A model generated the notes under the pieces. That model was not told the DNA's origin. It searched no databases and saw only the letters and a program-made list of their open reading frames with translations. The position numbers and the translations under genes were made by a program. Positions 1 through 64,000 of a stretch of DNA of 64,000 nt are shown here, in pieces (position 1 is the stretch's first letter; each line of letters opens with the position of its first letter). The stretch comes from Thermococcus sp. LS1 (lineage in GTDB: Archaea > Methanobacteriota_B > Thermococci > Thermococcales > Thermococcaceae): contig NZ_SNUJ01000001.1 in NCBI RefSeq assembly GCF_012027395.1, positions 124,001 through 188,000 on the forward strand, in the 5' to 3' direction.

Positions 1-1013
<1,013 letters not shown>

Positions 1014-1073
1014 AATGAACACCTCCGTACACGTGGTCAAACTTGGGCATCTAAAGGTTTGCAATATAAAGTG

Positions 1074-1101
1074 TTTATAAATATGTTGTCAACCAAAGGT
1101 T
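1074..1101 (-). promoter_or_regulatory. TATA box and exact SurR-type motif of Nfn operon 1
   Basis: GTTGTCAACCAAAGGTT at 1085-1101 (plus-strand reading) fits the SurR consensus GTTn3AACn5GTT in every fixed position. It abuts the TATA-like TTTATAAA at 1074-1081, on the upstream side for the minus-strand gene. The expected transcription start is near 1050, leaving a leader of about 37 nt before the GTG at 1013. In Pyrococcus furiosus SurR is the sulfur-responsive redox regulator; its binding here is inferred from the motif. Confidence 0.65.
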
Positions 1102-1235
1102 TAAAAGTGAAAAAGAATTTCGAAGAACGAGTCCGAAATGCCAAAATGACTCGATTATACCCCCAAAGTTTGAAAATTCGAACGTCCAAGAAACGAGCTT
1201 AAACTGTACGCATATTGGAAAAGGAGAAAAGGCCC

Positions 1236-2006
1236 TTAGAGCTTTCTAAGGAATGTTATGTATCCTGTGTGCGCCAGCATCGTTGTTTTTGGTCTCATGC
1301 ACTCCTTCTTGACCTCGTGCTCCCTGACAAGGACCTCCACAACCCTCGGTTTGTAGAAGTGCTCCCTGTACTCCTGGAGGGCCTGGAAGAAGCGATGAAC
1401 CTGGTTCATGCACGGCGTGTAGGCAACAAAGTAACCACCGGGCCTGAGGACTTCAACGGCATGCGGGAGAACATTCTCGGGCTGTGGAAGGTCGAGGACG
1501 ATGTGGTCGGCGTAGTCCTCATCGATGCCCTCGTAGATGTTCTTGAGCTTTATCGTGACCCTGTCAGAGAAACCGGCTAGCTCGACGTTCTTCTGCGCTA
1601 TCCTGGCGAAGTCTTCCCTTACCTCGTAGCTGATAACCCTGCCGGCCGGGCCAACGATGTTCGCGAGGAAAATCGTCAGCGCTCCACTGCCGACACCAGC
1701 CTCTATAACCGTATCTCCCGGCGAGATTCCGGCGTAGGCGATGATTATTCCCGCGTCCTTGGGGTGCACTATCTGGGGTCCTCGTTTCATTTTGGCTATT
1801 ATGTCGTTGATGTCAGGCTTCAGTATCTTGAACTCCTCACCCTTGTGGCTGGTCAGGGTGTCTCCATAGCTCTTATCGAGAAGCTCCCCAAGGTTGATTA
1901 TACCCAAATCCGTGTGGAACTCCCTATTTGAGACCGTTACAAGGTACCTCTTCCCCCTCCTGTCTATCAGCAGTACCTTATCCCCCTCCCGAATCAAACG
2001 CCTCAC
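1236..2006 (-). CDS. trmI: tRNA (adenine-57/58-N1) methyltransferase TrmI
   Basis: A 256-residue SAM-dependent methyltransferase of the archaeal TrmI family, which methylates A57 and A58 in the T-loop of tRNA and supports tRNA stability at high temperature. The small N-terminal beta domain starts IREGDKVLLIDRRGKRYLV. The Rossmann domain follows, with the SAM motif EAGVGSGALTIFLA around residue 95-110 and the catalytic-pocket motif DLPQPENVLPHA. The start shown is the GTG at 2006, which overlaps the end of the DUF257 gene by 29 nt. A TTG at 1997 with GGTGAG just upstream is an alternative that would shorten the protein by three residues. The pair looks like an operon. Confidence 0.93.
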   Translation of the reverse strand: MRRLIREGDKVLLIDRRGKRYLVTVSNREFHTDLGIINLGELLDKSYGDTLTSHKGEEFKILKPDINDIIAKMKRGPQIVHPKDAGIIIAYAGISPGDTVIEAGVGSGALTIFLANIVGPAGRVISYEVREDFARIAQKNVELAGFSDRVTIKLKNIYEGIDEDYADHIVLDLPQPENVLPHAVEVLRPGGYFVAYTPCMNQVHRFFQALQEYREHFYKPRVVEVLVREHEVKKECMRPKTTMLAHTGYITFLRKL

Positions 2007-2616
2007 CGCCCTTCTTTACTATCAGGCCATCTTTTGATATGTAGAAAACCATCGAGGCCATCTCCTCGAGCATCGCTACGTGTTCCCTGCTTAAAATGTC
2101 GACGTTGATGAAATGGATTCCAACCCACTCTTCCAGGGGAATGGTGCTGATGCCCGTGAGTATTGCCTTCACAGCCTCATCTCCCCCAAAGTGGACGTAG
2201 TGGGCCAGCCCAAAGGTTACGAAGTACTCCGGCTTGGTGGGGCAGTGCGTCATCCTGTTAACGACCGTGTGGTAGTTCTTCAGGAAGCTGTGAGAGTCAT
2301 AGGCAGGCACGACTTCCTCTATCACCTCACCGTAGCTGGCCGAACCCGGGCCTATCTTGACAATCTTGATTTCCTTGATGAGCTCGATTATCTTTGAGTA
2401 CTCCTTACCAGACACCTTGCGGGTGTAGTTCCGGAACATAAGATCACCGATACCAAAGAAGTCGCCTATAACAACCCCACCCCTCTCAACAAGTGCCGGA
2501 ATCAGGAAGCTCCACGAGAACTCCTCTATAGGATATGTTGATGGATACTCCACAAGAATCATGTCTCCTCTGTTGGCCTTCCCAAAGAGATGTTTCTCAA
2601 AGACGGAAGTGTCCAT
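1978..2616 (-). CDS. DUF257 family protein
   Basis: A 212-residue protein resembling the DUF257 family, known almost only from Thermococcales and thought to have a RecA/KaiC-like fold. The pattern GDMILVEYPSTYPIEEFSW followed by GGVVIGDFFGIGDLMF fits this family, but a classical Walker A motif is missing, so ATPase activity should not be assumed. The ATG at 2616 was chosen because GGTGAG lies 4 nt upstream; a GTG four codons earlier lacks a ribosome site. It is the first gene of a two-gene unit with trmI. Its role is unknown. Confidence 0.7.
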   Translation of the reverse strand: MDTSVFEKHLFGKANRGDMILVEYPSTYPIEEFSWSFLIPALVERGGVVIGDFFGIGDLMFRNYTRKVSGKEYSKIIELIKEIKIVKIGPGSASYGEVIEEVVPAYDSHSFLKNYHTVVNRMTHCPTKPEYFVTFGLAHYVHFGGDEAVKAILTGISTIPLEEWVGIHFINVDILSREHVAMLEEMASMVFYISKDGLIVKKGGEAFDSGGG

Positions 2617-2673
2617 ACAGCTCACCAAAAGGGTTTTTAACCGCTCCTCTTTTAAACCTTTTAGGTGGGAGAG

Positions 2674-3018
2674 ATGAGAAAGTTCGTAGTGTGGCCCAAC
2701 GAGCTCGATGCAAGGCTCAGCAGGCGATACGGGCGGACCGTTGGAAAGGAATTTGCCGTTGATGGGCCAACGATTCAGGAAATCGTCGATGCAGCCGAGA
2801 GCCTCGGGATGAAAGTTGTCGAATTGGATGAGAACAAGCTGAATCCAAGGTTAGCCGGCCTCGACGAGGAGTACAGAAGGCGTGGCATGGTCAGGATAGA
2901 GAGCAAGCACCCCAAGGGCAAGAGCCTGAAGATGATAGGTCAGAAGATCAGGGAAATCAGAAAAACCCGGGCTAAGGCCAAAGACAAGAAGTCCAAATCC
3001 AAGAGGAAAAAGAGGTAA
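2674..3018 (+). CDS. srp19: Signal recognition particle 19 kDa protein
   Basis: A 114-residue archaeal SRP19, which binds the tips of helices 6 and 8 of 7S RNA and prepares it for SRP54. Diagnostic segments are RKFVVWPNELDA at the N-terminus, GRTVGKEFAVDGPT, and the lysine-rich C-terminal tail ending KSKSKRKKR. I use the ATG at 2674, preceded by GGTGGGAG, rather than the GTG at 2665 that is part of the ribosome site. The stop codon abuts, with no gap, the stop of the convergent AsnC-domain gene. Confidence 0.95.
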   Translation: MRKFVVWPNELDARLSRRYGRTVGKEFAVDGPTIQEIVDAAESLGMKVVELDENKLNPRLAGLDEEYRRRGMVRIESKHPKGKSLKMIGQKIREIRKTRAKAKDKKSKSKRKKR

Positions 3019-3264
3019 TCACTCCTCCTCTTCCATTTCTACGACTATTGCAGTGGTAGTGTCGATGACGCCATCGATGTTGTGTATGTCGTGGAGTATC
3101 TTTCTGGTCAGCTCGCCGAGGTCCTTGGCCTCTATATGAACTATGGCATCATAGGGGCCCGTAACTGCGTCGGCCTTGGTAACTCCAGGAATCTGCTTGA
3201 GGGCCTCTATGACGCTCTCGACTTTTCCAATCTCAACTGTCAATAAAACGTACGACCTAACCAT
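3019..3264 (-). CDS. Stand-alone Lrp/AsnC ligand-binding (RAM) domain protein
   Basis: An 81-residue protein made only of the RAM domain of Lrp/AsnC regulators, without the helix-turn-helix. The sequence shows the beta-alpha-beta-beta-alpha-beta order, with VLLTVEIGKVESVIEALKQ, then IPGVTKADAVTGPYDA, then the second helix and a final strand IDTTTAIVVEM. Such domains form amino-acid-binding oligomers and may modulate full-length Lrp proteins. The start is supported by GGTGGTG 5 nt upstream. It is single-gene and tail-to-tail with srp19. The ligand is unknown. Confidence 0.85.
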   Translation of the reverse strand: MVRSYVLLTVEIGKVESVIEALKQIPGVTKADAVTGPYDAIVHIEAKDLGELTRKILHDIHNIDGVIDTTTAIVVEMEEEE

Positions 3265-3402
3265 TTTTCACCACCGCGGAAAGGCTTTACGTTTTTATTT
3301 AGCCGACCATCTCATTTAAGCTTTTCGTAGGGGCCGAGTGATAGGCTCTCCCGCTAAAACCAAAAACCTATAAAGCGCCCCGCCGATTTTTTCTGGTTGA
3401 CC

Positions 3403-6400
3403 ATGAGGGTTGAAGAGCTTCCCGTTGACGAGAGGATAAAAAGGATCATCCTGGAAAGGGGCATAGAGGAGCTCTATCCTCCCCAGGCGGAAGCCCTGAG
3501 GAGTGGAGTGCTGGAAGGGAAAAACCTAGTCCTGGCCATTCCAACGGCTAGCGGAAAGACCCTCGTTTCCGAGATAGTGATGGTTAACAAACTCCTGCGT
3601 GAGGGGGGTAAAGCAGTCTATCTCGTCCCCCTTAAGGCCCTGGCCGAGGAGAAGTACCGTGAATTTAAGGAGTGGGAAGTCCTCGGCCTCCGCGTTGCGG
3701 CCACAACCGGCGATTACGACTCCACAGACGAGTGGCTCGGGAGGTATGACATAATCGTCGCGACTGCCGAAAAGTTTGATTCGCTTTTGAGGCACGGCTC
3801 GAGCTGGATTAAGGATGTTAAGCTCGTCGTGGCGGATGAAGTCCATCTCATAGGCTCTTACGACAGAGGAGCGACGCTTGAGATGATTCTAAGCCATATG
3901 CTCGGCAGGGCTCAGATTCTGGCCCTGAGCGCCACCGTCGGAAACGCTGAAGAACTGGCCGAATGGCTCAACGCCGAGCTCGTCATGAGCGACTGGCGGC
4001 CGGTTCAGCTCAGAAAGGGAGTTTTTGCACAGGGTGAACTCTTCTGGGAGGACGGGAAGATAGATAGGTATCCAGCCAACTGGAACTCTTTGGCTATTGA
4101 CGCCGTTAAAAGAGGTAAGCAGGCCCTCGTCTTCGTCAACACAAGGCGTTCCGCTGAGAAGGAAGCCGTGAGCCTGGCCCCGAAGATAGCGAGGCTTCTG
4201 ACTAAGCCGGAGCAAAGAGGGCTCAAAGAGCTTGCTGATTCCCTTGAGAGCAACCCCACCAATGAGAAGCTCAAGAAGGCTTTGAGGGGTGGTGTGGCCT
4301 TTCACCACGCCGGCTTGAGCAGAACTGAAAGGACGATGATAGAAGATGCCTTCAGAGAGGGCTTGATCAAGATAATAACGGCTACTCCGACTTTGTGTAT
4401 GCATCCCGACACCTACGTAATTACAAAAACCGGTGTCAAAAAGGTCTCTGAGCTTACAGTCGGAGACGAAGTGCTAACCCACAAAGGCAGGTTTAAAAAG
4501 GTCATAACACCATTAAAAAGACCTCACAATGGTAAGATGCTGATAATAAAGGCTAGAGGAACGGTTCCAGTTAGGGTGACTCCCGAGCATATGGTGTGGG
4601 TCGTGAAGAGGATTCGCCACAAGTCCCACTACTCCGATGGCACACAGGTTATATGGTGGGAGTTTGAAGGGCCGGAGTGGATGACTGCTCAGGAGCTCAA
4701 AGAGCTTGTGGAGAACAATAAGGACGAGAAGATTTCGTACATGCTCCTTCAGCCAATCCCAGAGACCAATGTTGATGCCAACAAGATTCCCCTAAGGAAG
4801 GAGACCTATGTTGCCAACCAGTTCGGGAAGACCAAGAGACTTCATCCTTCACTCAGTAGAACGCCCGAGTTCCTGCCTCTGAACTTTGAGACAGCGAGGC
4901 TAATCGGCCTGTGGATTGCAGAGGGCTCCGCGACTAAGACCGGCGTGATTCAGTTTGCAATTGGCTCCCACGAGGAAGAACTGACAGAGTTCCTCATTGA
5001 GACAATCAAAAAATACTTTCCCCGCGCAAACGTCGTCGTAACCGACCACCAGAGGAACAGGAGAACCGTCCGCTTCTGCAACAAGAGGTTCGCCGAGTGG
5101 CTCAGGGAGAACGTGGGGAGTAAGGCCCATGAAAAGCACCTGCCAGAAGTTCTGTTCCTCAACAGAAGCCGCGAGATTCGGCTCGGGCTGCTAAGGGGGC
5201 TGATTGAGGGAGACGGCTACGTCAGAAGGAACGGTGCAAACAGGGTGAACTACATAAGTTATACAACCGTTTCACCGACCTTGGCCTATCAGCTCCAGCT
5301 CCTCATAGCATCTCTGGGCTACGTCTCCTCGGTTCAGAAGAGCGTTAGAAGCCCGGGCCTTGGCAAGACCAGAAAGCCCGTGTACGAGGTCAAAGTAAGC
5401 GGGAAGTCTTACTATTCCTTGCTCGATGAAATCGGTCTTGAGGTTCCGCCGAAGGGCAACAGGACATACAACGTAAACATGATATGGAATGGCTACCTCC
5501 TGTTCAAAGTCCGCTCCATTGAAGAGGAGTTCTACGAGGGCGAGGTCTACAACCTTGAGGTTGAGGGGGACGAAAGCTACAGTGTCGGCTTCATAGTTCA
5601 CAACTCCGCCGGGATAAACCTCCCCGCCTTCCGCGTTATCATAAGAGACACCAAGCGCTACTCCAACTTCGGCTGGGTTGACATCCCAGTTCTCGAGATA
5701 CAGCAGATGATGGGGCGCGCGGGAAGGCCGAAGTACGACAAGGTTGGAGAGGCTATAATCGTCGCGAGAACCGAGGATCCCAAGAAGATGATGGACAGAT
5801 ACGTCTTCGGAAAGCCTGAAAAGCTGTTCTCCATGCTCGCCAATGAGTCCGCCTTCAGGGGGCAGATTCTAGCCCTAATAACCAACTTCGGGGTGGAAAA
5901 CTTCCGGGAACTCATAAACTTCCTCGAAAAGACCTTCTACTTCTACCAAAGGAGCGACACGTCTCAGTTAGAGTGGAAGGCCAAGGAGATAGTCTACTTC
6001 CTCATTGAGAACGAGTTCATAGACATGGACATTGAGGATCGCTTCATAGCCCTTCCCTTCGGCAGGAGGACTTCCCAGCTCTACATAGACCCGCTTACCG
6101 CCAAGAAGTTCAAGGACGCCTTCCCGAAGCTCGAAAAGAACCCCAATCCTTTCGGAATCTTCCAGCTCATAGCTTCAACGCCCGACATGGGCACACTGAA
6201 CGCGCGCAGGAAGGAAATGGAGGACTATCTTGACATGGCCTACGAGATGGAGGAGAAGCTCTACGTCAACATCCCCTACTGGGAGGACTACAGGTTCCAG
6301 AGCTTTCTCAACGAGGTCAAAACAGCCAAGATTCTCCTCGACTGGATAAACGAGGTGCCCGAGACGAGAATCTATGATACATACAACATCGATCCCGGTG

Positions 6401-6792
6401 ACCTTTACAGAATCCTTGAGCTCGCCGACTGGCTGATGTACTCGCTCATCGAGCTCTACAAGCTGTTCGAGCCAAAGAAAGACGTTCTGGACTACCTCCG
6501 CGACCTGCATCTAAGGCTCAGGCACGGCGTCAGGGAGGAGCTTCTTGAGCTGGTCAGACTGCCCAACATCGGAAGGAAGAGGGCGAGGGCGCTTTACAAC
6601 GCCGGCTTTAGAACAACGGAGGACATCATGAGAGCCAAAGTGAGCGAGCTTCTGGCAGTTGAGGGCATAGGCTTAAAGGTCGTAGAGGGATTGTTCAGGC
6701 ACTTTGGCGTCGAACTCCCGAAAGCCTCGAAGAAGAGCACCGAAGAAAACAGAAAGAGGAGAAAGGGAACCCTGGATGACTTCCTGAAGTGA
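3403..6792 (+). CDS. hel308: ATP-dependent DNA helicase Hel308/Hjm containing an intein
   Basis: A superfamily 2 helicase that unwinds forked and branched DNA at stalled replication forks. The precursor is 1129 residues; removing the intein (residues 332-734) leaves 726, the usual family size. Visible motifs are the Q-motif region LYPPQAEAL, Walker A AIPTASGKT (Lys52), DEVH (145-148), motif III LSATVGN and motif VI QQMMGRAGRPKYD. The winged-helix and ratchet domains follow, with a C-terminal helix-hairpin-helix LVRLPNIGRKRARALYNAG. The start is the ATG at 3403 with GGTTGA just upstream and a TATA box (CCTATAAAG, about 3368) some 30 nt before. The tail ends GTLDDFLK, which resembles a PCNA-binding PIP-like peptide (inference). 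Confidence 0.96.
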   Translation: MRVEELPVDERIKRIILERGIEELYPPQAEALRSGVLEGKNLVLAIPTASGKTLVSEIVMVNKLLREGGKAVYLVPLKALAEEKYREFKEWEVLGLRVAATTGDYDSTDEWLGRYDIIVATAEKFDSLLRHGSSWIKDVKLVVADEVHLIGSYDRGATLEMILSHMLGRAQILALSATVGNAEELAEWLNAELVMSDWRPVQLRKGVFAQGELFWEDGKIDRYPANWNSLAIDAVKRGKQALVFVNTRRSAEKEAVSLAPKIARLLTKPEQRGLKELADSLESNPTNEKLKKALRGGVAFHHAGLSRTERTMIEDAFREGLIKIITATPTLCMHPDTYVITKTGVKKVSELTVGDEVLTHKGRFKKVITPLKRPHNGKMLIIKARGTVPVRVTPEHMVWVVKRIRHKSHYSDGTQVIWWEFEGPEWMTAQELKELVENNKDEKISYMLLQPIPETNVDANKIPLRKETYVANQFGKTKRLHPSLSRTPEFLPLNFETARLIGLWIAEGSATKTGVIQFAIGSHEEELTEFLIETIKKYFPRANVVVTDHQRNRRTVRFCNKRFAEWLRENVGSKAHEKHLPEVLFLNRSREIRLGLLRGLIEGDGYVRRNGANRVNYISYTTVSPTLAYQLQLLIASLGYVSSVQKSVRSPGLGKTRKPVYEVKVSGKSYYSLLDEIGLEVPPKGNRTYNVNMIWNGYLLFKVRSIEEEFYEGEVYNLEVEGDESYSVGFIVHNSAGINLPAFRVIIRDTKRYSNFGWVDIPVLEIQQMMGRAGRPKYDKVGEAIIVARTEDPKKMMDRYVFGKPEKLFSMLANESAFRGQILALITNFGVENFRELINFLEKTFYFYQRSDTSQLEWKAKEIVYFLIENEFIDMDIEDRFIALPFGRRTSQLYIDPLTAKKFKDAFPKLEKNPNPFGIFQLIASTPDMGTLNARRKEMEDYLDMAYEMEEKLYVNIPYWEDYRFQSFLNEVKTAKILLDWINEVPETRIYDTYNIDPGDLYRILELADWLMYSLIELYKLFEPKKDVLDYLRDLHLRLRHGVREELLELVRLPNIGRKRARALYNAGFRTTEDIMRAKVSELLAVEGIGLKVVEGLFRHFGVELPKASKKSTEENRKRRKGTLDDFLK
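4396..5604 (+). other. Intein with LAGLIDADG endonuclease inside Hel308
   Basis: In-frame 403-residue protein-splicing element. It begins with Cys in TPTL/CMHPDTYV and ends with VHN before the extein Ser in SAGINLPAF, so the splice residues Cys1, His-Asn and +1 Ser are all present. Block A (DTYVITKTGVKKVSEL) and block B (VRVTPEHMVWV) are clear. The central homing endonuclease has two dodecapeptides, LIGLWIAEGSA and LLRGLIEGDGYV, both retaining an acidic residue, so it may be active. Removal restores the continuous helicase motif TPTLSAGINLPAF. Inteins at helicase genes are known in Thermococcus. Confidence 0.95.
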
Positions 6793-6839
6793 GCGGATTA
6801 AATTTTTAAATCCCGGCCTTTTACTTTGGCGTGGGCACT

Positions 6840-7397
6840 ATGATAATCATCGTGACAGGAATGCCAGGTTCCGGGAAGAGCAAGATTGTGAGGGAGTTTG
6901 AAAGAAGGGGCTTTCCGAGCGTTTCTCTCGGGGACATCGTCAGAGAGGAAACGGAGAAGCGCGGACTGCCCAAGACCAAGGAAAACATCGCCAAGGTCAG
7001 CATCCGCCTGAGGCAGGAGCTGGGCCAGAACGCCGTGGCAAAGCTCGCCGTTGAGAAGGTTCGGGAACTCCTCAGAAAGAATAAAGCAGTTGTAATCGAC
7101 GGCGTTCGCTCCCTCGACGAGGTGGGAACATTCAGGAGTGCCTTTCCAAACGAGGAGATAATAATCGTGGCCGTCCACACACCACCGAGACAGCGCTTCG
7201 AGAGGCTCAAAGCCAGGGGAAGACACGACGACCCGCAGAGCTGGGAGGACTTCGAGGAGCGCGATTGGAAGGAGCTCAAGTTCGGCATAGGAAACGTCAT
7301 AGCAATGGCCGACTACATGATAGTCAATGACTGCCCGAAGGAAGAATACGAGAGAAGAGTTAAGGAGCTCGTTGAGAAGATTTTAGCCGAGCATTGA
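6840..7397 (+). CDS. UPF0200 family nucleotide kinase-like protein
   Basis: A 185-residue P-loop protein related to adenylate and dephospho-CoA kinases (UPF0200). It begins with strand MIIIVTG followed by the Walker A loop GMPGSGKS, then an NMP-binding region SLGDIVREE. Further on come IDGVRSLDEV and a lid-like segment RLKARGRHDDPQSWEDF. The substrate is not established for this family. The ATG at 6840 is preferred over the GTG at 6831, which belongs to the ribosome site. A TATA-like AAATTTTTAAAT lies about 35 nt upstream. The 3-prime end overlaps the convergent ZIP transporter gene by 15 nt. Confidence 0.85.
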   Translation: MIIIVTGMPGSGKSKIVREFERRGFPSVSLGDIVREETEKRGLPKTKENIAKVSIRLRQELGQNAVAKLAVEKVRELLRKNKAVVIDGVRSLDEVGTFRSAFPNEEIIIVAVHTPPRQRFERLKARGRHDDPQSWEDFEERDWKELKFGIGNVIAMADYMIVNDCPKEEYERRVKELVEKILAEH

Positions 7398-8192
7398 GTC
7401 GAGGAAGAGCATCACGTAGAATCCAACAAAGAAGCCCAGAGTTACAAGCGTCTCGTTTTCTTCCCTCTTGTATATCTCAGGAATCATCTCCTTCACAGTT
7501 ACGTAAAGCATGGCTCCTCCTGCCAACCCAAGGCCGTAGGGCAGAGACCAAGCAAAAGCCGTGAAGAAGACTGCTCCGAGGATCACCATCGCCATTTCAG
7601 CCAACCCGCTCAGAACGCCGATCATAATCGGCTGGAGGCGCTTCTTCTGGATGACAGCTAGAGGGAGCGAGACGACCGTTCCTTCAGGGAAGTCCTGGAT
7701 GCCTATGGCTATGGCCGTAACTAGGCCAACCTCAAGGTTGTAAACGAGAGAAGTACCAATGGCTAATCCCTCTGGCAGGTTGTGGATTATGAGGGCAAGG
7801 ACGAGGAGCCAGACCTTCCTGAGCCTATTTTTCAAATCTCTCGGGCCTTCGTAGCCCTTGACCATGTGCTCATGGGGGATGAGGCGGTCTATCACAAAGA
7901 CCATGAGAATGCCAAGGGCTATTCCGATTCCAGCCGGCCCAAAGCTCCCGGTGCTTTCTATAGCAGGGAGAATTAGGCTGGTGAAGCTCGCGACTATCAT
8001 AACTCCAGCCGCGAAGCTCAGGCTGAAGTCAACTCCCCTTTCAGGGATGTTCTTGGCAAATATTGCCGTCATCGCGCCGAGAGAAGTCATGATAGCCACA
8101 AACAGGCCTGCATAGAAGGAGACCCACAGGATGTTGCCCCCGGAGATCTCGAGCATCCACTCGGCGAGGTTCGCGGTGAAGTTGTCTAACAC
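7383..8192 (-). CDS. ZIP family metal transporter
   Basis: A 269-residue polytopic membrane protein of the ZIP family, importing zinc or another divalent metal into the cytoplasm. About eight hydrophobic segments are visible. The metal-path motifs are HNLPEGLAIG in the fourth segment and QDFPEGTVV in the fifth; the second site has Gln-Asp where many homologs have His-Asn. A cytoplasmic loop with DRLIPHEHMVKGY precedes them. The start is a GTG at 8192 with GGTGG about 8 nt upstream. It is single-gene. The transported metal cannot be told from sequence. Confidence 0.9.
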   Translation of the reverse strand: MLDNFTANLAEWMLEISGGNILWVSFYAGLFVAIMTSLGAMTAIFAKNIPERGVDFSLSFAAGVMIVASFTSLILPAIESTGSFGPAGIGIALGILMVFVIDRLIPHEHMVKGYEGPRDLKNRLRKVWLLVLALIIHNLPEGLAIGTSLVYNLEVGLVTAIAIGIQDFPEGTVVSLPLAVIQKKRLQPIMIGVLSGLAEMAMVILGAVFFTAFAWSLPYGLGLAGGAMLYVTVKEMIPEIYKREENETLVTLGFFVGFYVMLFLDSMLG

Positions 8193-8262
8193 CGTTAGGC
8201 CACCCTAATTAATAGGGGGGTTGCCTTTATAAGCTTTGGGTCGAGTGGATGACGGTGGGAAT

Positions 8263-8670
8263 ATGTTCGAGGAAGTTGAGGTTGAGGCTTACGTTTATCC
8301 GACGGAGGATATAGAGAAGGTCAAGAGGGCGATGCTGAATCTGATTCCGGATTTGGAGTTCGAGGCATTCGACAGAGGAGACTACATCATCTTGACCGGA
8401 AAAACCAGGAGCAAGAAAGCCCTTCAGAGGCTCTACGAGCTCTTCCGCGGCCAGGCAATACTCGACACAGCGCGCTCGTTCCTCGAGGAGGGCTACTTCG
8501 GCGAGGAGATAATCATAAAGGTCAACAAACAGGCAGCTTACGCTGGGGTGGTGAACTTCAACGAGGAATCCCCACTAGGCCCGATAACGATAATCATCCG
8601 CACCAAAGATCCGCAGAGGCTCATGAAGTGGCTCGCACCGAGGACAAAAGATGGAGTACCTATAGAATAA
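8263..8670 (+). CDS. DUF54 RNA-binding domain protein
   Basis: A 135-residue protein of the archaeal RNA-binding DUF54 family (COG1325, annotated as exosome-associated in some genomes). The sequence has an alternating alpha/beta layout: [16 protein letters not shown], a helix with [19 protein letters not shown], and a C-terminal strand [10 protein letters not shown]. The ATG at 8263 is preceded by GGTGGGAAT, ruling out the longer reading from 8236. It diverges from the ZIP gene, with a TATA-like TTATAAG about 35 nt upstream. It meets the convergent ABC operon 10 nt after its stop. Its RNA target is unknown. Confidence 0.8.
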
Positions 8671-8680
8671 AAAGAAAGGC

Positions 8681-9958
8681 TCACTCCATCTTCTTCCTTC
8701 CCCAGCTTATTTTTGCCGTCATAACCTTCTCCGTTGAGAATATCCACGCGGTAACGTAGAGCGTCAGTCCGGCCATTAAGGCAAGATACCCCACGCTGAG
8801 AAATACTGAACCGTAGTCACCAAGGAGGATGTAGCGGTAGTCCACTATCGGGTGTGTGAACGGAATCGCCAGCAGGACATACTTGATGGCCACTGGCAGG
8901 TCGCTGATGTCCGTGTACATAAGGAGGAACGCGGGAAAGGCAAGGGGCATTATCACTGCGCTCACCACCGTTGTGGCGCTCTGCACGTCTTCCGCGAAGA
9001 TTGCGAGTATCATCGCCAAGCTGAGGGAGAAGATTATGGTCAGGAAGACGAGGAGGGCGAAGAGGAGCATCCCCGTCGGCGTCACGCTGAGACCAATGTC
9101 TTCGAGGGTTATGCCCGTCGCCCCCAGACCGAAGGAGCCAAGGTAGCTGCGCATTCCTATCATGTAGGCTATCGCCGCCATCAGACCCATGACGGCGGTT
9201 CCAAAGATCTTGGCACCTACTATCTTTGTTCTGGCAACGGGAAGGGTCAGGAGCGTCTCAAGGGTTTTGTTCTCCTTTTCGGCCGCCATCGCCCCGGCAG
9301 CCATCTGGGCGGTGACCATCACCATAAGGAAGACTATCATAGGTATTGAGAAGGCCTGTGAGGCTATGACGTTCGAGACTATGCTCGGCGGGATGTCAAC
9401 TATCTTACCCCTGATGACAGATTTGCTCTCTGTCTCTATCGGCCGAAGTATCGCGTCTGGATTTCCAGCCCCGAGCTGCTCAATCTTTATCCGGGCTATT
9501 CCATCGCTTAGAACTCCGATAACGGCGTTTATCCTGCCCTCACTGACGCTCTCCTTTATACCCGCACCGATTGTCGTGAAGATACCGTAAATTTGAACAG
9601 TGGCCTTCTCGTTGCCTTCGAGCTTCGTTGAAAAGTCCGGAGGAATCACCACAAGAACGTTCTGCTTCTCCAGAACTGCCTTCTGAAGGGCTTCATCCAG
9701 GGATGTTGCGTTGATGACCGCGACAGTTACGTTTGGAGTTACCTCAAGGGCCTTTATCAGAACTTCACCGTACCCTCCCTCATCGAAGTCCACTATGGCG
9801 ACCTTCGTCTCGCCCTGTGCCTGCTCCAGCCCAAGGGTTATCACCTTGCCCATGACCGGGAACAGGATGAGAGGTATGACCACAAGACCGAAGATAAGCT
9901 TCCTGTCCCTGAAGAGGTTCCTGAGTTCTTTCTTCGCCATCACCCAGAAGTCGCTCAT
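8681..9958 (-). CDS. ABC-2 type exporter permease (NatB-like)
   Basis: A 425-residue ABC-2 family membrane subunit. An N-terminal cytoplasmic KELRNLFRDRKLIF box leads into one membrane helix. A large extracytoplasmic domain follows (about residues 45-205), and then five or six membrane helices ending in YLALMAGLTLYVTAWIF. This order is that of NatB and related Na+, antibiotic or peptide exporters. Its start overlaps the stop of the ATPase gene by 4 nt (9955-9958), so the two form one transporter. It is the last gene of a six-gene operon starting at 12198. The substrate is unknown. Confidence 0.88.
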   Translation of the reverse strand: MSDFWVMAKKELRNLFRDRKLIFGLVVIPLILFPVMGKVITLGLEQAQGETKVAIVDFDEGGYGEVLIKALEVTPNVTVAVINATSLDEALQKAVLEKQNVLVVIPPDFSTKLEGNEKATVQIYGIFTTIGAGIKESVSEGRINAVIGVLSDGIARIKIEQLGAGNPDAILRPIETESKSVIRGKIVDIPPSIVSNVIASQAFSIPMIVFLMVMVTAQMAAGAMAAEKENKTLETLLTLPVARTKIVGAKIFGTAVMGLMAAIAYMIGMRSYLGSFGLGATGITLEDIGLSVTPTGMLLFALLVFLTIIFSLSLAMILAIFAEDVQSATTVVSAVIMPLAFPAFLLMYTDISDLPVAIKYVLLAIPFTHPIVDYRYILLGDYGSVFLSVGYLALMAGLTLYVTAWIFSTEKVMTAKISWGRKKME

Positions 9959-10710
9959 GAGCCCTCACCCCCAACGGGTTCATTGATTTCCGCCCCCACA
10001 GCCCTCATGAAGACCTCTTCGAGGTTCTCAGCGCCGTACTTCTCCTTGAGCTCGGCCGGAGTGCCCATGTCGACTATTCTGCCCTCATTGATGAGGGCAA
10101 CCCTGTTGCAGAGGTACTCGACTTCGAGCATGTTGTGACTCGAGATGAGAAACGTAACGCCCTCGTTCCTCGCGAACTCCCTGATGGTCTTCCTTATGGT
10201 GTAAGCGTTGACTATATCAAGGCCGCTTGCGGGCTCGTCAAGAATTGCCAGCTTGGGCTTCACCATCAGTGCCCTCGCTATAAGGAGCTTCCTTGTCATC
10301 CCTTTGGAATACGTCGAGACTTTGTCATAGAGCCTGTCCCCCAAGTCGCTCAGCTTAACGCCGAGCTCCAGCATCTCCTCAAAGTTCCTCCCTCCCTTAG
10401 CGTAGAGCCTCGCCATGAACTCGAGATATTCGTAACCCGTGAGGTTCTTGTAGGCGCCAGCTTCCTCCGGCAGGTAGCTTATGAACTCTCTGACCTTTGA
10501 GGCGTCCTTGACAACGTCGTAGCCTGCTATGCTCGCCTTTCCAGCCGTTGGTCTGAGGAGCGTTGAGAGTATCTTTAACGTAGTACTCTTTCCCGCGCCG
10601 TTAGGCCCTATGAGACCGAAGATTTCGCCCTCCGGAATCTCGAAGCTTATTCCCTTGAGGGCCTTCACTTTTCCGTAGTCTTTCTCGAGGTTCACAACCT
10701 CAACTATCAT
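9955..10710 (-). CDS. ABC transporter ATP-binding protein (NatA-like)
   Basis: A 251-residue ATPase energising the permease encoded next. Motifs: Walker A GPNGAGKS, Q-loop SYLPEEAG, ABC signature YSKGMTRKL (a variant of LSGGQ common in the NatA/CcmA group), Walker B LAILDEPASGLD and switch His SSHN. I start it at the ATG at 10710, which has a GGGGGAGAG ribosome site and overlaps the 3-prime end of the XRE gene by 11 nt; a reading from 10755 would lie mostly inside that gene. Regulator and exporter are thus coupled. Confidence 0.92.
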   Translation of the reverse strand: MIVEVVNLEKDYGKVKALKGISFEIPEGEIFGLIGPNGAGKSTTLKILSTLLRPTAGKASIAGYDVVKDASKVREFISYLPEEAGAYKNLTGYEYLEFMARLYAKGGRNFEEMLELGVKLSDLGDRLYDKVSTYSKGMTRKLLIARALMVKPKLAILDEPASGLDIVNAYTIRKTIREFARNEGVTFLISSHNMLEVEYLCNRVALINEGRIVDMGTPAELKEKYGAENLEEVFMRAVGAEINEPVGGEGS

Positions 10711-10909
10711 CCCTCTCCCCCTCGTAGACGAAAATGTCTTCAATGAGAACTCCAAAAAAGCGCGCTATCTTGAAAGCAAGCTTAAGCGATGGATCGTACT
10801 TACCCTTTTCTATCGCTATTATCGTCTGCCTCGTGACGCCTAAGGCTTTAGCGAGTTCCTCCTGGGTTAGTCCCCTGGCTTCCCTGAGCTCGCGGAGGCG
10901 GTTCTTCAT
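10700..10909 (-). CDS. Small XRE-family HTH transcriptional regulator
   Basis: A 69-residue helix-turn-helix protein that is almost only the DNA-binding domain: LRELREARGLTQEELAKALG, VTRQTIIAIEKGKYDPSLKLA, FKIARFFGVLIEDIFVYE. Regulators of this short type are often encoded beside DUF2178-like membrane proteins and ABC exporters. It lies in the middle of the operon, after three membrane-protein genes and before the exporter. The perfect tandem palindromes at 12210-12241 in the operon promoter are the obvious candidate operator (inference). No ligand domain is present, so signal sensing would have to come from a partner. Confidence 0.9.
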   Translation of the reverse strand: MKNRLRELREARGLTQEELAKALGVTRQTIIAIEKGKYDPSLKLAFKIARFFGVLIEDIFVYEGERDDS

Positions 10910-10920
10910 AAGTCATTCCC

Positions 10921-11220
10921 TCACATCTTTCTTGAATAGTATGCCCTGAAGGCCATGTTGCCAAAGAAAATCGTCGCAAAGATCAGGCTCATCGCATTGG
11001 CGCAATCTTCGCTCTTGGTAACAAACGCGTAGTAATAAAGGGAAACAACCGTAACTAAGAGAACCAGCTCCAGCGTTTTCATTGCTGCTCTCTTCGATAT
11101 TTCCTCCGCCCTTTCGTCAGGAGGGATGCCGATGTTGGTTACGATCTCCCGTGATAGAAAATATCCCAAAATTCCGCCAACGGCGATTGAGACCAACGAG
11201 ATGAGGGCAAGCTCGTTCAT
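10921..11220 (-). CDS. Small membrane protein, DUF2178-like
   Basis: A 99-residue protein with an N-terminal helix (LALISLVSIAVGGILGYFL), a soluble patch with DERAEEISKRAA and two further membrane helices. The DERxxxI...KA patch recurs in the two proteins encoded just upstream, suggesting one family in tandem. The start is preceded by GGTGATGTGA, which also contains the stop of the previous gene. The hydrophobic pattern and neighbourhood fit DUF2178-type proteins that pair with XRE regulators; that label is tentative and the function is unknown. Confidence 0.75.
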   Translation of the reverse strand: MNELALISLVSIAVGGILGYFLSREIVTNIGIPPDERAEEISKRAAMKTLELVLLVTVVSLYYYAFVTKSEDCANAMSLIFATIFFGNMAFRAYYSRKM

Positions 11221-11589
11221 TCACATCACCATCTCATAGCGAACCTTTAGAATCATTGCAGTCAGGATCCCGACCATTAGGGGAAGCATAAGCCACTTCA
11301 CGAACACGACGGCCGTTTCGTAATCGTGCCCGGCGAGCCAGATGAGCTCGTAGCCGAGAACAACGAGGCCGAGGAGCAGACCGTGGTAGAAGCTCTTCAT
11401 AGTTATCAGTCTCGTCCTCTCGTCCTCCACCGGCCCGACCTTTGCCTCGTAGGCCTTCATCAGGAGCCACGTTCCTGCTATCGTCAGCGTGAAGAAGAAC
11501 CAGCTCAGGTAGGTGTTCGTCCTTGAGTAGTAGTTCATCAGGAAAATCGTGACAAATAGGAAAACGAAGTGGATGGCCCTAAAGCCCAT
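11221..11589 (-). CDS. Small membrane protein in XRE/ABC operon
   Basis: A 122-residue protein with about four membrane segments: FVFLFVTIFLMNYY, WFFFTLTIAGTWLLM, LLLGLVVLGYELIW and a C-terminal one. Between segments two and three is DERTRLITMKS, matching the acidic patch of its two neighbours. The stop is followed directly by the next ATG, and the gene before it ends in the same AGGTGATGTGAATG arrangement, so all three may come from tandem duplication. The function is unknown. Confidence 0.72.
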   Translation of the reverse strand: MGFRAIHFVFLFVTIFLMNYYSRTNTYLSWFFFTLTIAGTWLLMKAYEAKVGPVEDERTRLITMKSFYHGLLLGLVVLGYELIWLAGHDYETAVVFVKWLMLPLMVGILTAMILKVRYEMVM

Positions 11590-12198
11590 TCACATCACCT
11601 TCCTGTAGTAGAGTTGGCCAGCGAGGTAAGCAAATCCCCAAGTCGCGAGGAGGAAGTAGAGGGGCGTCTCATTCAACTCCCAAAGGCCGAAGATGTCTCC
11701 GATGAGCACTACCGCGAGGAGCGTTATCATGGCATCGCTCACAAGGGCCTTGCTCCTCAGCTCTATCAGCTCCTCCCTCTCGTCCGTTATCGGTTCTTCA
11801 GCTTGGATTTCCTTCGAGTGCCTGCGGGCAAAGGTAATCCAGAGGGCCACGCCGAGAAGGAAGACCGCGAGAAGGAATGGCCTGGACGTGCTTGACTTCA
11901 TCGCCGTGGCCATTACTCCTGAGAGGAAGCCGAAGAGAACACTCAGAGTTAGGAGCTGAGGCAGGAAACTTCTCCTCGATATCAAATCCTCTCGGGTTAC
12001 CGCCGTCAGCAGAAAACCTCCAAAGAAGGCCACGCCAAAGGTGAAGACCCCAACGAAAAGCGGGAACCAGCTCTCCGGAAGCTCGTAGCTCACCACCATC
12101 GTCCCGCCACTTTCCACGTAAAGCCAGACGAGGTAGAGGATATAGGTGAGTGCAAACACCAGGAGCAGGCCGGCAACGTTCCTCTTCCAGCGCTCCAT
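11590..12198 (-). CDS. Membrane protein, first gene of XRE/ABC operon
   Basis: A 202-residue protein with about six membrane helices; the soluble connector carries DEREELIELRSKA, the same patch as in the next two proteins. The ATG at 12198 has GTGGGAG 5 nt upstream. The promoter lies at 12210-12252, with a TATA box and two perfect tandem palindromes over the expected transcription start. As first gene of the operon it is the likeliest partner, through the membrane, of the XRE regulator and the NatAB-like exporter (inference). I do not recognise a characterised family. Confidence 0.72.
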   Translation of the reverse strand: MERWKRNVAGLLLVFALTYILYLVWLYVESGGTMVVSYELPESWFPLFVGVFTFGVAFFGGFLLTAVTREDLISRRSFLPQLLTLSVLFGFLSGVMATAMKSSTSRPFLLAVFLLGVALWITFARRHSKEIQAEEPITDEREELIELRSKALVSDAMITLLAVVLIGDIFGLWELNETPLYFLLATWGFAYLAGQLYYRKVM

Positions 12199-12209
12199 GC
12201 TCCCACCAT

Positions 12210-12241
12210 GTAAAGTTTCCTTTACGTAAAGCTTCCTTTAC
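12210..12241 (-). promoter_or_regulatory. Two tandem perfect palindromes (operator) at the XRE/ABC operon promoter
   Basis: GTAAAGTTTCCTTTAC (12210-12225) is followed without a gap by GTAAAGCTTCCTTTAC (12226-12241). Each is GTAAAG-N4-CTTTAC with perfect 6-nt arms, and they repeat every 16 nt. A TATA box TTATAA at 12246-12251 reads toward the operon on the minus strand, placing the transcription start near 12222, inside the operator. The ribosome site starts at 12201. Such a position implies repression. The likely binder is the operon's own XRE protein (inference). Confidence 0.7.
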
Positions 12242-12299
12242 ATCCTTATAAGCTTTGCCCCTCAAAGTTTTTAAAGAGCGGGGAAGAAGTTCCATCCGC

Positions 12300-12386
12300 G
12301 CGGGGGTAGCCGAGCCTGGCCAAAGGCGCGGGATTTAGGGTCCCGTCCCGCAGGGGTTCCGGGGTTCAAATCCCCGCCCCCGCACC
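12300..12386 (+). tRNA. tRNA-Leu (anticodon TAG)
   Basis: An 87-nt cloverleaf with acceptor stem GCGGGGG/CCCCCGC, anticodon stem CGGGA/TCCCG closing the loop TTTAGGG (anticodon TAG, reading CUA and related Leu codons), a long type II variable arm and T-arm GGGGTTCAAATCCCC. The CCA end is encoded. A TATA-like TTTTTAAA lies about 25-30 nt upstream. No intron is seen. Confidence 0.95.
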
Positions 12387-12820
12387 AAAACAGCCCTTTG
12401 CTGGCGCAAAGCGCTGGCGGAAAGAGTGCGTGCTTTTGTGAAGTGCCAAATTCTCAAGGGGTTTACTCTCTAAATGGCGGTTTTACAGTGTTTGCTCCCC
12501 TCGAGGCATCCTTCGGGTGCCAGAACAAAAAGCAAACTACTTGAAAGGCTCTTCTTGAAGTCAAACCCGCTTTTAGTGGAGGTTTAGAGAGTGCACGCCA
12601 ATGCTCCTAGCGTTTTATAAGAAGGGCGCTCTTTGATTAAACTTTGCTATGCAAAGTTTATTTGCCCGCGCAAAGTTTCATCAAGGTTAGCATGTCAAGT
12701 CCAACATCAGTTAAAAGGCTTGTTTGAAGAATCAAATTGCACAAGCAAAATCCGTTGCCCAAACTTGTCCACTAAACGTTATAAATATATCCGTTTTATT
12801 TCGCAGCCAGGTGATTTAAG
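12387..12820. repeat. Gene-free spacer with hairpins and dispersed repeat units
   Basis: 434 nt without a convincing gene. It holds a long-range perfect inverted repeat ACTCTCTAAA (12465-12474) / TTTAGAGAGT (12583-12592). It also has a tight hairpin AAACTTTGC-TAT-GCAAAGTTT (12639-12659). Two units are shared with the spacer at 33230-33572: GGCGGTTTTACAGTGTTT at 12476-12493 and GTTTCATCAAGGTTAGCATG at 12675-12694. The promoter of the next gene, with TTATAAATATA, is at about 12779-12790. Confidence 0.6.
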
Positions 12821-13948
12821 TTGGAGAACGACGCTCATAAGTTCGACCTTGATGGTGCATTCGTTCTAATCCCCAAGAAGCCCGATTTGAAATATCTCTA
12901 CATAGAGATAACCAACCGCTGCAACCTCCGCTGTGAGATGTGCTTCAAGCAGTACTGGGAAGACGACGAAGGTGACATGGACTGGGATCTCTTCATCAAG
13001 ATACTCGATGATGCAGAGGAGCTTCCAGAGCTGGAGATGATTTACTTTGGTGGCATAGGCGAGCCAACGGTTCACCCCCGCTTCATGGACATGGTCAGGG
13101 AAGTGAAGAGACGCGGCTTTGCCCTCGGCATAAGCACCAACGGATTCCTCCTTACGGACAAGCGAATAGAGGAGCTTGTGAAGCTTGGGGTTGACTTGAT
13201 ATACTTCTCGATCGATTCCGTACCGACGCAGCCAGCCGACATTGGACATATAAAGCCAGACTACACCGGATCCCGCATCAGGAAGATTCAGGAGGCCAAG
13301 AAAAAGCTGGGAAGGGACGTTCCCCACATAGGCGTTGAGGTCGTGGCGACAAAGGAGAACTACAAGGAGCTACCCAAGATAGCGCACTACGTTGGCTCTC
13401 TGGGTGTCGATACGCTACTCATCTCAAACATCATTCCAATAAACACGGAGCATGCTGATATGATAGTCTATGATGGTAGCGTGGACATGAAGCCGATAGT
13501 TGACAAGCTCCAAGCCATCTACCATGGCTATCTACAGAAGATAGCAGAGTTCTCCCTGAGGACAGAACGGCACTGTGAGTTCATTGATAAGAAAGTGGCC
13601 GTAGTAAGGTGGGATGGTGAGGTAGCTCCCTGCTACCGCTTCTTGCACACATATCCCGAGATAGTCTTCGGCAGGGAGAAAATAGTCACCGCTTACTCCT
13701 TCGGCAATGTTCGGGAGAAGAGCCTAGCGGACATTTGGACGAGTAGGGAGTACAGTTGGTTCAGATTCGTCGTTAAGAACTCTCTATATCCAAGCTGCAC
13801 TGACTGTCCGCTCAATGAATCCTGCTCCTTTGTCCGGGATACAAACTCCGACTGCTGGGGCAACAGCCCGAGCTGCGCGGACTGTCTATGGTCCAGGCGC
13901 ATAGTCCTCTGCCCAATACCCGAAAAGGGTATGAAGGGCTTTTGGTAG
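12821..13948 (+). CDS. Radical SAM maturase for tungsten aldehyde ferredoxin oxidoreductase
   Basis: A 375-residue radical SAM protein. The SAM [4Fe-4S] motif is CNLRCEMC (CX3CX2C) near residue 30, followed by YFGGIGEPTVHP. The C-terminal third is Cys-rich (CTDCPLNESC, CWGNSPSCADCLW), as in SPASM/twitch domains holding extra clusters. Proteins of this type sit directly upstream of tungsten oxidoreductase genes and are annotated as tungsten cofactor oxidoreductase maturases; here the next gene is AOR. The start is a TTG at 12821 with AGGTGATT 5 nt upstream. The exact reaction is not established. Confidence 0.85.
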   Translation: MENDAHKFDLDGAFVLIPKKPDLKYLYIEITNRCNLRCEMCFKQYWEDDEGDMDWDLFIKILDDAEELPELEMIYFGGIGEPTVHPRFMDMVREVKRRGFALGISTNGFLLTDKRIEELVKLGVDLIYFSIDSVPTQPADIGHIKPDYTGSRIRKIQEAKKKLGRDVPHIGVEVVATKENYKELPKIAHYVGSLGVDTLLISNIIPINTEHADMIVYDGSVDMKPIVDKLQAIYHGYLQKIAEFSLRTERHCEFIDKKVAVVRWDGEVAPCYRFLHTYPEIVFGREKIVTAYSFGNVREKSLADIWTSREYSWFRFVVKNSLYPSCTDCPLNESCSFVRDTNSDCWGNSPSCADCLWSRRIVLCPIPEKGMKGFW

Positions 13949-14156
13949 CTCGACTATTTTTAATTTTCCTCGAAAACAGGGTGTGGTTTTCCAACTTAGT
14001 TGTTCGGAAATGGTCTCAACTTTTTTGTTAAACAATTTTTTTTGTTAAACAAATCCACTTGCTTGATACATTTGTGTTTCCTTATTTTGCTTTCGTCAAG
14101 TTTATTAGCAATAGTGTACAAAAATGTTTCCGACAACAACTGGGGGGCATCGAAGC

Positions 14157-15974
14157 ATGTTTGCATACTGGGGAAGAATTTTGAGGGTTAACCTAAGCAC
14201 AGGCAAAATCAGTGAAGAGAAGTTCGACGAGAAGTTTGCCCAGAAGTGGCTTGGAACCAGAGGATTTGGTATCTACTACCTCCTGAAGGAGATAGACCCA
14301 ACGGTTGACCCATTCAGCCCTGAAAACAAAATAATATACGCCACCGGCCCGTTGACTGGAACCACTGCCCCAACTGGCGGCAGATACATGGTTATAACCA
14401 AGAGCCCACTGACTGGCTATATAGCCATGGCAAACTCCGGTGGCTTCTTCGGAGCCGAGCTGAAGTTCGCTGGCTGGGACGCTATAATAGTCGAGGGCAA
14501 GGCTGACCACCCGGTTTACATATACATAAACGACGACCAGGTTGAAATAAGGGATGCAAGCCACCTCTGGGGCAAGCTCGTGAGCGAGACCGAAGAGAAA
14601 CTCAGGGAAGAAGTCGGCGACAAGAGGGTTCGCATCGCCTCAATAGGCCCGGCAGGTGAGAACCTCGTCCGCTTCGCTGCGGTAATGAACGACGAGCACA
14701 GGGCAGCCGGAAGGGGTGGCGTTGGAGCCGTCATGGGAAGCAAGAACCTCAAGGCGATAGTTGTTCGCGGCCACAAGAGAGTTGAGGTCGCCGACAGGGC
14801 CAAGTTCACCAGCGTGGTGAAGGAGAAGACAGACAAGCTCAGGAACGATCCGACTGCCGGCGGCGGACTGCCGAAGTACGGTACAGCAGTTCTTGTCAAC
14901 ATAATCAACCAGAACGGCCTCTATCCGACCAGGAACTTCCAGGACAGCCAGTTTGAGTACGCCGAAGAGCAGAGCGGTGAGGCTATGACCGCCAAATATC
15001 TCATCAGGAACAAGCCCTGTTACGCCTGTCCGATCGGCTGTGGAAGGGTCAACAAGCTTCCAACCGTCGGCGTCACCGAAGGTCCTGAGTACGAGAGCAT
15101 CTGGGCGCTCGGAGCGCACCTCGGAATAAACGACCTGGCAAGCATCATAGAGGCCAACCACTTGATAGACGATCTCGGTATGGACACCATCTCAACCGGT
15201 GGAACCCTTGCCACTGCCATGGAGCTCTTCGAGAAGGGCCTCATCAAGCCTGAGGATCTCGGCGAGGAGGCTCCGCCCTTCAGGTGGGGCAACACCGAGG
15301 TTCTGCACTACTACATCGAGAAGATAGCCAGGAGAGAGGGCTTCGGTGACAAGCTCGCCGAGGGTGGCTACAGGCTTGCCGAGATGTACAACGGCACCGA
15401 GTACTTCATGGGCGTCAAGAAGCAGGAGCTTCCGGCCTACGACCCGAGGGGTGCAGAGGGCCATGGCCTTGGTTACGCTACCAACAACCGTGGCGGCTGC
15501 CACATTAAGCAGTACATGATAAGTCCGGAGATACTTGGCTACCCATACAAGATGGATCCGCACGACATCAGCGACGAGAAGGTTAAGATGGTCATAATCT
15601 TCCAGGACCTTACCGCGTTGATAGACGCCGCGGGTCTGTGTTTATTCACAACCTTCGGACTTGGTGCGGACGACTACCGCGACATGCTTAATGCAGCCCT
15701 TGGATGGGACCTCACTACCGAGGAGTACCTCAAGATTGGAGAGCGCATCTGGAACGCAGAGAGGCTCTTCAACCTCAAGGCCGGCCTCGACCCGCTCAAG
15801 GAGGACACCCTGCCCAAGAGGCTCCTCGAGGAGCCCGTCAAGCAGGGCCCGAACAAGGGAAGGGTCGTCAGGCTCAAGGAGATGCTTCCAAGGTACTATG
15901 CACTCCGCGGCTGGACCGAGGATGGAAGAATCCCCGAGGAGAAGCTCAAGGAGCTCGGCCTGGACGAGTTCTGA
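14157..15974 (+). CDS. aor: Tungsten aldehyde:ferredoxin oxidoreductase
   Basis: A 605-residue cytoplasmic enzyme oxidising aldehydes from amino acid fermentation to acids with ferredoxin as acceptor. It is near-colinear with the P. furiosus enzyme, including length. The [4Fe-4S] ligands CYACPIGC fall at Cys288, Cys291 and Cys295, and the fourth, in AAGLCLFT, lies near residue 490-495. Pterin-binding segments such as RAAGRGGVGAVMGSKNLKA and DPRGAEGHGLGYATNNRGG are present. The ATG at 14157 is chosen over an in-frame ATG 11 codons earlier because it gives the family N-terminus (MFAYWGRILRVNL) and has GGGGGG upstream. Its likely maturase precedes it. Confidence 0.97.
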   Translation: MFAYWGRILRVNLSTGKISEEKFDEKFAQKWLGTRGFGIYYLLKEIDPTVDPFSPENKIIYATGPLTGTTAPTGGRYMVITKSPLTGYIAMANSGGFFGAELKFAGWDAIIVEGKADHPVYIYINDDQVEIRDASHLWGKLVSETEEKLREEVGDKRVRIASIGPAGENLVRFAAVMNDEHRAAGRGGVGAVMGSKNLKAIVVRGHKRVEVADRAKFTSVVKEKTDKLRNDPTAGGGLPKYGTAVLVNIINQNGLYPTRNFQDSQFEYAEEQSGEAMTAKYLIRNKPCYACPIGCGRVNKLPTVGVTEGPEYESIWALGAHLGINDLASIIEANHLIDDLGMDTISTGGTLATAMELFEKGLIKPEDLGEEAPPFRWGNTEVLHYYIEKIARREGFGDKLAEGGYRLAEMYNGTEYFMGVKKQELPAYDPRGAEGHGLGYATNNRGGCHIKQYMISPEILGYPYKMDPHDISDEKVKMVIIFQDLTALIDAAGLCLFTTFGLGADDYRDMLNAALGWDLTTEEYLKIGERIWNAERLFNLKAGLDPLKEDTLPKRLLEEPVKQGPNKGRVVRLKEMLPRYYALRGWTEDGRIPEEKLKELGLDEF

Positions 15975-16281
15975 ATTCTCTTGTCTTTTCTTTAATTGTT
16001 GTTTCATCAATATTCTGAGGTTCTTGCAGAGGCGTGTGCATATCGTGCTACATTGTTCCATGTTGTGGGTGATCTGTTAATTTTCCATCCACATAACTTA
16101 CAATTCGTTGTGTTTTGAGTTTACGTAAAACAACTAAAATCGCCCAGTCATCCTGGTCATATGTAATAATACGCTTTAAAATCGAAAGATTTATACGGTA
16201 GATGTCCAGAGGAGTGCCCTGATGACGGGTAGAGTACCCAGATGGTTCAATAAGCTAAAATCTAACAAGGGGTGTACATGA
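15975..16281. other. Spacer between aor and subtilisin gene
   Basis: 307 nt without a gene. It starts with a T-rich stretch (TTGTCTTTTCTTT, about 15981-15993) that may terminate aor transcription. It ends with the protease promoter: TTTATAC at about 16189-16195, giving a leader of roughly 60-70 nt before the ATG at 16282. Nothing else stands out. Confidence 0.5.
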
Positions 16282-18288
16282 ATGAAGGGTTGGAAGGTAG
16301 TAGTGTTTGCAGTTTTCCTTGCCAGTTTGATGATCGGTCTGGTTGTGGCAACACCGACCAAGATTGTGAACACCAGCAACATGCCGACCCTCGAGAAGAA
16401 CTACGGCCTCCTCAAGCCATCACTGTTCAAGAAGATCCAGGGAATGAATGATGACCAGAGCATAAGCACGATTATAATGTTCAAAGACCAGGCAAGCAAG
16501 GAGCGCGCCCTGCCGATTCTGAAGAGGCTTGGGAATATAAAGTACAACTACAAGATAATACCCGCTGTTGCCATAGACATCAAAGTCAAGGACGTTAAGA
16601 TGCTTGCCGGCCTGTACAGGAGCGGTCTCTTCACACTTTCCCGCAGCACTTCCGTTCCAGGAATAGAGTTCATCCAGGATGACTATCAGGTTAAGGTTGC
16701 CGTTGAGCTTGAGGGTCTTGACGAGTCCGCTGCTCAGGTTCAGGCAACCAACCTCTGGAATCTTGGCTATGACGGCTCTGGAATAACGATTGCCATAATT
16801 GACACTGGTATTGATGGCTCCCATCCCGACCTCCAAGGTAAGATAGTCGGTTGGTATGACGTTGTTAACGGTAAGACCACCCCCTATGACGACCAGGGAC
16901 ACGGCACTCACGTGGCCAGCATAGCCGCTGGAACTGGTGCAGCCAGTAACGGCCAGTATAAGGGAATGGCTCCGGGTGCCAAGCTCGTTGGCGTTAAGGT
17001 TCTCGGTGCGGATGGCTCTGGAAGCACCTCTGACATCATAGCCGGTATCGATTGGGTTGTCCAGAACAAGGACAAGTATGGAATAAAGGTCATCAACCTC
17101 TCCCTCGGTTCGAGCCAGAGTTCCGACGGTACGGACTCCCTCAGCCAGGCTGTCAACAATGCCTGGGATGCGGGCCTTGTCGTCTGTGTCGCCGCTGGAA
17201 ACAGTGGTCCTGACAAGTACACCATAGGCTCACCTGCAGCCGCTAGCAAGGTCATAACCGTTGGAGCCGTTGACAAGTACGACGTCATAACTGACTTCTC
17301 AAGCAGGGGTCCAACCGCTGACGGCAGACTCAAACCAGAAGTTGTCGCCCCAGGCAACTGGATTATAGCCGCCCGTGCCAGCGGCACTCAGCTCACTGAC
17401 CAGCTCGTTGGTGACTACTACGTTGCAGCTCCTGGAACTTCAATGGCTACCCCGCACGTCGCCGGTATAGCCGCGCTCCTCCTCCAGGCCCACCCAGACT
17501 GGACCAACGACAAGATAAAGCACGCCCTTATGGTCACCGCCGAGATAGTGGCTCCAAGTGAGATAGCTGACATAGCCTATGGTGCCGGTAGGGTTAACGT
17601 TTACCTCGCTGCCAACTACGACAACGACGCCAAGCTCTACTTCAGCGGCTACGTCGCCGACAAGGGAAGCGCCACCCACACCTTCACCGTTGGAAGCGGC
17701 GGAAGCAGGATAGTGGCCTTCCTCACCTGGGACACCGCCTCGAGCGACCTTGACCTCTACCTCTACGACCCGAACGGCAACCAGGTCGACTACTCCTACA
17801 GCGCCTACTACGGCTTCGAAAAGGTCGGCTACAACAACCCGGTCGCCGGAACCTGGAGCGTCAAGGTCGTCAGCTACAGCGGCGCCGCCAACTACCAGGT
17901 CGAGGTTCTCGCTGAAGGAACGACCCTCAGCGCTGACACTGGAACCGAGCCGGCTCCAGAGCCGACTCCCACCCCAACCGTCGATGAGCAGACCTTCACC
18001 GGCTATGTCCACGACTACTACGACAAGAGCGACAGCTTCACCATGACCGTCAACAGCGGCGCTACCCTGATTACTGGAGATCTCACCTTCAACACCAACT
18101 ACCACGACCTTGACCTCTACCTCTACGACCCGAACGGCAACCTCGTCGACCGCTCTGAAAGCTACGACAGCTACGAGCACGTCGAGTACGCCAACCCGAT
18201 TCCAGGAGACTGGAAGTTCCTCGTTTACGCCTATGACACCTACAGCTGGGCCAGCTATCAGCTCGATGTTAAGGTCTACTACGGCTGA
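16282..18288 (+). CDS. Secreted subtilisin-like serine protease (Tk-SP type)
   Basis: A 668-residue subtilase. The N-terminal signal peptide ([19 protein letters not shown]) is followed by a propeptide to about residue 135. The catalytic domain has Asp174 in IIDTGIDGS, His207 in GHGTHVAS, the oxyanion Asn in AAGNSGPD and Ser387 in [11 protein letters not shown]. Two C-terminal PPC-like beta domains follow, each with a [12 protein letters not shown] repeat, joined by a Pro/Thr linker ([12 protein letters not shown]). The architecture matches Thermococcus kodakarensis Tk-SP, an extremely heat-stable protease. GGGGTGT lies 6 nt upstream of the ATG. It probably degrades extracellular protein for peptide growth. 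Confidence 0.95.
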
Positions 18289-18329
18289 ATCTTTTTATTT
18301 CCCCTTTCCACTTTTGTTGGGGTGGTGAG

Positions 18330-20033
18330 ATGAGAAGGATAGTTTCAATAGCGCTGGTGCTGCTTCTTCTCGTGCCGTTCGTTTCGGCCCGCGAGGTGCC
18401 CTATGTATACACCCCCACCGTGAGCGAGACTGCTTTCGCTGTTCTGGCCCTCTACAAGGTTGGGGATTACGCTCACGTCCTTGAGGGTTGTGAGTGGTTG
18501 AATCAGCTTAAGAGCCCCGAGGATTCTTGGGGCTGGAAGTACGGCGAGAAGCCCGAGGCAAAATACACCGCACTGGCCCTGATGGCCCTCATCCGCGGTG
18601 AAAGTATAGCCGAGGGGCGCTATGGATACACCATAGACGGTGCAGCTTACTGGCTGATTTACGTCCAGAGCCCCGATGGCTCCTTTGGCGACTACATCGA
18701 TACAGCACTCTCCGTTTTAGCCCTCAATGAGTATCAAAAAAGCCGCTTCGGAACCCTCGATGTCTCGGAAGCGATAAGCCGGGGACTCGGCTGGCTGAAA
18801 GCCAACCCGCCGAAAAACGAGGAGGAAGCCATCTTCGGCTACCTCGCCCTAAGGGATGTAGAATCGCTGAAGGAGCTCAGTGTTGATGGAGAGATGCTCG
18901 CTTACAAGTACTTCGCCCTTGCCTATCTTGGAGAGAAAGTTGAGACCGAGGGCGAGTTCAAGACCGTTCTGGCAAATGCTCTCCTTCTCTACGCCACTGG
19001 GAATGAGGCCTATCGCGATGCACTTCTCAGTGACCAGCACTTCGGCTTCTGGGGGAGGCTCCGCTATTCCCCACCAGAACTCCTTGAAGTGTCGCAGGTC
19101 CAGGGCTTTGATGACCTGAAACCCCCTGCCTGCCATTACATGAGGCTGGTAATTCCCCAAGAGGAATGGGATAGAGTCGTTCTCGCCAAGTATTTCCTGG
19201 CCTGCGGGATGGAAGCAAACCTGAGCGGTCTCGACTACGATAAGCTCCTTCCCTGGATGGTGGCCGAATTAGCAAGGCTCAAGGCCCTCATGGGACAGCC
19301 CTACGACTCGGAGGTCGATTATCTTCTCTCTCACCAGCAAAACGGGGTCTGGAAGGAGTTCTACAACACCGCTTACGTGGTGTGGGTTCTCAGGAGCCTT
19401 GGAGTGGACTTCAACTACACGGAGAGCCTCAACTTTCTTGAAGAGAGCCTCACCGATAGTTATCCCAACTACTACTACGCCTATGCGCTGATAGACTTCC
19501 GCCTTTTTGACATGGATGAGGCGTTCAACAGAACCCTTTCAATAATCGAGGCCCACCAGAATCCCAATGGTGGTTGGGGCTACAATTACGGTGCCCCAAG
19601 CGGGCTGAAGTCGACGGCTACTGTACTCTGGGCGCTGGAAGAGACCGGCATCAAGGACTCGGAAACATATGCGAAGGGCGTTCAATTCCTCAGAGAGTCC
19701 CTCTACGCTGACATTCCGGACGTTGATATTGCTGGGGACATGGTGGTGCTGACCAACGCGACATTCCTGCTGATACAGGATGGCAGATACATCGGGAACA
19801 GCACTGGAACAGCGAACATCGCCGGGCTGGATGGCTACGTTACAATCTACCCCTCCATGAGCCCGCTGACTGTTCAAGCCTTCAGTGTCTCGGGATTCAG
19901 GGCAGGTGATCCATGGAGGGCAGCAGAGGAGGCTTACCTTTACATAACTGCAGGGGTGATTCTCCTCTTCCTTGCCGGTTTCGTCGTTTGGAGGCACGGG
20001 AAAGAGAAGAGATTAAAGCCGCAAAAGAAGTGA
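18330..20033 (+). CDS. Membrane-anchored alpha/alpha-toroid repeat protein
   Basis: A 567-residue protein with a signal peptide (RRIVSIALVLLLLVPFVSA), a long extracellular region and one C-terminal membrane helix (LYITAGVILLFLAGFVVW) before a basic tail. The body contains prenyltransferase/squalene-cyclase-type repeats: SWGWKYGEKPEAKYTALAL, SPDGSFGDYIDTALSVLAL, NGVWKEFYNTAYVVWVL and NPNGGWGYNYGAPSGLKST. The repeats imply a helical toroid, but the DXDD cyclase motif is not seen, so enzyme activity is doubtful. It follows the protease gene by 41 nt with GGGGTGGTGAG before the ATG. It may bind or hold proteins at the surface (inference). Confidence 0.8.
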   Translation: MRRIVSIALVLLLLVPFVSAREVPYVYTPTVSETAFAVLALYKVGDYAHVLEGCEWLNQLKSPEDSWGWKYGEKPEAKYTALALMALIRGESIAEGRYGYTIDGAAYWLIYVQSPDGSFGDYIDTALSVLALNEYQKSRFGTLDVSEAISRGLGWLKANPPKNEEEAIFGYLALRDVESLKELSVDGEMLAYKYFALAYLGEKVETEGEFKTVLANALLLYATGNEAYRDALLSDQHFGFWGRLRYSPPELLEVSQVQGFDDLKPPACHYMRLVIPQEEWDRVVLAKYFLACGMEANLSGLDYDKLLPWMVAELARLKALMGQPYDSEVDYLLSHQQNGVWKEFYNTAYVVWVLRSLGVDFNYTESLNFLEESLTDSYPNYYYAYALIDFRLFDMDEAFNRTLSIIEAHQNPNGGWGYNYGAPSGLKSTATVLWALEETGIKDSETYAKGVQFLRESLYADIPDVDIAGDMVVLTNATFLLIQDGRYIGNSTGTANIAGLDGYVTIYPSMSPLTVQAFSVSGFRAGDPWRAAEEAYLYITAGVILLFLAGFVVWRHGKEKRLKPQKK

Positions 20034-20705
20034 GCCCTCTTCAATTTTCTTTTTGATGAGCTCTACTCGTGACCTCACGAACTCCTTCAGGAACTCTTCC
20101 TCAAAATTCATCCTTCTCCCGTTGAGATAGGCCTCGTATACCCTTACTGCCCATTCATCGCCGATTTTTCTGAGGGTTTCAAGAACATCGTCCTTCTCCA
20201 GGCCAGAGCCATGGATAAATGCCAGTAGCCGAGCCGTTTCTCCAGCGGTTATGTGAAGCATCTTTCTATTCAGCCCCTCCAACCGCTGAAGCGTCCTTTC
20301 GAGGCGTTCAATCATGATTCCATCGAGCCTGTACTCCGGGAGGAGACCAACTACATCCTCGCCAAAGATGACAACGTGGTTCACCCTGAAGTCTTGCTGG
20401 TAAACGGTCAGGAACTTGAAGGGATAGCCAAGGTGCAGGGGATCGCGGAGGTTCGGGAGCCACTCCCACGCGAGGTCGACCTCCACAGGGTTAAGAAAGG
20501 CTGAGCACTCCTCAAGGGTTGGTTTTATCTTTTCAATAATACTCTCTGGATCAGCGCCATCTTCAAGAACCGCGAAGAAGTCAACGTCGCTCGTTCCGGG
20601 AATGAAGTCGCCCCTAACCAGCGAGCCAAAGAGAATTAAAGAGTGGAGGCTGGGAACCCGGCCGAGCTTTTGCCTCACGCATTCTATGAGGCCTTCAACC
20701 TTCAT
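20013..20705 (-). CDS. Nucleotidyltransferase domain protein
   Basis: A 230-residue protein with a minimal nucleotidyltransferase fold: FGSLVRGDFIPGTSDVDFF gives the GSxxRGD and DVD metal ligands, and VEVDLAWEW the third acidic residue. The C-terminal half is helical, as in aminoglycoside-nucleotidyltransferase-like or HEPN-type proteins. Its start overlaps the end of bpsA by 4 nt (ATGA), so it is translated with bpsA. Its 3-prime end overlaps the convergent toroid gene by 21 nt. The substrate is unknown; no HEPN partner gene is adjacent. Confidence 0.8.
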   Translation of the reverse strand: MKVEGLIECVRQKLGRVPSLHSLILFGSLVRGDFIPGTSDVDFFAVLEDGADPESIIEKIKPTLEECSAFLNPVEVDLAWEWLPNLRDPLHLGYPFKFLTVYQQDFRVNHVVIFGEDVVGLLPEYRLDGIMIERLERTLQRLEGLNRKMLHITAGETARLLAFIHGSGLEKDDVLETLRKIGDEWAVRVYEAYLNGRRMNFEEEFLKEFVRSRVELIKKKIEEGSLLLRL

Positions 20706-21754
20706 GTGGTCGAGGCTTCCTCGTCGTTGTAGATGTCCCAGTTCTCTATTTTTTCCTCGTAGCCCTTTGAGCCTTCCAGGGTCTGAATCCTGAACATGTA
20801 GCTCTTGTACCAGTTGTAGGACGGCTTGACCTTAATCGGAAGGAGCTTCCAGGCCCTGGTCTCCTCCTCGTAGCCCCAGTTGACGTACTCGTTGAAGTTC
20901 CTGATGATGTCCGTTATGACGACGTTGAACTCGTTGAGGAGAACCCTCTGTATATCGCGCCACTTGTCGAGAGAGCTCTCGCGTCTGGTTATGCCGAAGT
21001 AGCCAGCGCAACCGGGGCCCTTGAGGGTGGCGATTCCCCTGCCGACGAAGGCCCTTATGGCATCAACAGTCTCAGGCGGATCGGTGATGAAGGTGTCGAA
21101 CTTGTGGAGGGCGTAGTCTGGAAGCGGCTCCCTAAGGTCGAAGGTGAACATCTCGATGTTGCTGAAGCCTATCTCATCGGCGACCTTCTCGATGAACTTA
21201 ACGAGCCTCTCGTCGATGTCGAGGACGGCTATCCTTTTCGGAAGGCCGCTGAGCATCAGGGCAACACTGGTGAGGTCGTCATCACCCAGGACAAAGACCT
21301 CCTTGTTCTCAAGGTCGCCCCTCGTGTGCATCAGGGCAATCCTCGCCACGGTGGTCTCTGGCGTAACGTAGGCCTGGTCGAAGTCGTGGAGCGGCTGGGG
21401 CCTGTCCTTGACAATCTCCTTGAACTGCTCGAGCAGATCGCTGAAGGCGTCGAGCTCGACGGTCTTGCCCTCGCAGTGGGAGCAGGTGTAGTCCTTTCTC
21501 GATCCGATTCCATACTTTTCCACCAGCTCCTTGCCCTTGGCGGTGAGCCTCACGCCGTTCTCCTCGAAAGCGATGTAGCCGAGCTCGTGGAGGGCCGTTA
21601 TCACCGCGACGACCAGCGGAAGCGGCTCCTCGCTGAGGTCAACTATGCGCCAGACATCGCTGCTCGCGAGAACCGCGCTCAGAACGTTCTCAATCGTCCT
21701 CTCGTAAACGGGAATGCTCGTCTTCTCCTTAACCCTCTCAACTATCTCCCTCAT
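20702..21754 (-). CDS. bpsA: Branched-chain polyamine synthase
   Basis: A 350-residue aminopropyltransferase, N4-bis(aminopropyl)spermidine synthase. It uses decarboxylated SAM to add two aminopropyl groups to spermidine, giving branched polyamines that stabilise nucleic acids in heat. It is nearly colinear with T. kodakarensis BpsA: an N-terminal winged-helix-like part, a CSHCEG zinc-type pair, the GDDDLTS motif, ITDPPETVDA and the flexible C-terminus ending DEEASTT. The ATG at 21754 is set by GGAGGTG 6 nt upstream. It forms an operon with the nucleotidyltransferase gene. Confidence 0.95.
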   Translation of the reverse strand: MREIVERVKEKTSIPVYERTIENVLSAVLASSDVWRIVDLSEEPLPLVVAVITALHELGYIAFEENGVRLTAKGKELVEKYGIGSRKDYTCSHCEGKTVELDAFSDLLEQFKEIVKDRPQPLHDFDQAYVTPETTVARIALMHTRGDLENKEVFVLGDDDLTSVALMLSGLPKRIAVLDIDERLVKFIEKVADEIGFSNIEMFTFDLREPLPDYALHKFDTFITDPPETVDAIRAFVGRGIATLKGPGCAGYFGITRRESSLDKWRDIQRVLLNEFNVVITDIIRNFNEYVNWGYEEETRAWKLLPIKVKPSYNWYKSYMFRIQTLEGSKGYEEKIENWDIYNDEEASTT

Positions 21755-21865
21755 TTCAAGCACCTCCAGAAGGATTTTGGTTCGTGAACGGGGTTAAGGT
21801 GAGGCGCTTTTAAATGTTTTCCACGCAGAGTAAGGTTAATAAGTCCTCCAACTTTCGCTTCTCTG

Positions 21866-22606
21866 ATGCTGAGGATTGTTGAAGATGACTTCGTCAAGCG
21901 CTATCGCCTCGAATACAACCGCGAGGCCCTTGAGCAGGTTAGGCCTTACATTAGCGAGAGGGCCTACTCCCGTCTCAGGGCCCTCCTGGAGTACCGTCTA
22001 ACAGGTAAAGACTTCGACCGCTCACCCGTTGGTGAAAAAATAGCCCTGGCTTTCTCTGCCGGCTCTGACAGCACCTCAACTCTCAAAATCCTCCGCTGGG
22101 CCGGCTTCGAAGTTGTCCCCGTTACGGCAAAGCTCCCCCAAATGAACGAGAAGGTTGTAGACAAGGCTAAAAGCTACGGCGCGGTTTTTGTTGAAATTCC
22201 TGGTTATCTTGAGGCGATGACTGAGCAGATGAACAAGGGTGCCCCAATCTGCGGCCGGTGTCATTCGATGGTCATAAAGGCCGTCGAGGACTACGCGAGA
22301 GAGATAGGTGCCAAAATCGTAGCCAGCGGCGACTTGCTGAGCTCTGGCCTTATTTCCATCTACAAAAACGGAGACATGGTAACGCTGAACCTCCCTGCTT
22401 TTCTTGCCCTTGACAAGGCCGAGATAATCGAGCTGATTGGCGGGAAGTACGACCTTAAGTTTGGCTGTCCTCTCCTGTGGGAAACCTTCAGAAAAGCCCC
22501 AAGTGTGAAGCGCTTCTCAATTCAAAGGGTTCTCCGTGAGCTCAGAGCCAGGGCCATAACCCCTGAAATAGCGGAGACATTGATATTCGACATCCTATCC
22601 CGCTGA
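21866..22606 (+). CDS. PP-loop ATP pyrophosphatase family protein
   Basis: A 246-residue protein of the adenine nucleotide alpha-hydrolase superfamily with the PP-loop LAFSAGSDSTST (SxGxDS). A CGRCHSM pair lies in the middle and a CPLLW motif near the end. Such enzymes adenylate a substrate for later thiolation or amidation, as in tRNA-modifying enzymes or QueC. The reaction here is unknown. No ribosome site is visible and a TATA-like TTAATAAG lies about 30 nt upstream, which suggests a leaderless mRNA. It diverges from bpsA. Confidence 0.8.
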   Translation: MLRIVEDDFVKRYRLEYNREALEQVRPYISERAYSRLRALLEYRLTGKDFDRSPVGEKIALAFSAGSDSTSTLKILRWAGFEVVPVTAKLPQMNEKVVDKAKSYGAVFVEIPGYLEAMTEQMNKGAPICGRCHSMVIKAVEDYAREIGAKIVASGDLLSSGLISIYKNGDMVTLNLPAFLALDKAEIIELIGGKYDLKFGCPLLWETFRKAPSVKRFSIQRVLRELRARAITPEIAETLIFDILSR

Positions 22607-22669
22607 CTACTCATTTCTGACCCAAAAGGTTTAAATTTGTCATCTTGAACTTCGTTCAGGTGGTGAATT

Positions 22670-23200
22670 ATGGTAACCAAGGAAGAGGTAATGGAGAAGG
22701 TTAAAGCGGTGGTTGATGAGAAGTACGTTAAGGGACTTGAAATCGGTGAGGATGGTTCCGTGACGATTACCCTTGCAAAGGACACGCCAAACATAGACGA
22801 TGTCCTCATAAGGCTCAACGCCGAGCTTCAGAGAATCGAGGGAATTGGTACGATCACGATAAACCGCGAGAGGGACAAGCAGGTTGACGACAATGTCGAA
22901 GTAACAAGAGAGATGATACTTGAGAGGCTTAAGGAAGTCATAGACCCCGAGATAGGCATCGACGTTGTCAATCTTGGCCTCATATACGAGCTTGACATAA
23001 TGCCAGACAAGACAGTCTACGTCAAGATGACGATGACCACTCCCGGTTGTCCGCTGACGATGTGGATTCTCAGGGCCGTGGAGGACAAGATACTCGAGAT
23101 TCCGGGGGTTAAGGACGCCGAGATCGAGCTCACTTTCGACCCGCCGTGGACGCCAGATAGGATAAGCGATGAGTACAAGAAGAAGCTCGGGCTCTATTGA
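22670..23200 (+). CDS. DUF59/MIP18 family iron-sulfur assembly-type protein
   Basis: A 176-residue protein with a divergent N-terminal NifU/DUF59-like domain (about 1-75) and a typical DUF59 domain (about 85-170). The latter carries DPEIGIDVVNLGLIYEL and TTPGCPLTMW with the conserved Cys. DUF59 proteins (SufT, MIP18) aid iron-sulfur cluster maturation; the next gene encodes a [4Fe-4S] ferredoxin, which fits. AGGTGGTG precedes the ATG and a TATA-like TTTAAATTT lies about 40 nt upstream. Confidence 0.87.
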   Translation: MVTKEEVMEKVKAVVDEKYVKGLEIGEDGSVTITLAKDTPNIDDVLIRLNAELQRIEGIGTITINRERDKQVDDNVEVTREMILERLKEVIDPEIGIDVVNLGLIYELDIMPDKTVYVKMTMTTPGCPLTMWILRAVEDKILEIPGVKDAEIELTFDPPWTPDRISDEYKKKLGLY

Positions 23201-23325
23201 CCCATCCTGCCCCTCTCTGTGCATGGGGGTTCGATTTTTCTCCTTCTTCCACGAATTTTCGTCGTTTGGAGTCCTTTTCCTCGACGAAAAGTTTATATTC
23301 GCCGAGGTTCATCTAACTGCGGTGA

Positions 23326-23535
<210 letters not shown>

Positions 23536-23564
23536 AGGCCTCTTCTTTTTCCTCTCATTGTTCA

Positions 23565-23810
23565 TTATTCCTTTCCTGTTCTTCCCTCTTCCGTAGCCCT
23601 TCTGACAGTTCTTGAGACATTATTGTAAGCACTTGGTTGAGGAGGATATAGCATGAAAACTCGCCCGTTTTCCATCAGTGTCAGAACAATGAACATAAAA
23701 AGGAAGAACGCCAGCAGAAACACAAATTCCGTATCAGTTATGGGCCAACTGGAATCCCATATTCTTTCCCCTCGAACCATTAAATAGAAAAGGTTTGGAA
23801 GGTCATTCAA
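23565..23810 (-). CDS. Possible small single-span membrane protein
   Basis: An 81-codon reading frame with one strong hydrophobic helix (FVFLLAFFLFMFIVLTLM) and a basic tail ending RTVRRATEEGRTGKE. It overlaps the end of the NAPRTase gene by 8 nt and could be translated by coupling; no ribosome site is seen. It fills the space between convergent ferredoxin and NAPRTase. I recognise no homolog, and it could be non-coding. Confidence 0.35.
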   Translation of the reverse strand: MNDLPNLFYLMVRGERIWDSSWPITDTEFVFLLAFFLFMFIVLTLMENGRVFMLYPPQPSAYNNVSRTVRRATEEGRTGKE

Positions 23811-24975
23811 GGCTCAGCTTGAATTTTTTAGCCTGCTCCAGGACGTACTCCCTTATCTCCGTCGCCTTTGGAAGTTCTGCCACTATTTCACCGTTTTCAA
23901 TGAGCGGCTTTAAGAGCGGCTCGACTTTCGCCCCACAGACTGGACATCTTTCCAGCTTTTTATCTGCTGAAACCCTGTGGTAATGGCCGTTCTCACAGCG
24001 GTATATCTGCTTCCTTCCGCTGAGCTTGCCACGCTTGGTGAAAGGCTTTCCTTCGATCTCGACTATGTCAAGGGAGAAGTCTATAGGTTTCGCACTGGCT
24101 ATGGACGAGCCAACGCCAAAAGCATCTGCGATGTCCACTATCTCCCTTATGCTCTCCTCGTTTAGGCCTCCACTGACGAAGATTTTAACGTGCTCGTAAC
24201 CCCTTAGGTCGAGCTCCCAGCGGACCTCTTCGATTATCCTCCTGAAGTTGCCCCTCCTCGAGCCGGGCGTGTCGAGCCTCACCGCGGTCAGGCGTTCTCC
24301 TAAGGCTTCAGCTGCCATCAGAGCCTCAACCTTCTCGTCGCAGATGGTGTCAACCAGCGCTGTCCTTGGCACCTCCGGCTCGACGACCTCGTCGAAGTAC
24401 TTCCAGGCCTTCACCTGGTCACCTACGGTAAGAATCAGCGCGTGAGGCATCGTTCCAACGGGCTTTTCACCTATCATCTCCGCCCCGAGAACGCCGCTCA
24501 CCCCGTCGCAGCCGCCTATGAATGCCGAGCGGTCAATCATTGGGGCTATGGCAGGATGCATGTGCCTTATGCCAAAGGAATAGACTGGCTTGAAGTTCGC
24601 GGCGATCTTGACCCTCAATGCCGCGGTGGCTATACCGCTCGCCTGACTGAGCATTCCGAGTAAGGCAGTCTCGTAGATGCCGAATTCCTCGTAGTATCCT
24701 TCAATCTGAAGAACAGGCTCATAGGGGTGGAATATCGTCCCCTCTGGCATGGCGTAGACGTTCACCGGCAGGCCTTCGAGGAGCTTGGCAACTTCTTCGA
24801 TTCCAGCCAGAACTCCCCACTTCCAGCCCTTTGGAAGTCCCGTCGTGGTTACGTCGGCGAAAACCTTCTTGTGGATGCCCTTTTCCTCAAGGATTTTCTT
24901 TGTCCTAATGAAGTAAACGTCAGTGGTCCTTCCGGCTTTTATATCTTCCTCGTGGGCGATATAGAAATCCCTCAT
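23803..24975 (-). CDS. pncB: Nicotinate phosphoribosyltransferase
   Basis: A 390-residue enzyme that makes nicotinate mononucleotide from nicotinate and PRPP in NAD salvage. Family segments: AMPEGTIFHPYEPVLQIEG, the catalytic His region SFGIRHMHPAIA, VDTICDEK, LDTPGSRRGNF and FVSGGLNEESI. The C-terminus has a zinc-ribbon-like part, CENGHYHRVSADKKLERCPVCG, found in archaeal members. The start is the ATG at 24975 with GGTGAGGAAA just upstream; an open frame continues 41 codons further but lacks a site. It is transcribed alone or with the small frame after it. Confidence 0.93.
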   Translation of the reverse strand: MRDFYIAHEEDIKAGRTTDVYFIRTKKILEEKGIHKKVFADVTTTGLPKGWKWGVLAGIEEVAKLLEGLPVNVYAMPEGTIFHPYEPVLQIEGYYEEFGIYETALLGMLSQASGIATAALRVKIAANFKPVYSFGIRHMHPAIAPMIDRSAFIGGCDGVSGVLGAEMIGEKPVGTMPHALILTVGDQVKAWKYFDEVVEPEVPRTALVDTICDEKVEALMAAEALGERLTAVRLDTPGSRRGNFRRIIEEVRWELDLRGYEHVKIFVSGGLNEESIREIVDIADAFGVGSSIASAKPIDFSLDIVEIEGKPFTKRGKLSGRKQIYRCENGHYHRVSADKKLERCPVCGAKVEPLLKPLIENGEIVAELPKATEIREYVLEQAKKFKLSLE

Positions 24976-25066
24976 TTTCCTCACCCAAAACAACTTTACC
25001 CCCCTCGATTTAAGGCTTTCCTCAGTTGAAAGGTCTAAGTAGTACCAAAACCGACCCCGTGGGTAT

Positions 25067-25237
25067 GTGAAATCATGGGTCTGCACAATATACAACACTA
25101 AGTGAGGCTCGACGGAGAAGGTCGCTCACTGGATGGCGGAGGCGATAAGGGACGTAACGGAGGTAAAAGTAGCCAGGGTCACCGAAAGCCCCAACGTTGA
25201 CGACTGCGATCTGGTGGCCATAGGCGCTGCTCTTCCA
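25067..25237 (+). pseudogene. Remnant of a flavodoxin-like gene
   Basis: From the GTG at 25067 the frame reads VKSWVCTIYNTK, a TGA stop (25103-25105), then GSTEKVAHWMAEAIRDVTEV and continues to DDCDLVAIGAALP, after which similarity ends. This follows the flavodoxin N-terminus: strand, FMN phosphate loop (YDTxxGSTEKVA), helix and the second conserved strand DLVxIG. The stop falls inside the FMN loop and about two thirds of the domain is missing before the convergent UPF0282 gene. An ATG at 25133 could only give a short useless peptide. Confidence 0.6.
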
Positions 25238-25278
25238 CGCACTCGACGAGTGATTATCCCTATGGACGGCGGCTTCCC

Positions 25279-26181
25279 TCAACTTAGTTTGAACGGTATC
25301 TCTGCCTCCCCACCTTTCTCGATTTTGTGAAGTTCCCGCCTGTAAGCCTCCAGCGGCCGGTCTTCAACCTTCAGGTAGCCCGCGAATGTCTTTGGTCTCT
25401 CCTCGAGCTCGTCGAAGAACCTCGGATAGTTCTTATCCCTGATGATGTGGTGGTCGAGTATTATCTCTGCTCCTGTTTCGCGGATTATCTCGTTGAGGTT
25501 TTTAATGCCAGCCTGCCAGCTTCCCTCAGCGCGCTTACCGAGGTATGTCGGTGGTCCCCCAGTTATGAGCAAATCTGGAACCCTCTCGATTATCCACTCT
25601 ACAGCTTTTTTGTTGAGGAGCTGAATATCGCTCGCGTGGATTGCTCTCTCAGAGCCGTCATCGATGAGCGTCATCACAACGAAGCCGAGCCTGGAACCTT
25701 CGCTTCCATGGGGAACGGCTGGGGAAAACTCCAACTCAACGCCGCCGAGGTCGAAGGATTTGCCGTCCGCGAACTCAATCTTCTTCGCTATCGGTTCGGC
25801 GTTTTTGAGGAAGGCCCAAGCGCGCTTCCTCTGGCTGAAGTTTATGTTTTCCCGTGGGTGCTTTATGAAAAGGAGCTTTCTCTCGTATATCTCCCTCGCG
25901 TAGCTCTCGTTTGAGCTCTCGTACAGACCTTCGAAGAACGGTGTGTGGTGGTCGTAATGATAGTGGGAAATAACGACAACCTCACTCCTCCGCGCGTAGC
26001 CCTGAAGCTTCCGTCTCATCTTCTGGAGTGCCTCCATCTCGGCCTTCGCTGGTGGAAGGCCGTAGCGCTTCGGCCCGAGGGCGACACCGGGGTCAATGAG
26101 AATTTTTATTCCTCCAGCTTCCACGAACGTTGCCAGGCTCCTCACCCCAAGACTTTCGGCCGCGAGAGGAACGATGCGCAT
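25279..26181 (-). CDS. UPF0282 metallo-beta-lactamase fold hydrolase
   Basis: A 300-residue member of UPF0282 with the metal-binding HYHYDHH motif (residues about 74-80). A later His (VPHGSEGS), the Asp in HASDIQLL and the closing LDHHIIRD provide the remaining ligands. The substrate is unknown. The ATG at 26181 follows GGTGAT; a 14-nt duplication upstream creates a second, out-of-frame copy of the same start region. It lies between the flavodoxin remnant and the divergently read RadA-like gene. Confidence 0.88.
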   Translation of the reverse strand: MRIVPLAAESLGVRSLATFVEAGGIKILIDPGVALGPKRYGLPPAKAEMEALQKMRRKLQGYARRSEVVVISHYHYDHHTPFFEGLYESSNESYAREIYERKLLFIKHPRENINFSQRKRAWAFLKNAEPIAKKIEFADGKSFDLGGVELEFSPAVPHGSEGSRLGFVVMTLIDDGSERAIHASDIQLLNKKAVEWIIERVPDLLITGGPPTYLGKRAEGSWQAGIKNLNEIIRETGAEIILDHHIIRDKNYPRFFDELEERPKTFAGYLKVEDRPLEAYRRELHKIEKGGEAEIPFKLS

Positions 26182-26279
26182 TTTATCACCCGCATTTTAT
26201 CACCTTTCCACAACACCTATACCAAAGTCAGAATTAAACCATTAAATATTTATCATACATAATAGACAATAAACAGGTG

Positions 26280-27220
26280 ATGAGATTGGGCGATAAAATT
26301 GAAGACCTTCCTAGTGTGGAGCCAGATATTGCAAAGAAACTACGCGATACAGGATACGACACAATTGAGTCCATTGCAATTTCTTCTCCAATGGAACTGA
26401 GGGAGATAGTTGGAATAAGCGAGAGTGCCGCTTTGAAAATAATTCAAGCCGCTAGAAAAGCTTCTTCACTGTTTATTAGTGCAGAAGAATACAAGAAGAG
26501 ACTTGAAGCAGGAGATAAGATTTCAACAGGAAGTCTCAACCTTGATTCTATTCTTCATGGTGGTATTTGGATAGGGGGTATAACCGAAATCTATGGAGAG
26601 TCTGGGAGTGGCAGAACCCAATTTGCACATGCAGTTGCAGTAATGGTTCAACTCCCTTCTACTAAAGGTGGCCTTAATGGTTCGGTGATATGGATAGACA
26701 CTGAGAATTCATTTAATCCATACAGAATAAAACAGATAGCGGAAAACAGAGGGCTTGATTCTGAGGAAGTTCTTAAAAATATATACACTGCTAAAGCGTT
26801 TAACAGCAATCATCAAACTTTCTTAGTGAATAAAGCTGAGGAGATTATCCAAGAAAAAAATAGAGGGAGATAGACCAGTAAGAATGCTGGTAATTGATTC
26901 AATATCAACACACTTCCGAGTAGAATACACCGGTAGAAATGCCTTATCTTTGAGACAACAGCACTTGGCAAGACATTTATTTGATCTCCATCGATTAGCA
27001 GATATGTACAAGGTAGCTGTTCTTATAACTAACGATTCGTATCGAGGACAACCATGGGGTGGTTCCATTATGAAGGTGGCTTCTATGTTTAGACTGTATA
27101 TACGAAAAAAAGGGAAGCAAAAACTCAAACATAAGGGTTGCCCATGTAGTTAAATCCCCTTACATAGATACTGCAACGGAAGCTACATTTAGGATAACTG
27201 AAAAAGGAATAGAAGACTGA
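26280..27220 (+). pseudogene. RadA-like recombinase paralog with two +1 frameshifts in A7 runs
   Basis: The frame resembles archaeal RadA from the HhH domain ([20 protein letters not shown]) to the C-terminal ITEKGIED, but is broken twice. The first break is at A7 26854-26860: without one A it reads [17 protein letters not shown], as in RadA. The second is at A7 27105-27111: without one A it continues RKKGSKNSNIRVAHVV to the stop at 27218-27220. The corrected protein would be about 313 residues. Walker A is GESGSGRTQ, with Arg for the essential Lys, and the L2 DNA-binding region is reduced to TNDSYRGQPWGGS. A TTG at 26286 with AGGTGAT upstream may be the real start. The gene is visibly more AT-rich than its neighbours. 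Confidence 0.8.
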
Positions 27221-27383
27221 AGTATTAAACAGTATTAAACTACGAGGGGGATAAGTTTATTAGCCAATTCACAGATACTCTCGGTAGAGGTGAGGATAAG
27301 GCACCTTTAACCTGTGATGACCTTCCTTGGAGAATGCTCCTTTGGCCAAAAGAAGGTCGTAAAGGGAGATTTAGTCTGTCAAC

Positions 27384-27440
27384 CGATGATGAGTGTCATC
27401 CCTCCCGAGGAGACGATGAGGACATTATCCCCACCTGAGG
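27384..27440 (+). ncRNA. C/D box sRNA with two guides against 23S rRNA
   Basis: Box C ATGATGA (27386-27392), D-prime CCGA (27405-27408), C-prime ACGATGA (27413-27419) and D CTGA (27435-27438) have archaeal spacing. The D-prime guide TGTCATCCCT (27394-27403) equals plus-strand 54412-54421. The D guide TTATCCCCA (27425-27433) equals plus-strand 54391-54399. Both are therefore complementary to the 23S rRNA, at neighbouring sites in domain V. The box+5 rule points to the rRNA bases opposite 54418 and 54396 for ribose methylation. The 3-prime end overlaps the leader of the next gene. Confidence 0.75.
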
Positions 27441-27447
27441 TGGTCTC

Positions 27448-27912
27448 ATGTTTGGATTTTTGAGACGAAAGAAAAAGGAGAAATACGGGCCGCTCGTTTA
27501 CCTGAGCGAGCCCACGATACTTTACCACACTCACACAGAGAAGGTCATCCTTGAGCTACTTGAGGAGAAGCTCGGCTCGAACAACTTCATAGTTCCTTCA
27601 AACTATGGACTCAAGAGCACAGATCACATGATAAAGGACGCGGAGGTATTTGTGGCTATAGCCATAGTGGGCAAGTTCACCTCCCTCGTTGTCAGAGAGA
27701 TAAAAATCGCCCAGGAGCAGGGAAAGAAGATCTACACTCTCGATGTGGCCAGAAAGGGCGACGAGATTCTATACCTCTTTGAGGAAGGCATCCCGGAGAG
27801 GATTGAATGGCTCTCCCCGGAGGAAACGCAGAGCCTCTACGCGGCCTTCCGCGGCGAGGATTTCTCAGGCTTCATGAAGTTTTTCTTCGGCGACAGAAAG
27901 AGGCAGTGGTAG
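27448..27912 (+). CDS. Hypothetical protein, Rossmann-like
   Basis: A 154-residue soluble protein. A basic start (FLRRKKKEK) is followed by alternating strands and helices: PLVYLSEPT, a helix VILELLEEKLG, then DAEVFVAIAIVGKFTSLVVRE and KKIYTLDV. The middle loosely recalls nucleoside 2-deoxyribosyltransferase or TIR-like folds, where a strand-loop carries a buried acidic residue, but no catalytic set is clear. The ATG follows GAGGTGG, which can pair with CCACC just upstream (27431-27443). No family recognised. Confidence 0.75.
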   Translation: MFGFLRRKKKEKYGPLVYLSEPTILYHTHTEKVILELLEEKLGSNNFIVPSNYGLKSTDHMIKDAEVFVAIAIVGKFTSLVVREIKIAQEQGKKIYTLDVARKGDEILYLFEEGIPERIEWLSPEETQSLYAAFRGEDFSGFMKFFFGDRKRQW

Positions 27913-27927
27913 AGAAGAAAAGAGGTG

Positions 27928-29376
<1,449 letters not shown>

Positions 29377-30225
29377 TCAGATCACCCCCTTCTCCCTCAG
29401 CTTGGCGAGGTATCTCTCCCTTGCAATTTTCTCCTGCTCCGCAAAGCGGGCGTTCCTCTTTATGGCATCGTCCCAGTCTATTTTGTGAGCATCCATCATT
29501 GGCCCGTCCCTGCAAGCGAACTTTATCTCACCGTCGTAAAGAACCCTGCACGAACCGCACATTCCGGTTCCGTCGACCATTATCTGCCTGACCGTGACTA
29601 TCGTAGGGATTCCGTAAGGCCTTGTTAGCTCAGCGAGCTTTTTGAGGGAGCCAAGCTTTCCGCCGCCGAAGACTATATCCACCTTGTCCTTCTCGATGAG
29701 CTCCTTGAGGACATCAAGGTAGTGGCCCTTTATGCCAACGCTCCCATCCTCCGTTGTGAGGTAGTGCTCGTCCGCCACTGGTTTTGCGAGGTACTTCTCT
29801 GGATAAACGTTTGCGGCGTTCTCAAAGGTCTGAATCGCTATAGTGTAGTTTCCAACCTCTTTCATGGCCTTGAGCGTTGCGTAGCTCTCAGCCTGTGCAC
29901 AGACGGCATCCGAGACAAAGACAACGTTGCCGTAGTACTTGACGTCAATCGGCTTTCCAAGGGGGCCCGTTATGCTTAGAATCTCGTCTCCAACGTCGAA
30001 CTCATACCAGAGCTTGAAGGTTGTGATTCCATGGCGCCTGAGAAACATACCTATCCTCCCATCATCAGCATAATAGACAGACATCGGGACTCTCTCGCCC
30101 TTCTCATCGGGGATCAAAACCACAAACTGACCCACCTTCCAGGAGCGGGCTATGTGGGGTGCCTCAACCTCCATGAAAAAGTCTATGGCGCTCAGGTTCT
30201 CCTTTTTTGTTATCTTATATCCCAT
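29377..30225 (-). CDS. Nfn/sulfide dehydrogenase small subunit (NfnS/SudB-like), copy 2
   Basis: A 282-residue partner of the large subunit: FAD-barrel domain (SWKVGQFVVLIPDEKGERVPM), a nucleotide-binding domain, and the [2Fe-2S] loop GTGMCGSCRVLYDGEIKFACRDGP. I start it at the ATG at 30225, with AGGTGGTG upstream, giving MGYKITKKENLS; the reading from 30252 lacks a site. The promoter has a TATA element at about 30283-30290 and two exact SurR-type motifs. It is first gene of a two-gene operon and paralogous to 147-1013. Confidence 0.92.
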   Translation of the reverse strand: MGYKITKKENLSAIDFFMEVEAPHIARSWKVGQFVVLIPDEKGERVPMSVYYADDGRIGMFLRRHGITTFKLWYEFDVGDEILSITGPLGKPIDVKYYGNVVFVSDAVCAQAESYATLKAMKEVGNYTIAIQTFENAANVYPEKYLAKPVADEHYLTTEDGSVGIKGHYLDVLKELIEKDKVDIVFGGGKLGSLKKLAELTRPYGIPTIVTVRQIMVDGTGMCGSCRVLYDGEIKFACRDGPMMDAHKIDWDDAIKRNARFAEQEKIARERYLAKLREKGVI

Positions 30226-30267
30226 AATGCACCACCTTGAGCATGTGTTCAAACTTGTTCACCTAAG

Positions 30268-30284
30268 GTTTTGAACCTAAGGTT
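30268..30284 (-). promoter_or_regulatory. SurR-type motif, downstream side of the Nfn operon 2 TATA box
   Basis: GTTTTGAACCTAAGGTT is an exact fit to GTTn3AACn5GTT. For the minus-strand operon it lies between the TATA element (TTTATATT, 30283-30290) and the expected start near 30258. A factor bound here should block transcription. SurR binding is inferred. Confidence 0.65.
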
Positions 30285-30299
30285 TATATTCCTTTTTTA

Positions 30300-30316
30300 A
30301 ACCAAAGGTTCAGAAC
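30300..30316 (-). promoter_or_regulatory. SurR-type motif, upstream side of the Nfn operon 2 TATA box
   Basis: On the minus strand this reads GTTCTGAACCTTTGGTT, again an exact GTTn3AACn5GTT. It lies about 10 nt upstream of the TATA element, the position from which SurR activates in P. furiosus. It is in opposite orientation to the motif at 30268-30284, so the promoter is flanked by a pair. Confidence 0.65.
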
Positions 30317-30429
30317 CCCGAGCCACCCTAAAAAAGTTCTCTGCAGGCTTTATTAGGGACGGCTAAAGGATAAATCCGGCGAGGAAGACTTTTTATCATA
30401 TCATGCCAAACCAATACAAGGTGATGGAA

Positions 30430-31215
30430 ATGGTGAAAATACCCAAGAGCCATCCGCGCTACTGGAGCCTCTACTATAGAGAGAAGATCATCGAGGGAAT
30501 GGAGAAGGGAATGACGGCGAAGGCCGGTTTGATCGCCCACGGTAGGGGAGAGGCCTTTGACTACCTCATCGGCGAAAGGACGATAGAACCTGCCGAGAGG
30601 GCCATGCGGGCAGCAGTCGCGAAGCTCCTCCTTGCGGAGCATCCCATTGTCTCCGTGAACGGCAACGTTGCCGCTCTGGTGCCGAAGGAAACGATAGAGC
30701 TCGCCAAAGCACTCAATGCCAAGCTCGAAATAAACCTCTTCTACCGCACAGAGGAGCGTGTTAAGGCGATAGCAGAAGAACTCCGCAAATACGATCCCGA
30801 GATAGAGCTCCTCGGTATAAACCCAACGAAGAGGATTCCCGGCCTAGAGCACGAACGTGGCAAAGTCGATGAGAACGGCATCTGGAAGGCTGATGTCATC
30901 ATCGTTCCCCTTGAGGACGGTGACAGGACTGAGGCCCTCGTTAAGATGGGCAAGTTCGTGATAACCATTGATTTGAACCCATTATCTCGTTCGGCGAGGA
31001 TGGCAGATATAACCATCGTAGACAACATCGTTAGGGCTTATCCAAGGATGACAGAGCTCGCCCGTGAAATGAAGGACTACAGCAGGGAGGAGCTCCTCAG
31101 AATCATCGAGGAGTACGACAATGGAAAAACGCTGAGCGATGTACTGCTCCACATAAGGAACAGACTAACTAAGCTCGCGGAAGGTGGGATATGGCGAAAG
31201 AAGCAGCTCGATTAG
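30430..31215 (+). CDS. 4-phosphopantoate--beta-alanine ligase (phosphopantothenate synthetase)
   Basis: A 261-residue archaeal enzyme joining 4-phosphopantoate and beta-alanine with ATP in coenzyme A synthesis; it replaces bacterial PanC. It matches the T. kodakarensis enzyme in length and in the start MVKIPKSHPRYWSLYYREK, with further family segments LIAHGRGEAFDYLIGE, VNGNVAALVP and TIDLNPLSRSARMADITIVDN. The ATG at 30430 follows GGTGATGGAA; upstream in-frame ATGs lack a site. It diverges from Nfn operon 2. Confidence 0.95.
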   Translation: MVKIPKSHPRYWSLYYREKIIEGMEKGMTAKAGLIAHGRGEAFDYLIGERTIEPAERAMRAAVAKLLLAEHPIVSVNGNVAALVPKETIELAKALNAKLEINLFYRTEERVKAIAEELRKYDPEIELLGINPTKRIPGLEHERGKVDENGIWKADVIIVPLEDGDRTEALVKMGKFVITIDLNPLSRSARMADITIVDNIVRAYPRMTELAREMKDYSREELLRIIEEYDNGKTLSDVLLHIRNRLTKLAEGGIWRKKQLD

Positions 31216-31225
31216 AGGTCGCCCG

Positions 31226-31957
31226 TTAGAGCTCCATCTCTGTCTTTTCTACCAGTTTTCTCAGCCCTGTTATAAGTTCTGCCTCACTTCCCGCGTGGGA
31301 GATCACCAGTGGGACCCTCTCGCGCTCGGCCAGCTTTACCGCAAGCTCATCGAGCTTCTTGACGCCGTGGAGGACGACTACTGCCGGCTTGAGCCCCTGA
31401 ACGCGGACGGCTATCATTGGACTCCTTCCGGTCGTTACCTTGGTGAATATCAGCGCTCTCTCGGTCGTCCAGCCGTAGAGCTTGAGGAACTCCTCCGCTG
31501 ACATCTCGAGGATCGCCTTTATACTGTCAACGACTGTGTAGCCGTATATCCTTCTATCCAGGAGGTGCATGTTTGCAACAACTTCGCCCTTGACGGCTCC
31601 AACGAGGTCTTTGATGGTGATGGGCAGTGCGAACTCCCTTATATCAAGGATAGCGCTCGTCGGAAGCTCACTTCCAAGAGTCTTGCTGAAGGCTTTTATG
31701 ACGTTTCCTCCCCTGCGCTCGTCTATCTCCAGAAGAGCCTCAACAAACTTCCTGATGGTCGAGGCACCGGGGCTCTTTCTCCTCCCGCCCTCGTAGTCGC
31801 TTATGACGGAAGAAGAGACGCCGAGGTATTCGGCGAGCTCCGTCTGACTTATGCCGAATATCTCCCTCCACTTGCGCATAGTCTTTCCGGGGTCGGAGGA
31901 GAGGGTTATTTCTCCTGCTATTCTCTTGGCGAGAGCTTCTTTCTCCTTTTCAAGCAT
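31226..31957 (-). CDS. XRE-family transcriptional regulator with C-terminal sensor-like domain
   Basis: A 243-residue protein with a helix-turn-helix at residues about 22-75 (KTMRKWREIFGISQTELAEYLGVSSSVISDYEGGRR). A C-terminal domain of about 140 residues is found in archaeal relatives (GWTTERALIFTKVTTGRSPMIAV, then KPAVVVLHGVKKLDELAVKLA). The latter looks like an alpha/beta sensor, ligand unknown. TTTATAACG lies about 25 nt before the ATG and no ribosome site is visible, so the mRNA is probably leaderless. It is convergent with the PPS gene, 10 nt apart. Confidence 0.85.
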   Translation of the reverse strand: MLEKEKEALAKRIAGEITLSSDPGKTMRKWREIFGISQTELAEYLGVSSSVISDYEGGRRKSPGASTIRKFVEALLEIDERRGGNVIKAFSKTLGSELPTSAILDIREFALPITIKDLVGAVKGEVVANMHLLDRRIYGYTVVDSIKAILEMSAEEFLKLYGWTTERALIFTKVTTGRSPMIAVRVQGLKPAVVVLHGVKKLDELAVKLAERERVPLVISHAGSEAELITGLRKLVEKTEMEL

Positions 31958-32314
31958 AGTGAAAGATATTCGTCAATCGTTATAAACCTTTCGGCAATTG
32001 CCTAACAAGCAAACTTTTCTTGAGAAAGGTTGATCAAAAGTGATTAACTTCCAAGATTGCAGCTTTACAGTGCATTCTCCTTACTTGGCTTGCTTGTTGA
32101 GGGGTTCATTCACCGAATGGCGGTATTTATGCGAGTTCTCTCCCAGCTAACGTCCTGTGGGCATCTAAAACAAAGTGAACTCGCGTTAAACAGGTCATTT
32201 TAAGTTGAATCCCGGCTTGGCCAGTAATTGGAAGATTAAATGCAGTTTCAGAGTTGCCCACGTTTGGCGGTCAAGCTTAAAAACCTCTCATCCTACGCTG
32301 GGTCGGTGGGAAAA
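31958..32314. other. Spacer between regulator and dphB
   Basis: 357 nt without a supportable gene. The left end holds the TATA of the regulator (about 31978-31986). The middle contains AATGGCGG and CTTTACAGTG segments (about 32061-32125) that echo the repeat units at 12476-12493 and 33316-33333, but in degraded form. The right end holds the dphB ribosome site GGTGGG. Confidence 0.45.
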
Positions 32315-33109
32315 ATGGCGATATACTTCATTGGGTTGGGACTCTACGACGAAAAAGACATCACGCTTAAGGGCCTTGAGATGGCCAGAAAGTGCGACCT
32401 TGTCTTTGCCGAGTTCTACACATCACTTTTAGCCGGGACGACGCTTGATAAGATTGAAGAGATTATAGGGAAGCCCATCAGGAGGCTCAGCAGGGAAGAA
32501 GTCGAGCTCCAATTTGAGAGAATCGTTCTTAGCGAGGCGAAGGACAAGGACGTCGCCTTTCTAACCGCGGGTGACCCTATGGTGGCAACCACTCACTCCG
32601 ACCTCCGCATAAGGGCGAAGGAGATGGGAATCGAGAGTTACGTCATCCACGCGCCGAGCATCTATTCCGCTATAGCCATAACCGGCCTCCAGATATACAA
32701 GTTCGGCAAGAGCGCAACCGTGGCTTACCCAGAGAAAAACTGGTTTCCAACGAGTCACTACGACGTGATAAAGGAAAACAAAGAGCGGGGACTTCACACG
32801 ATGCTCTTCCTTGACATAAAGGCCGATCAGAATCGTTACATGACAGCTAACGAGGCGATGGAGATTCTCCTTCAGGTTGAGGAGATGAAGGGTGAGGGTG
32901 TTTTCACGCCTGATACGCTGGTAGTCGTTCTTGCACGTGCGGGCTCGCTCAATCCGACGCTCAAAGCTGGCTACGTTAGGGACATGCTCAACGAGGACTT
33001 CGGCAGACAGCCGCACGTTATGGTCGTTCCGGGAAGGCTGCACATTGTTGAGGCAGAATACTTAGTGGCCTTCGCCGGTGCGCCGAGGAAGATACTCGAG
33101 GAGGTCTAG
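32315..33109 (+). CDS. dphB: Diphthine synthase
   Basis: A 264-residue SAM-dependent methyltransferase that methylates the modified histidine of elongation factor 2 during diphthamide synthesis. It has the tetrapyrrole-methylase-like fold: start MAIYFIGLGLYDEKDITLKG, the loop LTAGDPMVATTHSDLR, HAPSIYSAIAITGLQIYKFG, and VVLARAGSLNP near the C-terminus. The ATG at 32315 follows GGTGGGAAAA; the longer frame from 32240 has no site. It is followed 42 nt later by tRNA-Val. Confidence 0.96.
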   Translation: MAIYFIGLGLYDEKDITLKGLEMARKCDLVFAEFYTSLLAGTTLDKIEEIIGKPIRRLSREEVELQFERIVLSEAKDKDVAFLTAGDPMVATTHSDLRIRAKEMGIESYVIHAPSIYSAIAITGLQIYKFGKSATVAYPEKNWFPTSHYDVIKENKERGLHTMLFLDIKADQNRYMTANEAMEILLQVEEMKGEGVFTPDTLVVVLARAGSLNPTLKAGYVRDMLNEDFGRQPHVMVVPGRLHIVEAEYLVAFAGAPRKILEEV

Positions 33110-33151
33110 CGAAAGCTTTATATTTTCGTTCCCTTCCACTATTCCCGGGAC

Positions 33152-33229
33152 GGGCCCGTGGTCTAGCCTGGTTATGACGCCGCCCTCACACGGCGGAGGT
33201 CCGGGGTTCAAAGCCCCGCGGGCCCACCA
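33152..33229 (+). tRNA. tRNA-Val (anticodon CAC)
   Basis: A 78-nt cloverleaf: acceptor GGGCCCG/CGGGCCC, anticodon stem CCGCC/GGCGG with loop CTCACAC, T-arm CGGGGTTCAAAGCCCCG, encoded CCA. A TATA box CTTTATATTTTC lies about 30 nt upstream at 33115-33126, between dphB and the tRNA. Confidence 0.95.
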
Positions 33230-33572
33230 TAAGAAACTTTTGCCAAGCAAAAATTTCATCAAAGTTGGCATGCTTCTTTGAATTGCTGGTTTTCGAATGG
33301 TTTCTACGAGCAGAAGGCGATTTTACAGTGTTTCACTGTGAGTGTGACGCCCAAAGGGCGTCAAAAGGGAAAGTTGAAACAACTCAAAAAGCCAAATTTA
33401 AACAGAAACCACTTGCCCTTGCAAATTCTCTTTTGATGTTGTTTTATGCTGGTTCTCTTGCAAGAAGAAGCCCATAGGCCGTCGAAGACACTCGGAACTT
33501 GACAAATCTAAAAGAGACGTACAAGCTTTGATGAACCTCTAACGAGCAACTTTTGCTCGGCAAAAGTTTCTA
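33230..33572. repeat. Repeat-rich spacer between two tRNA genes
   Basis: 343 nt with no gene. Each end carries a hairpin of the same family: GAAACTTTTGC-CAA-GCAAAAATTTC (33233-33257, one mismatch) and AACTTTTGC-TCG-GCAAAAGTT (33548-33568, perfect). Inside are ATTTCATCAAAGTTGGCATG (33253-33272) and GGCGATTTTACAGTGTTT (33316-33333), the two units also seen, in the opposite order, at 12476-12694. A small hairpin GACGCCCAAAGGGCGTC lies at about 33348-33364. Confidence 0.6.
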
Positions 33573-33650
33573 TGGCGGGCCGGGCGGGATTCGAACCCGC
33601 GACCTTCGGCTCCGGAGGCCGACGCTCTATCCAGGCTAAGCCACCGGCCC
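33573..33650 (-). tRNA. tRNA-Arg (anticodon CCG)
   Basis: A 78-nt cloverleaf on the minus strand: acceptor GGGCCGG/CCGGCCC, anticodon stem TCGGC/GCCGA with loop CTCCGGA (anticodon CCG), T-arm GCGGGTTCGAATCCCGC, encoded CCA. A TATA-like TTTTTAAATC lies about 27 nt upstream. It is convergent with tRNA-Val across the repeat spacer. Confidence 0.95.
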
Positions 33651-33793
33651 ACGCCCATAACTACTCGAGGGGTAGATTTAAAAACCTAATTCCGGAATCG
33701 GCTGGACTTAATAGTACATGGAAGCATCAAAAAGCACAAAAACTTTTTAGCTAAGGCACCCTACATACAGTAAGGAAGAGGAAGGTGATACCC

Positions 33794-34159
33794 ATGGAGC
33801 CCCACGAGTTCAAGCTCACCGAAGAAGGTATAAAGGCGGTTCTCCCACCCCTCGAGGCAGAAATAATGGAACACATGTGGAAGGTTAAGGTGGCCACCGC
33901 CGGCCAGGTCTACGAATACATGAAGGAGAAGCATCCCGACATAAGGCGCTCCACCATAAGCATTCTCATGAACCGCCTCTGCGAGCGCGGTCTGCTCAAA
34001 AGAAGCGTTGAGAAGGGAAGGGGTGGTATGAGATACGTCTACTCAATAACCACCACGAGGGAAGAGTTCGAGGAAAAAGTAGTGGAGAGCATTCTCGATG
34101 CCCTCATGACGAACTTCAGGGAGGCAACCTACGCGTATCTCTCCAAAATTAAGAAGTGA
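33794..34159 (+). CDS. BlaI/MecI-family winged-helix regulator
   Basis: A 121-residue regulator of the penicillinase-repressor family: EAEIMEHMWKVKVATAGQVYEYM (helix-turn), STISILMNRLCERGLLKRSVEKG (recognition helix and wing), YVYSITTTREEFEEKVVESIL and a C-terminal dimerisation helix. It heads an operon with an M48 metalloprotease; BlaI homologs in bacteria are released by a membrane M56/M48-type protease, so the pair may be a protease-controlled switch (inference). The ATG at 33794 follows GGTGATACCC. Confidence 0.87.
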   Translation: MEPHEFKLTEEGIKAVLPPLEAEIMEHMWKVKVATAGQVYEYMKEKHPDIRRSTISILMNRLCERGLLKRSVEKGRGGMRYVYSITTTREEFEEKVVESILDALMTNFREATYAYLSKIKK

Positions 34160-34165
34160 TGAAAG

Positions 34166-34948
34166 ATGCTCTTCATCATAATAGCCCTTGAGGTCCTGCT
34201 GGCAGTTATAGCCTTAGAGGAGCTGGGCCTCAAGATATCACTGGCAGCGTTCGGACTCATATTTGCATTCTACCTGTGGGTCTCCACCCACGACATCAAG
34301 GGCAACTATATTACCCTTGAAAGAAGCGAGATCCCCTGGCTCTACGATGGCATAGCCAGAATGGCAAAGAAGGCGGGCCTTCCAATGCCAAGGGTTTTCA
34401 TCCTTGACGACTACATTCCAAACGCATACTCATTTAAGAACACGATAGTCCTCTCCCTTGGACTGTTCGAGGTTCTTGACCAGGACGAGATACTCGCCGT
34501 TGCCGCCCACGAACTCGGCCACATAAAGAACGGCGACACAAAGATGTTTCCCCTTATAGCATACGGCAGGTACCTCATGATTGTGTTCACAGCGGTGCTG
34601 ATTTTCCTCGCCCACAGCCTCGCGGTCACGATAGCGGCACTCGGACTGTACGGGCTCTACGAGGTTACCCGTGCCAGCTTCCTGAAGAACAGGGAATTCC
34701 AGGCGGACGAAACCGCACTCAGACTCTTAGACGTCCCCATGAGCTTGAAGCGCGCCCTTGAGGAGCTCAAATACTACGAGGATCTCAGGATAGGAGTCAG
34801 GTTGAGCTCGTTGCCGAGCATTGAGCCGGCAATAGAGAGGAAGCAGAAAACGGCCATCATAGAGACCCATCCAAGTTATGACGAGAGGATATTCAGAATC
34901 CTCGTTGAGATAAATGGTAGCAATCTGTTCAACAGGCGCATGCAGTGA
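34166..34948 (+). CDS. M48 family membrane metalloprotease
   Basis: A 260-residue zinc protease of the HtpX/M48 type. Two N-terminal membrane helices are followed by a cytoplasmic domain with PRVFILDDYIPNAYSF and the zinc motif AHELGHIKNGD. Two more helices follow (MIVFTAVLIFLAHSLAVTIAA) and then the third ligand Glu in LKNREFQADETA. It lies 6 nt after the BlaI-type regulator gene and overlaps the dCMP deaminase gene. It may serve quality control or signal to the regulator. Confidence 0.88.
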   Translation: MLFIIIALEVLLAVIALEELGLKISLAAFGLIFAFYLWVSTHDIKGNYITLERSEIPWLYDGIARMAKKAGLPMPRVFILDDYIPNAYSFKNTIVLSLGLFEVLDQDEILAVAAHELGHIKNGDTKMFPLIAYGRYLMIVFTAVLIFLAHSLAVTIAALGLYGLYEVTRASFLKNREFQADETALRLLDVPMSLKRALEELKYYEDLRIGVRLSSLPSIEPAIERKQKTAIIETHPSYDERIFRILVEINGSNLFNRRMQ

Positions 34949-35493
34949 TGGCTATGAGCGTTGAAATCTTCCTTGATAGGAAAAAGGCAGAGCGCATAAA
35001 GCGCATCAGGCCGACCAAGGACGAGTACTTTATGCTGATAGCGAAGCTTGTTAGCCTTAGGGCAACCTGTCCAAGGCTCCGCGTCGGCGCCGTTGCCGTC
35101 AAGGACGGGTACATACTTGCAACAGGCTACAACGGTGCGCCGAGGGGAATGGAGCACTGTATTGATGTAGGCTGCCTCATAGTGGACGGCCACTGCCACA
35201 GGGCGGTTCACGCGGAGCAGAACGTCATAGCCATGGCAGCCAGAAAGGGCATAAGCCTCGAAGGGGCAACGCTCTACGTCACCCACTTTCCCTGCGACAC
35301 CTGCTTCAAGTTAGTTATCAACGCAGGCATAAAGGAGATAGTATACGAGGAGATGTACCCCAACGAGGCAACTGAAATACTCCTCAGGGAAGCACAGGAG
35401 AAAGGAATAGTAAAGATAAGGCAGTTCAGACTCCCGAAAGAGAGAGTGAGGCTCTTCCTGGAGGAGCTCTTCGGAGAGTTTGTGGAAGGTTAA
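34948..35493 (+). CDS. Deoxycytidylate (dCMP) deaminase family protein
   Basis: A 181-residue zinc-dependent deaminase converting dCMP to dUMP for dTTP synthesis. Zinc and catalytic motifs are HAEQN (the proton-shuttle Glu) and PCDTCFK. Substrate motif GYNGAPRGMEHC and an extra Cys/His set (CIDVGCLIVDGHCHRAVH) match the dCMP deaminase group. The ATG at 34948 overlaps the protease stop by one base (TGATG); an ATG two codons later is also possible. No ribosome site is visible, so coupling is likely. Confidence 0.88.
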   Translation: MAMSVEIFLDRKKAERIKRIRPTKDEYFMLIAKLVSLRATCPRLRVGAVAVKDGYILATGYNGAPRGMEHCIDVGCLIVDGHCHRAVHAEQNVIAMAARKGISLEGATLYVTHFPCDTCFKLVINAGIKEIVYEEMYPNEATEILLREAQEKGIVKIRQFRLPKERVRLFLEELFGEFVEG

Positions 35494-35855
35494 AGCTTCT
35501 TCTCTATTTTCTCCAGCCGCTTGTTCATCTCCTCCAGCTCTATGGCGATTTTCCTTGTAAGTTCGGTTATCTCGCGCTCGGCTTTGTCGACAGCGAGGTA
35601 AACCCTGAACGTCAGTATATACGCAAGGCCGATGCCTATAACGAAAAGAGCATCGAGACCTCTACCAAGGCCAAGAACGCGTTTTATCTCTTTGGCTATC
35701 TCGACTGGAAATATGGCCACTATTAAGATACCCACGAGTAATGACTCCCAGAACAGGAAGTCTCCCCACTCAAATTCCTTGCGCCCATACCTTCCAAGCA
35801 CATAGACCATCAAGGCGAGAACAATAACTATAGTTATGTACTGAACCGCATACAT
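35490..35855 (-). CDS. DUF2304 family membrane protein
   Basis: A 121-residue protein with three membrane helices (QYITIVIVLALMVYVLG, FWESLLVGILIVAIF, LFVIGIGLAYILTF) and a C-terminal coiled coil (REITELTRKIAIELEEMNKRLEKIEKKL region). DUF2304 proteins commonly follow glycosyltransferase 2 genes and may help present the lipid carrier. Here it follows the HAD-GT2 fusion gene. The ATG at 35855 follows AGGTGATGGGT; other in-frame ATGs upstream lie inside this site. Confidence 0.85.
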   Translation of the reverse strand: MYAVQYITIVIVLALMVYVLGRYGRKEFEWGDFLFWESLLVGILIVAIFPVEIAKEIKRVLGLGRGLDALFVIGIGLAYILTFRVYLAVDKAEREITELTRKIAIELEEMNKRLEKIEKKL

Positions 35856-35860
35856 ACCCA

Positions 35861-37183
35861 TCACCTCAGTTTATCGAACAGCAGATTAAGAGCTATCTTG
35901 ATCCCCTCCAGGATGTTTGTGCCCTTCTTCATGGAGTACTCCGTATAGACTGCTTTAATGGGAACTTCCACAATCCTGCAGCCGTTCCTCGAGGCCTCTA
36001 TGATTATCTCGCTTGAAACTGCATAGCGGTCGCAGGTTATCGTTATTTTTGACGCACACTCACGACTAAAGCACCTCAGTCCGCTCTGGCTGTCGCTGAC
36101 GTACTTCCGCGCGAAGACCGCGGTTATGGCATCAAGGACGAAGTTGCCAAAGCGCTTGACGAAGGGCATCTCGCTCGTGTCGCCCTTGAGCCTCGAGCCA
36201 ACTGCAAAGTCGGCTTTGCCCTCGGCGACTGGCTTCATAACGCGAAGGGCATCACTCACTAGGTGTTGACCATCGGCATCAAAGGTGAGTATAAGTCTCG
36301 CATTCTTCCTGAGGGCATAGGCAATGCCCGTCCCAAGAGCCCCACCGAGGCCTCGGTTGACAAGGTGGGTAAGGACGTGAACGCCTCTGGAGCGTGCTAC
36401 CTCGGCTGTTTTGTCCCTGCTGCCATCGTTGACGACGATTATCTCTTCAGCCCGGAAGTAGCGCAGGAGATCGTTAAGAACTGTCCCAATGGTTCTCTCC
36501 TCGTTGTAGGCAGGAACGACCACGTATGTACTCAATAGGTTCTCCAACAGCGGAAGGAGGCCTTTAATCGTTTTAATCTCGAAGTTCGGCTTCGCCTCAA
36601 CGCTGAAACTCATCCTCCCGGCGGTGTGGTCAGTGATCATGACGCTCAGCGCACCTAGCTCTCGGGCGGGAATTATATCGTAGCCGTGATCTCCAACGAC
36701 GAGAACCTTGCTCGGCTCGACCCCAAAGGCGGTAATTATCCTTTCAAGCTGACCAGCGTTCGGCTTGACTTCTCCGGCTGGAACATCGTCCCGGGTGGAT
36801 ATCAACGAGAAGTAGTCCTTAATGCCGTTCATCTCAAGGGCCCTCATCGTTGCCTCACGGGAACTCCTCGTCATTATCGCCATTGGAATGCCCCTTGCCT
36901 TTAGGAACTCCAGAACGTCGAGAACGCCATCGAAGAGAAAGCTCTCCTCTATTCGTTCCACTTCGAGCTCGACCATTATCGAGTATAGCTCCTCAAAGCT
37001 TCTCCCCGTTTCCTTCGCTATCCGATGGAGATTCTCGTACATTGGAGTGAGGTCACCAATGATATCCTCGGGAATTCCCATCTCCAGCAACCTTGATTTA
37101 AGCTCCTCCTTGACTTGGGCAAAGGGCTTTGGTGCCCCAATGAGGGTTCCGTCGAGGTCAAAGACGACGAGCCTTATATCCAT
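35861..37183 (-). CDS. Fusion of HAD phosphatase and family 2 glycosyltransferase
   Basis: A 440-residue two-domain protein. Residues 1-210 form a HAD hydrolase: FDLDGTL (nucleophile Asp), MTRSS, a Lys in EVKPN and the acidic motif VVGDHGYD. From about residue 225 a GT2 domain of the dolichyl-phosphate mannose synthase type follows: YVVVPAYNEERTIG, VVNDGSRDKT, FDADGQH (DxD) and a C-terminal QSGLRCF. It likely moves a sugar from a nucleotide donor to polyprenyl phosphate. The ATG at 37183 has GGTGAA 5 nt upstream. It diverges from a GlcNAc-1-phosphate transferase gene. Confidence 0.9.
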   Translation of the reverse strand: MDIRLVVFDLDGTLIGAPKPFAQVKEELKSRLLEMGIPEDIIGDLTPMYENLHRIAKETGRSFEELYSIMVELEVERIEESFLFDGVLDVLEFLKARGIPMAIMTRSSREATMRALEMNGIKDYFSLISTRDDVPAGEVKPNAGQLERIITAFGVEPSKVLVVGDHGYDIIPARELGALSVMITDHTAGRMSFSVEAKPNFEIKTIKGLLPLLENLLSTYVVVPAYNEERTIGTVLNDLLRYFRAEEIIVVNDGSRDKTAEVARSRGVHVLTHLVNRGLGGALGTGIAYALRKNARLILTFDADGQHLVSDALRVMKPVAEGKADFAVGSRLKGDTSEMPFVKRFGNFVLDAITAVFARKYVSDSQSGLRCFSRECASKITITCDRYAVSSEIIIEASRNGCRIVEVPIKAVYTEYSMKKGTNILEGIKIALNLLFDKLR

Positions 37184-37238
37184 GGCTTTCACCGAAGGGT
37201 TTATTTTTGGGCCGTTGTAACACCGGTGGGTGTCTAAT

Positions 37239-38147
37239 ATGATAGCCGTTGCTCCGCTTATAGGTTTAACCCTGACACTCATCATGACGCCATACATCGC
37301 AGAAAGGATGAGAAGAGCCGGCATTGTCGGGAGGGACATTCACAAGCTTGACCAGCCGGAAGTACCGGAGATGGGTGGAATCGCCCTTATCCTGGCCCTG
37401 CCAGTCGCACTCTCGCCGTTTCTGACTGATGAGATTGCCCGGGTGACAATGGTGTTTCTCCTCTTTGGAATCCTCGGCGTTGTTGATGATCTAACCAACC
37501 TGAGGCAGCTTCACAAGGTTATCCTCTCACTTTTCGTGTCAATCCCAGTTGCTGTCATAGGGGTTTCATCCCATATCGACATCTTCGGCTTTGACCTGAA
37601 CCTCGGGATACTATATCCCATCTTTGCCGTGCTCTTTGTAACGGGTTCAGCTAACTTGGTGAATATGCTTGCTGGATTCAATGGACTCGAGATTGGCACC
37701 TCCGCCATAGCACTTCTCTTCCTGGCACTGATAACAGACGGAAGTGCTCAACTGCTTGCGCTTACCGGTCTCGGTGTGGCTCTAGGCTTCCTGTGGTGGA
37801 ACAAGTATCCAGCGAAAGTCTTTCCCGGCGACACTGGAACGCTCAGCATGGGGGCACTTATAGGATTAATAGGAATTATTGGAAAAGCCGAGGTTTATAC
37901 CGCAATACTCCTAATCCCACACTTTTTAGACTTCATCATAAAGGCAACGAGCGTTCGCTTTGGGGTGAGAAGACACGGAAAAACTAAAGTCCTTCCGGAC
38001 GGGACACTCCAAGCACCACCTTATCCGAGCTTTTTGGGGGCGATAATGAGAAAAACAAGAGTGAACGAGCCAAAGCTTGTCGCGATAGTCTGGCTGATAG
38101 AGGCTACTCTTGGTCTTCTCGTCTTAGTTCTTCATCAATTACTTTGA
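37239..38147 (+). CDS. Polyprenyl-phosphate GlcNAc-1-phosphate transferase (GPT/MraY family)
   Basis: A 302-residue membrane enzyme with about ten helices. It transfers a HexNAc-1-phosphate from UDP to dolichyl phosphate, the first step of N-glycan lipid assembly. Family motifs are HKLDQPEVPEMGGIAL, the metal Asp pair in GILGVVDDLTNLRQ, NLVNMLAGFNGLE and FPGDTGTLSMGA. The start is the ATG at 37239 with GGTGGGTG upstream. The neighbour on the other side is a GT2 enzyme of the same pathway type. Its 3-prime end overlaps cas6 by 44 nt. Confidence 0.9.
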   Translation: MIAVAPLIGLTLTLIMTPYIAERMRRAGIVGRDIHKLDQPEVPEMGGIALILALPVALSPFLTDEIARVTMVFLLFGILGVVDDLTNLRQLHKVILSLFVSIPVAVIGVSSHIDIFGFDLNLGILYPIFAVLFVTGSANLVNMLAGFNGLEIGTSAIALLFLALITDGSAQLLALTGLGVALGFLWWNKYPAKVFPGDTGTLSMGALIGLIGIIGKAEVYTAILLIPHFLDFIIKATSVRFGVRRHGKTKVLPDGTLQAPPYPSFLGAIMRKTRVNEPKLVAIVWLIEATLGLLVLVLHQLL

Positions 38148-38853
38148 CCATGCCAAAGCCATACCTGGTTTTTTCTCCAAAGCCGTTCTCATAGCCAAAG
38201 CGAGCTATCTCGAGGGAGCCGCGGTAGCGGAATATCATCAGAGAGCCACGATAGTATGTGTCCTTCACGAGTATCCGGACGGGCTTAAACTTGATAACGT
38301 CTATGTTGAAATCCCTATCTTCAGGCATGGAACCCATGATCGCAGAATAGCGCATCAGCATGACCTTGCGGAGCTTATCGAAGAATGCCTCCTCGTTCGG
38401 GTAGAGATCCCATATCTTCATCCTGTTGCTGCTGAGCTTGACTGTTCTTACCATGATAGGACTAAGGGTCGAGAAGAGGGCACTATCCTTTATCTTGGGC
38501 TCCTTTAAAATCTTTATATCCTCGGCTATGAAGGCAGCCTCCCCTATCTGAAGGATGGGACTATCGATAAAGCCCTCAACAACGGCCTTTATGAGCTCGC
38601 TGGAGGAGGAAGAGACATAGAGGGAAACATCATCGGAGAGAACTCTTATGCCCCGGTCAGGGATGAGCTCGCGCTTCCTCACCATTATGCGGGAGAATGT
38701 GAAGTAATCAACGTGGCTTACTTCAGCCTCACGGGCAATCTCGGGAGAAACAATCGCCATCTTCTCTATGAGTTGGGCATAGACATCGTAGTTGTAGTTG
38801 AAGGGAAGAATTGTGCCCTCCTTTGTGGGTCTAAACTTTATCTCAACCCTCAT
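38104..38853 (-). CDS. cas6: CRISPR pre-crRNA endoribonuclease Cas6
   Basis: A 249-residue Cas6. It cuts CRISPR precursor RNA within the repeats. The two ferredoxin-like folds are recognisable: start MRVEIKFRPTKEGTILPFNYNY, His47 in VSHVDYFTFSRI aligned with the catalytic region of P. furiosus Cas6, TLSPIMVRTV, and the C-terminal glycine-rich loop NGFGEKTRYGFGMVKV. No other cas gene and no repeat array lie within the window, so it must serve arrays elsewhere. It overlaps the convergent transferase gene by 44 nt. Confidence 0.9.
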   Translation of the reverse strand: MRVEIKFRPTKEGTILPFNYNYDVYAQLIEKMAIVSPEIAREAEVSHVDYFTFSRIMVRKRELIPDRGIRVLSDDVSLYVSSSSSELIKAVVEGFIDSPILQIGEAAFIAEDIKILKEPKIKDSALFSTLSPIMVRTVKLSSNRMKIWDLYPNEEAFFDKLRKVMLMRYSAIMGSMPEDRDFNIDVIKFKPVRILVKDTYYRGSLMIFRYRGSLEIARFGYENGFGEKTRYGFGMVKVIDEELRREDQE

Positions 38854-38979
38854 TACATCACCCCTTGCTACAGCACCTTTTTATAATTGGCACCCATAGT
38901 TAATAAAAATTTCGCAAAGAAACCATCTGCCCATTACTTCAAAGTCAAGTTAAGAAGAATCCGCACATCTGTCACCAAA

Positions 38980-39015
38980 GATATATAAGGAAATCCAAAT
39001 CATAACTTATAAGGA
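38980..39015 (+). promoter_or_regulatory. Two TATA-like boxes upstream of PAN
   Basis: GATATATAAGGAAATCC (38980-38996) and ACTTATAAGGAAGG (about 39006-39019) each resemble a BRE/TATA element followed by AAGGAA. They are about 25 nt apart and 60-90 nt before the PAN start codon, so two transcription starts are possible. Confidence 0.45.
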
Positions 39016-39071
39016 AGGATAGAGTTAAAAAGGCCCTTCTACACAAGTTGACCCGTGAGAGGTGAAAGATC

Positions 39072-40268
39072 ATGAGCGTTGAAGATGTTGGGATAAAGCC
39101 CTCCGACGAGTACGATGATTACATCATGTACCTTAAGAGGAGGATTAGGCAGCTTGAGCTCCAGGTGAGAACCCTCGAGGCAGATAAGGAGAGGCTCGAG
39201 AGAGAGCTCTCACGCTTAAGGATGGAGATGTCAAGACTCAGGCAACCACCGGCTTTCGCTGGAACGCTGATAGAGCTTCTCGACGAGGACAGGGCAATAG
39301 TCCAGAACTACAACGGCCCGCGCTTCGTCGTCAGGATAGCCCCCTGGATCGAAAGGGAGAACCTGAAGCCCGGCGCGAGGGTTGCCCTCGACCAGAGGAC
39401 GATGGCCATCGTCGAGCTCCTTCCGAGCGAGAAGGATCCAAGTGTCCTTGGCTTCGAGGTCATCGAGAGGCCAACGGTGAGCTACAAGGACATAGGCGGT
39501 CTGGACAAACAGCTCCAGGAGCTGAGGGAGGCTGTGGAACTCCCTCTCAAACACCCGGAGCTCTTCGAGAAGGTCGGCATAGAGCCTCCCAAGGGCGTTC
39601 TTCTCTATGGTCCGCCCGGTTGTGGAAAGACCCTCATGGCAAAGGCCCTGGCACACGAGGTTAACGCAACATTCATCCGCGTCGTTGGAAGCGAGCTCGT
39701 GAGGAAGTTCATCGGCGAGGGCGCTCGTTTAGTCCACGAACTCTTCGAGCTGGCAAAGGAGAAGGCACCGGCCATCATATTCATCGATGAGATTGACGCC
39801 ATCGGGGCGAAGAGAATGGACGAGACAACCGGTGGGGAGAGGGAGGTCAACAGAACCCTCATGCAGCTTCTCGCGGAGATGGACGGCTTCGACCCAAGTG
39901 GCAATGTCAAGATCATCGCCGCCACCAACAGGCCGGACATCCTCGATCCAGCACTCCTCAGACCCGGAAGGTTCGACAGGCTCATAGAAGTTCCACTTCC
40001 CGACTTCAAGGGCAGGCTCGAGATACTCAAGGTCCACACTAAGAGGATGAACCTCAAGGGCGTTGACCTGAGAATAATAGCAGAGATGACCGAGGGAGCG
40101 AGCGGTGCAGACCTAAAGGCCATAGTCACTGAAGCGGGAATGTTCGCTATAAGAAACAGGCGCGAGTACGTTACTCAAGAGGACTTCCTCAAAGCCATTG
40201 AGAAAGTTTTTGGCTCGGAGCAGAGGCTCGCCCAGCAGATAGCCATGCATGAGGTCATGTACGGCTGA
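39072..40268 (+). CDS. pan: Proteasome-activating nucleotidase
   Basis: A 398-residue AAA ATPase that unfolds proteins for the 20S proteasome. The N-terminal coiled coil (about residues 18-58) is followed by an OB domain. The AAA module has Walker [19 protein letters not shown], Walker [18 protein letters not shown], and a second region of homology [18 protein letters not shown]. The C-terminus ends MYG, a hydrophobic-Tyr-X motif used to dock on the proteasome alpha ring. GAGAGGTGAAAG precedes the ATG. Confidence 0.97.
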
Positions 40269-41382
40269 GGCTTTCCTTTTCTTCCAGCTTTTCTTCAACT
40301 TTGATTATCGCCCAGGCGAGGAGATACATCATAGGGATTGAGAAGAAAGCCATCTTGTAGCCAAAGCCATCTATCAGAAGGCCAAGGAAGTAAGGACCTA
40401 CCGTTGCCCCGAAGAATCCGACCATATTAACGAAGCCCATGACTGAGCCGAGGTTTTCACCACTGGCCTTCTCCGAAGTATAGGCGGTGACTATAGCTCC
40501 CACGGAGTAGAAGGTGAGACCAAGAGGTATGATGACCCAGGGCGATGCCGTAACTGTCAAAACAAAGGTCAGCAAGGCGTTGAGCCCAAATACAACCGCG
40601 ATGCTCCGCCTCCCGATTCTATCGTAGAGCCCTCCCCCAAAGAGAGAACCCGCTATGCCGATGACGGAGAGGAGCGAGAAAAGCAGGGAAGCCATCTCAA
40701 TGGAGACGCCGGAGTTTACGAGGAACGAAACGAGGAATGTGAGAAGGCCGAAAAAGGCAGCCAGAACTATGAAGTTGGCAGCACTCAGGAGAAAAACGTT
40801 CTTGGGGATTGAAAAGCTCACCCTGCTTGGCTTTGAAACTTCTCCCCTCACGGCAAAGGCCAGCGCAAGGCCAACGAGGAGGCTCATAACAGAGAGAACC
40901 AGGAAAGCATAGCGCCACTCAAGGTTGAGAGCTATGGGCATGACTATAAGGGGTGCTATTCCGCTTCCAACCGGCGGACCTACCATGAAAACACCCAGGG
41001 CAGATCCCTTTCTCTCGCGGTAGACCTCGCTTATCAGAGCAGTTGCCGGGGCATAGTAGAGGCCAGAAAATAGGCCGTAGAGGGCCCTAACTGCAAGAAG
41101 CTCCCAGTACTCCCGTGCAAAGATTATCAGAGCGGATGAAAGTGAGTAACCTATTATGCTGAGCACGAGGAGTCTTTTCCGCCCGATTCTATCGCCGAAA
41201 TAGCCTGCAGGAACCTGGATGAGAGCGTAAGGAAGAAGTAGGGAGGTCATCAGAAGGCCAGCCTCAGCATTGTTTATTCCGAGTTCGGCCTTTATCATCG
41301 GAATCAGGGGTGGAATCGCCATCCTGTGAGCATAGTTGAAAATCCAGCCAAGGGATATAAGGAGTAAAAGCCTGCGGCGCAT
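40255..41382 (-). CDS. MFS transporter
   Basis: A 375-residue major facilitator with about 12 helices. MFS motif A appears as [13 protein letters not shown] after helix 2 and a second copy [14 protein letters not shown] after helix 8. The start [13 protein letters not shown] fits sugar/organic acid or drug permeases; the substrate is unknown. It overlaps the 3-prime end of PAN by 14 nt on the other strand. Single-gene. Confidence 0.85.
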
Positions 41383-41466
41383 GTTTTCGATAAAAAGTTA
41401 AGCGCTTAAAAAAATTGTCTGTCCAAAGGCTTAAGAACAATTATAGATAGTAATTTATGGGCAGCT

Positions 41467-42018
41467 ATGACAAAGAAAGAGTTATTCCTAGCTATTGGGA
41501 TCATTGCAGTAGTCATGATTGGGATGCTGTATCTGACAGCTCCAAGGGAACTGACCGTCAAAGGAGATCTAAGTGGGCCTGTAGAGTTTGGCAACTGGAC
41601 AACCAGATTGCTCTATTACAAGGAGGCGGATCTAGCCCACGTCAGCACTCTAGCAGAGATGAACGGGCATATCCTGATCTCGATCTCCCATTCGGGAGAT
41701 ACCGTGGTAACTTACATTAAAGTAACCATCAAAAGTCCCGGAGATGGAACGGTGTATTTCCTCTTCCCAGAGGGTGGTCCGTGGAAAAATATTAGGATAG
41801 AAAAGCAGTTCGAAGACTATCTCACAATCAACGTGGTGGAACTCAGCGACCTAGGCATTCTAGGAAAAGGAACAATTACACTTGAATATTCAATCGCACC
41901 AATTTGTGACTTCACCCATCCAGTTGAAGTTAGCGTAGAAATTCATCTAAGAAATGGGCTACAGAGATATTCAGGAAAGGTACATTTCGTCTACGACTTC
42001 TGCTCCCGGACCAACTAA
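41467..42018 (+). CDS. Hypothetical secreted or membrane-anchored protein
   Basis: A 183-residue protein with one N-terminal hydrophobic helix (LFLAIGIIAVVMIGMLYL) and a beta-rich extracellular part: HILISISHSGDTVVTYIKVTI, GTVYFLFPEGG and VEVSVEIHLRNGLQRYSGKVH. Two Cys near the C-terminus (APICDF, FVYDFCSRT) could form a disulfide. No ribosome site is seen, so it may be leaderless. Its codon use is more AT-rich than the flanking genes. No family recognised. Confidence 0.7.
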   Translation: MTKKELFLAIGIIAVVMIGMLYLTAPRELTVKGDLSGPVEFGNWTTRLLYYKEADLAHVSTLAEMNGHILISISHSGDTVVTYIKVTIKSPGDGTVYFLFPEGGPWKNIRIEKQFEDYLTINVVELSDLGILGKGTITLEYSIAPICDFTHPVEVSVEIHLRNGLQRYSGKVHFVYDFCSRTN

Positions 42019-42060
42019 CGTTTATAAATCTCCAACCCAAAGCGAGTTCAGGGAGAGAAT

Positions 42061-42993
42061 ATGGTAAGCAAGTTACTTGCATTGGAGGCCTACCCAAACC
42101 TGCGAGACCTGGACTTCCGCATACTCAGAGGGGTAGAGCTCAATATGCGTCACCACAAGTGGGTCCCTCTGGAGGACATAGCGCGCTTCGCGAGGGTTGA
42201 CATTGAAACAGCCTCGTTCCGCCTCGGAAAGCTCGACAACTGGGGACTGGTGAGAAGAAGGAGTGACATAGGCTACATCGGCTACCAGCTGACGATACAC
42301 GGCTACGACACCCTAGCGATAAGAGCACTCTCCAAGAAAGGCATTATAGATGCCATAAGCACGACGCAGATAGGCGTTGGAAAGGATGCTGACGTTTACG
42401 TTGGCATAACCCCGAGCGGTGAGAAGGTCGCCGTTAAGTTCAACCGCATAGGCGGGAGAACGAGCTCCAGGAAAGCTAGCTATCACGGGATAGTTTTCCG
42501 AGACAAGCACCATACGAGCTGGCTCTACGTTTCGAGGCTGATAGCCAAGAAGGAGTACGAGGCTTTAGCGCTACTCAGCCCTATAGCCAGAGTTCCTAGG
42601 CCAATAGCCTGGAACAGACACGCGGTAGTGATGGAGTTCGTTGAAGGGACCGAACTGGCGGAGCTCCGCGATACTGATCTGACCAAGGAGGAAGCGGCCC
42701 AGGTACTCGACCGCGTTCTGGAGGAGTACCTCAAGATAGTGCGCTTCGGCATAGTGCACTCGGACATGAGCGAGTTCAATATAGTTTTAACGGATGATGA
42801 CATACTCATAATAGACTGGGCGCAGTACGTCACCACAGCTTACCCGGAGAGCTACGAGCTACTCAAGAGAGACTTAACAGTGCTCCTTAACGCTTTCAGG
42901 AGGAGATGGCGTGTGGAAAGGAATTTGGAGGATGTCTGGAAGGAGTTTTATGAAGCCTGGCTCGAGAGCAGAGGTGAGGGAGATGGTGATTAA
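42061..42993 (+). CDS. rio2: RIO2-type serine/threonine protein kinase
   Basis: A 310-residue atypical kinase/ATPase acting in 40S-type ribosomal subunit maturation. The N-terminal winged helix (about residues 1-85; VDIETASFRLGKLDNWGLVRR) is specific to RIO2. The kinase core has the nucleotide loop IGVGKDADVYVGI, the Lys in KVAVKFNRIG, the hinge VVMEFVEGTEL, the catalytic loop VHSDMSEFNIVL and the metal motif IIDWAQYV. GGGAGAGAA precedes the ATG and TTTATAAATC lies about 40 nt upstream. It overlaps the next gene by 11 nt. Confidence 0.95.
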   Translation: MVSKLLALEAYPNLRDLDFRILRGVELNMRHHKWVPLEDIARFARVDIETASFRLGKLDNWGLVRRRSDIGYIGYQLTIHGYDTLAIRALSKKGIIDAISTTQIGVGKDADVYVGITPSGEKVAVKFNRIGGRTSSRKASYHGIVFRDKHHTSWLYVSRLIAKKEYEALALLSPIARVPRPIAWNRHAVVMEFVEGTELAELRDTDLTKEEAAQVLDRVLEEYLKIVRFGIVHSDMSEFNIVLTDDDILIIDWAQYVTTAYPESYELLKRDLTVLLNAFRRRWRVERNLEDVWKEFYEAWLESRGEGDGD

Positions 42994-43474
42994 ATATGAG
43001 CCGCTGAACCGGCGGGAGAAAATAGTTAAGCTTTTCCGCGAAGCGATAGAGGCGGAGAACGCCAAAGACCTGGAGACCGCAAAGAGAAAGCTCGATAAGA
43101 TAATGGAGCTCGCCCGTGAGGAAGAGCCGGAGTTCTACTTTGAGGCCTGCTTCAGAATGGCAGACGTCTTTGTTCAGGAGGATAACTACCGGGGGGCCGT
43201 TAAGTGCGCCCTCAGAGGCATATACCGAGCTCCAAGTAAAGATCTTTACAGGCTTGGCATCAGGAGATTAGGGGATCTCTTGTTTATTATGAAGAAAGAA
43301 GGCAGGCTCCGTGAACTGGCCGAGAGTATGGAGGTTACACTTAGCCTCATAAAGGATGACGAAGAGTTGCACCGTTTCACTCAAGCTCTGGTCAGGCTTG
43401 CGAAGGGAGAAAATGTCAGGTCAGACTTTTCGCTGAAGGAATTCAATGAAATAATAGATGCACTTAAAGGATAG
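42983..43474 (+). CDS. TPR-like helical repeat protein
   Basis: A 163-residue all-helical protein with tetratricopeptide-like repeats: REAIEAENAKDLETAKRKLDKI, FEACFRMADVFVQEDNYRGAV and KDLYRLGIRRLGDLLFIM. Such repeats mediate protein contacts. The ATG at 42983 has GGTGAGGGAG directly upstream and lies inside the end of rio2, so the two are co-translated; a role with RIO2 is possible but unproven. It is convergent with the LipS2-like gene, overlapping by 11 nt. Confidence 0.75.
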   Translation: MVIKYEPLNRREKIVKLFREAIEAENAKDLETAKRKLDKIMELAREEEPEFYFEACFRMADVFVQEDNYRGAVKCALRGIYRAPSKDLYRLGIRRLGDLLFIMKKEGRLRELAESMEVTLSLIKDDEELHRFTQALVRLAKGENVRSDFSLKEFNEIIDALKG

Positions 43475-44417
43475 AGTCGAGGACTCTTTTTACGTACTCT
43501 TTTTCTGGCCTTACTGGGAAGTTGTAGGGCTCCTTCTTAGGCCTCTCGTTGTAGTAGGGCCTGTTGCAGCCGGGACAGCCGTGGGTGGTAAAGACTTCAG
43601 ACGGGATGATATTTACCAGCTCCTCCTTCGAAAGGCCAAAACCTGCAAGGAAGTCGTTTTCGTCGAACTCAAAATCTTCAGTCTTGGCTACGCCTTCTTT
43701 GATGAGGTAGTGAGCTACTTGAATCCTCCTGTATCTCTTGAGGCTTGGTGGCCTGGCGTTTTCGAGGCGTGTGCCTTTGATCGGCGTGAATGCGAAGAGA
43801 GAAACTTCAGCGCCCATGGAGTAAGCCCTTTCTATGGTTTCAAGCACCTCTCTGTCGGTCTCTCCAAGGCCTATGATGATGTGAACAAGGGCCCTTCCAT
43901 CACCGAAGACATCTATCACATCTCCCGTGAAGCGCCACATATCATCCCATGAGTAGAGTGAGTCCTTAATTTCTGGATAGAGCCTCTCACTTGCCACGTC
44001 AAGGCCAACACCGATGTAGTCAACGCCGAGGGCTTTAAACTCTTCCAGAGTTTCCCTATTCACTGGTGTTATAGAGACGGAAACAGGCAAACCTAAAGGC
44101 CGGAGAAGCTCGAGGAGTTCGAGAACATCGTCCACTAGCCCTGGATAATCGACCGTCTGAAGGCAAATTCTGGCAAAGTTTCCATCGGGAAGCTTCTGCA
44201 CGACCCTCTCAACCTCGAAGGCAGGCCACGTCACACGGGAAAGTCTGCTTAAATCCGCTCTGCTCCCCCTTGCCTGAGGGCAGAAAGCGCAGTTGTTCCT
44301 GCAGCGGCCATCGTAATGTGTCATGAGGTAAGCGGTGGTCGGTCTGGCGAGCATCTTGGCCTTGATCAGACCCATCGCTATAGCCGTTCCGTAGGAGACC
44401 CTTATCAGCACTTTCAT
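43464..44417 (-). CDS. Radical SAM protein, probable lipoyl synthase subunit (LipS2-like)
   Basis: A 317-residue BioB-like radical SAM enzyme with the SAM cluster motif CRNNCAFC (CX3CX2C) near residue 40 and a C-terminal auxiliary motif THGCPGCNRPYYNERP. In Thermococcus kodakarensis the two-part lipoyl synthase LipS1/LipS2 inserts sulfur into octanoyl groups. This gene shares the LipS2 neighbourhood as I recall it (MFS gene and plant-type asparaginase), so LipS2 is the best guess; general BioB-like identity is firmer. LipS1 is not in the window. Its ATG overlaps the MFS stop by 4 nt. Confidence 0.72.
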   Translation of the reverse strand: MKVLIRVSYGTAIAMGLIKAKMLARPTTAYLMTHYDGRCRNNCAFCPQARGSRADLSRLSRVTWPAFEVERVVQKLPDGNFARICLQTVDYPGLVDDVLELLELLRPLGLPVSVSITPVNRETLEEFKALGVDYIGVGLDVASERLYPEIKDSLYSWDDMWRFTGDVIDVFGDGRALVHIIIGLGETDREVLETIERAYSMGAEVSLFAFTPIKGTRLENARPPSLKRYRRIQVAHYLIKEGVAKTEDFEFDENDFLAGFGLSKEELVNIIPSEVFTTHGCPGCNRPYYNERPKKEPYNFPVRPEKEYVKRVLDSIL

Positions 44418-45598
44418 CCCCCTGTGGAGTTTTTACCGTCTTTTAAAAACCTTGGCAGCTGGGCAATGAGAAGGGACAGCGCCATTATGATGGGCAGGAG
44501 CGGAAACACAGCGGCGTAGCCCTTGAGCTGGGCGACGTATCCAAGGATTATTGGCCCAGTCAGGTAGCCAAGGTCGAAGAACATCGTATAGACACTGGAA
44601 CCAAAGGTTCTTATCCTTTTTGGCAGATTCGCCAACGCCATCATCTGTAGGGATGGAACTGCCAAACCGAAGCCGGCTCCAAGTATGGCGGCGCTGGCGT
44701 AAGCCCAAGGTGGCTCGGTGTAGATGGCCAGTAGAATATAGGCTATCAGAACACCGCTCAGGCCGACCGTTGCCACCGGCAGGGGGCCCCTCCTGTCAGC
44801 CTCCTTTCCACCGAGTACCCTCGTCAAAAGACTGGTCCCGCCCATCACGCTAGCGTAGAGGCCGAAGACGCTCGTTCCAAGGCCGAGAGACTTATAGAGG
44901 GCCGGAAGGAAAGTGCTCATCCCACCGTAGGCAACTGCCATGAAAAATAGGGCGAGCGAAGCAGCCACGAAGAATGACTTAAGCAGAGCCCTGTACTGCG
45001 GCTTTTCGTGCCTCTCATGGTGCCGGAGTTCAACCCTACCTTTGACCCTAGAGTACGCTAAGAGAACGAAGCCTATAGCCGCTATCGAAAGCAGCACTGT
45101 GAGCAGGAAAGCCGCCTGAAAGCCGAGCAAATCTGCCACGAAGCCGCCTATGGCTGGCCCCATAAGGTTGCCAAAGGAGAACATCATCCCACGCCATCCA
45201 AGGGTCTCTCCGATCCTCCCCTCTGGGGCGAGGTCTATAGCGGAGGAGAGAGAGGATGGAAAGAACAGAGCCATTCCGAAGCCATGAACTGCCCTGCCAA
45301 CGGCAAAGGCCGTCAGATTGTCAGTTAGGATCGAGACAACGTAGAGACCACCCGCAAGGGCACCAAAGAAAGAGCCAAGAGCCATCATCTGAAAACGCAG
45401 GCCCCTGTCGCCGAGGACTCCCCCCAAGGGCTTGAAGACCAACGCCACGATCGAGGCTATCGCCGCAATCATTCCGACGACGAACGGATCGGCACCGAGG
45501 GTCATAGCTAGGGGGGAGATTAAAGGATTGACTACTGCCATTCCAAGGAAGAAGAAAAACGTTGAAGCGTGGAGGAACCAGATATCCCACTTTCCCAT
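44414..45598 (-). CDS. MFS transporter in asparaginase/LipS2 operon
   Basis: A 394-residue major facilitator with about 12 helices; motif A variant GGVLGDRGLRFQM after helix 2 and GGKEADRRGPLPVA after helix 8. The substrate is unknown. It begins directly after the stop of the asparaginase gene (AGGTGTCTGA before the ATG) and overlaps the LipS2-like gene by 4 nt, so the three genes form one operon. Confidence 0.85.
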   Translation of the reverse strand: MGKWDIWFLHASTFFFFLGMAVVNPLISPLAMTLGADPFVVGMIAAIASIVALVFKPLGGVLGDRGLRFQMMALGSFFGALAGGLYVVSILTDNLTAFAVGRAVHGFGMALFFPSSLSSAIDLAPEGRIGETLGWRGMMFSFGNLMGPAIGGFVADLLGFQAAFLLTVLLSIAAIGFVLLAYSRVKGRVELRHHERHEKPQYRALLKSFFVAASLALFFMAVAYGGMSTFLPALYKSLGLGTSVFGLYASVMGGTSLLTRVLGGKEADRRGPLPVATVGLSGVLIAYILLAIYTEPPWAYASAAILGAGFGLAVPSLQMMALANLPKRIRTFGSSVYTMFFDLGYLTGPIILGYVAQLKGYAAVFPLLPIIMALSLLIAQLPRFLKDGKNSTGG

Positions 45599-46519
45599 TC
45601 AGACACCTGCGTGAGGTTCTTCCATTCCTTCTTTCATGAAAGCGTAGCTCATGTGTTTGGTGTTCTTGGCGAAGCCAATGTTTCCGCGGGAATCAACCAT
45701 TATGATGCCCATGGTATCGGGGCCAAAGTACCTCGTGGCAAGGCTTATCGCGGCCTCGCTGGCAGCTTGAGCATCCATTCCCAAGCGGACGAAGTCGGTC
45801 GCGCTCTTGGCCAGAGCCAGCTTTATAGCGACCTCACCGAGGCCAGTACAGGAAGCGCCGGCAACTTCGTTGGCGTAGGTTCCGCCTCCGATTATCGGTG
45901 TGTCACCAACACGGCCGAACATCTTGAGGAAAACGCCGCCGGTTGAGGTGCCGGCCACAACCTCCTCGCCGTCGAAGGCAACCGCACCAACCGTGCTCCT
46001 CAGGACTTCGGGATACTCCTTAATCAGCTCACTCAGCTTCTTCCAGTGCTTCACTTCCCCAGTCTCAAGGAGCTTCTTCCTGAGCTCTCCCCACTGCTTG
46101 AGTCTCTCCTCAGTCCTCGGGTCATACTCCTCGAAGCCCATCAACCGGGCGAACTTAACGGCACCCTCTCCGCTGAGGAGAACGTGGTCGGTCTTCTCCA
46201 TTACCTTCCTCGCAACGCTTATTGGGTTCTTAACGCCCCATATCCCAGCAACTGCACCGGCTTCAAGGGTTTTGCCGCGCATTATTGCCGCGTCCATCTC
46301 GACCTTGCCGTCGAGGGTCAGGACGGAACCAGTTCCGGCGTTGAAGATAGGGTTATCCTCAAGGGCTTTGAGGGCCTCCTCAACGGCATCCAAAGCCGAA
46401 CCCCTCTTCAGCTCGCGCCAACCAGCGAGAACAGCCCCCCTAACGCCTTCAATAACCTTTGGAATACGCTCCTCCTTCCTTATGGTGCCGGCACCACCGT
46501 GAACTATTATCGCGACCAT
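45599..46519 (-). CDS. Plant-type L-asparaginase (Ntn hydrolase)
   Basis: A 306-residue enzyme hydrolysing asparagine (and possibly isoaspartyl peptides) after self-cleavage. The N-terminal part is VAIIVHGGAGTIRKEERIP and FNAGTGSVLTLDG. The cleavage point is before Thr in LRSTVGAVAFDG (about residue 193), which becomes the nucleophile, with GTSTGGVFLKMFGRVGDTP forming the substrate pocket. The length equals the characterised T. kodakarensis enzyme. The ATG at 46519 follows GGTGGTTCTC. It heads a three-gene operon. Confidence 0.94.
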   Translation of the reverse strand: MVAIIVHGGAGTIRKEERIPKVIEGVRGAVLAGWRELKRGSALDAVEEALKALEDNPIFNAGTGSVLTLDGKVEMDAAIMRGKTLEAGAVAGIWGVKNPISVARKVMEKTDHVLLSGEGAVKFARLMGFEEYDPRTEERLKQWGELRKKLLETGEVKHWKKLSELIKEYPEVLRSTVGAVAFDGEEVVAGTSTGGVFLKMFGRVGDTPIIGGGTYANEVAGASCTGLGEVAIKLALAKSATDFVRLGMDAQAASEAAISLATRYFGPDTMGIIMVDSRGNIGFAKNTKHMSYAFMKEGMEEPHAGV

Positions 46520-46585
46520 GAGAACCACCGTAGGCAATGAACCTCGAAGGGTTAAAAGAGTTGTGGAAACGAAAAGATTGGAACT

Positions 46586-47500
46586 TCAGCTCAGCGCCAT
46601 GTTGATTATGGTTTCACCTATGTTCTCCAGGTACTCCAGAATCCTGCGGTAGCTCTCGAGGGCTATTGAGCTGCGGTAGTCAATGGAGCGTATTTCCTCC
46701 TTGAGCTCGAGCATCAGCCTGTCTATCTTGCCCAGATCACGCTCCTCTATCTGTGCCATCATTCCCTCGAATTTCTCCTTCAGATACGGGATGTTGATAT
46801 CACCGGGGTTCTCCGCTATGCGCATTATGTGGTCCCCTATGCGTTCGATATTGCGGACTATGAAGAGTATACCCAGCAAATCGAAAGTGCGCTTTATTAT
46901 GCCGCTCTCCTCGGTGACGCCGCGCTTTGTGAGGAGCCTGTTCACCGCGCGTATTATGAGGAAGTAAAATCTGTCAAGTTCGTTCTCAAGGTCGTTTATA
47001 TCGCGCAGGATTTCTTCTTCACCCGGGGAGGAGATAAGCAGCTCCAGGTCACCGAGCATCGAAATTATGAGGGAACGAATCCTGGTGAGCAGCTCCGCGA
47101 GGTTCACCTCCTCCTCATCGAGCAGGCTCTTTGCGACCATCCTCTGGGGCTCGTCAAGGATTATCTCAACCCCAGGGAGGCTCTGAAGAACCTTCCTTAT
47201 CTTTACCTTGTAAATGGGCATTTCCTCCGCAAAGTGAATCTCAAGGACATCGTAACCCTGAATGTAAGCCGAGATGACCAGTCGGACGGCCATGTCAGGG
47301 GAATACTCTTTAGAGAGACTCAGGATTTTCTTCTCGCTTACCTCTCTGAGCTCCTTCGGAAAAATCGTTATGCTTCCGTCGGGATTTATAGCGAGAGGAA
47401 CGACGTCGCCCTGCTTCAGGTTGTGCTCCGTAACCCATTTCTTGGGTAGAGAAATTATGTAGGAGCTCCTGCCGGTAAATTGAATCTTCCTGAACTCCAT
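46586..47500 (-). CDS. AbrB domain-PhoU domain regulator
   Basis: A 304-residue protein with an N-terminal SpoVT/AbrB-type DNA-binding domain (MEFRKIQFTGRSSYIISLPK, then LKQGDVVPLAINPDGSITIFP) and a C-terminal PhoU four-helix domain (NELDRFYFLIIRAVNRLL, IVRNIERIGDHIMRIAEN). PhoU parts bind metal and modulate phosphate uptake; no phosphate transporter is adjacent. GGTGATATCT precedes the ATG at 47500, which I prefer to the longer reading from 47509. It diverges from an MFS gene. Confidence 0.88.
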   Translation of the reverse strand: MEFRKIQFTGRSSYIISLPKKWVTEHNLKQGDVVPLAINPDGSITIFPKELREVSEKKILSLSKEYSPDMAVRLVISAYIQGYDVLEIHFAEEMPIYKVKIRKVLQSLPGVEIILDEPQRMVAKSLLDEEEVNLAELLTRIRSLIISMLGDLELLISSPGEEEILRDINDLENELDRFYFLIIRAVNRLLTKRGVTEESGIIKRTFDLLGILFIVRNIERIGDHIMRIAENPGDINIPYLKEKFEGMMAQIEERDLGKIDRLMLELKEEIRSIDYRSSIALESYRRILEYLENIGETIINMALS

Positions 47501-47589
47501 AGATATCACCGCCGGTATATAGCTAACTGAGCATGTATAAAAGGCTTCACTTCGACAATCTTATAAACGCTAAGATTTAGATTGCAAAC

Positions 47590-48756
47590 ATGCTTGGAGA
47601 GTACACCAGGGACGCCAAGGTGCTCATACTCGCGAATGCCGCTGGACAGCTCTTCCTCCAGTTCTCGATATTCATAATGCCGTTTTACCTGACCGCCCTC
47701 GGCTACGACATGGCCCAAATGGGAACGTTCTTTTCAATTCAGACTCTCGTTGGGGGCCTCTTCTTCCTCATAGCGGGCCAGATTTCGTTAAGGATGGGAT
47801 ACAAGAAAACCCTCATACTAAGCGCTCTCTTAGGACTGACTGGAAGACTCCTGCAGGTGCTCGCAATTAACGATTACGTCCTTGCCCTCGGCTTCTTCCT
47901 GGTGGGCGCAAATATGGGGCTCAGACAGCCCAACTTCTCGGCACTCCTCAGTGAGGAGGTGAAGGAAGAGCAGAGGCACCATGCCTTCTCGATAAGCTTT
48001 GGGCTGGGAACACTGTTCAACGCCCTTGGAGTCCTCATAGCGGGCTTTGCCCCCGAGTTTTTCATAAGCCTTGGACTGACGGAGAGCCTAGCCTACAGGC
48101 TTGTCGTTTCGCTCGCGCTCCTTCAGTTCGTCCTGGTTATCCCTGCGCTCCTCATAATCAGCGACGTCCCAGTTAAGAACCCGAAGATAGACTGGAACAG
48201 CGAGCTGATAATCAAGATACTCAAGTTCTCCCTGCCGAGCGCACTAATAGGCCTCGGCGCGGGGATAACAATACCCTACATGAGCCTCTACTTCAAGCTC
48301 CAGTTCGGACAAACGCTCGCCGCGATAAGCGGCATCTTCTTCTTTCAGCAGCTCGCGATGGGTCTCGGCTCCTTCGGGCTGCCGAGGCTTGTCGAAAGGA
48401 TAGGGCCCGTTAAGGTCATAACGTCCTTCCAAAGCTTTGCAGCCTTTCTCTTCCTGATATTCCCATCGATAGAGACGTTTTTACTGGCGGCGGCGCTCTA
48501 CATACTCCGCTCCATACTCATGAACATAGTCTGGCCCATAAACGACTCCTTCATGATGGGCTTCTTCAGTACTGAGGAGAAGGCGACCGCAGCCGGAATA
48601 AGAAGGGCCTTCTCAACCTTCATGCGTGGCGCTGGAAACTATATAGGCGGCCTCCTCTTCGGCATGTCCTTGAGCTATCCATTTTACACAACGGCATTCC
48701 TCTACATAGTAGCGACGGTGATTTTCTACGCCTTTTTCATAAAACACAATAAGTGA
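47590..48756 (+). CDS. MFS transporter
   Basis: A 388-residue major facilitator with about 12 helices. The motif A region is weak (GQISLRMGYKKTLILSALLG). Other features are GANMGLRQPNFSALLSEEV and NDSFMMGFFSTEEKATAAGIR. A TATA element CTTATAAAC at about 47559-47567 is only about 25 nt before the ATG, so the mRNA is leaderless. Substrate unknown. Confidence 0.85.
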   Translation: MLGEYTRDAKVLILANAAGQLFLQFSIFIMPFYLTALGYDMAQMGTFFSIQTLVGGLFFLIAGQISLRMGYKKTLILSALLGLTGRLLQVLAINDYVLALGFFLVGANMGLRQPNFSALLSEEVKEEQRHHAFSISFGLGTLFNALGVLIAGFAPEFFISLGLTESLAYRLVVSLALLQFVLVIPALLIISDVPVKNPKIDWNSELIIKILKFSLPSALIGLGAGITIPYMSLYFKLQFGQTLAAISGIFFFQQLAMGLGSFGLPRLVERIGPVKVITSFQSFAAFLFLIFPSIETFLLAAALYILRSILMNIVWPINDSFMMGFFSTEEKATAAGIRRAFSTFMRGAGNYIGGLLFGMSLSYPFYTTAFLYIVATVIFYAFFIKHNK

Positions 48757-48759
48757 AAA

Positions 48760-49341
48760 TCAGCGGGCAAGCTCAATGCCCCTCTCCAGGGCTTTGAAGT
48801 TTACCTCCCAGAGCTTTTCGCGGAGGGTGGCCTTTATGCCCTCGTAGAGGCTCTCCTTCTTGAGGAGAATCAGCCCTTTGCCGTAGGCGTAGCCGAGCAT
48901 GAGGACGCCCAGCGTTCTTGGGTTTATTTTGTCGGCTTCCTCCTGGAAGTTGAGCATGTCAACGGGGCAGATTCTACCGACGGCATCTTTAATTTCGTCG
49001 AGCTCAGGGTACTTCTCCTTGCCAACGAGGGTCGTTGCTGTATGGATGGGATAAGCGTTGATTATCGCATAACTGTTCCTCCCGAGAAAGCGGGCATTTC
49101 TGAGGGCTTCTGCAGGCTCGAGGGCGAGCATAAGGTTCGCTTTCCCCTCCTCGATGAGCGGGGAGTAGACTTCTTCGCCGAAGCGGAGGTAGCTGAGAAC
49201 GCTTCCATACCTCTGGCTCATTCCGAGGGTTTCACCGATTCTAACGTTGTATCCCTCGACCATGGCGGCGTTTCCTACTATGCGCGAGAGGGTCAAACCA
49301 CCCTGGCCGCCAACTCCAGTGATTATGAGGTTGAACTCCAT
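48760..49341 (-). CDS. iorB: Indolepyruvate ferredoxin oxidoreductase beta subunit
   Basis: A 193-residue gamma-domain-type subunit of 2-ketoacid oxidoreductases: start MEFNLIITGVGGQGGLTLSR, SQRYGSVLSYLRFG, ANLMLALEPAEALR. IorA/IorB oxidise aryl pyruvates from aromatic amino acids, giving aryl-CoA and reduced ferredoxin. In related genomes iorA and iorB are neighbours; here no iorA is near, and lysS lies upstream. The ATG at 49341 follows GGTGGTGCTC. Confidence 0.9.
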   Translation of the reverse strand: MEFNLIITGVGGQGGLTLSRIVGNAAMVEGYNVRIGETLGMSQRYGSVLSYLRFGEEVYSPLIEEGKANLMLALEPAEALRNARFLGRNSYAIINAYPIHTATTLVGKEKYPELDEIKDAVGRICPVDMLNFQEEADKINPRTLGVLMLGYAYGKGLILLKKESLYEGIKATLREKLWEVNFKALERGIELAR

Positions 49342-49467
49342 GAGCACCACCGAAAAGCATTGGAGAATCAGGAATAAAAAGGTGTTGCCAAAGAAATTCG
49401 ACAAGCAAACATCCCCGTCGAAAAAGTTGAGCCAGAAAGTCATCATGCATGCCAAAAGAATAAAGAA

Positions 49468-51048
49468 TCAGGCCTCCAGGCGGAGGCGCCTGATGACGAA
49501 CTCCCTGTTCATTGAAGCGAGGAACGGTGCCAGCCTTGGACCCCTGTCCTTGCCAATGAAGAGGTTGTAAAGCACCCTGAACCACTCTTTGCTCGGAATG
49601 CTGCGCTTCTTGGCGGCGTCGAAGATAATGTTGTTGAGCTCATCAACGGTGAAGCTTTCGTTGGCCTCGAGCCAGTTGGCCACCTCTTCAAGGGCCTCCT
49701 TCATCTCGGGCGTAAGCTCAACCTTCGGCGGCTCTTCGAGGATGCTGAACTTAACGTTGTCCGGCGCGTACTTCTCGATCCAGTTCCTGGCCAATTCAAT
49801 GCGGAGCCTTATCCTCTCGACGTCCTCCTCGCTCAGCTCCCCGGGTATGTGTCCCTGCTCCTTGAGGACTTCAGTTATGCCGTCCTCGTCGAGGTGAGGC
49901 ATCTGAACGAGCGTAACCAGGAACCTGAAAGGCGCCTGAGCGATGAGTCTCTCCGGAACCTTCGGCATCGAGAGCTCGTAGGTTCTCTTGAGCTCCTCTT
50001 CCTCCTCGGGGTTCTTTGCGTGCTCAAGACCAAAGTATATCCTCTCGACCTTGTCGAACTCGTCATAGAGGTTGAGCAGACCGAGGCCGAGGTCTATCTT
50101 AAGCTCCTTGTTGGGCCTGTGCTTGGCGTAGATGAAGCGAATTATACCGGGCTCAAGAACCTCGTAGAGGTCGCTGAGGAGGATCACGTTACCCTTGCTT
50201 CCGCTCATCTTGCCCTTCTCTCCCTTTATGCCGACGAACTCGTACATGAGCGTTAGCGGGGCGGGCTTTCCGAAGACCTTCTCCACTATCTCGCTGCCAG
50301 TATCGTAGGAACTGCCGGCGGCGAGGTGGTCCTTGCCAGCGGGCTCGAAGTCCACACTGAAGTGTGCCCAGCGCATCGGCCAGTCAACGCGCCAGCGGAG
50401 CTTGACGTTCCCTTCGCGGATGTCTGTTTCTCCCTCGCTTCCGCAGTGGGGACACTTATAGGCCACCTTCCACTCGCCGTCCCAGGAAACGAACTCAGCC
50501 TCCTTTCTGCACTTGGGACAGTAAACCATGACAGGCTGCCAGCTCTCTTCGAGAGGCGGCTGCTTGGCCCTCTCGCGGTACTTGTCGAGGATTGCCTTTA
50601 TCTCGTTGCGCTTCTCGAGGGCAAGCCTGATGTCCTCTGCATACTCCCCCGACTTGTAGAGCTCGCTCGCGTAGAGGAAGTCAACCTCGATACCAAGCTT
50701 GGCAACTTCTTTCTCGAAGAGGCTCATAAAGTGCTCGGCATAGCTATCGTGGCAGCCCCAGGGATCTGGAACCTCACGGACAGGCATGGTGAGGTATTCC
50801 TTCCACTCGCTCGGAACGTTCTTGGGAACCTTCCTAAAGCGGTCGTAGTCGTCCCACATGTGAATGTGGCGAACCTTCTTTCCCCTGTCCCTGAGGGCAT
50901 GGCCGACAATATATGCAGTGAAAAACTCTCTGAAGTTGCCTATGTGAACGTAACCACTCGGGGTTATGCCGCTCTCTACCACGTACTCCTCCTTGTCTCC
51001 CCTTTCCTGGATGATCTTCTCAGCCATGTAGTCAGCCCAGTGCACCAT
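49468..51048 (-). CDS. lysS: Class I lysyl-tRNA synthetase
   Basis: A 526-residue archaeal class I LysRS. The Rossmann active site has [11 protein letters not shown] (HIGN) and GKMSGSKGN (KMSKS equivalent). A zinc insertion carries CPKC and CPHC, and the C-terminal helical domains bind the anticodon. The start is the ATG at 51048 ([11 protein letters not shown]), with GGGTGAAG 4 nt upstream; the upstream frame to 51111 lacks a site and family similarity. It is the same strand as iorB with a 126-nt gap. Confidence 0.95.
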
Positions 51049-51182
51049 TTTCTTCACCCGAGGTAGCTTGGTGGAGGGGCTTTTAAGTTTAAGCTCGCCG
51101 ACCAATAACAACTAAAAGACGGAAAAATTTATAAACATTGATAGTAAACAACTCAAGAGCGTAAAAATAAGGAGGTCTTCAC

Positions 51183-52058
51183 ATGGAGTTAGAGCTCGAG
51201 AGGATGCAGGTATTCTTTCCGGCGTCGCTGGAGATACAGGAGGAGCTCCTTAAGGCGGGCTTTAAGGTACCCTACGACAAGGAAACGGGGAGAAAAACAC
51301 CAGTCCCCGTTGTTGTCAGCTCAAGAGAGGGAAGAAAGCTTAGAAAGGACAGGCTGCTCAAAGCCAGTGACTTCGAAGAGGATGGTAAATTCGCATTTGT
51401 GCCCGGAGGAAGGGCACTGGTCGATGTTGAGGCAACAGACAGGGGATTCCTAATACTGAAGCCAAAAGCCATAGAATACCATCTGGAGGACATGAACTTT
51501 GTCTCAATACCTCCTAGAGTATGGGGAACATGGGCAAGCTTTTCTCTTCCATTCTCAGCCTATGAGGCGCTCATGGATTTTCTGGAGGAGTTCAGGGGTG
51601 AGGAGCCGAAGGGATTCTACTTGGCATCAAAGGGTTCGGGGAGGCGAATAGAGGTCTACGCGTACAAGGGCAGGAGCAGGAAGGATTTAGGCATACCCGT
51701 CTTCGGCTACGCGCTCGGCCTCCATGGGCTAACTTTAGTCGAAGAATACCTCAAAGAAAAAGCCGAGGAGAACGACATCCCGGGGGAGAGACTGCGCTAT
51801 CTGAAGCTCGGCCTCAGGAAAAGGAAGGAAACAAAAGCCGGACTAAAGGTTGGAATAGTCTGGGAGGATGGGAAGCCGGTAGAGATAACGATGAAGCTCT
51901 CCACGACTGCACCCAGAGTCCGGATTCAGGGACTTTACGGCGAACTGGTGGGAAAATCAAGGGGAGAGCTCGTTAAAACTGATGAGTGGTACTTTGTGGT
52001 GCACGCGAGCGACCTATACTGGGGTCTCAGAAGAGTCCGCTCGGCTTTCGGCAGCTAG
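51183..52058 (+). CDS. Conserved-looking hypothetical protein
   Basis: A 291-residue soluble, charged protein with no signal or membrane segment. Visible parts are RMQVFFPASLEIQEELLKAG, VPVVVSSREGRKLRKDRLL, PRVWGTWASFSLPFSAYEAL, and EWYFVVHASDLYWGLRRV near the end. No catalytic motif stands out. The start is firm: AAGGAGGTC, one of the strongest ribosome sites here, precedes the ATG, and TTTATAAACA lies about 55 nt upstream. I recognise no family. Confidence 0.75.
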   Translation: MELELERMQVFFPASLEIQEELLKAGFKVPYDKETGRKTPVPVVVSSREGRKLRKDRLLKASDFEEDGKFAFVPGGRALVDVEATDRGFLILKPKAIEYHLEDMNFVSIPPRVWGTWASFSLPFSAYEALMDFLEEFRGEEPKGFYLASKGSGRRIEVYAYKGRSRKDLGIPVFGYALGLHGLTLVEEYLKEKAEENDIPGERLRYLKLGLRKRKETKAGLKVGIVWEDGKPVEITMKLSTTAPRVRIQGLYGELVGKSRGELVKTDEWYFVVHASDLYWGLRRVRSAFGS

Positions 52059-52128
52059 CTAAAGACACTAAGACATTGAGCGAAAAGCATATTAACATTC
52101 TTTCATTTTTAACTTCAGGTGGAATCAA

Positions 52129-52737
52129 ATGGCTTCGTGGCTCATCTACACAGTAGTCGCCGCGACGTTTATACTCGCCGCGATATGGCTAACACGGCAT
52201 CTCGGAGAAGACTACGCATGGATCAACAGGAAGATCATCCACTTCAGCATCGTTCCAGCTGTTCTGATGTACTACCAGGGCTTGATCCCGAAGGGGGTCT
52301 TCAGTGCTGCAGCCTTTATCTTCGGCGCCTTTCAGCTTTGGCCGCACCTGAAGAACAGCGAGTTTTCGTGGTATCAGATCAAGCACAACTACGGAGAGGT
52401 CTTCTTTGCATTCTCCGCTTCAGCTGTTGCGTTTTTCCTGCCTAGAGAGTACGCAACGGCTCTGCTTTTGGCTATGGCAGTAAGCGACGGAGTTACAGGA
52501 ATCATCAGGCATCACTATTTCAAACGGCATGGTTTCAATGTCAAGCTCAAGAAGCACTGGACCGGAAGCCTCGGCTACGTAGTAACTGCCATGATAATAG
52601 CCTTCGCACTGCTTGATGGAGCAACAATAATGAAAATAGCATGGGCAGGGATTCTGATGCTTGCAGAGTACCAGCCCTACGTGGATGACAACTTGGCCGT
52701 TCCACTCGTGGGAAGCGCCCTCTTTTTGGCGTTTTAG
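52129..52737 (+). CDS. SEC59/VTE5-like polyprenol or lipid kinase
   Basis: A 202-residue protein with about six or seven membrane helices. It resembles the dolichol kinase/phytol kinase/CDP-diglyceride family (COG0170): INRKIIHFSIVPAVL, the acidic loop AVSDGVTGIIRHHYFKRHG and KKHWTGSLGYVV. Such enzymes use CTP to phosphorylate isoprenoid alcohols or archaeol-type lipids. The substrate is inferred only by family. AGGTGGAATC precedes the ATG. Its stop overlaps the DUF366 gene by 4 nt. Confidence 0.8.
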   Translation: MASWLIYTVVAATFILAAIWLTRHLGEDYAWINRKIIHFSIVPAVLMYYQGLIPKGVFSAAAFIFGAFQLWPHLKNSEFSWYQIKHNYGEVFFAFSASAVAFFLPREYATALLLAMAVSDGVTGIIRHHYFKRHGFNVKLKKHWTGSLGYVVTAMIIAFALLDGATIMKIAWAGILMLAEYQPYVDDNLAVPLVGSALFLAF

Positions 52738-53300
52738 CTCGCCCACCTGACCTTCAGACTGTCCTTCTTCACCTTTTTGAACTCCTCGACGAGGGCCTTT
52801 CCGGTTTTCTCCATGAAGCCGTCGATGTCCTCGATGCCGAGTTCTTTAAGGCCAATGGCCTCAACGCCCTCGGGAATTCCCTTTGCCTCGACGTTAATGC
52901 CTATGTGGACCTTGATGCTGACAGGTGAAACGGTCGCTATTGATATGCTGAGTTTCCTTCCGTTAACGTAGATGTCGTCGCCCTTCCTGACGGTTTTGAT
53001 GCCGTAATCACCAAGAACTTCACAGAGTTTGGCTATGAAAAGCTTCTGAAGGGCCGAGGCAAGCAAGACATTGGGAAAGTCGAAGACCTCGATGATGTAG
53101 TGCACCATATCGTCGCTCTTTATCTCCTTGTTCTGCCTCAGATCCTCGATGTCAATCATCTCTTCCACTTTCACATCACACTTACCGCGGAAGACGACGA
53201 GTGAATTGCCAAGTATTCCAAAGTTCCTGTAAGCCCAGTGGCTTCCGATGGCTGAACCATCATAGTCTATGCGCCTATCCTTAACTATGAGTAACTCCAT
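52734..53300 (-). CDS. DUF366 family protein
   Basis: A 188-residue protein of the archaeal DUF366 family, which shares a fold with lipoate-protein ligases. Segments: RRIDYDGSAIGSHWAYRNFG, GKCDVKVEEMIDIEDLR, DDMVHYIIEVFDFP and KLSISIATVSPVSIKVHIGIN. The function is unproven. The ATG at 53300 follows GGAGGTGTGATT. It lies immediately after, and overlaps by a few codons the 3-prime end region of, the MDP-1-like phosphatase gene in the same operon. Confidence 0.82.
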   Translation of the reverse strand: MELLIVKDRRIDYDGSAIGSHWAYRNFGILGNSLVVFRGKCDVKVEEMIDIEDLRQNKEIKSDDMVHYIIEVFDFPNVLLASALQKLFIAKLCEVLGDYGIKTVRKGDDIYVNGRKLSISIATVSPVSIKVHIGINVEAKGIPEGVEAIGLKELGIEDIDGFMEKTGKALVEEFKKVKKDSLKVRWAS

Positions 53301-53302
53301 AA

Positions 53303-53773
53303 TCACACCTCCAGAAGTTTCCTAAGCTCATCAAAGCTTTTAATGTCTACCCACATGTGGATGAAATCAACGTTCGGGACCTTCGAGAGGACTTTATCTA
53401 GGTGGAGCGTCCTGTCATCAACGTAGATGACTTCCTCTATTTCATAGCCGATCGACTTCAGCTGCCAGAGGGTGGTAAGTATCATGTTCGCTTTGTCTGG
53501 ATGCCCCTCGATTTTAGGGAAGAGGAAGTAGTTCCACAATCCAAAACCCTCGAGAATTGGCCTAACCTTCTCTTCAAGATTCCAGCTGGCTATGCTGAGT
53601 ATAAAGCGCTCGCTCGCCCACTCAATGAACTCGCGAACTCCTGGAAACAGATGAAGTTCTTCACCGTAGGCATCAACGAGGTAATCATCGTAGAATTCGT
53701 AGGGTAGCATGAGGAGTGAAGCGTCTTCGTGATCCCAGAGCGTGCCATCCAAGTCGAGAACGAGCAGCTTCAC
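53303..53773 (-). CDS. HAD phosphatase of the MDP-1 type
   Basis: A 156-residue magnesium-dependent phosphatase-like HAD enzyme: nucleophile motif LLVLDLDGTLWDHED, motif II IASWN, Lys in EGHPDKANM and acidic motif VIYVDDRTLHLDKV. MDP-1 relatives act on phosphotyrosine or glycated proteins; the substrate is not known here. I favour the GTG at 53773, with GGTGATGTCA upstream, over an ATG three codons earlier that lies in the site itself. Confidence 0.85.
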   Translation of the reverse strand: MKLLVLDLDGTLWDHEDASLLMLPYEFYDDYLVDAYGEELHLFPGVREFIEWASERFILSIASWNLEEKVRPILEGFGLWNYFLFPKIEGHPDKANMILTTLWQLKSIGYEIEEVIYVDDRTLHLDKVLSKVPNVDFIHMWVDIKSFDELRKLLEV

Positions 53774-53855
53774 TGACATCACCGAAGTTAGAATCCACAG
53801 GCAAGTTTTAACAATTGCGATTGAAGTGCACAGAAGCGCGAGAAGTTAAGGGTTT

Positions 53856-53882
53856 TGAGGACCGTGCATAGGTGGATTGACC
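53856..53882 (-). repeat. 23S rRNA processing stem, 3-prime arm
   Basis: 27 nt perfectly complementary to 56964-56990. In the transcript the two arms pair around the whole 23S RNA, forming the long stem that carries the bulge-helix-bulge cleavage site of the archaeal splicing endonuclease. Confidence 0.85.
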
Positions 53883-53884
53883 TA

Positions 53885-56958
<3,074 letters not shown>

Positions 56959-56963
56959 TTTTG

Positions 56964-56990
56964 GGTCAATCCACCTATGCACGGTCCTCA
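56964..56990 (-). repeat. 23S rRNA processing stem, 5-prime arm
   Basis: Perfect 27-nt complement of 53856-53882; starts GGTCAATCC and ends GGTCCTCA on the plus strand. It lies between tRNA-Ala and 23S and defines the pre-23S excision stem. Confidence 0.85.
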
Positions 56991-57057
56991 TCGTGACCCC
57001 TGTTCGGGGCCTAGGACCCTTCCACCCCGAGCCGTGCTCGGGATGTGCACCTCTTCG

Positions 57058-57134
57058 TGGTGGACCGGCCGGGATTCGAACCCGGGGCCTTCGGCTTGCA
57101 AAGCCGACGCTCTCCCAGGCTGAGCTACCGGCCC
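57058..57134 (-). tRNA. tRNA-Ala (anticodon TGC) in the rRNA spacer
   Basis: A 77-nt tRNA between 16S and 23S, as usual in Euryarchaeota. Acceptor GGGCCGG/CCGGTCC includes the G3:U70 wobble pair that identifies tRNA-Ala. Anticodon stem TCGGC/GCCGA with loop TTTGCAA, T-arm CCGGGTTCGAATCCCGG, encoded CCA. Confidence 0.96.
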
Positions 57135-57144
57135 ACGGATGGCA

Positions 57145-57177
57145 GGCCCGGCACTCCTTAAACCCCCCGGACGGATT
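57145..57177 (-). repeat. 16S rRNA processing stem, 3-prime arm
   Basis: GGCCCGGCACTCC ... GGACGGATTT pairs, with a few mismatches, with 58720-58757 (AATTCCGTCC ... GTGCCGGGCC). The two arms enclose 16S rRNA and should form its excision stem. Confidence 0.65.
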
Positions 57178-57185
57178 TCCGGCGA

Positions 57186-58673
<1,488 letters not shown>

Positions 58674-59308
58674 TGAGCAAGGAGTACGGCCGGTGGGACT
58701 TCCCATGGCGGGAAGTACCAAATTCCGTCCGGGGTTTAGTCGGGGTGCCGGGCCTGCCTTACCCCCGAGGGGTCCGCCTTTCGGCGTTTCCTCGGGAGCG
58801 CACCTTTTTGTGACCCGGGCTGGAGGGCGGGGTTCATGAGTGGGTGCTTTGCACCCTGTCCCCCCGACGCCGCCGTCTTGGCGCCCGGGTTTGTCGCGCC
58901 CTGTTCGGGCGCTCCACCCAATAGGGGCGAACCCCAGCAGTGAAAAATTTTTGCAAAACCTCTCCCAGGCCATCTCTTTGAAAAAGAAGCTGTCAAAAAG
59001 CACGTTAGAAATACGCATTTTTAGACATAAAAAAGGCAAAAATTTTGCAGGGATTAGCAGAACGCGAAGGGAGTAAACATCAGAATCCCAAGTATGAACC
59101 AAGTACAGTACACGAGCAGGATCTGAAGGATATGCCTCTCGTAGTACTTCCACGTTAACCCAACGCCAAGAGATACCGCGATAATTAGATAGAGAAAGAG
59201 AAACAATACACGCCTAGATCAGCCGAAGACATTAATCACACCCAACTAAAAGTCACGCTCTCCACTAAAAATCTTGTGAACGTTTCTAGTAGAATGAAAA
59301 ATGAAAAG
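58674..59308. other. rRNA leader and promoter region; no gene
   Basis: 635 nt between 16S and prs. The part next to 16S is the leader, with the upstream processing arm at 58720-58757. The rest is GC-rich to about 58930, then AT-rich (58940-59050), where the minus-strand rRNA promoter must lie. An A/T block AAAAATTTTTGCAAAA at 58944-58959 is the best TATA candidate, but I cannot fix the start. Open frames here look non-coding. Confidence 0.55.
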
Positions 59309-60148
59309 TCAGAGCTTCACTACATCGGGCACTATGCTTATCCTCGAAACCGGCGTCGGTATTGTGTTGGTTACGGCGAGCTCATCCACGGCCCTGCTGA
59401 CGCGCTCTATTGCACCCTCAGCGAAGACGCCGTGCGTTGCCGCCACGAATATCTTCTCGGCACCCATCTCCCTGAGCAGGTTCGCGGCTCTAACCATCGT
59501 GCCACCCGTGCTTATGATGTCGTCCACTATAAGCACGTTTTTGCCTTTCACGTCGATATCGACTGGCCACATCTGAACCTCAGTTGGGGAAATCCTCCTC
59601 TTCTCGAAGTGGCTGTACTCAAGTCCAAGCTTCTCGGCAACTGCTCTAGCCCTCTCCCGGGCGCCTTTGTCTGGGGCAAGGACTATGCCCTCGCCAAGTT
59701 TCTCGCCGAAGTACTCAGCTATCGCCCTCGCCGGCGAGAGGTTCACCGCCTTACCGGGGAAGAACCTGAGAGTTTCCGGATTGTGCAGATCAAAGACGTA
59801 AAGCTCGTCATAGTAGAGGCCAAGCGCTCTCATGATAGCCCTAACGCTTACCGGTTCGCCCTCCTTTGTAACCCTGTCTTGCCTAGAATAGGCTAGGTAG
59901 GGGACGAGGGCCCTGAGCTTCTCAAAGCCCCTCTCGCGGAGGGCGTCGCCTATGAGGAGCAGCTCGATGAGGTTCTCATCCTGCGGCTTAAAGGTTGACT
60001 GAACCACAAGAACCTCATCGCCCGAGCCAAGAACGCGAACGTACTTCTCCCCATCCGGGAACTTCTTAATCTCGACGTCGAGAACCTCACCGCCGAGCTT
60101 CCTTATCTCGTCCTCCAGGTGCCTCGCACCGCTTCCGACCACTATCAT
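59309..60148 (-). CDS. prs: Ribose-phosphate pyrophosphokinase
   Basis: A 279-residue PRPP synthase making PRPP from ribose 5-phosphate and ATP for nucleotide, His and NAD synthesis. Motifs: start [29 protein letters not shown], the ATP loop [36 protein letters not shown] and the PRPP loop [14 protein letters not shown]. Short length without the bacterial flag region fits archaeal class III-like enzymes. The ATG at 60148 follows GGGGTGATGCTC. A TATA box GGTTTATAAGG lies about 50 nt upstream. Confidence 0.94.
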
Positions 60149-60214
60149 GAGCATCACCCCGTAACCGCGCATCTTGCCGCTTCCATGTTTAACCCAGGCC
60201 TTATAAACCCACCG

Positions 60215-60919
60215 TTATGCCAGGAGAACGGCAATCAGGCCGGCCAGAAAGATACCGTCGAAGGTTCCAGCCCCACCTATGCTCACCATCGGTGCGCCGA
60301 GGTTCTTGATTTTGCGCCAGTTCATCAAATCGGCCCCTATGAGAACTCCCATCGTTCCGCTCACATAGGCCACCAGCGGAGGGTTTCCGTCACCAAGAAG
60401 AAGGGCCAGTATCAGGGCCATCAAAGGAGGCAAAAATAGCGGCATTGCTATTCCGAGACCTTTAACCGGCTTCGCTATGGCATGGCTAAAGAGGGCCGCT
60501 ATCGTAACCGCGAGGAGCGTGTTGAAGAGCAGCCCGAATTGCCCGAGATAGACGAGCCTGAGAAGCTCGTAGATGACGATGCTGAGGGGAACCAAAGCGC
60601 CGCCAACGTTTATGGCTATTATGACCTTCCTCTCTTCCCAGTCAAAGTAGGGGACTGGATAGGGGATTCCGAAGAACCGAACCTCTCCCACCCGTATGAC
60701 CGGCTCGTAGGAGGTTTCCTCAGCTATGGGAATGTTGATGAAGCTGCCAAGCAATGCGAAAAGGAAAAGCGCATAGGCGACCTGCGGAGGGATTCCAAGC
60801 TTAGCAAAGGCCGCCATAACTATGCTCGAGAACAGGAGAAAAACAAGGAGAAAGAGGATGAAGATGACTACAAGGATTGGCAGTGAGACCGGGGGAATTA
60901 TGAGGCGCCTATTATTCAT
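60215..60919 (-). CDS. DUF1614 family membrane protein
   Basis: A 234-residue protein with about seven membrane helices, e.g. LPILVVIFILFLLVFLLFSS and LLFNTLLAVTIAALFSHAIA. Near the C-terminus is the family signature GTMGVLIGADLMNW ... GAPMVSIGGAGTFDGIFLAG. The family is common in archaea and of unknown function. GGTGATGAGGG precedes the ATG, which overlaps the end of the ASCH gene by 8 nt. Confidence 0.85.
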   Translation of the reverse strand: MNNRRLIIPPVSLPILVVIFILFLLVFLLFSSIVMAAFAKLGIPPQVAYALFLFALLGSFINIPIAEETSYEPVIRVGEVRFFGIPYPVPYFDWEERKVIIAINVGGALVPLSIVIYELLRLVYLGQFGLLFNTLLAVTIAALFSHAIAKPVKGLGIAMPLFLPPLMALILALLLGDGNPPLVAYVSGTMGVLIGADLMNWRKIKNLGAPMVSIGGAGTFDGIFLAGLIAVLLA

Positions 60920-61289
60920 CCCTCATCACCACGTTCGCCCACACCTGGGCTCCCTTGGCAATGCTAACCTTCGCAGGTTTTTCGAACTTCTCCGCGTTGC
61001 GGAGAACCCATGCGTAGAGGGGCTTTCCATTCGAATAGGCCCTGAGGAACTCGAGGTCGGCGAGGTGTTTGTCCCTGTGCTCAGCAAGCTCTTCGGGCGT
61101 GAACGGTCCAAGAACCTCCACCAGCTCCGCCTTCCCCAGAGCCTTCCCCCCATTCAGAATCAGGATCTCGCCTCTCACCCTCGTGCGGGACTTCCTTATC
61201 TCCCATACCTTTTTACCCTCAACGATGAGCGTCGCGAAGGGCTCCCTCACTATTAGACCCTTCTTTCGGGTTTCAACTTCCACCGCCAT
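60912..61289 (-). CDS. ASCH domain protein
   Basis: A 125-residue protein with the ASCH fold, a PUA-like domain thought to bind RNA or modified nucleotides: [28 protein letters not shown] holds the conserved GxKxWEIR motif, followed by [20 protein letters not shown]. The target is unknown. The ATG at 61289 is about 26 nt after a TATA element (TTATAA, about 61312-61317 on the complementary strand) and has no ribosome site, so it is probably leaderless; a longer reading from 61340 is less likely. Confidence 0.83.
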
Positions 61290-61391
61290 CAAAGAGATAA
61301 TGCACTCCCGGCTTATAAAACCAACGTCGGAAAGGAGCAAACAAAAAACTTTAAGTCCACCTCACCGAACCCATGGAGGGAGGTATCACCT

Positions 61392-62027
61392 ATGAGGATT
61401 ATCTGGTATGGACACGCGTGCTTCTGGGTCGAGACGAAGGGTGTGAGACTGCTCATCGACCCCTATCCTGAGGTTGACGACGACAAAATAGGCGAGGTCG
61501 ACTACATCCTGATAACCCACGAGCACAGCGACCATTACGGCAAGGTCGAGCTCCTCTCGAGGCTCCGCGACGCAACCGTTATCGGACCGAAGCCAGTATA
61601 TCTCATGGCTATCAGCGACGGGGTAACGAAAGTCAGGGAAATCGAGGAAGACCAGACCATAGAGCTCGAGAACGGCGTCAAGGTTACCGCAATATACGTT
61701 GAGCATCCCTCCAGCCAGTACCCGGTTGGATACCTAATAGAAGGGGACAAAACGTTGTTCCACACGGGGGACACATATTCGACGCCAACCATTCAGAGGC
61801 TCCGCGGAAAGGTCGACGTTCTGCTGGTGCCCATAAGCGGCCGCTCAACGGCGAACGAACGCGAGGCGGCTCAGATAATCGAGGACATAAGGCCGAGGAT
61901 GGTCATCCCGATGCACTACGGGGTCTACGGAGGGGGGAGCGTCGAGAAGCTCCTAGAGGAACTCAATAAGAGGCGCATCTGGGCCGTGGTGAAGCCCCTC
62001 AAGCTCTACGAGGAGCTCTCGCTCTAG
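61392..62027 (+). CDS. UPF0173 metallo-beta-lactamase fold hydrolase
   Basis: A 211-residue metal-dependent hydrolase of the UPF0173/YtkL-like family: start [14 protein letters not shown], metal motif [21 protein letters not shown] and [11 protein letters not shown] supplying later ligands. The substrate is unknown. The ATG follows GGAGGTATCACCT. It is 11 nt upstream of radB and probably cotranscribed with it. Confidence 0.9.
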
Positions 62028-62038
62028 CGGTGGCGGTA

Positions 62039-62713
62039 ATGCTGAGCACGGGAGTCAAATCACTAGACGAACTTCTTGGAGGGGGCATAGCCCCCGAGGT
62101 TCTGACCCAGGTTTATGGAAGCTTCGCCACCGGAAAGACCACCCTTGCCGTTCAGATTGGCCTCCTGAGCGACGGGAAGGTTGCATACGTCGATACAGAG
62201 GGTGGCTTTTCTCCCGAGAGGCTCGCCCAGATGGCTGAATCTAGGGGCCTCGACCCTGAGGAAGCCCTCCAGAGGTTCATCCTCTTCACCCCAGCCGATT
62301 TCAAGGAGCAGAGAAGGACGATAGGAAGCCTGAAGAAGATCGTCGATAAGAGTTTCTCCCTCATCGTCGTGGATTCCATAACGGCCCACTACAGGGTTGA
62401 AGAGCAGAGAAAGAACCTCACCGCTGAACTCGGGAAGCAGTTGCAGGTTCTCCTGTGGCTCGCGAGGAAGCACGGTATCCCAGTAATCGTGATAAATCAG
62501 GTGCACTTCGACAGCCGCGCCGAGAGGATGAAGCCAGTTGCCGAGCACACCCTCGGATACCGCTGCAAGGACATTCTGAGGCTCGACAAGCTGAACACTC
62601 CCGGATTGCGCGTGGCCCTTCTGGAGAGGCACAGGTTCAGGCCAGAGGGCGGCATGGTGTACTTCAGGATAACCGAGAAGGGCATAGAGGACGCGCTCGG
62701 AGGGGCGGACTAG
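62039..62713 (+). CDS. radB: DNA repair and recombination protein RadB
   Basis: A 224-residue RecA-family paralog found in Euryarchaeota; it binds DNA, RadA and Hjc and regulates recombination. It lacks the N-terminal HhH domain of RadA. Walker A is YGSFATGKTTLA, the Walker B region is FSLIVVDSITAHYR, and NQVHFDSRAERMKPVAEHTLG corresponds to the L2 zone. The end VYFRITEKGIEDA resembles RadA. The ATG at 62039 follows GGTGGCGGTA. Confidence 0.95.
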   Translation: MLSTGVKSLDELLGGGIAPEVLTQVYGSFATGKTTLAVQIGLLSDGKVAYVDTEGGFSPERLAQMAESRGLDPEEALQRFILFTPADFKEQRRTIGSLKKIVDKSFSLIVVDSITAHYRVEEQRKNLTAELGKQLQVLLWLARKHGIPVIVINQVHFDSRAERMKPVAEHTLGYRCKDILRLDKLNTPGLRVALLERHRFRPEGGMVYFRITEKGIEDALGGAD

Positions 62714-62780
62714 TCGAGTTTTGCGAGTATTGCCTGCTGAGTACAATCATTCTGAACGAGCAAATGAAAAAGAAAAGGGT

Positions 62781-64000
62781 TCAAACTCTCTCAAACACTT
62801 CCTGAGTTATCCTGAGCACGGCTTTGTAGAGCTTCTCCGTGATGATGCCCTCTTCGTAGTGCTCGGTGAGCTTGTCCTTGTCGATTATCTCCTTCTTGCC
62901 GTCCGGCCACTTGACGATGTCGACCTCAAGGTCAACGTAGCGCGCCCTGTCAGGGTAAATCTCGACGGGGGTGTTGATGTTGTAGTACTCGCCCTTCAGG
63001 TTGCCGTCTCTGTCGTAATACCTGTGGACGAACCACCACTTACCTGCCTCTATCTCAGTAATCACGTAGTCGCCAAACTCTATCGGAATGTCAAGGCCGT
63101 CGTAGAACTTGCCGGGCTTGAGGTGGCGCTTTATGGTAACCTTGAGCGGGTTCATGGAGACCTCGACTATCTCGCCCGGCCCTATCTTTATCCTCTGGCC
63201 GTCGGGCTTGTAGTGCTCCAGGCTGAAGAGCCAGCCCTTCTTCGGCCCCTTGTTGGTAATCAAAGCCTCCCAGAAGCCCTGCCTCACCCTCTCCCTCTGG
63301 CCAGGAACCTTGGCGAGGATTCCCTCGGCTATTTCAACCGCAAAACTGAACTCCGGGTCGTAGGCTTTCAGCTGGTGGTGACCCTCAACGGTGGGAACAA
63401 CCTTGTTTCTTACCTCGTCGAGCTTCTTCTTCGCCCCTCCACCAAACTCGACCTCGTAGATGTCCCTGCCCTCGATTATGACCGATGGAGCCGTGTAGGA
63501 GTCCGCCTTCTTGAGCCTGTCGGCAAGCTTGGAAAGCTTTATTATTTCATCCCTGAGAGTGTTCCAGTCCTTGTATGCTGCGGCAGTCCTCCAGAGTATT
63601 CCCCACTCCCCGAGGTCTATGCTGAGTCCGAGGATCCTAAGCCTCTCCCTCTCGCTCTGGTCGCGTATCTTTCTGGATATCTTCACGTGCCTCTGCGCCC
63701 CTATCGGTTTTGGAATGAGCACCGCGTAGTCACCGGGAATAGTCAAAGTAACGCTCAGGTGCGGCAGGAGGTTGTGCTTCTTGACCTGGACAAGGACTTC
63801 GTCGCCTTCCATAGCGTTCGGAAGCTCGTCGGCAACGACGGTGCCTATGGCACTGCCTATGTCGATGTAAACGTAGCGCTCGTCTCTCTTGACGATCATT
63901 CCCTTGTATATCCCGTAGAGCTGATAGGGAAGCTTTCTAAAGAAAACATCTATCAGCTCGTCCTCAAGGACCTTCCTAACTTCCTCAACCTTCGTCCCAA
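62781..64000 (-). CDS. fau-1: RNA-binding protein FAU-1 (ribonuclease E/G-like), start outside window
   Basis: 406 codons of a protein whose start lies beyond the right edge; the frame is open to position 64000 ([20 protein letters not shown], then [20 protein letters not shown]). It matches P. furiosus FAU-1, an AU-rich RNA-binding protein with an S1-like/RNase E-like N-terminal part and a C-terminal DUF402 domain ([20 protein letters not shown], then [18 protein letters not shown]). About 65 N-terminal residues are missing. It may process or protect RNA, including 5S precursor as reported for homologs. Confidence 0.92.

Follow-up and report, generated by a model that had tools for sequence, protein, structure and literature searches.

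The small RNA gene sR55 of Thermococcus sp. LS1 most probably encodes a double-guide C/D box sRNA whose 5' part doubles as the attachment site of elements that carry tyrosine integrases, a reading to which we assign a probability of about 0.87. The gene lies within the window, the whole stretch of 64,000 nucleotides that was analysed (positions 124,001 to 188,000 of contig NZ_SNUJ01000001.1), and the coordinates given below are those of the window unless a related genome is named. The evidence comprises the membership of the RNA in an established family, the pairing of its guides with 23S rRNA and, in relatives, split copies of the gene at both ends of integrase-bearing DNA.

Identity and architecture of the sR55 locus

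The covariance model RF01307 matched the window with cmscan at 63.3 bits (E 8e-14; gathering cut-off 35), the alignment covering model positions 1-65 and taking in the boxes, the terminal stem and both guide regions. By this match the RNA is not new and belongs to the already known family sR55. The sequence-only reading had proposed a C/D box sRNA with four boxes. Direct reading finds all of them at the positions it gave, in the order C, D', C' and D with guide regions between them, and the comparisons it had suggested, with catalogued C/D sRNAs and with related genomes, both support it, since the family scores above the cut-off in 83 of the 94 genomes of the order.

27382 to 27440, plus strand: sR55 C/D box sRNA, Rfam RF01307 (cmscan and order-wide conservation)
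27386 to 27392, plus strand: C box, ATGATGA (sequence)
27405 to 27408, plus strand: D' box, CCGA, which is CTGA in many relatives (sequence and family listing)
27413 to 27419, plus strand: C' box, ACGATGA (sequence)
27435 to 27438, plus strand: D box, CTGA (sequence)

The terminal stem read from the sequence consists of ACC (27382-27384) and GGT (27439-27441), and the D' box has CCGA in place of CTGA in several relatives as well. Compared with the RF01307 consensus, which resembles the sequences of group g9, the window's D'-to-C' spacer is 4 nt shorter and its D guide 2 nt shorter; the D guide of the window pairs over 9 nt with 23S rRNA, and the consensus is without its TTA part. A literature search, with subscription papers and supplements outside its reach, found no paper naming sR55 together with Pyrococcus.

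Guide sequences and their targets in 23S rRNA

Both guides find their targets in the 23S rRNA gene of the same window, which occupies 53908-56937 on the minus strand.

27394 to 27403, plus strand: D' guide TGTCATCCCT, with 10 Watson-Crick pairs to 23S nucleotides 2517-2526, covarying at 27403
27425 to 27433, plus strand: D guide TTATCCCCA, with 9 Watson-Crick pairs to 23S nucleotides 2539-2547
54412 to 54421, minus strand: 23S target of the D' guide, with predicted 2'-O-methylation of G2520, opposite 54418
54391 to 54399, minus strand: 23S target of the D guide, with predicted 2'-O-methylation of G2542, opposite 54396

On rereading, the matches of 10 and 9 nt reported earlier proved exact, TGTCATCCCT being identical to plus-strand 54412-54421 and TTATCCCCA to plus-strand 54391-54399. 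The box+5 rule also led to the bases that had been predicted, as 27400 faces 54418 (G2520) and 27430 faces 54396 (G2542). For each guide the target is the top anchored match within the 16S and 23S rRNA of the window. The D guide has two further matches in 16S rRNA, which was rejected as its main target at 8 pairs in each match.

The significance of these pairings was evaluated by shuffling both guides 200,000 times and counting the pairing over the box+5 base. At least 10 pairs were reached by the D' guide in 1.4% of the shuffles and at least 9 by the D guide in 7.0%, with both results occurring together in 0.09%; both guides with at least 9 pairs within 100 nt of each other were found in 0.03%. 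Taken singly, each guide is only moderately surprising, and the D guide alone (7%) is not convincing. The earlier argument that two neighbouring guides are hard to obtain by chance nevertheless holds at the level of the pair, and the pair, the Rfam match and the order-wide conservation together are not due to chance.

By alignment and standard numbering, G2542 corresponds to G2446 of E. coli 23S rRNA and G2520 to about 2422-2424, where a two-base gap makes the position ambiguous; both predicted sites are close to the peptidyl transferase centre. sR55 very probably steers two methyl groups onto rRNA of the catalytic region. The criterion in a study of 2015 (PMC4644070) was 9 or more Watson-Crick pairs across the box+5 base, and the guides of sR55 show 10 and 9. 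That work, which took in no member of this order, shares with the present case the feature of a pair of guides at most 100 nt apart in domain V of 23S rRNA. Elsewhere in the window, just upstream of the 16S gene, lies the H/ACA RNA Pab19 (RF02794; 58809-58912, minus strand).

Distribution and covariation with 23S rRNA

RF01307 matches at E <= 0.01 were present in all 74 good-quality genomes and in all six genera of the order, and in the genomes tested from the remaining genera of the class no match reached E <= 1e-5. Among the genera of relatives distinguished below, g1 appears to be Thermococcus-like and g9 Pyrococcus-like.

The core of the D' guide, TGTCATCCC, is kept in the 90 sR55 loci read, a count that takes in some genomes more than once. 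The base next to it, D' guide position 2 (window base 27403), varies together with the 23S rRNA. Group g1 and most of g9 combine a T in the guide with an A in 23S rRNA; the guide carries A in g8, g10, g11 and genome G052, with U opposite in g8, g11, most of g10 and G052. In the rRNA operon tree G052 is the sister of the remaining g9 genomes, so guide and 23S rRNA must have changed together at least twice independently. This compensatory change supports the predicted pairing of the D' guide with 23S rRNA. The sole uncompensated case seen concerns G092 (L158) and G093 (L142), whose 23S rRNA has the g1-type A while the guide is still of g10 type; one pair is lost and 9 are left.

The D guide TTATCCCCA is identical among the listed members of g1, g8, g10 and g11, and it is down to 6-7 pairs with its 23S site in g9 and g12. 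Because of this reduction, the double-guide reading is not universal: target pairing is conserved across the family for the D' guide, with compensatory change, and for the D guide in g1, g8, g10 and g11 only. A search for a substitute sRNA for the lost D guide of g9, using the pattern TTATCCCC-N(1-3)-CYGA, yielded scattered matches, and the contexts inspected were not C/D sRNAs.

The downstream open reading frame and alternative readings of the RNA

A conserved open reading frame follows sR55 closely.

27448 to 27912, plus strand: conserved 154-aa open reading frame, whose start codon in most members of the order lies 9 nt past box D

Box D overlaps the Shine-Dalgarno-like GAGGTG (27437-27442) of this frame, and sR55 and the frame are probably co-transcribed. 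For the protein, neither Pfam nor NCBIfam gave a significant match; its AlphaFold model (pLDDT 79) weakly resembles the fold of nucleoside 2'-deoxyribosyltransferases (Foldseek E 0.012).

Three other accounts of the RNA can be weighed against these data. That the box-like sequence arose by chance is practically negligible, given the Rfam E-value of 8e-14 and a family conserved across the order; a chance origin of the guides was likewise rejected on the Rfam match and the shuffled-guide null. A more serious alternative accepts the RNA as real and takes the D' guide as its sole working guide, the D guide region being kept mainly for other roles, namely the C/D k-turn stem, a CACC-UGA-GGUG hairpin and the ribosome binding site in front of the following gene. 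The overlap of box D with GAGGTG and the short distance to the start codon fit this account, as do the g9 and g12 sequences, which lose D pairing yet retain CCCCAC-CTGA-GGTG, and the C before box D, which is kept despite facing a C in 23S rRNA. However, the outer TTA of the D guide is needed neither for the stem nor for the ribosome binding site, and it is unchanged across all listed members of g1, g8, g10 and g11, so that we regard a D'-only function as unlikely. In most genomes sR55 stands immediately 5' of the same frame and box D falls within the Shine-Dalgarno region, which could also indicate a 5'-leader k-turn whose main role is to control the 154-aa gene, the rRNA guides being secondary; snoRNAs located inside 5'-UTRs are in fact described from T. 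kodakarensis (PMC4247193). Such a primary role is very unlikely, since in G091, G095, G100 and G041 the frame is not adjacent to sR55 and the boxes and guides are still kept, and since the D' guide covaries with 23S rRNA. The double-guide sRNA remains the preferred reading of the RNA itself.

The region upstream of sR55

The DNA preceding sR55 differs between relatives, and the window itself is interrupted there. The left-hand neighbour of the site is a gene for a protein with a metallo-beta-lactamase fold (25279-26181), between which and sR55 the following features occur.

26191 to 27381, no strand assigned: 1.2-kb insert separating the left-hand flank from sR55 (blastn of upstream regions)
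26277 to 27222, plus strand: decayed radA copy with frame breaks, within the insert (Pfam Rad51 in two frames; translation)
27262 to 27381, plus strand: degenerate version of a promoter/leader segment that is conserved upstream of sR55 in many relatives (alignment)

By blastn, four genomes (G061, G053, G072 and G012) have an uninterrupted site with no insert; a promoter of about 50-60 nt stands there instead, near-identical among the four and containing the promoter-like AAACCTTAATAAG between left flank and sR55. An intact radA is present elsewhere in the window's genome, and the insert of the window is without an integrase. The same spot holds 5.2 kb of other genes in G065 and 1.2 kb in G013. 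At the same relative place, G054 carries an intact radA paralogue of 333 aa (L251:10571-11569). In G005 (L211), a PAPS-reductase-like protein and ATPases are encoded 1-6 kb upstream of sR55, which might be a putative defence cluster.

The leader segment, about 120 nt long between a TATA-like box and sR55, is common to several genera and was seen in L005, L022, L042, L061 and L055; it contains ACCGATGAY repeats near -73 and -183. It has no Rfam match, and the folding of the leader RNA gave a z-score of -0.64. The motif TAACCGATGAY was discarded as a genome-wide motif, with 0-4 copies per genome.

Split copies of sR55 and integrase genes

The attachment core predicted from the relatives falls in the 5' part of the RNA gene.

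27387 to 27399, plus strand: TGATGAGTGTCAT, attB core, duplicated at both ends of integrase-bearing elements in relatives

The sequence shared within TGATGAGTGTCAT, which takes the form GAGGAGTGTCAT in G068, covers the C box and runs into the start of the D' guide. In three genomes a piece of sR55 stands on the left-hand side, with the full gene 12 (G068), 22 (G014) and 34 kb (G054) away. The left side of G068 ends in GAACCGATGAGGAGTGTCAT near 968140 and the full sR55 is found at 980397, so the 18-nt direct repeat ACCGATGAGGAGTGTCAT has 12.3 kb of other DNA between its copies, within which an integrase gene is located at 978902-980167. G014 has the old promoter followed by the 15-nt direct repeat CCGATGATGAGTGTC near 28265, the full sR55 lying 22 kb on, and an integrase gene at 26697-28040. 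In G054, the 13-nt direct repeat TGATGAGTGTCAT is present near 11735 with the full sR55 at 45729 and an integrase gene at 11918-13177. The cargo of this 34-kb element (L251-L253, 11748-45733) resembles, by eye, a type I restriction-modification system. When 25-mers were drawn at random from these regions, 0, 0.3 and 1.4% of them had an upstream repeat of at least 18, 15 and 13 nt, respectively; by itself, the 13-nt repeat of G054 is only a 1.4% event.

A fourth genome, G060, retains the old promoter and ACCGATGATGAGTG beside the left-hand flank and has an integrase gene directly upstream of the full sR55. An inverted 11-kb segment corresponding to window 27387-38422 has broken the repeat pair, and the arrangement is best read as an integration with a later inversion. 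The region in question (1235380-1258623, L236/L207) consists of the 11-kb inversion and a 12-kb element with an integrase; the second break point matches window 38411-38422.

The integrase genes of the four genomes are homologous, and each stands beside one end of its element. With the Pfam Phage_integrase model, the cut-off was reached by the G060 protein only; that of G068 scored just below, that of G054 weakly and that of G014 not at all, for which reason these three were called by similarity to the G060 integrase. The ACC or GCC terminal stem and the C box of sR55 are kept after integration. Searches of the phage and plasmid collections yielded no free virus or plasmid that carries the integrase. 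In IMG/VR the 15-nt core had 17 matches, none of which lies in an sR55 context; they appear to be coincidental.

The variation upstream of sR55 might instead be ordinary rearrangement by inversion, deletion or homologous recombination, sR55 being just a frequent break point. Thermococcales genomes often undergo large inversions (PMC5495485), and G060 carries one at this very place. Against such an origin, the sR55 pieces of G068, G014 and G054 are in direct orientation around 12-34 kb of foreign DNA, they adjoin homologous integrase genes, and the left piece is attached to the old promoter or leader. Rearrangement without integration thus appears quite unlikely, and integrase-mediated insertion into sR55 is the reading retained below.

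Comparison with known integration systems

The use of tRNA and tmRNA genes as island sites by tyrosine integrases is described in the Islander paper (PMC4383910) and in an archaeal review (PMC8371274). There too a small conserved RNA gene is split and restored by the element, with a displaced fragment left to mark the opposite end. The sR55 case differs in that a C/D box sRNA gene is hit and the cut falls in its 5' part; unlike at tRNA and tmRNA genes, the new upstream DNA must on this account come with the element. In the review on archaeal tyrosine recombinases (PMC8371274) neither sRNA nor snoRNA is mentioned. The openly searchable literature yielded no description of archaeal integration into a C/D sRNA gene, an absence that is weak evidence.

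Inversions linked to pTN3-type integrases have been described in Thermococcales (PMC5495485), and G060 seemingly offers a similar integrase-linked inversion. Its break point lies in an sRNA gene, whereas those of the pTN3 type lie in tRNA genes, and the recombination in G060 is one that we infer.

Proposed mechanism and implications

As a guide RNA, sR55 would be transcribed from a promoter 5' of its own start, within the leader of the 154-aa gene. L7Ae, Nop5 and fibrillarin would bind its C/D and C'/D' motifs, the guides would pair with 23S nucleotides 2517-2526 and 2539-2547, and fibrillarin would methylate the ribose of G2520 and G2542.

As an attachment site, the gene would be split by integration, a piece of 13-18 nt staying beside the old flank while the arriving element reconstitutes the 5' end of sR55, with terminal stem and C box, and supplies new upstream DNA. 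Because the crossover would fall at the 5' end of sR55, the element must also bring a promoter, as TATA-like sequences suggest. Like a tRNA gene, a conserved RNA gene of this kind may be a dependable attachment site, its conservation deriving from the k-turn and from complementarity to 23S rRNA. We lean, somewhat beyond even odds, towards a fuller scheme in which the C box and the guide start form the crossover core, selection for pairing with 23S rRNA stabilizes the site and elements capture the upstream DNA, with an older insertion family in addition at the leader. The conserved leader with its ACCGATGAY repeats might then be the end of this second, older family, whose variable cargo would include, for example, the radA paralogue.

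The sRNA part of this work is mainly a confirmation, in which the 23S pairing is backed by compensatory change. The attachment-site result carries more weight, as it would extend the range of small RNA genes that integrases use to one for a C/D box sRNA and give a ribosomal guide sequence a second use. It also marks a variable spot in many genomes of the order, with a decayed radA, restriction-modification-like genes and other cargo, and makes sR55 a candidate target for tools that insert DNA into the chromosomes of these organisms.
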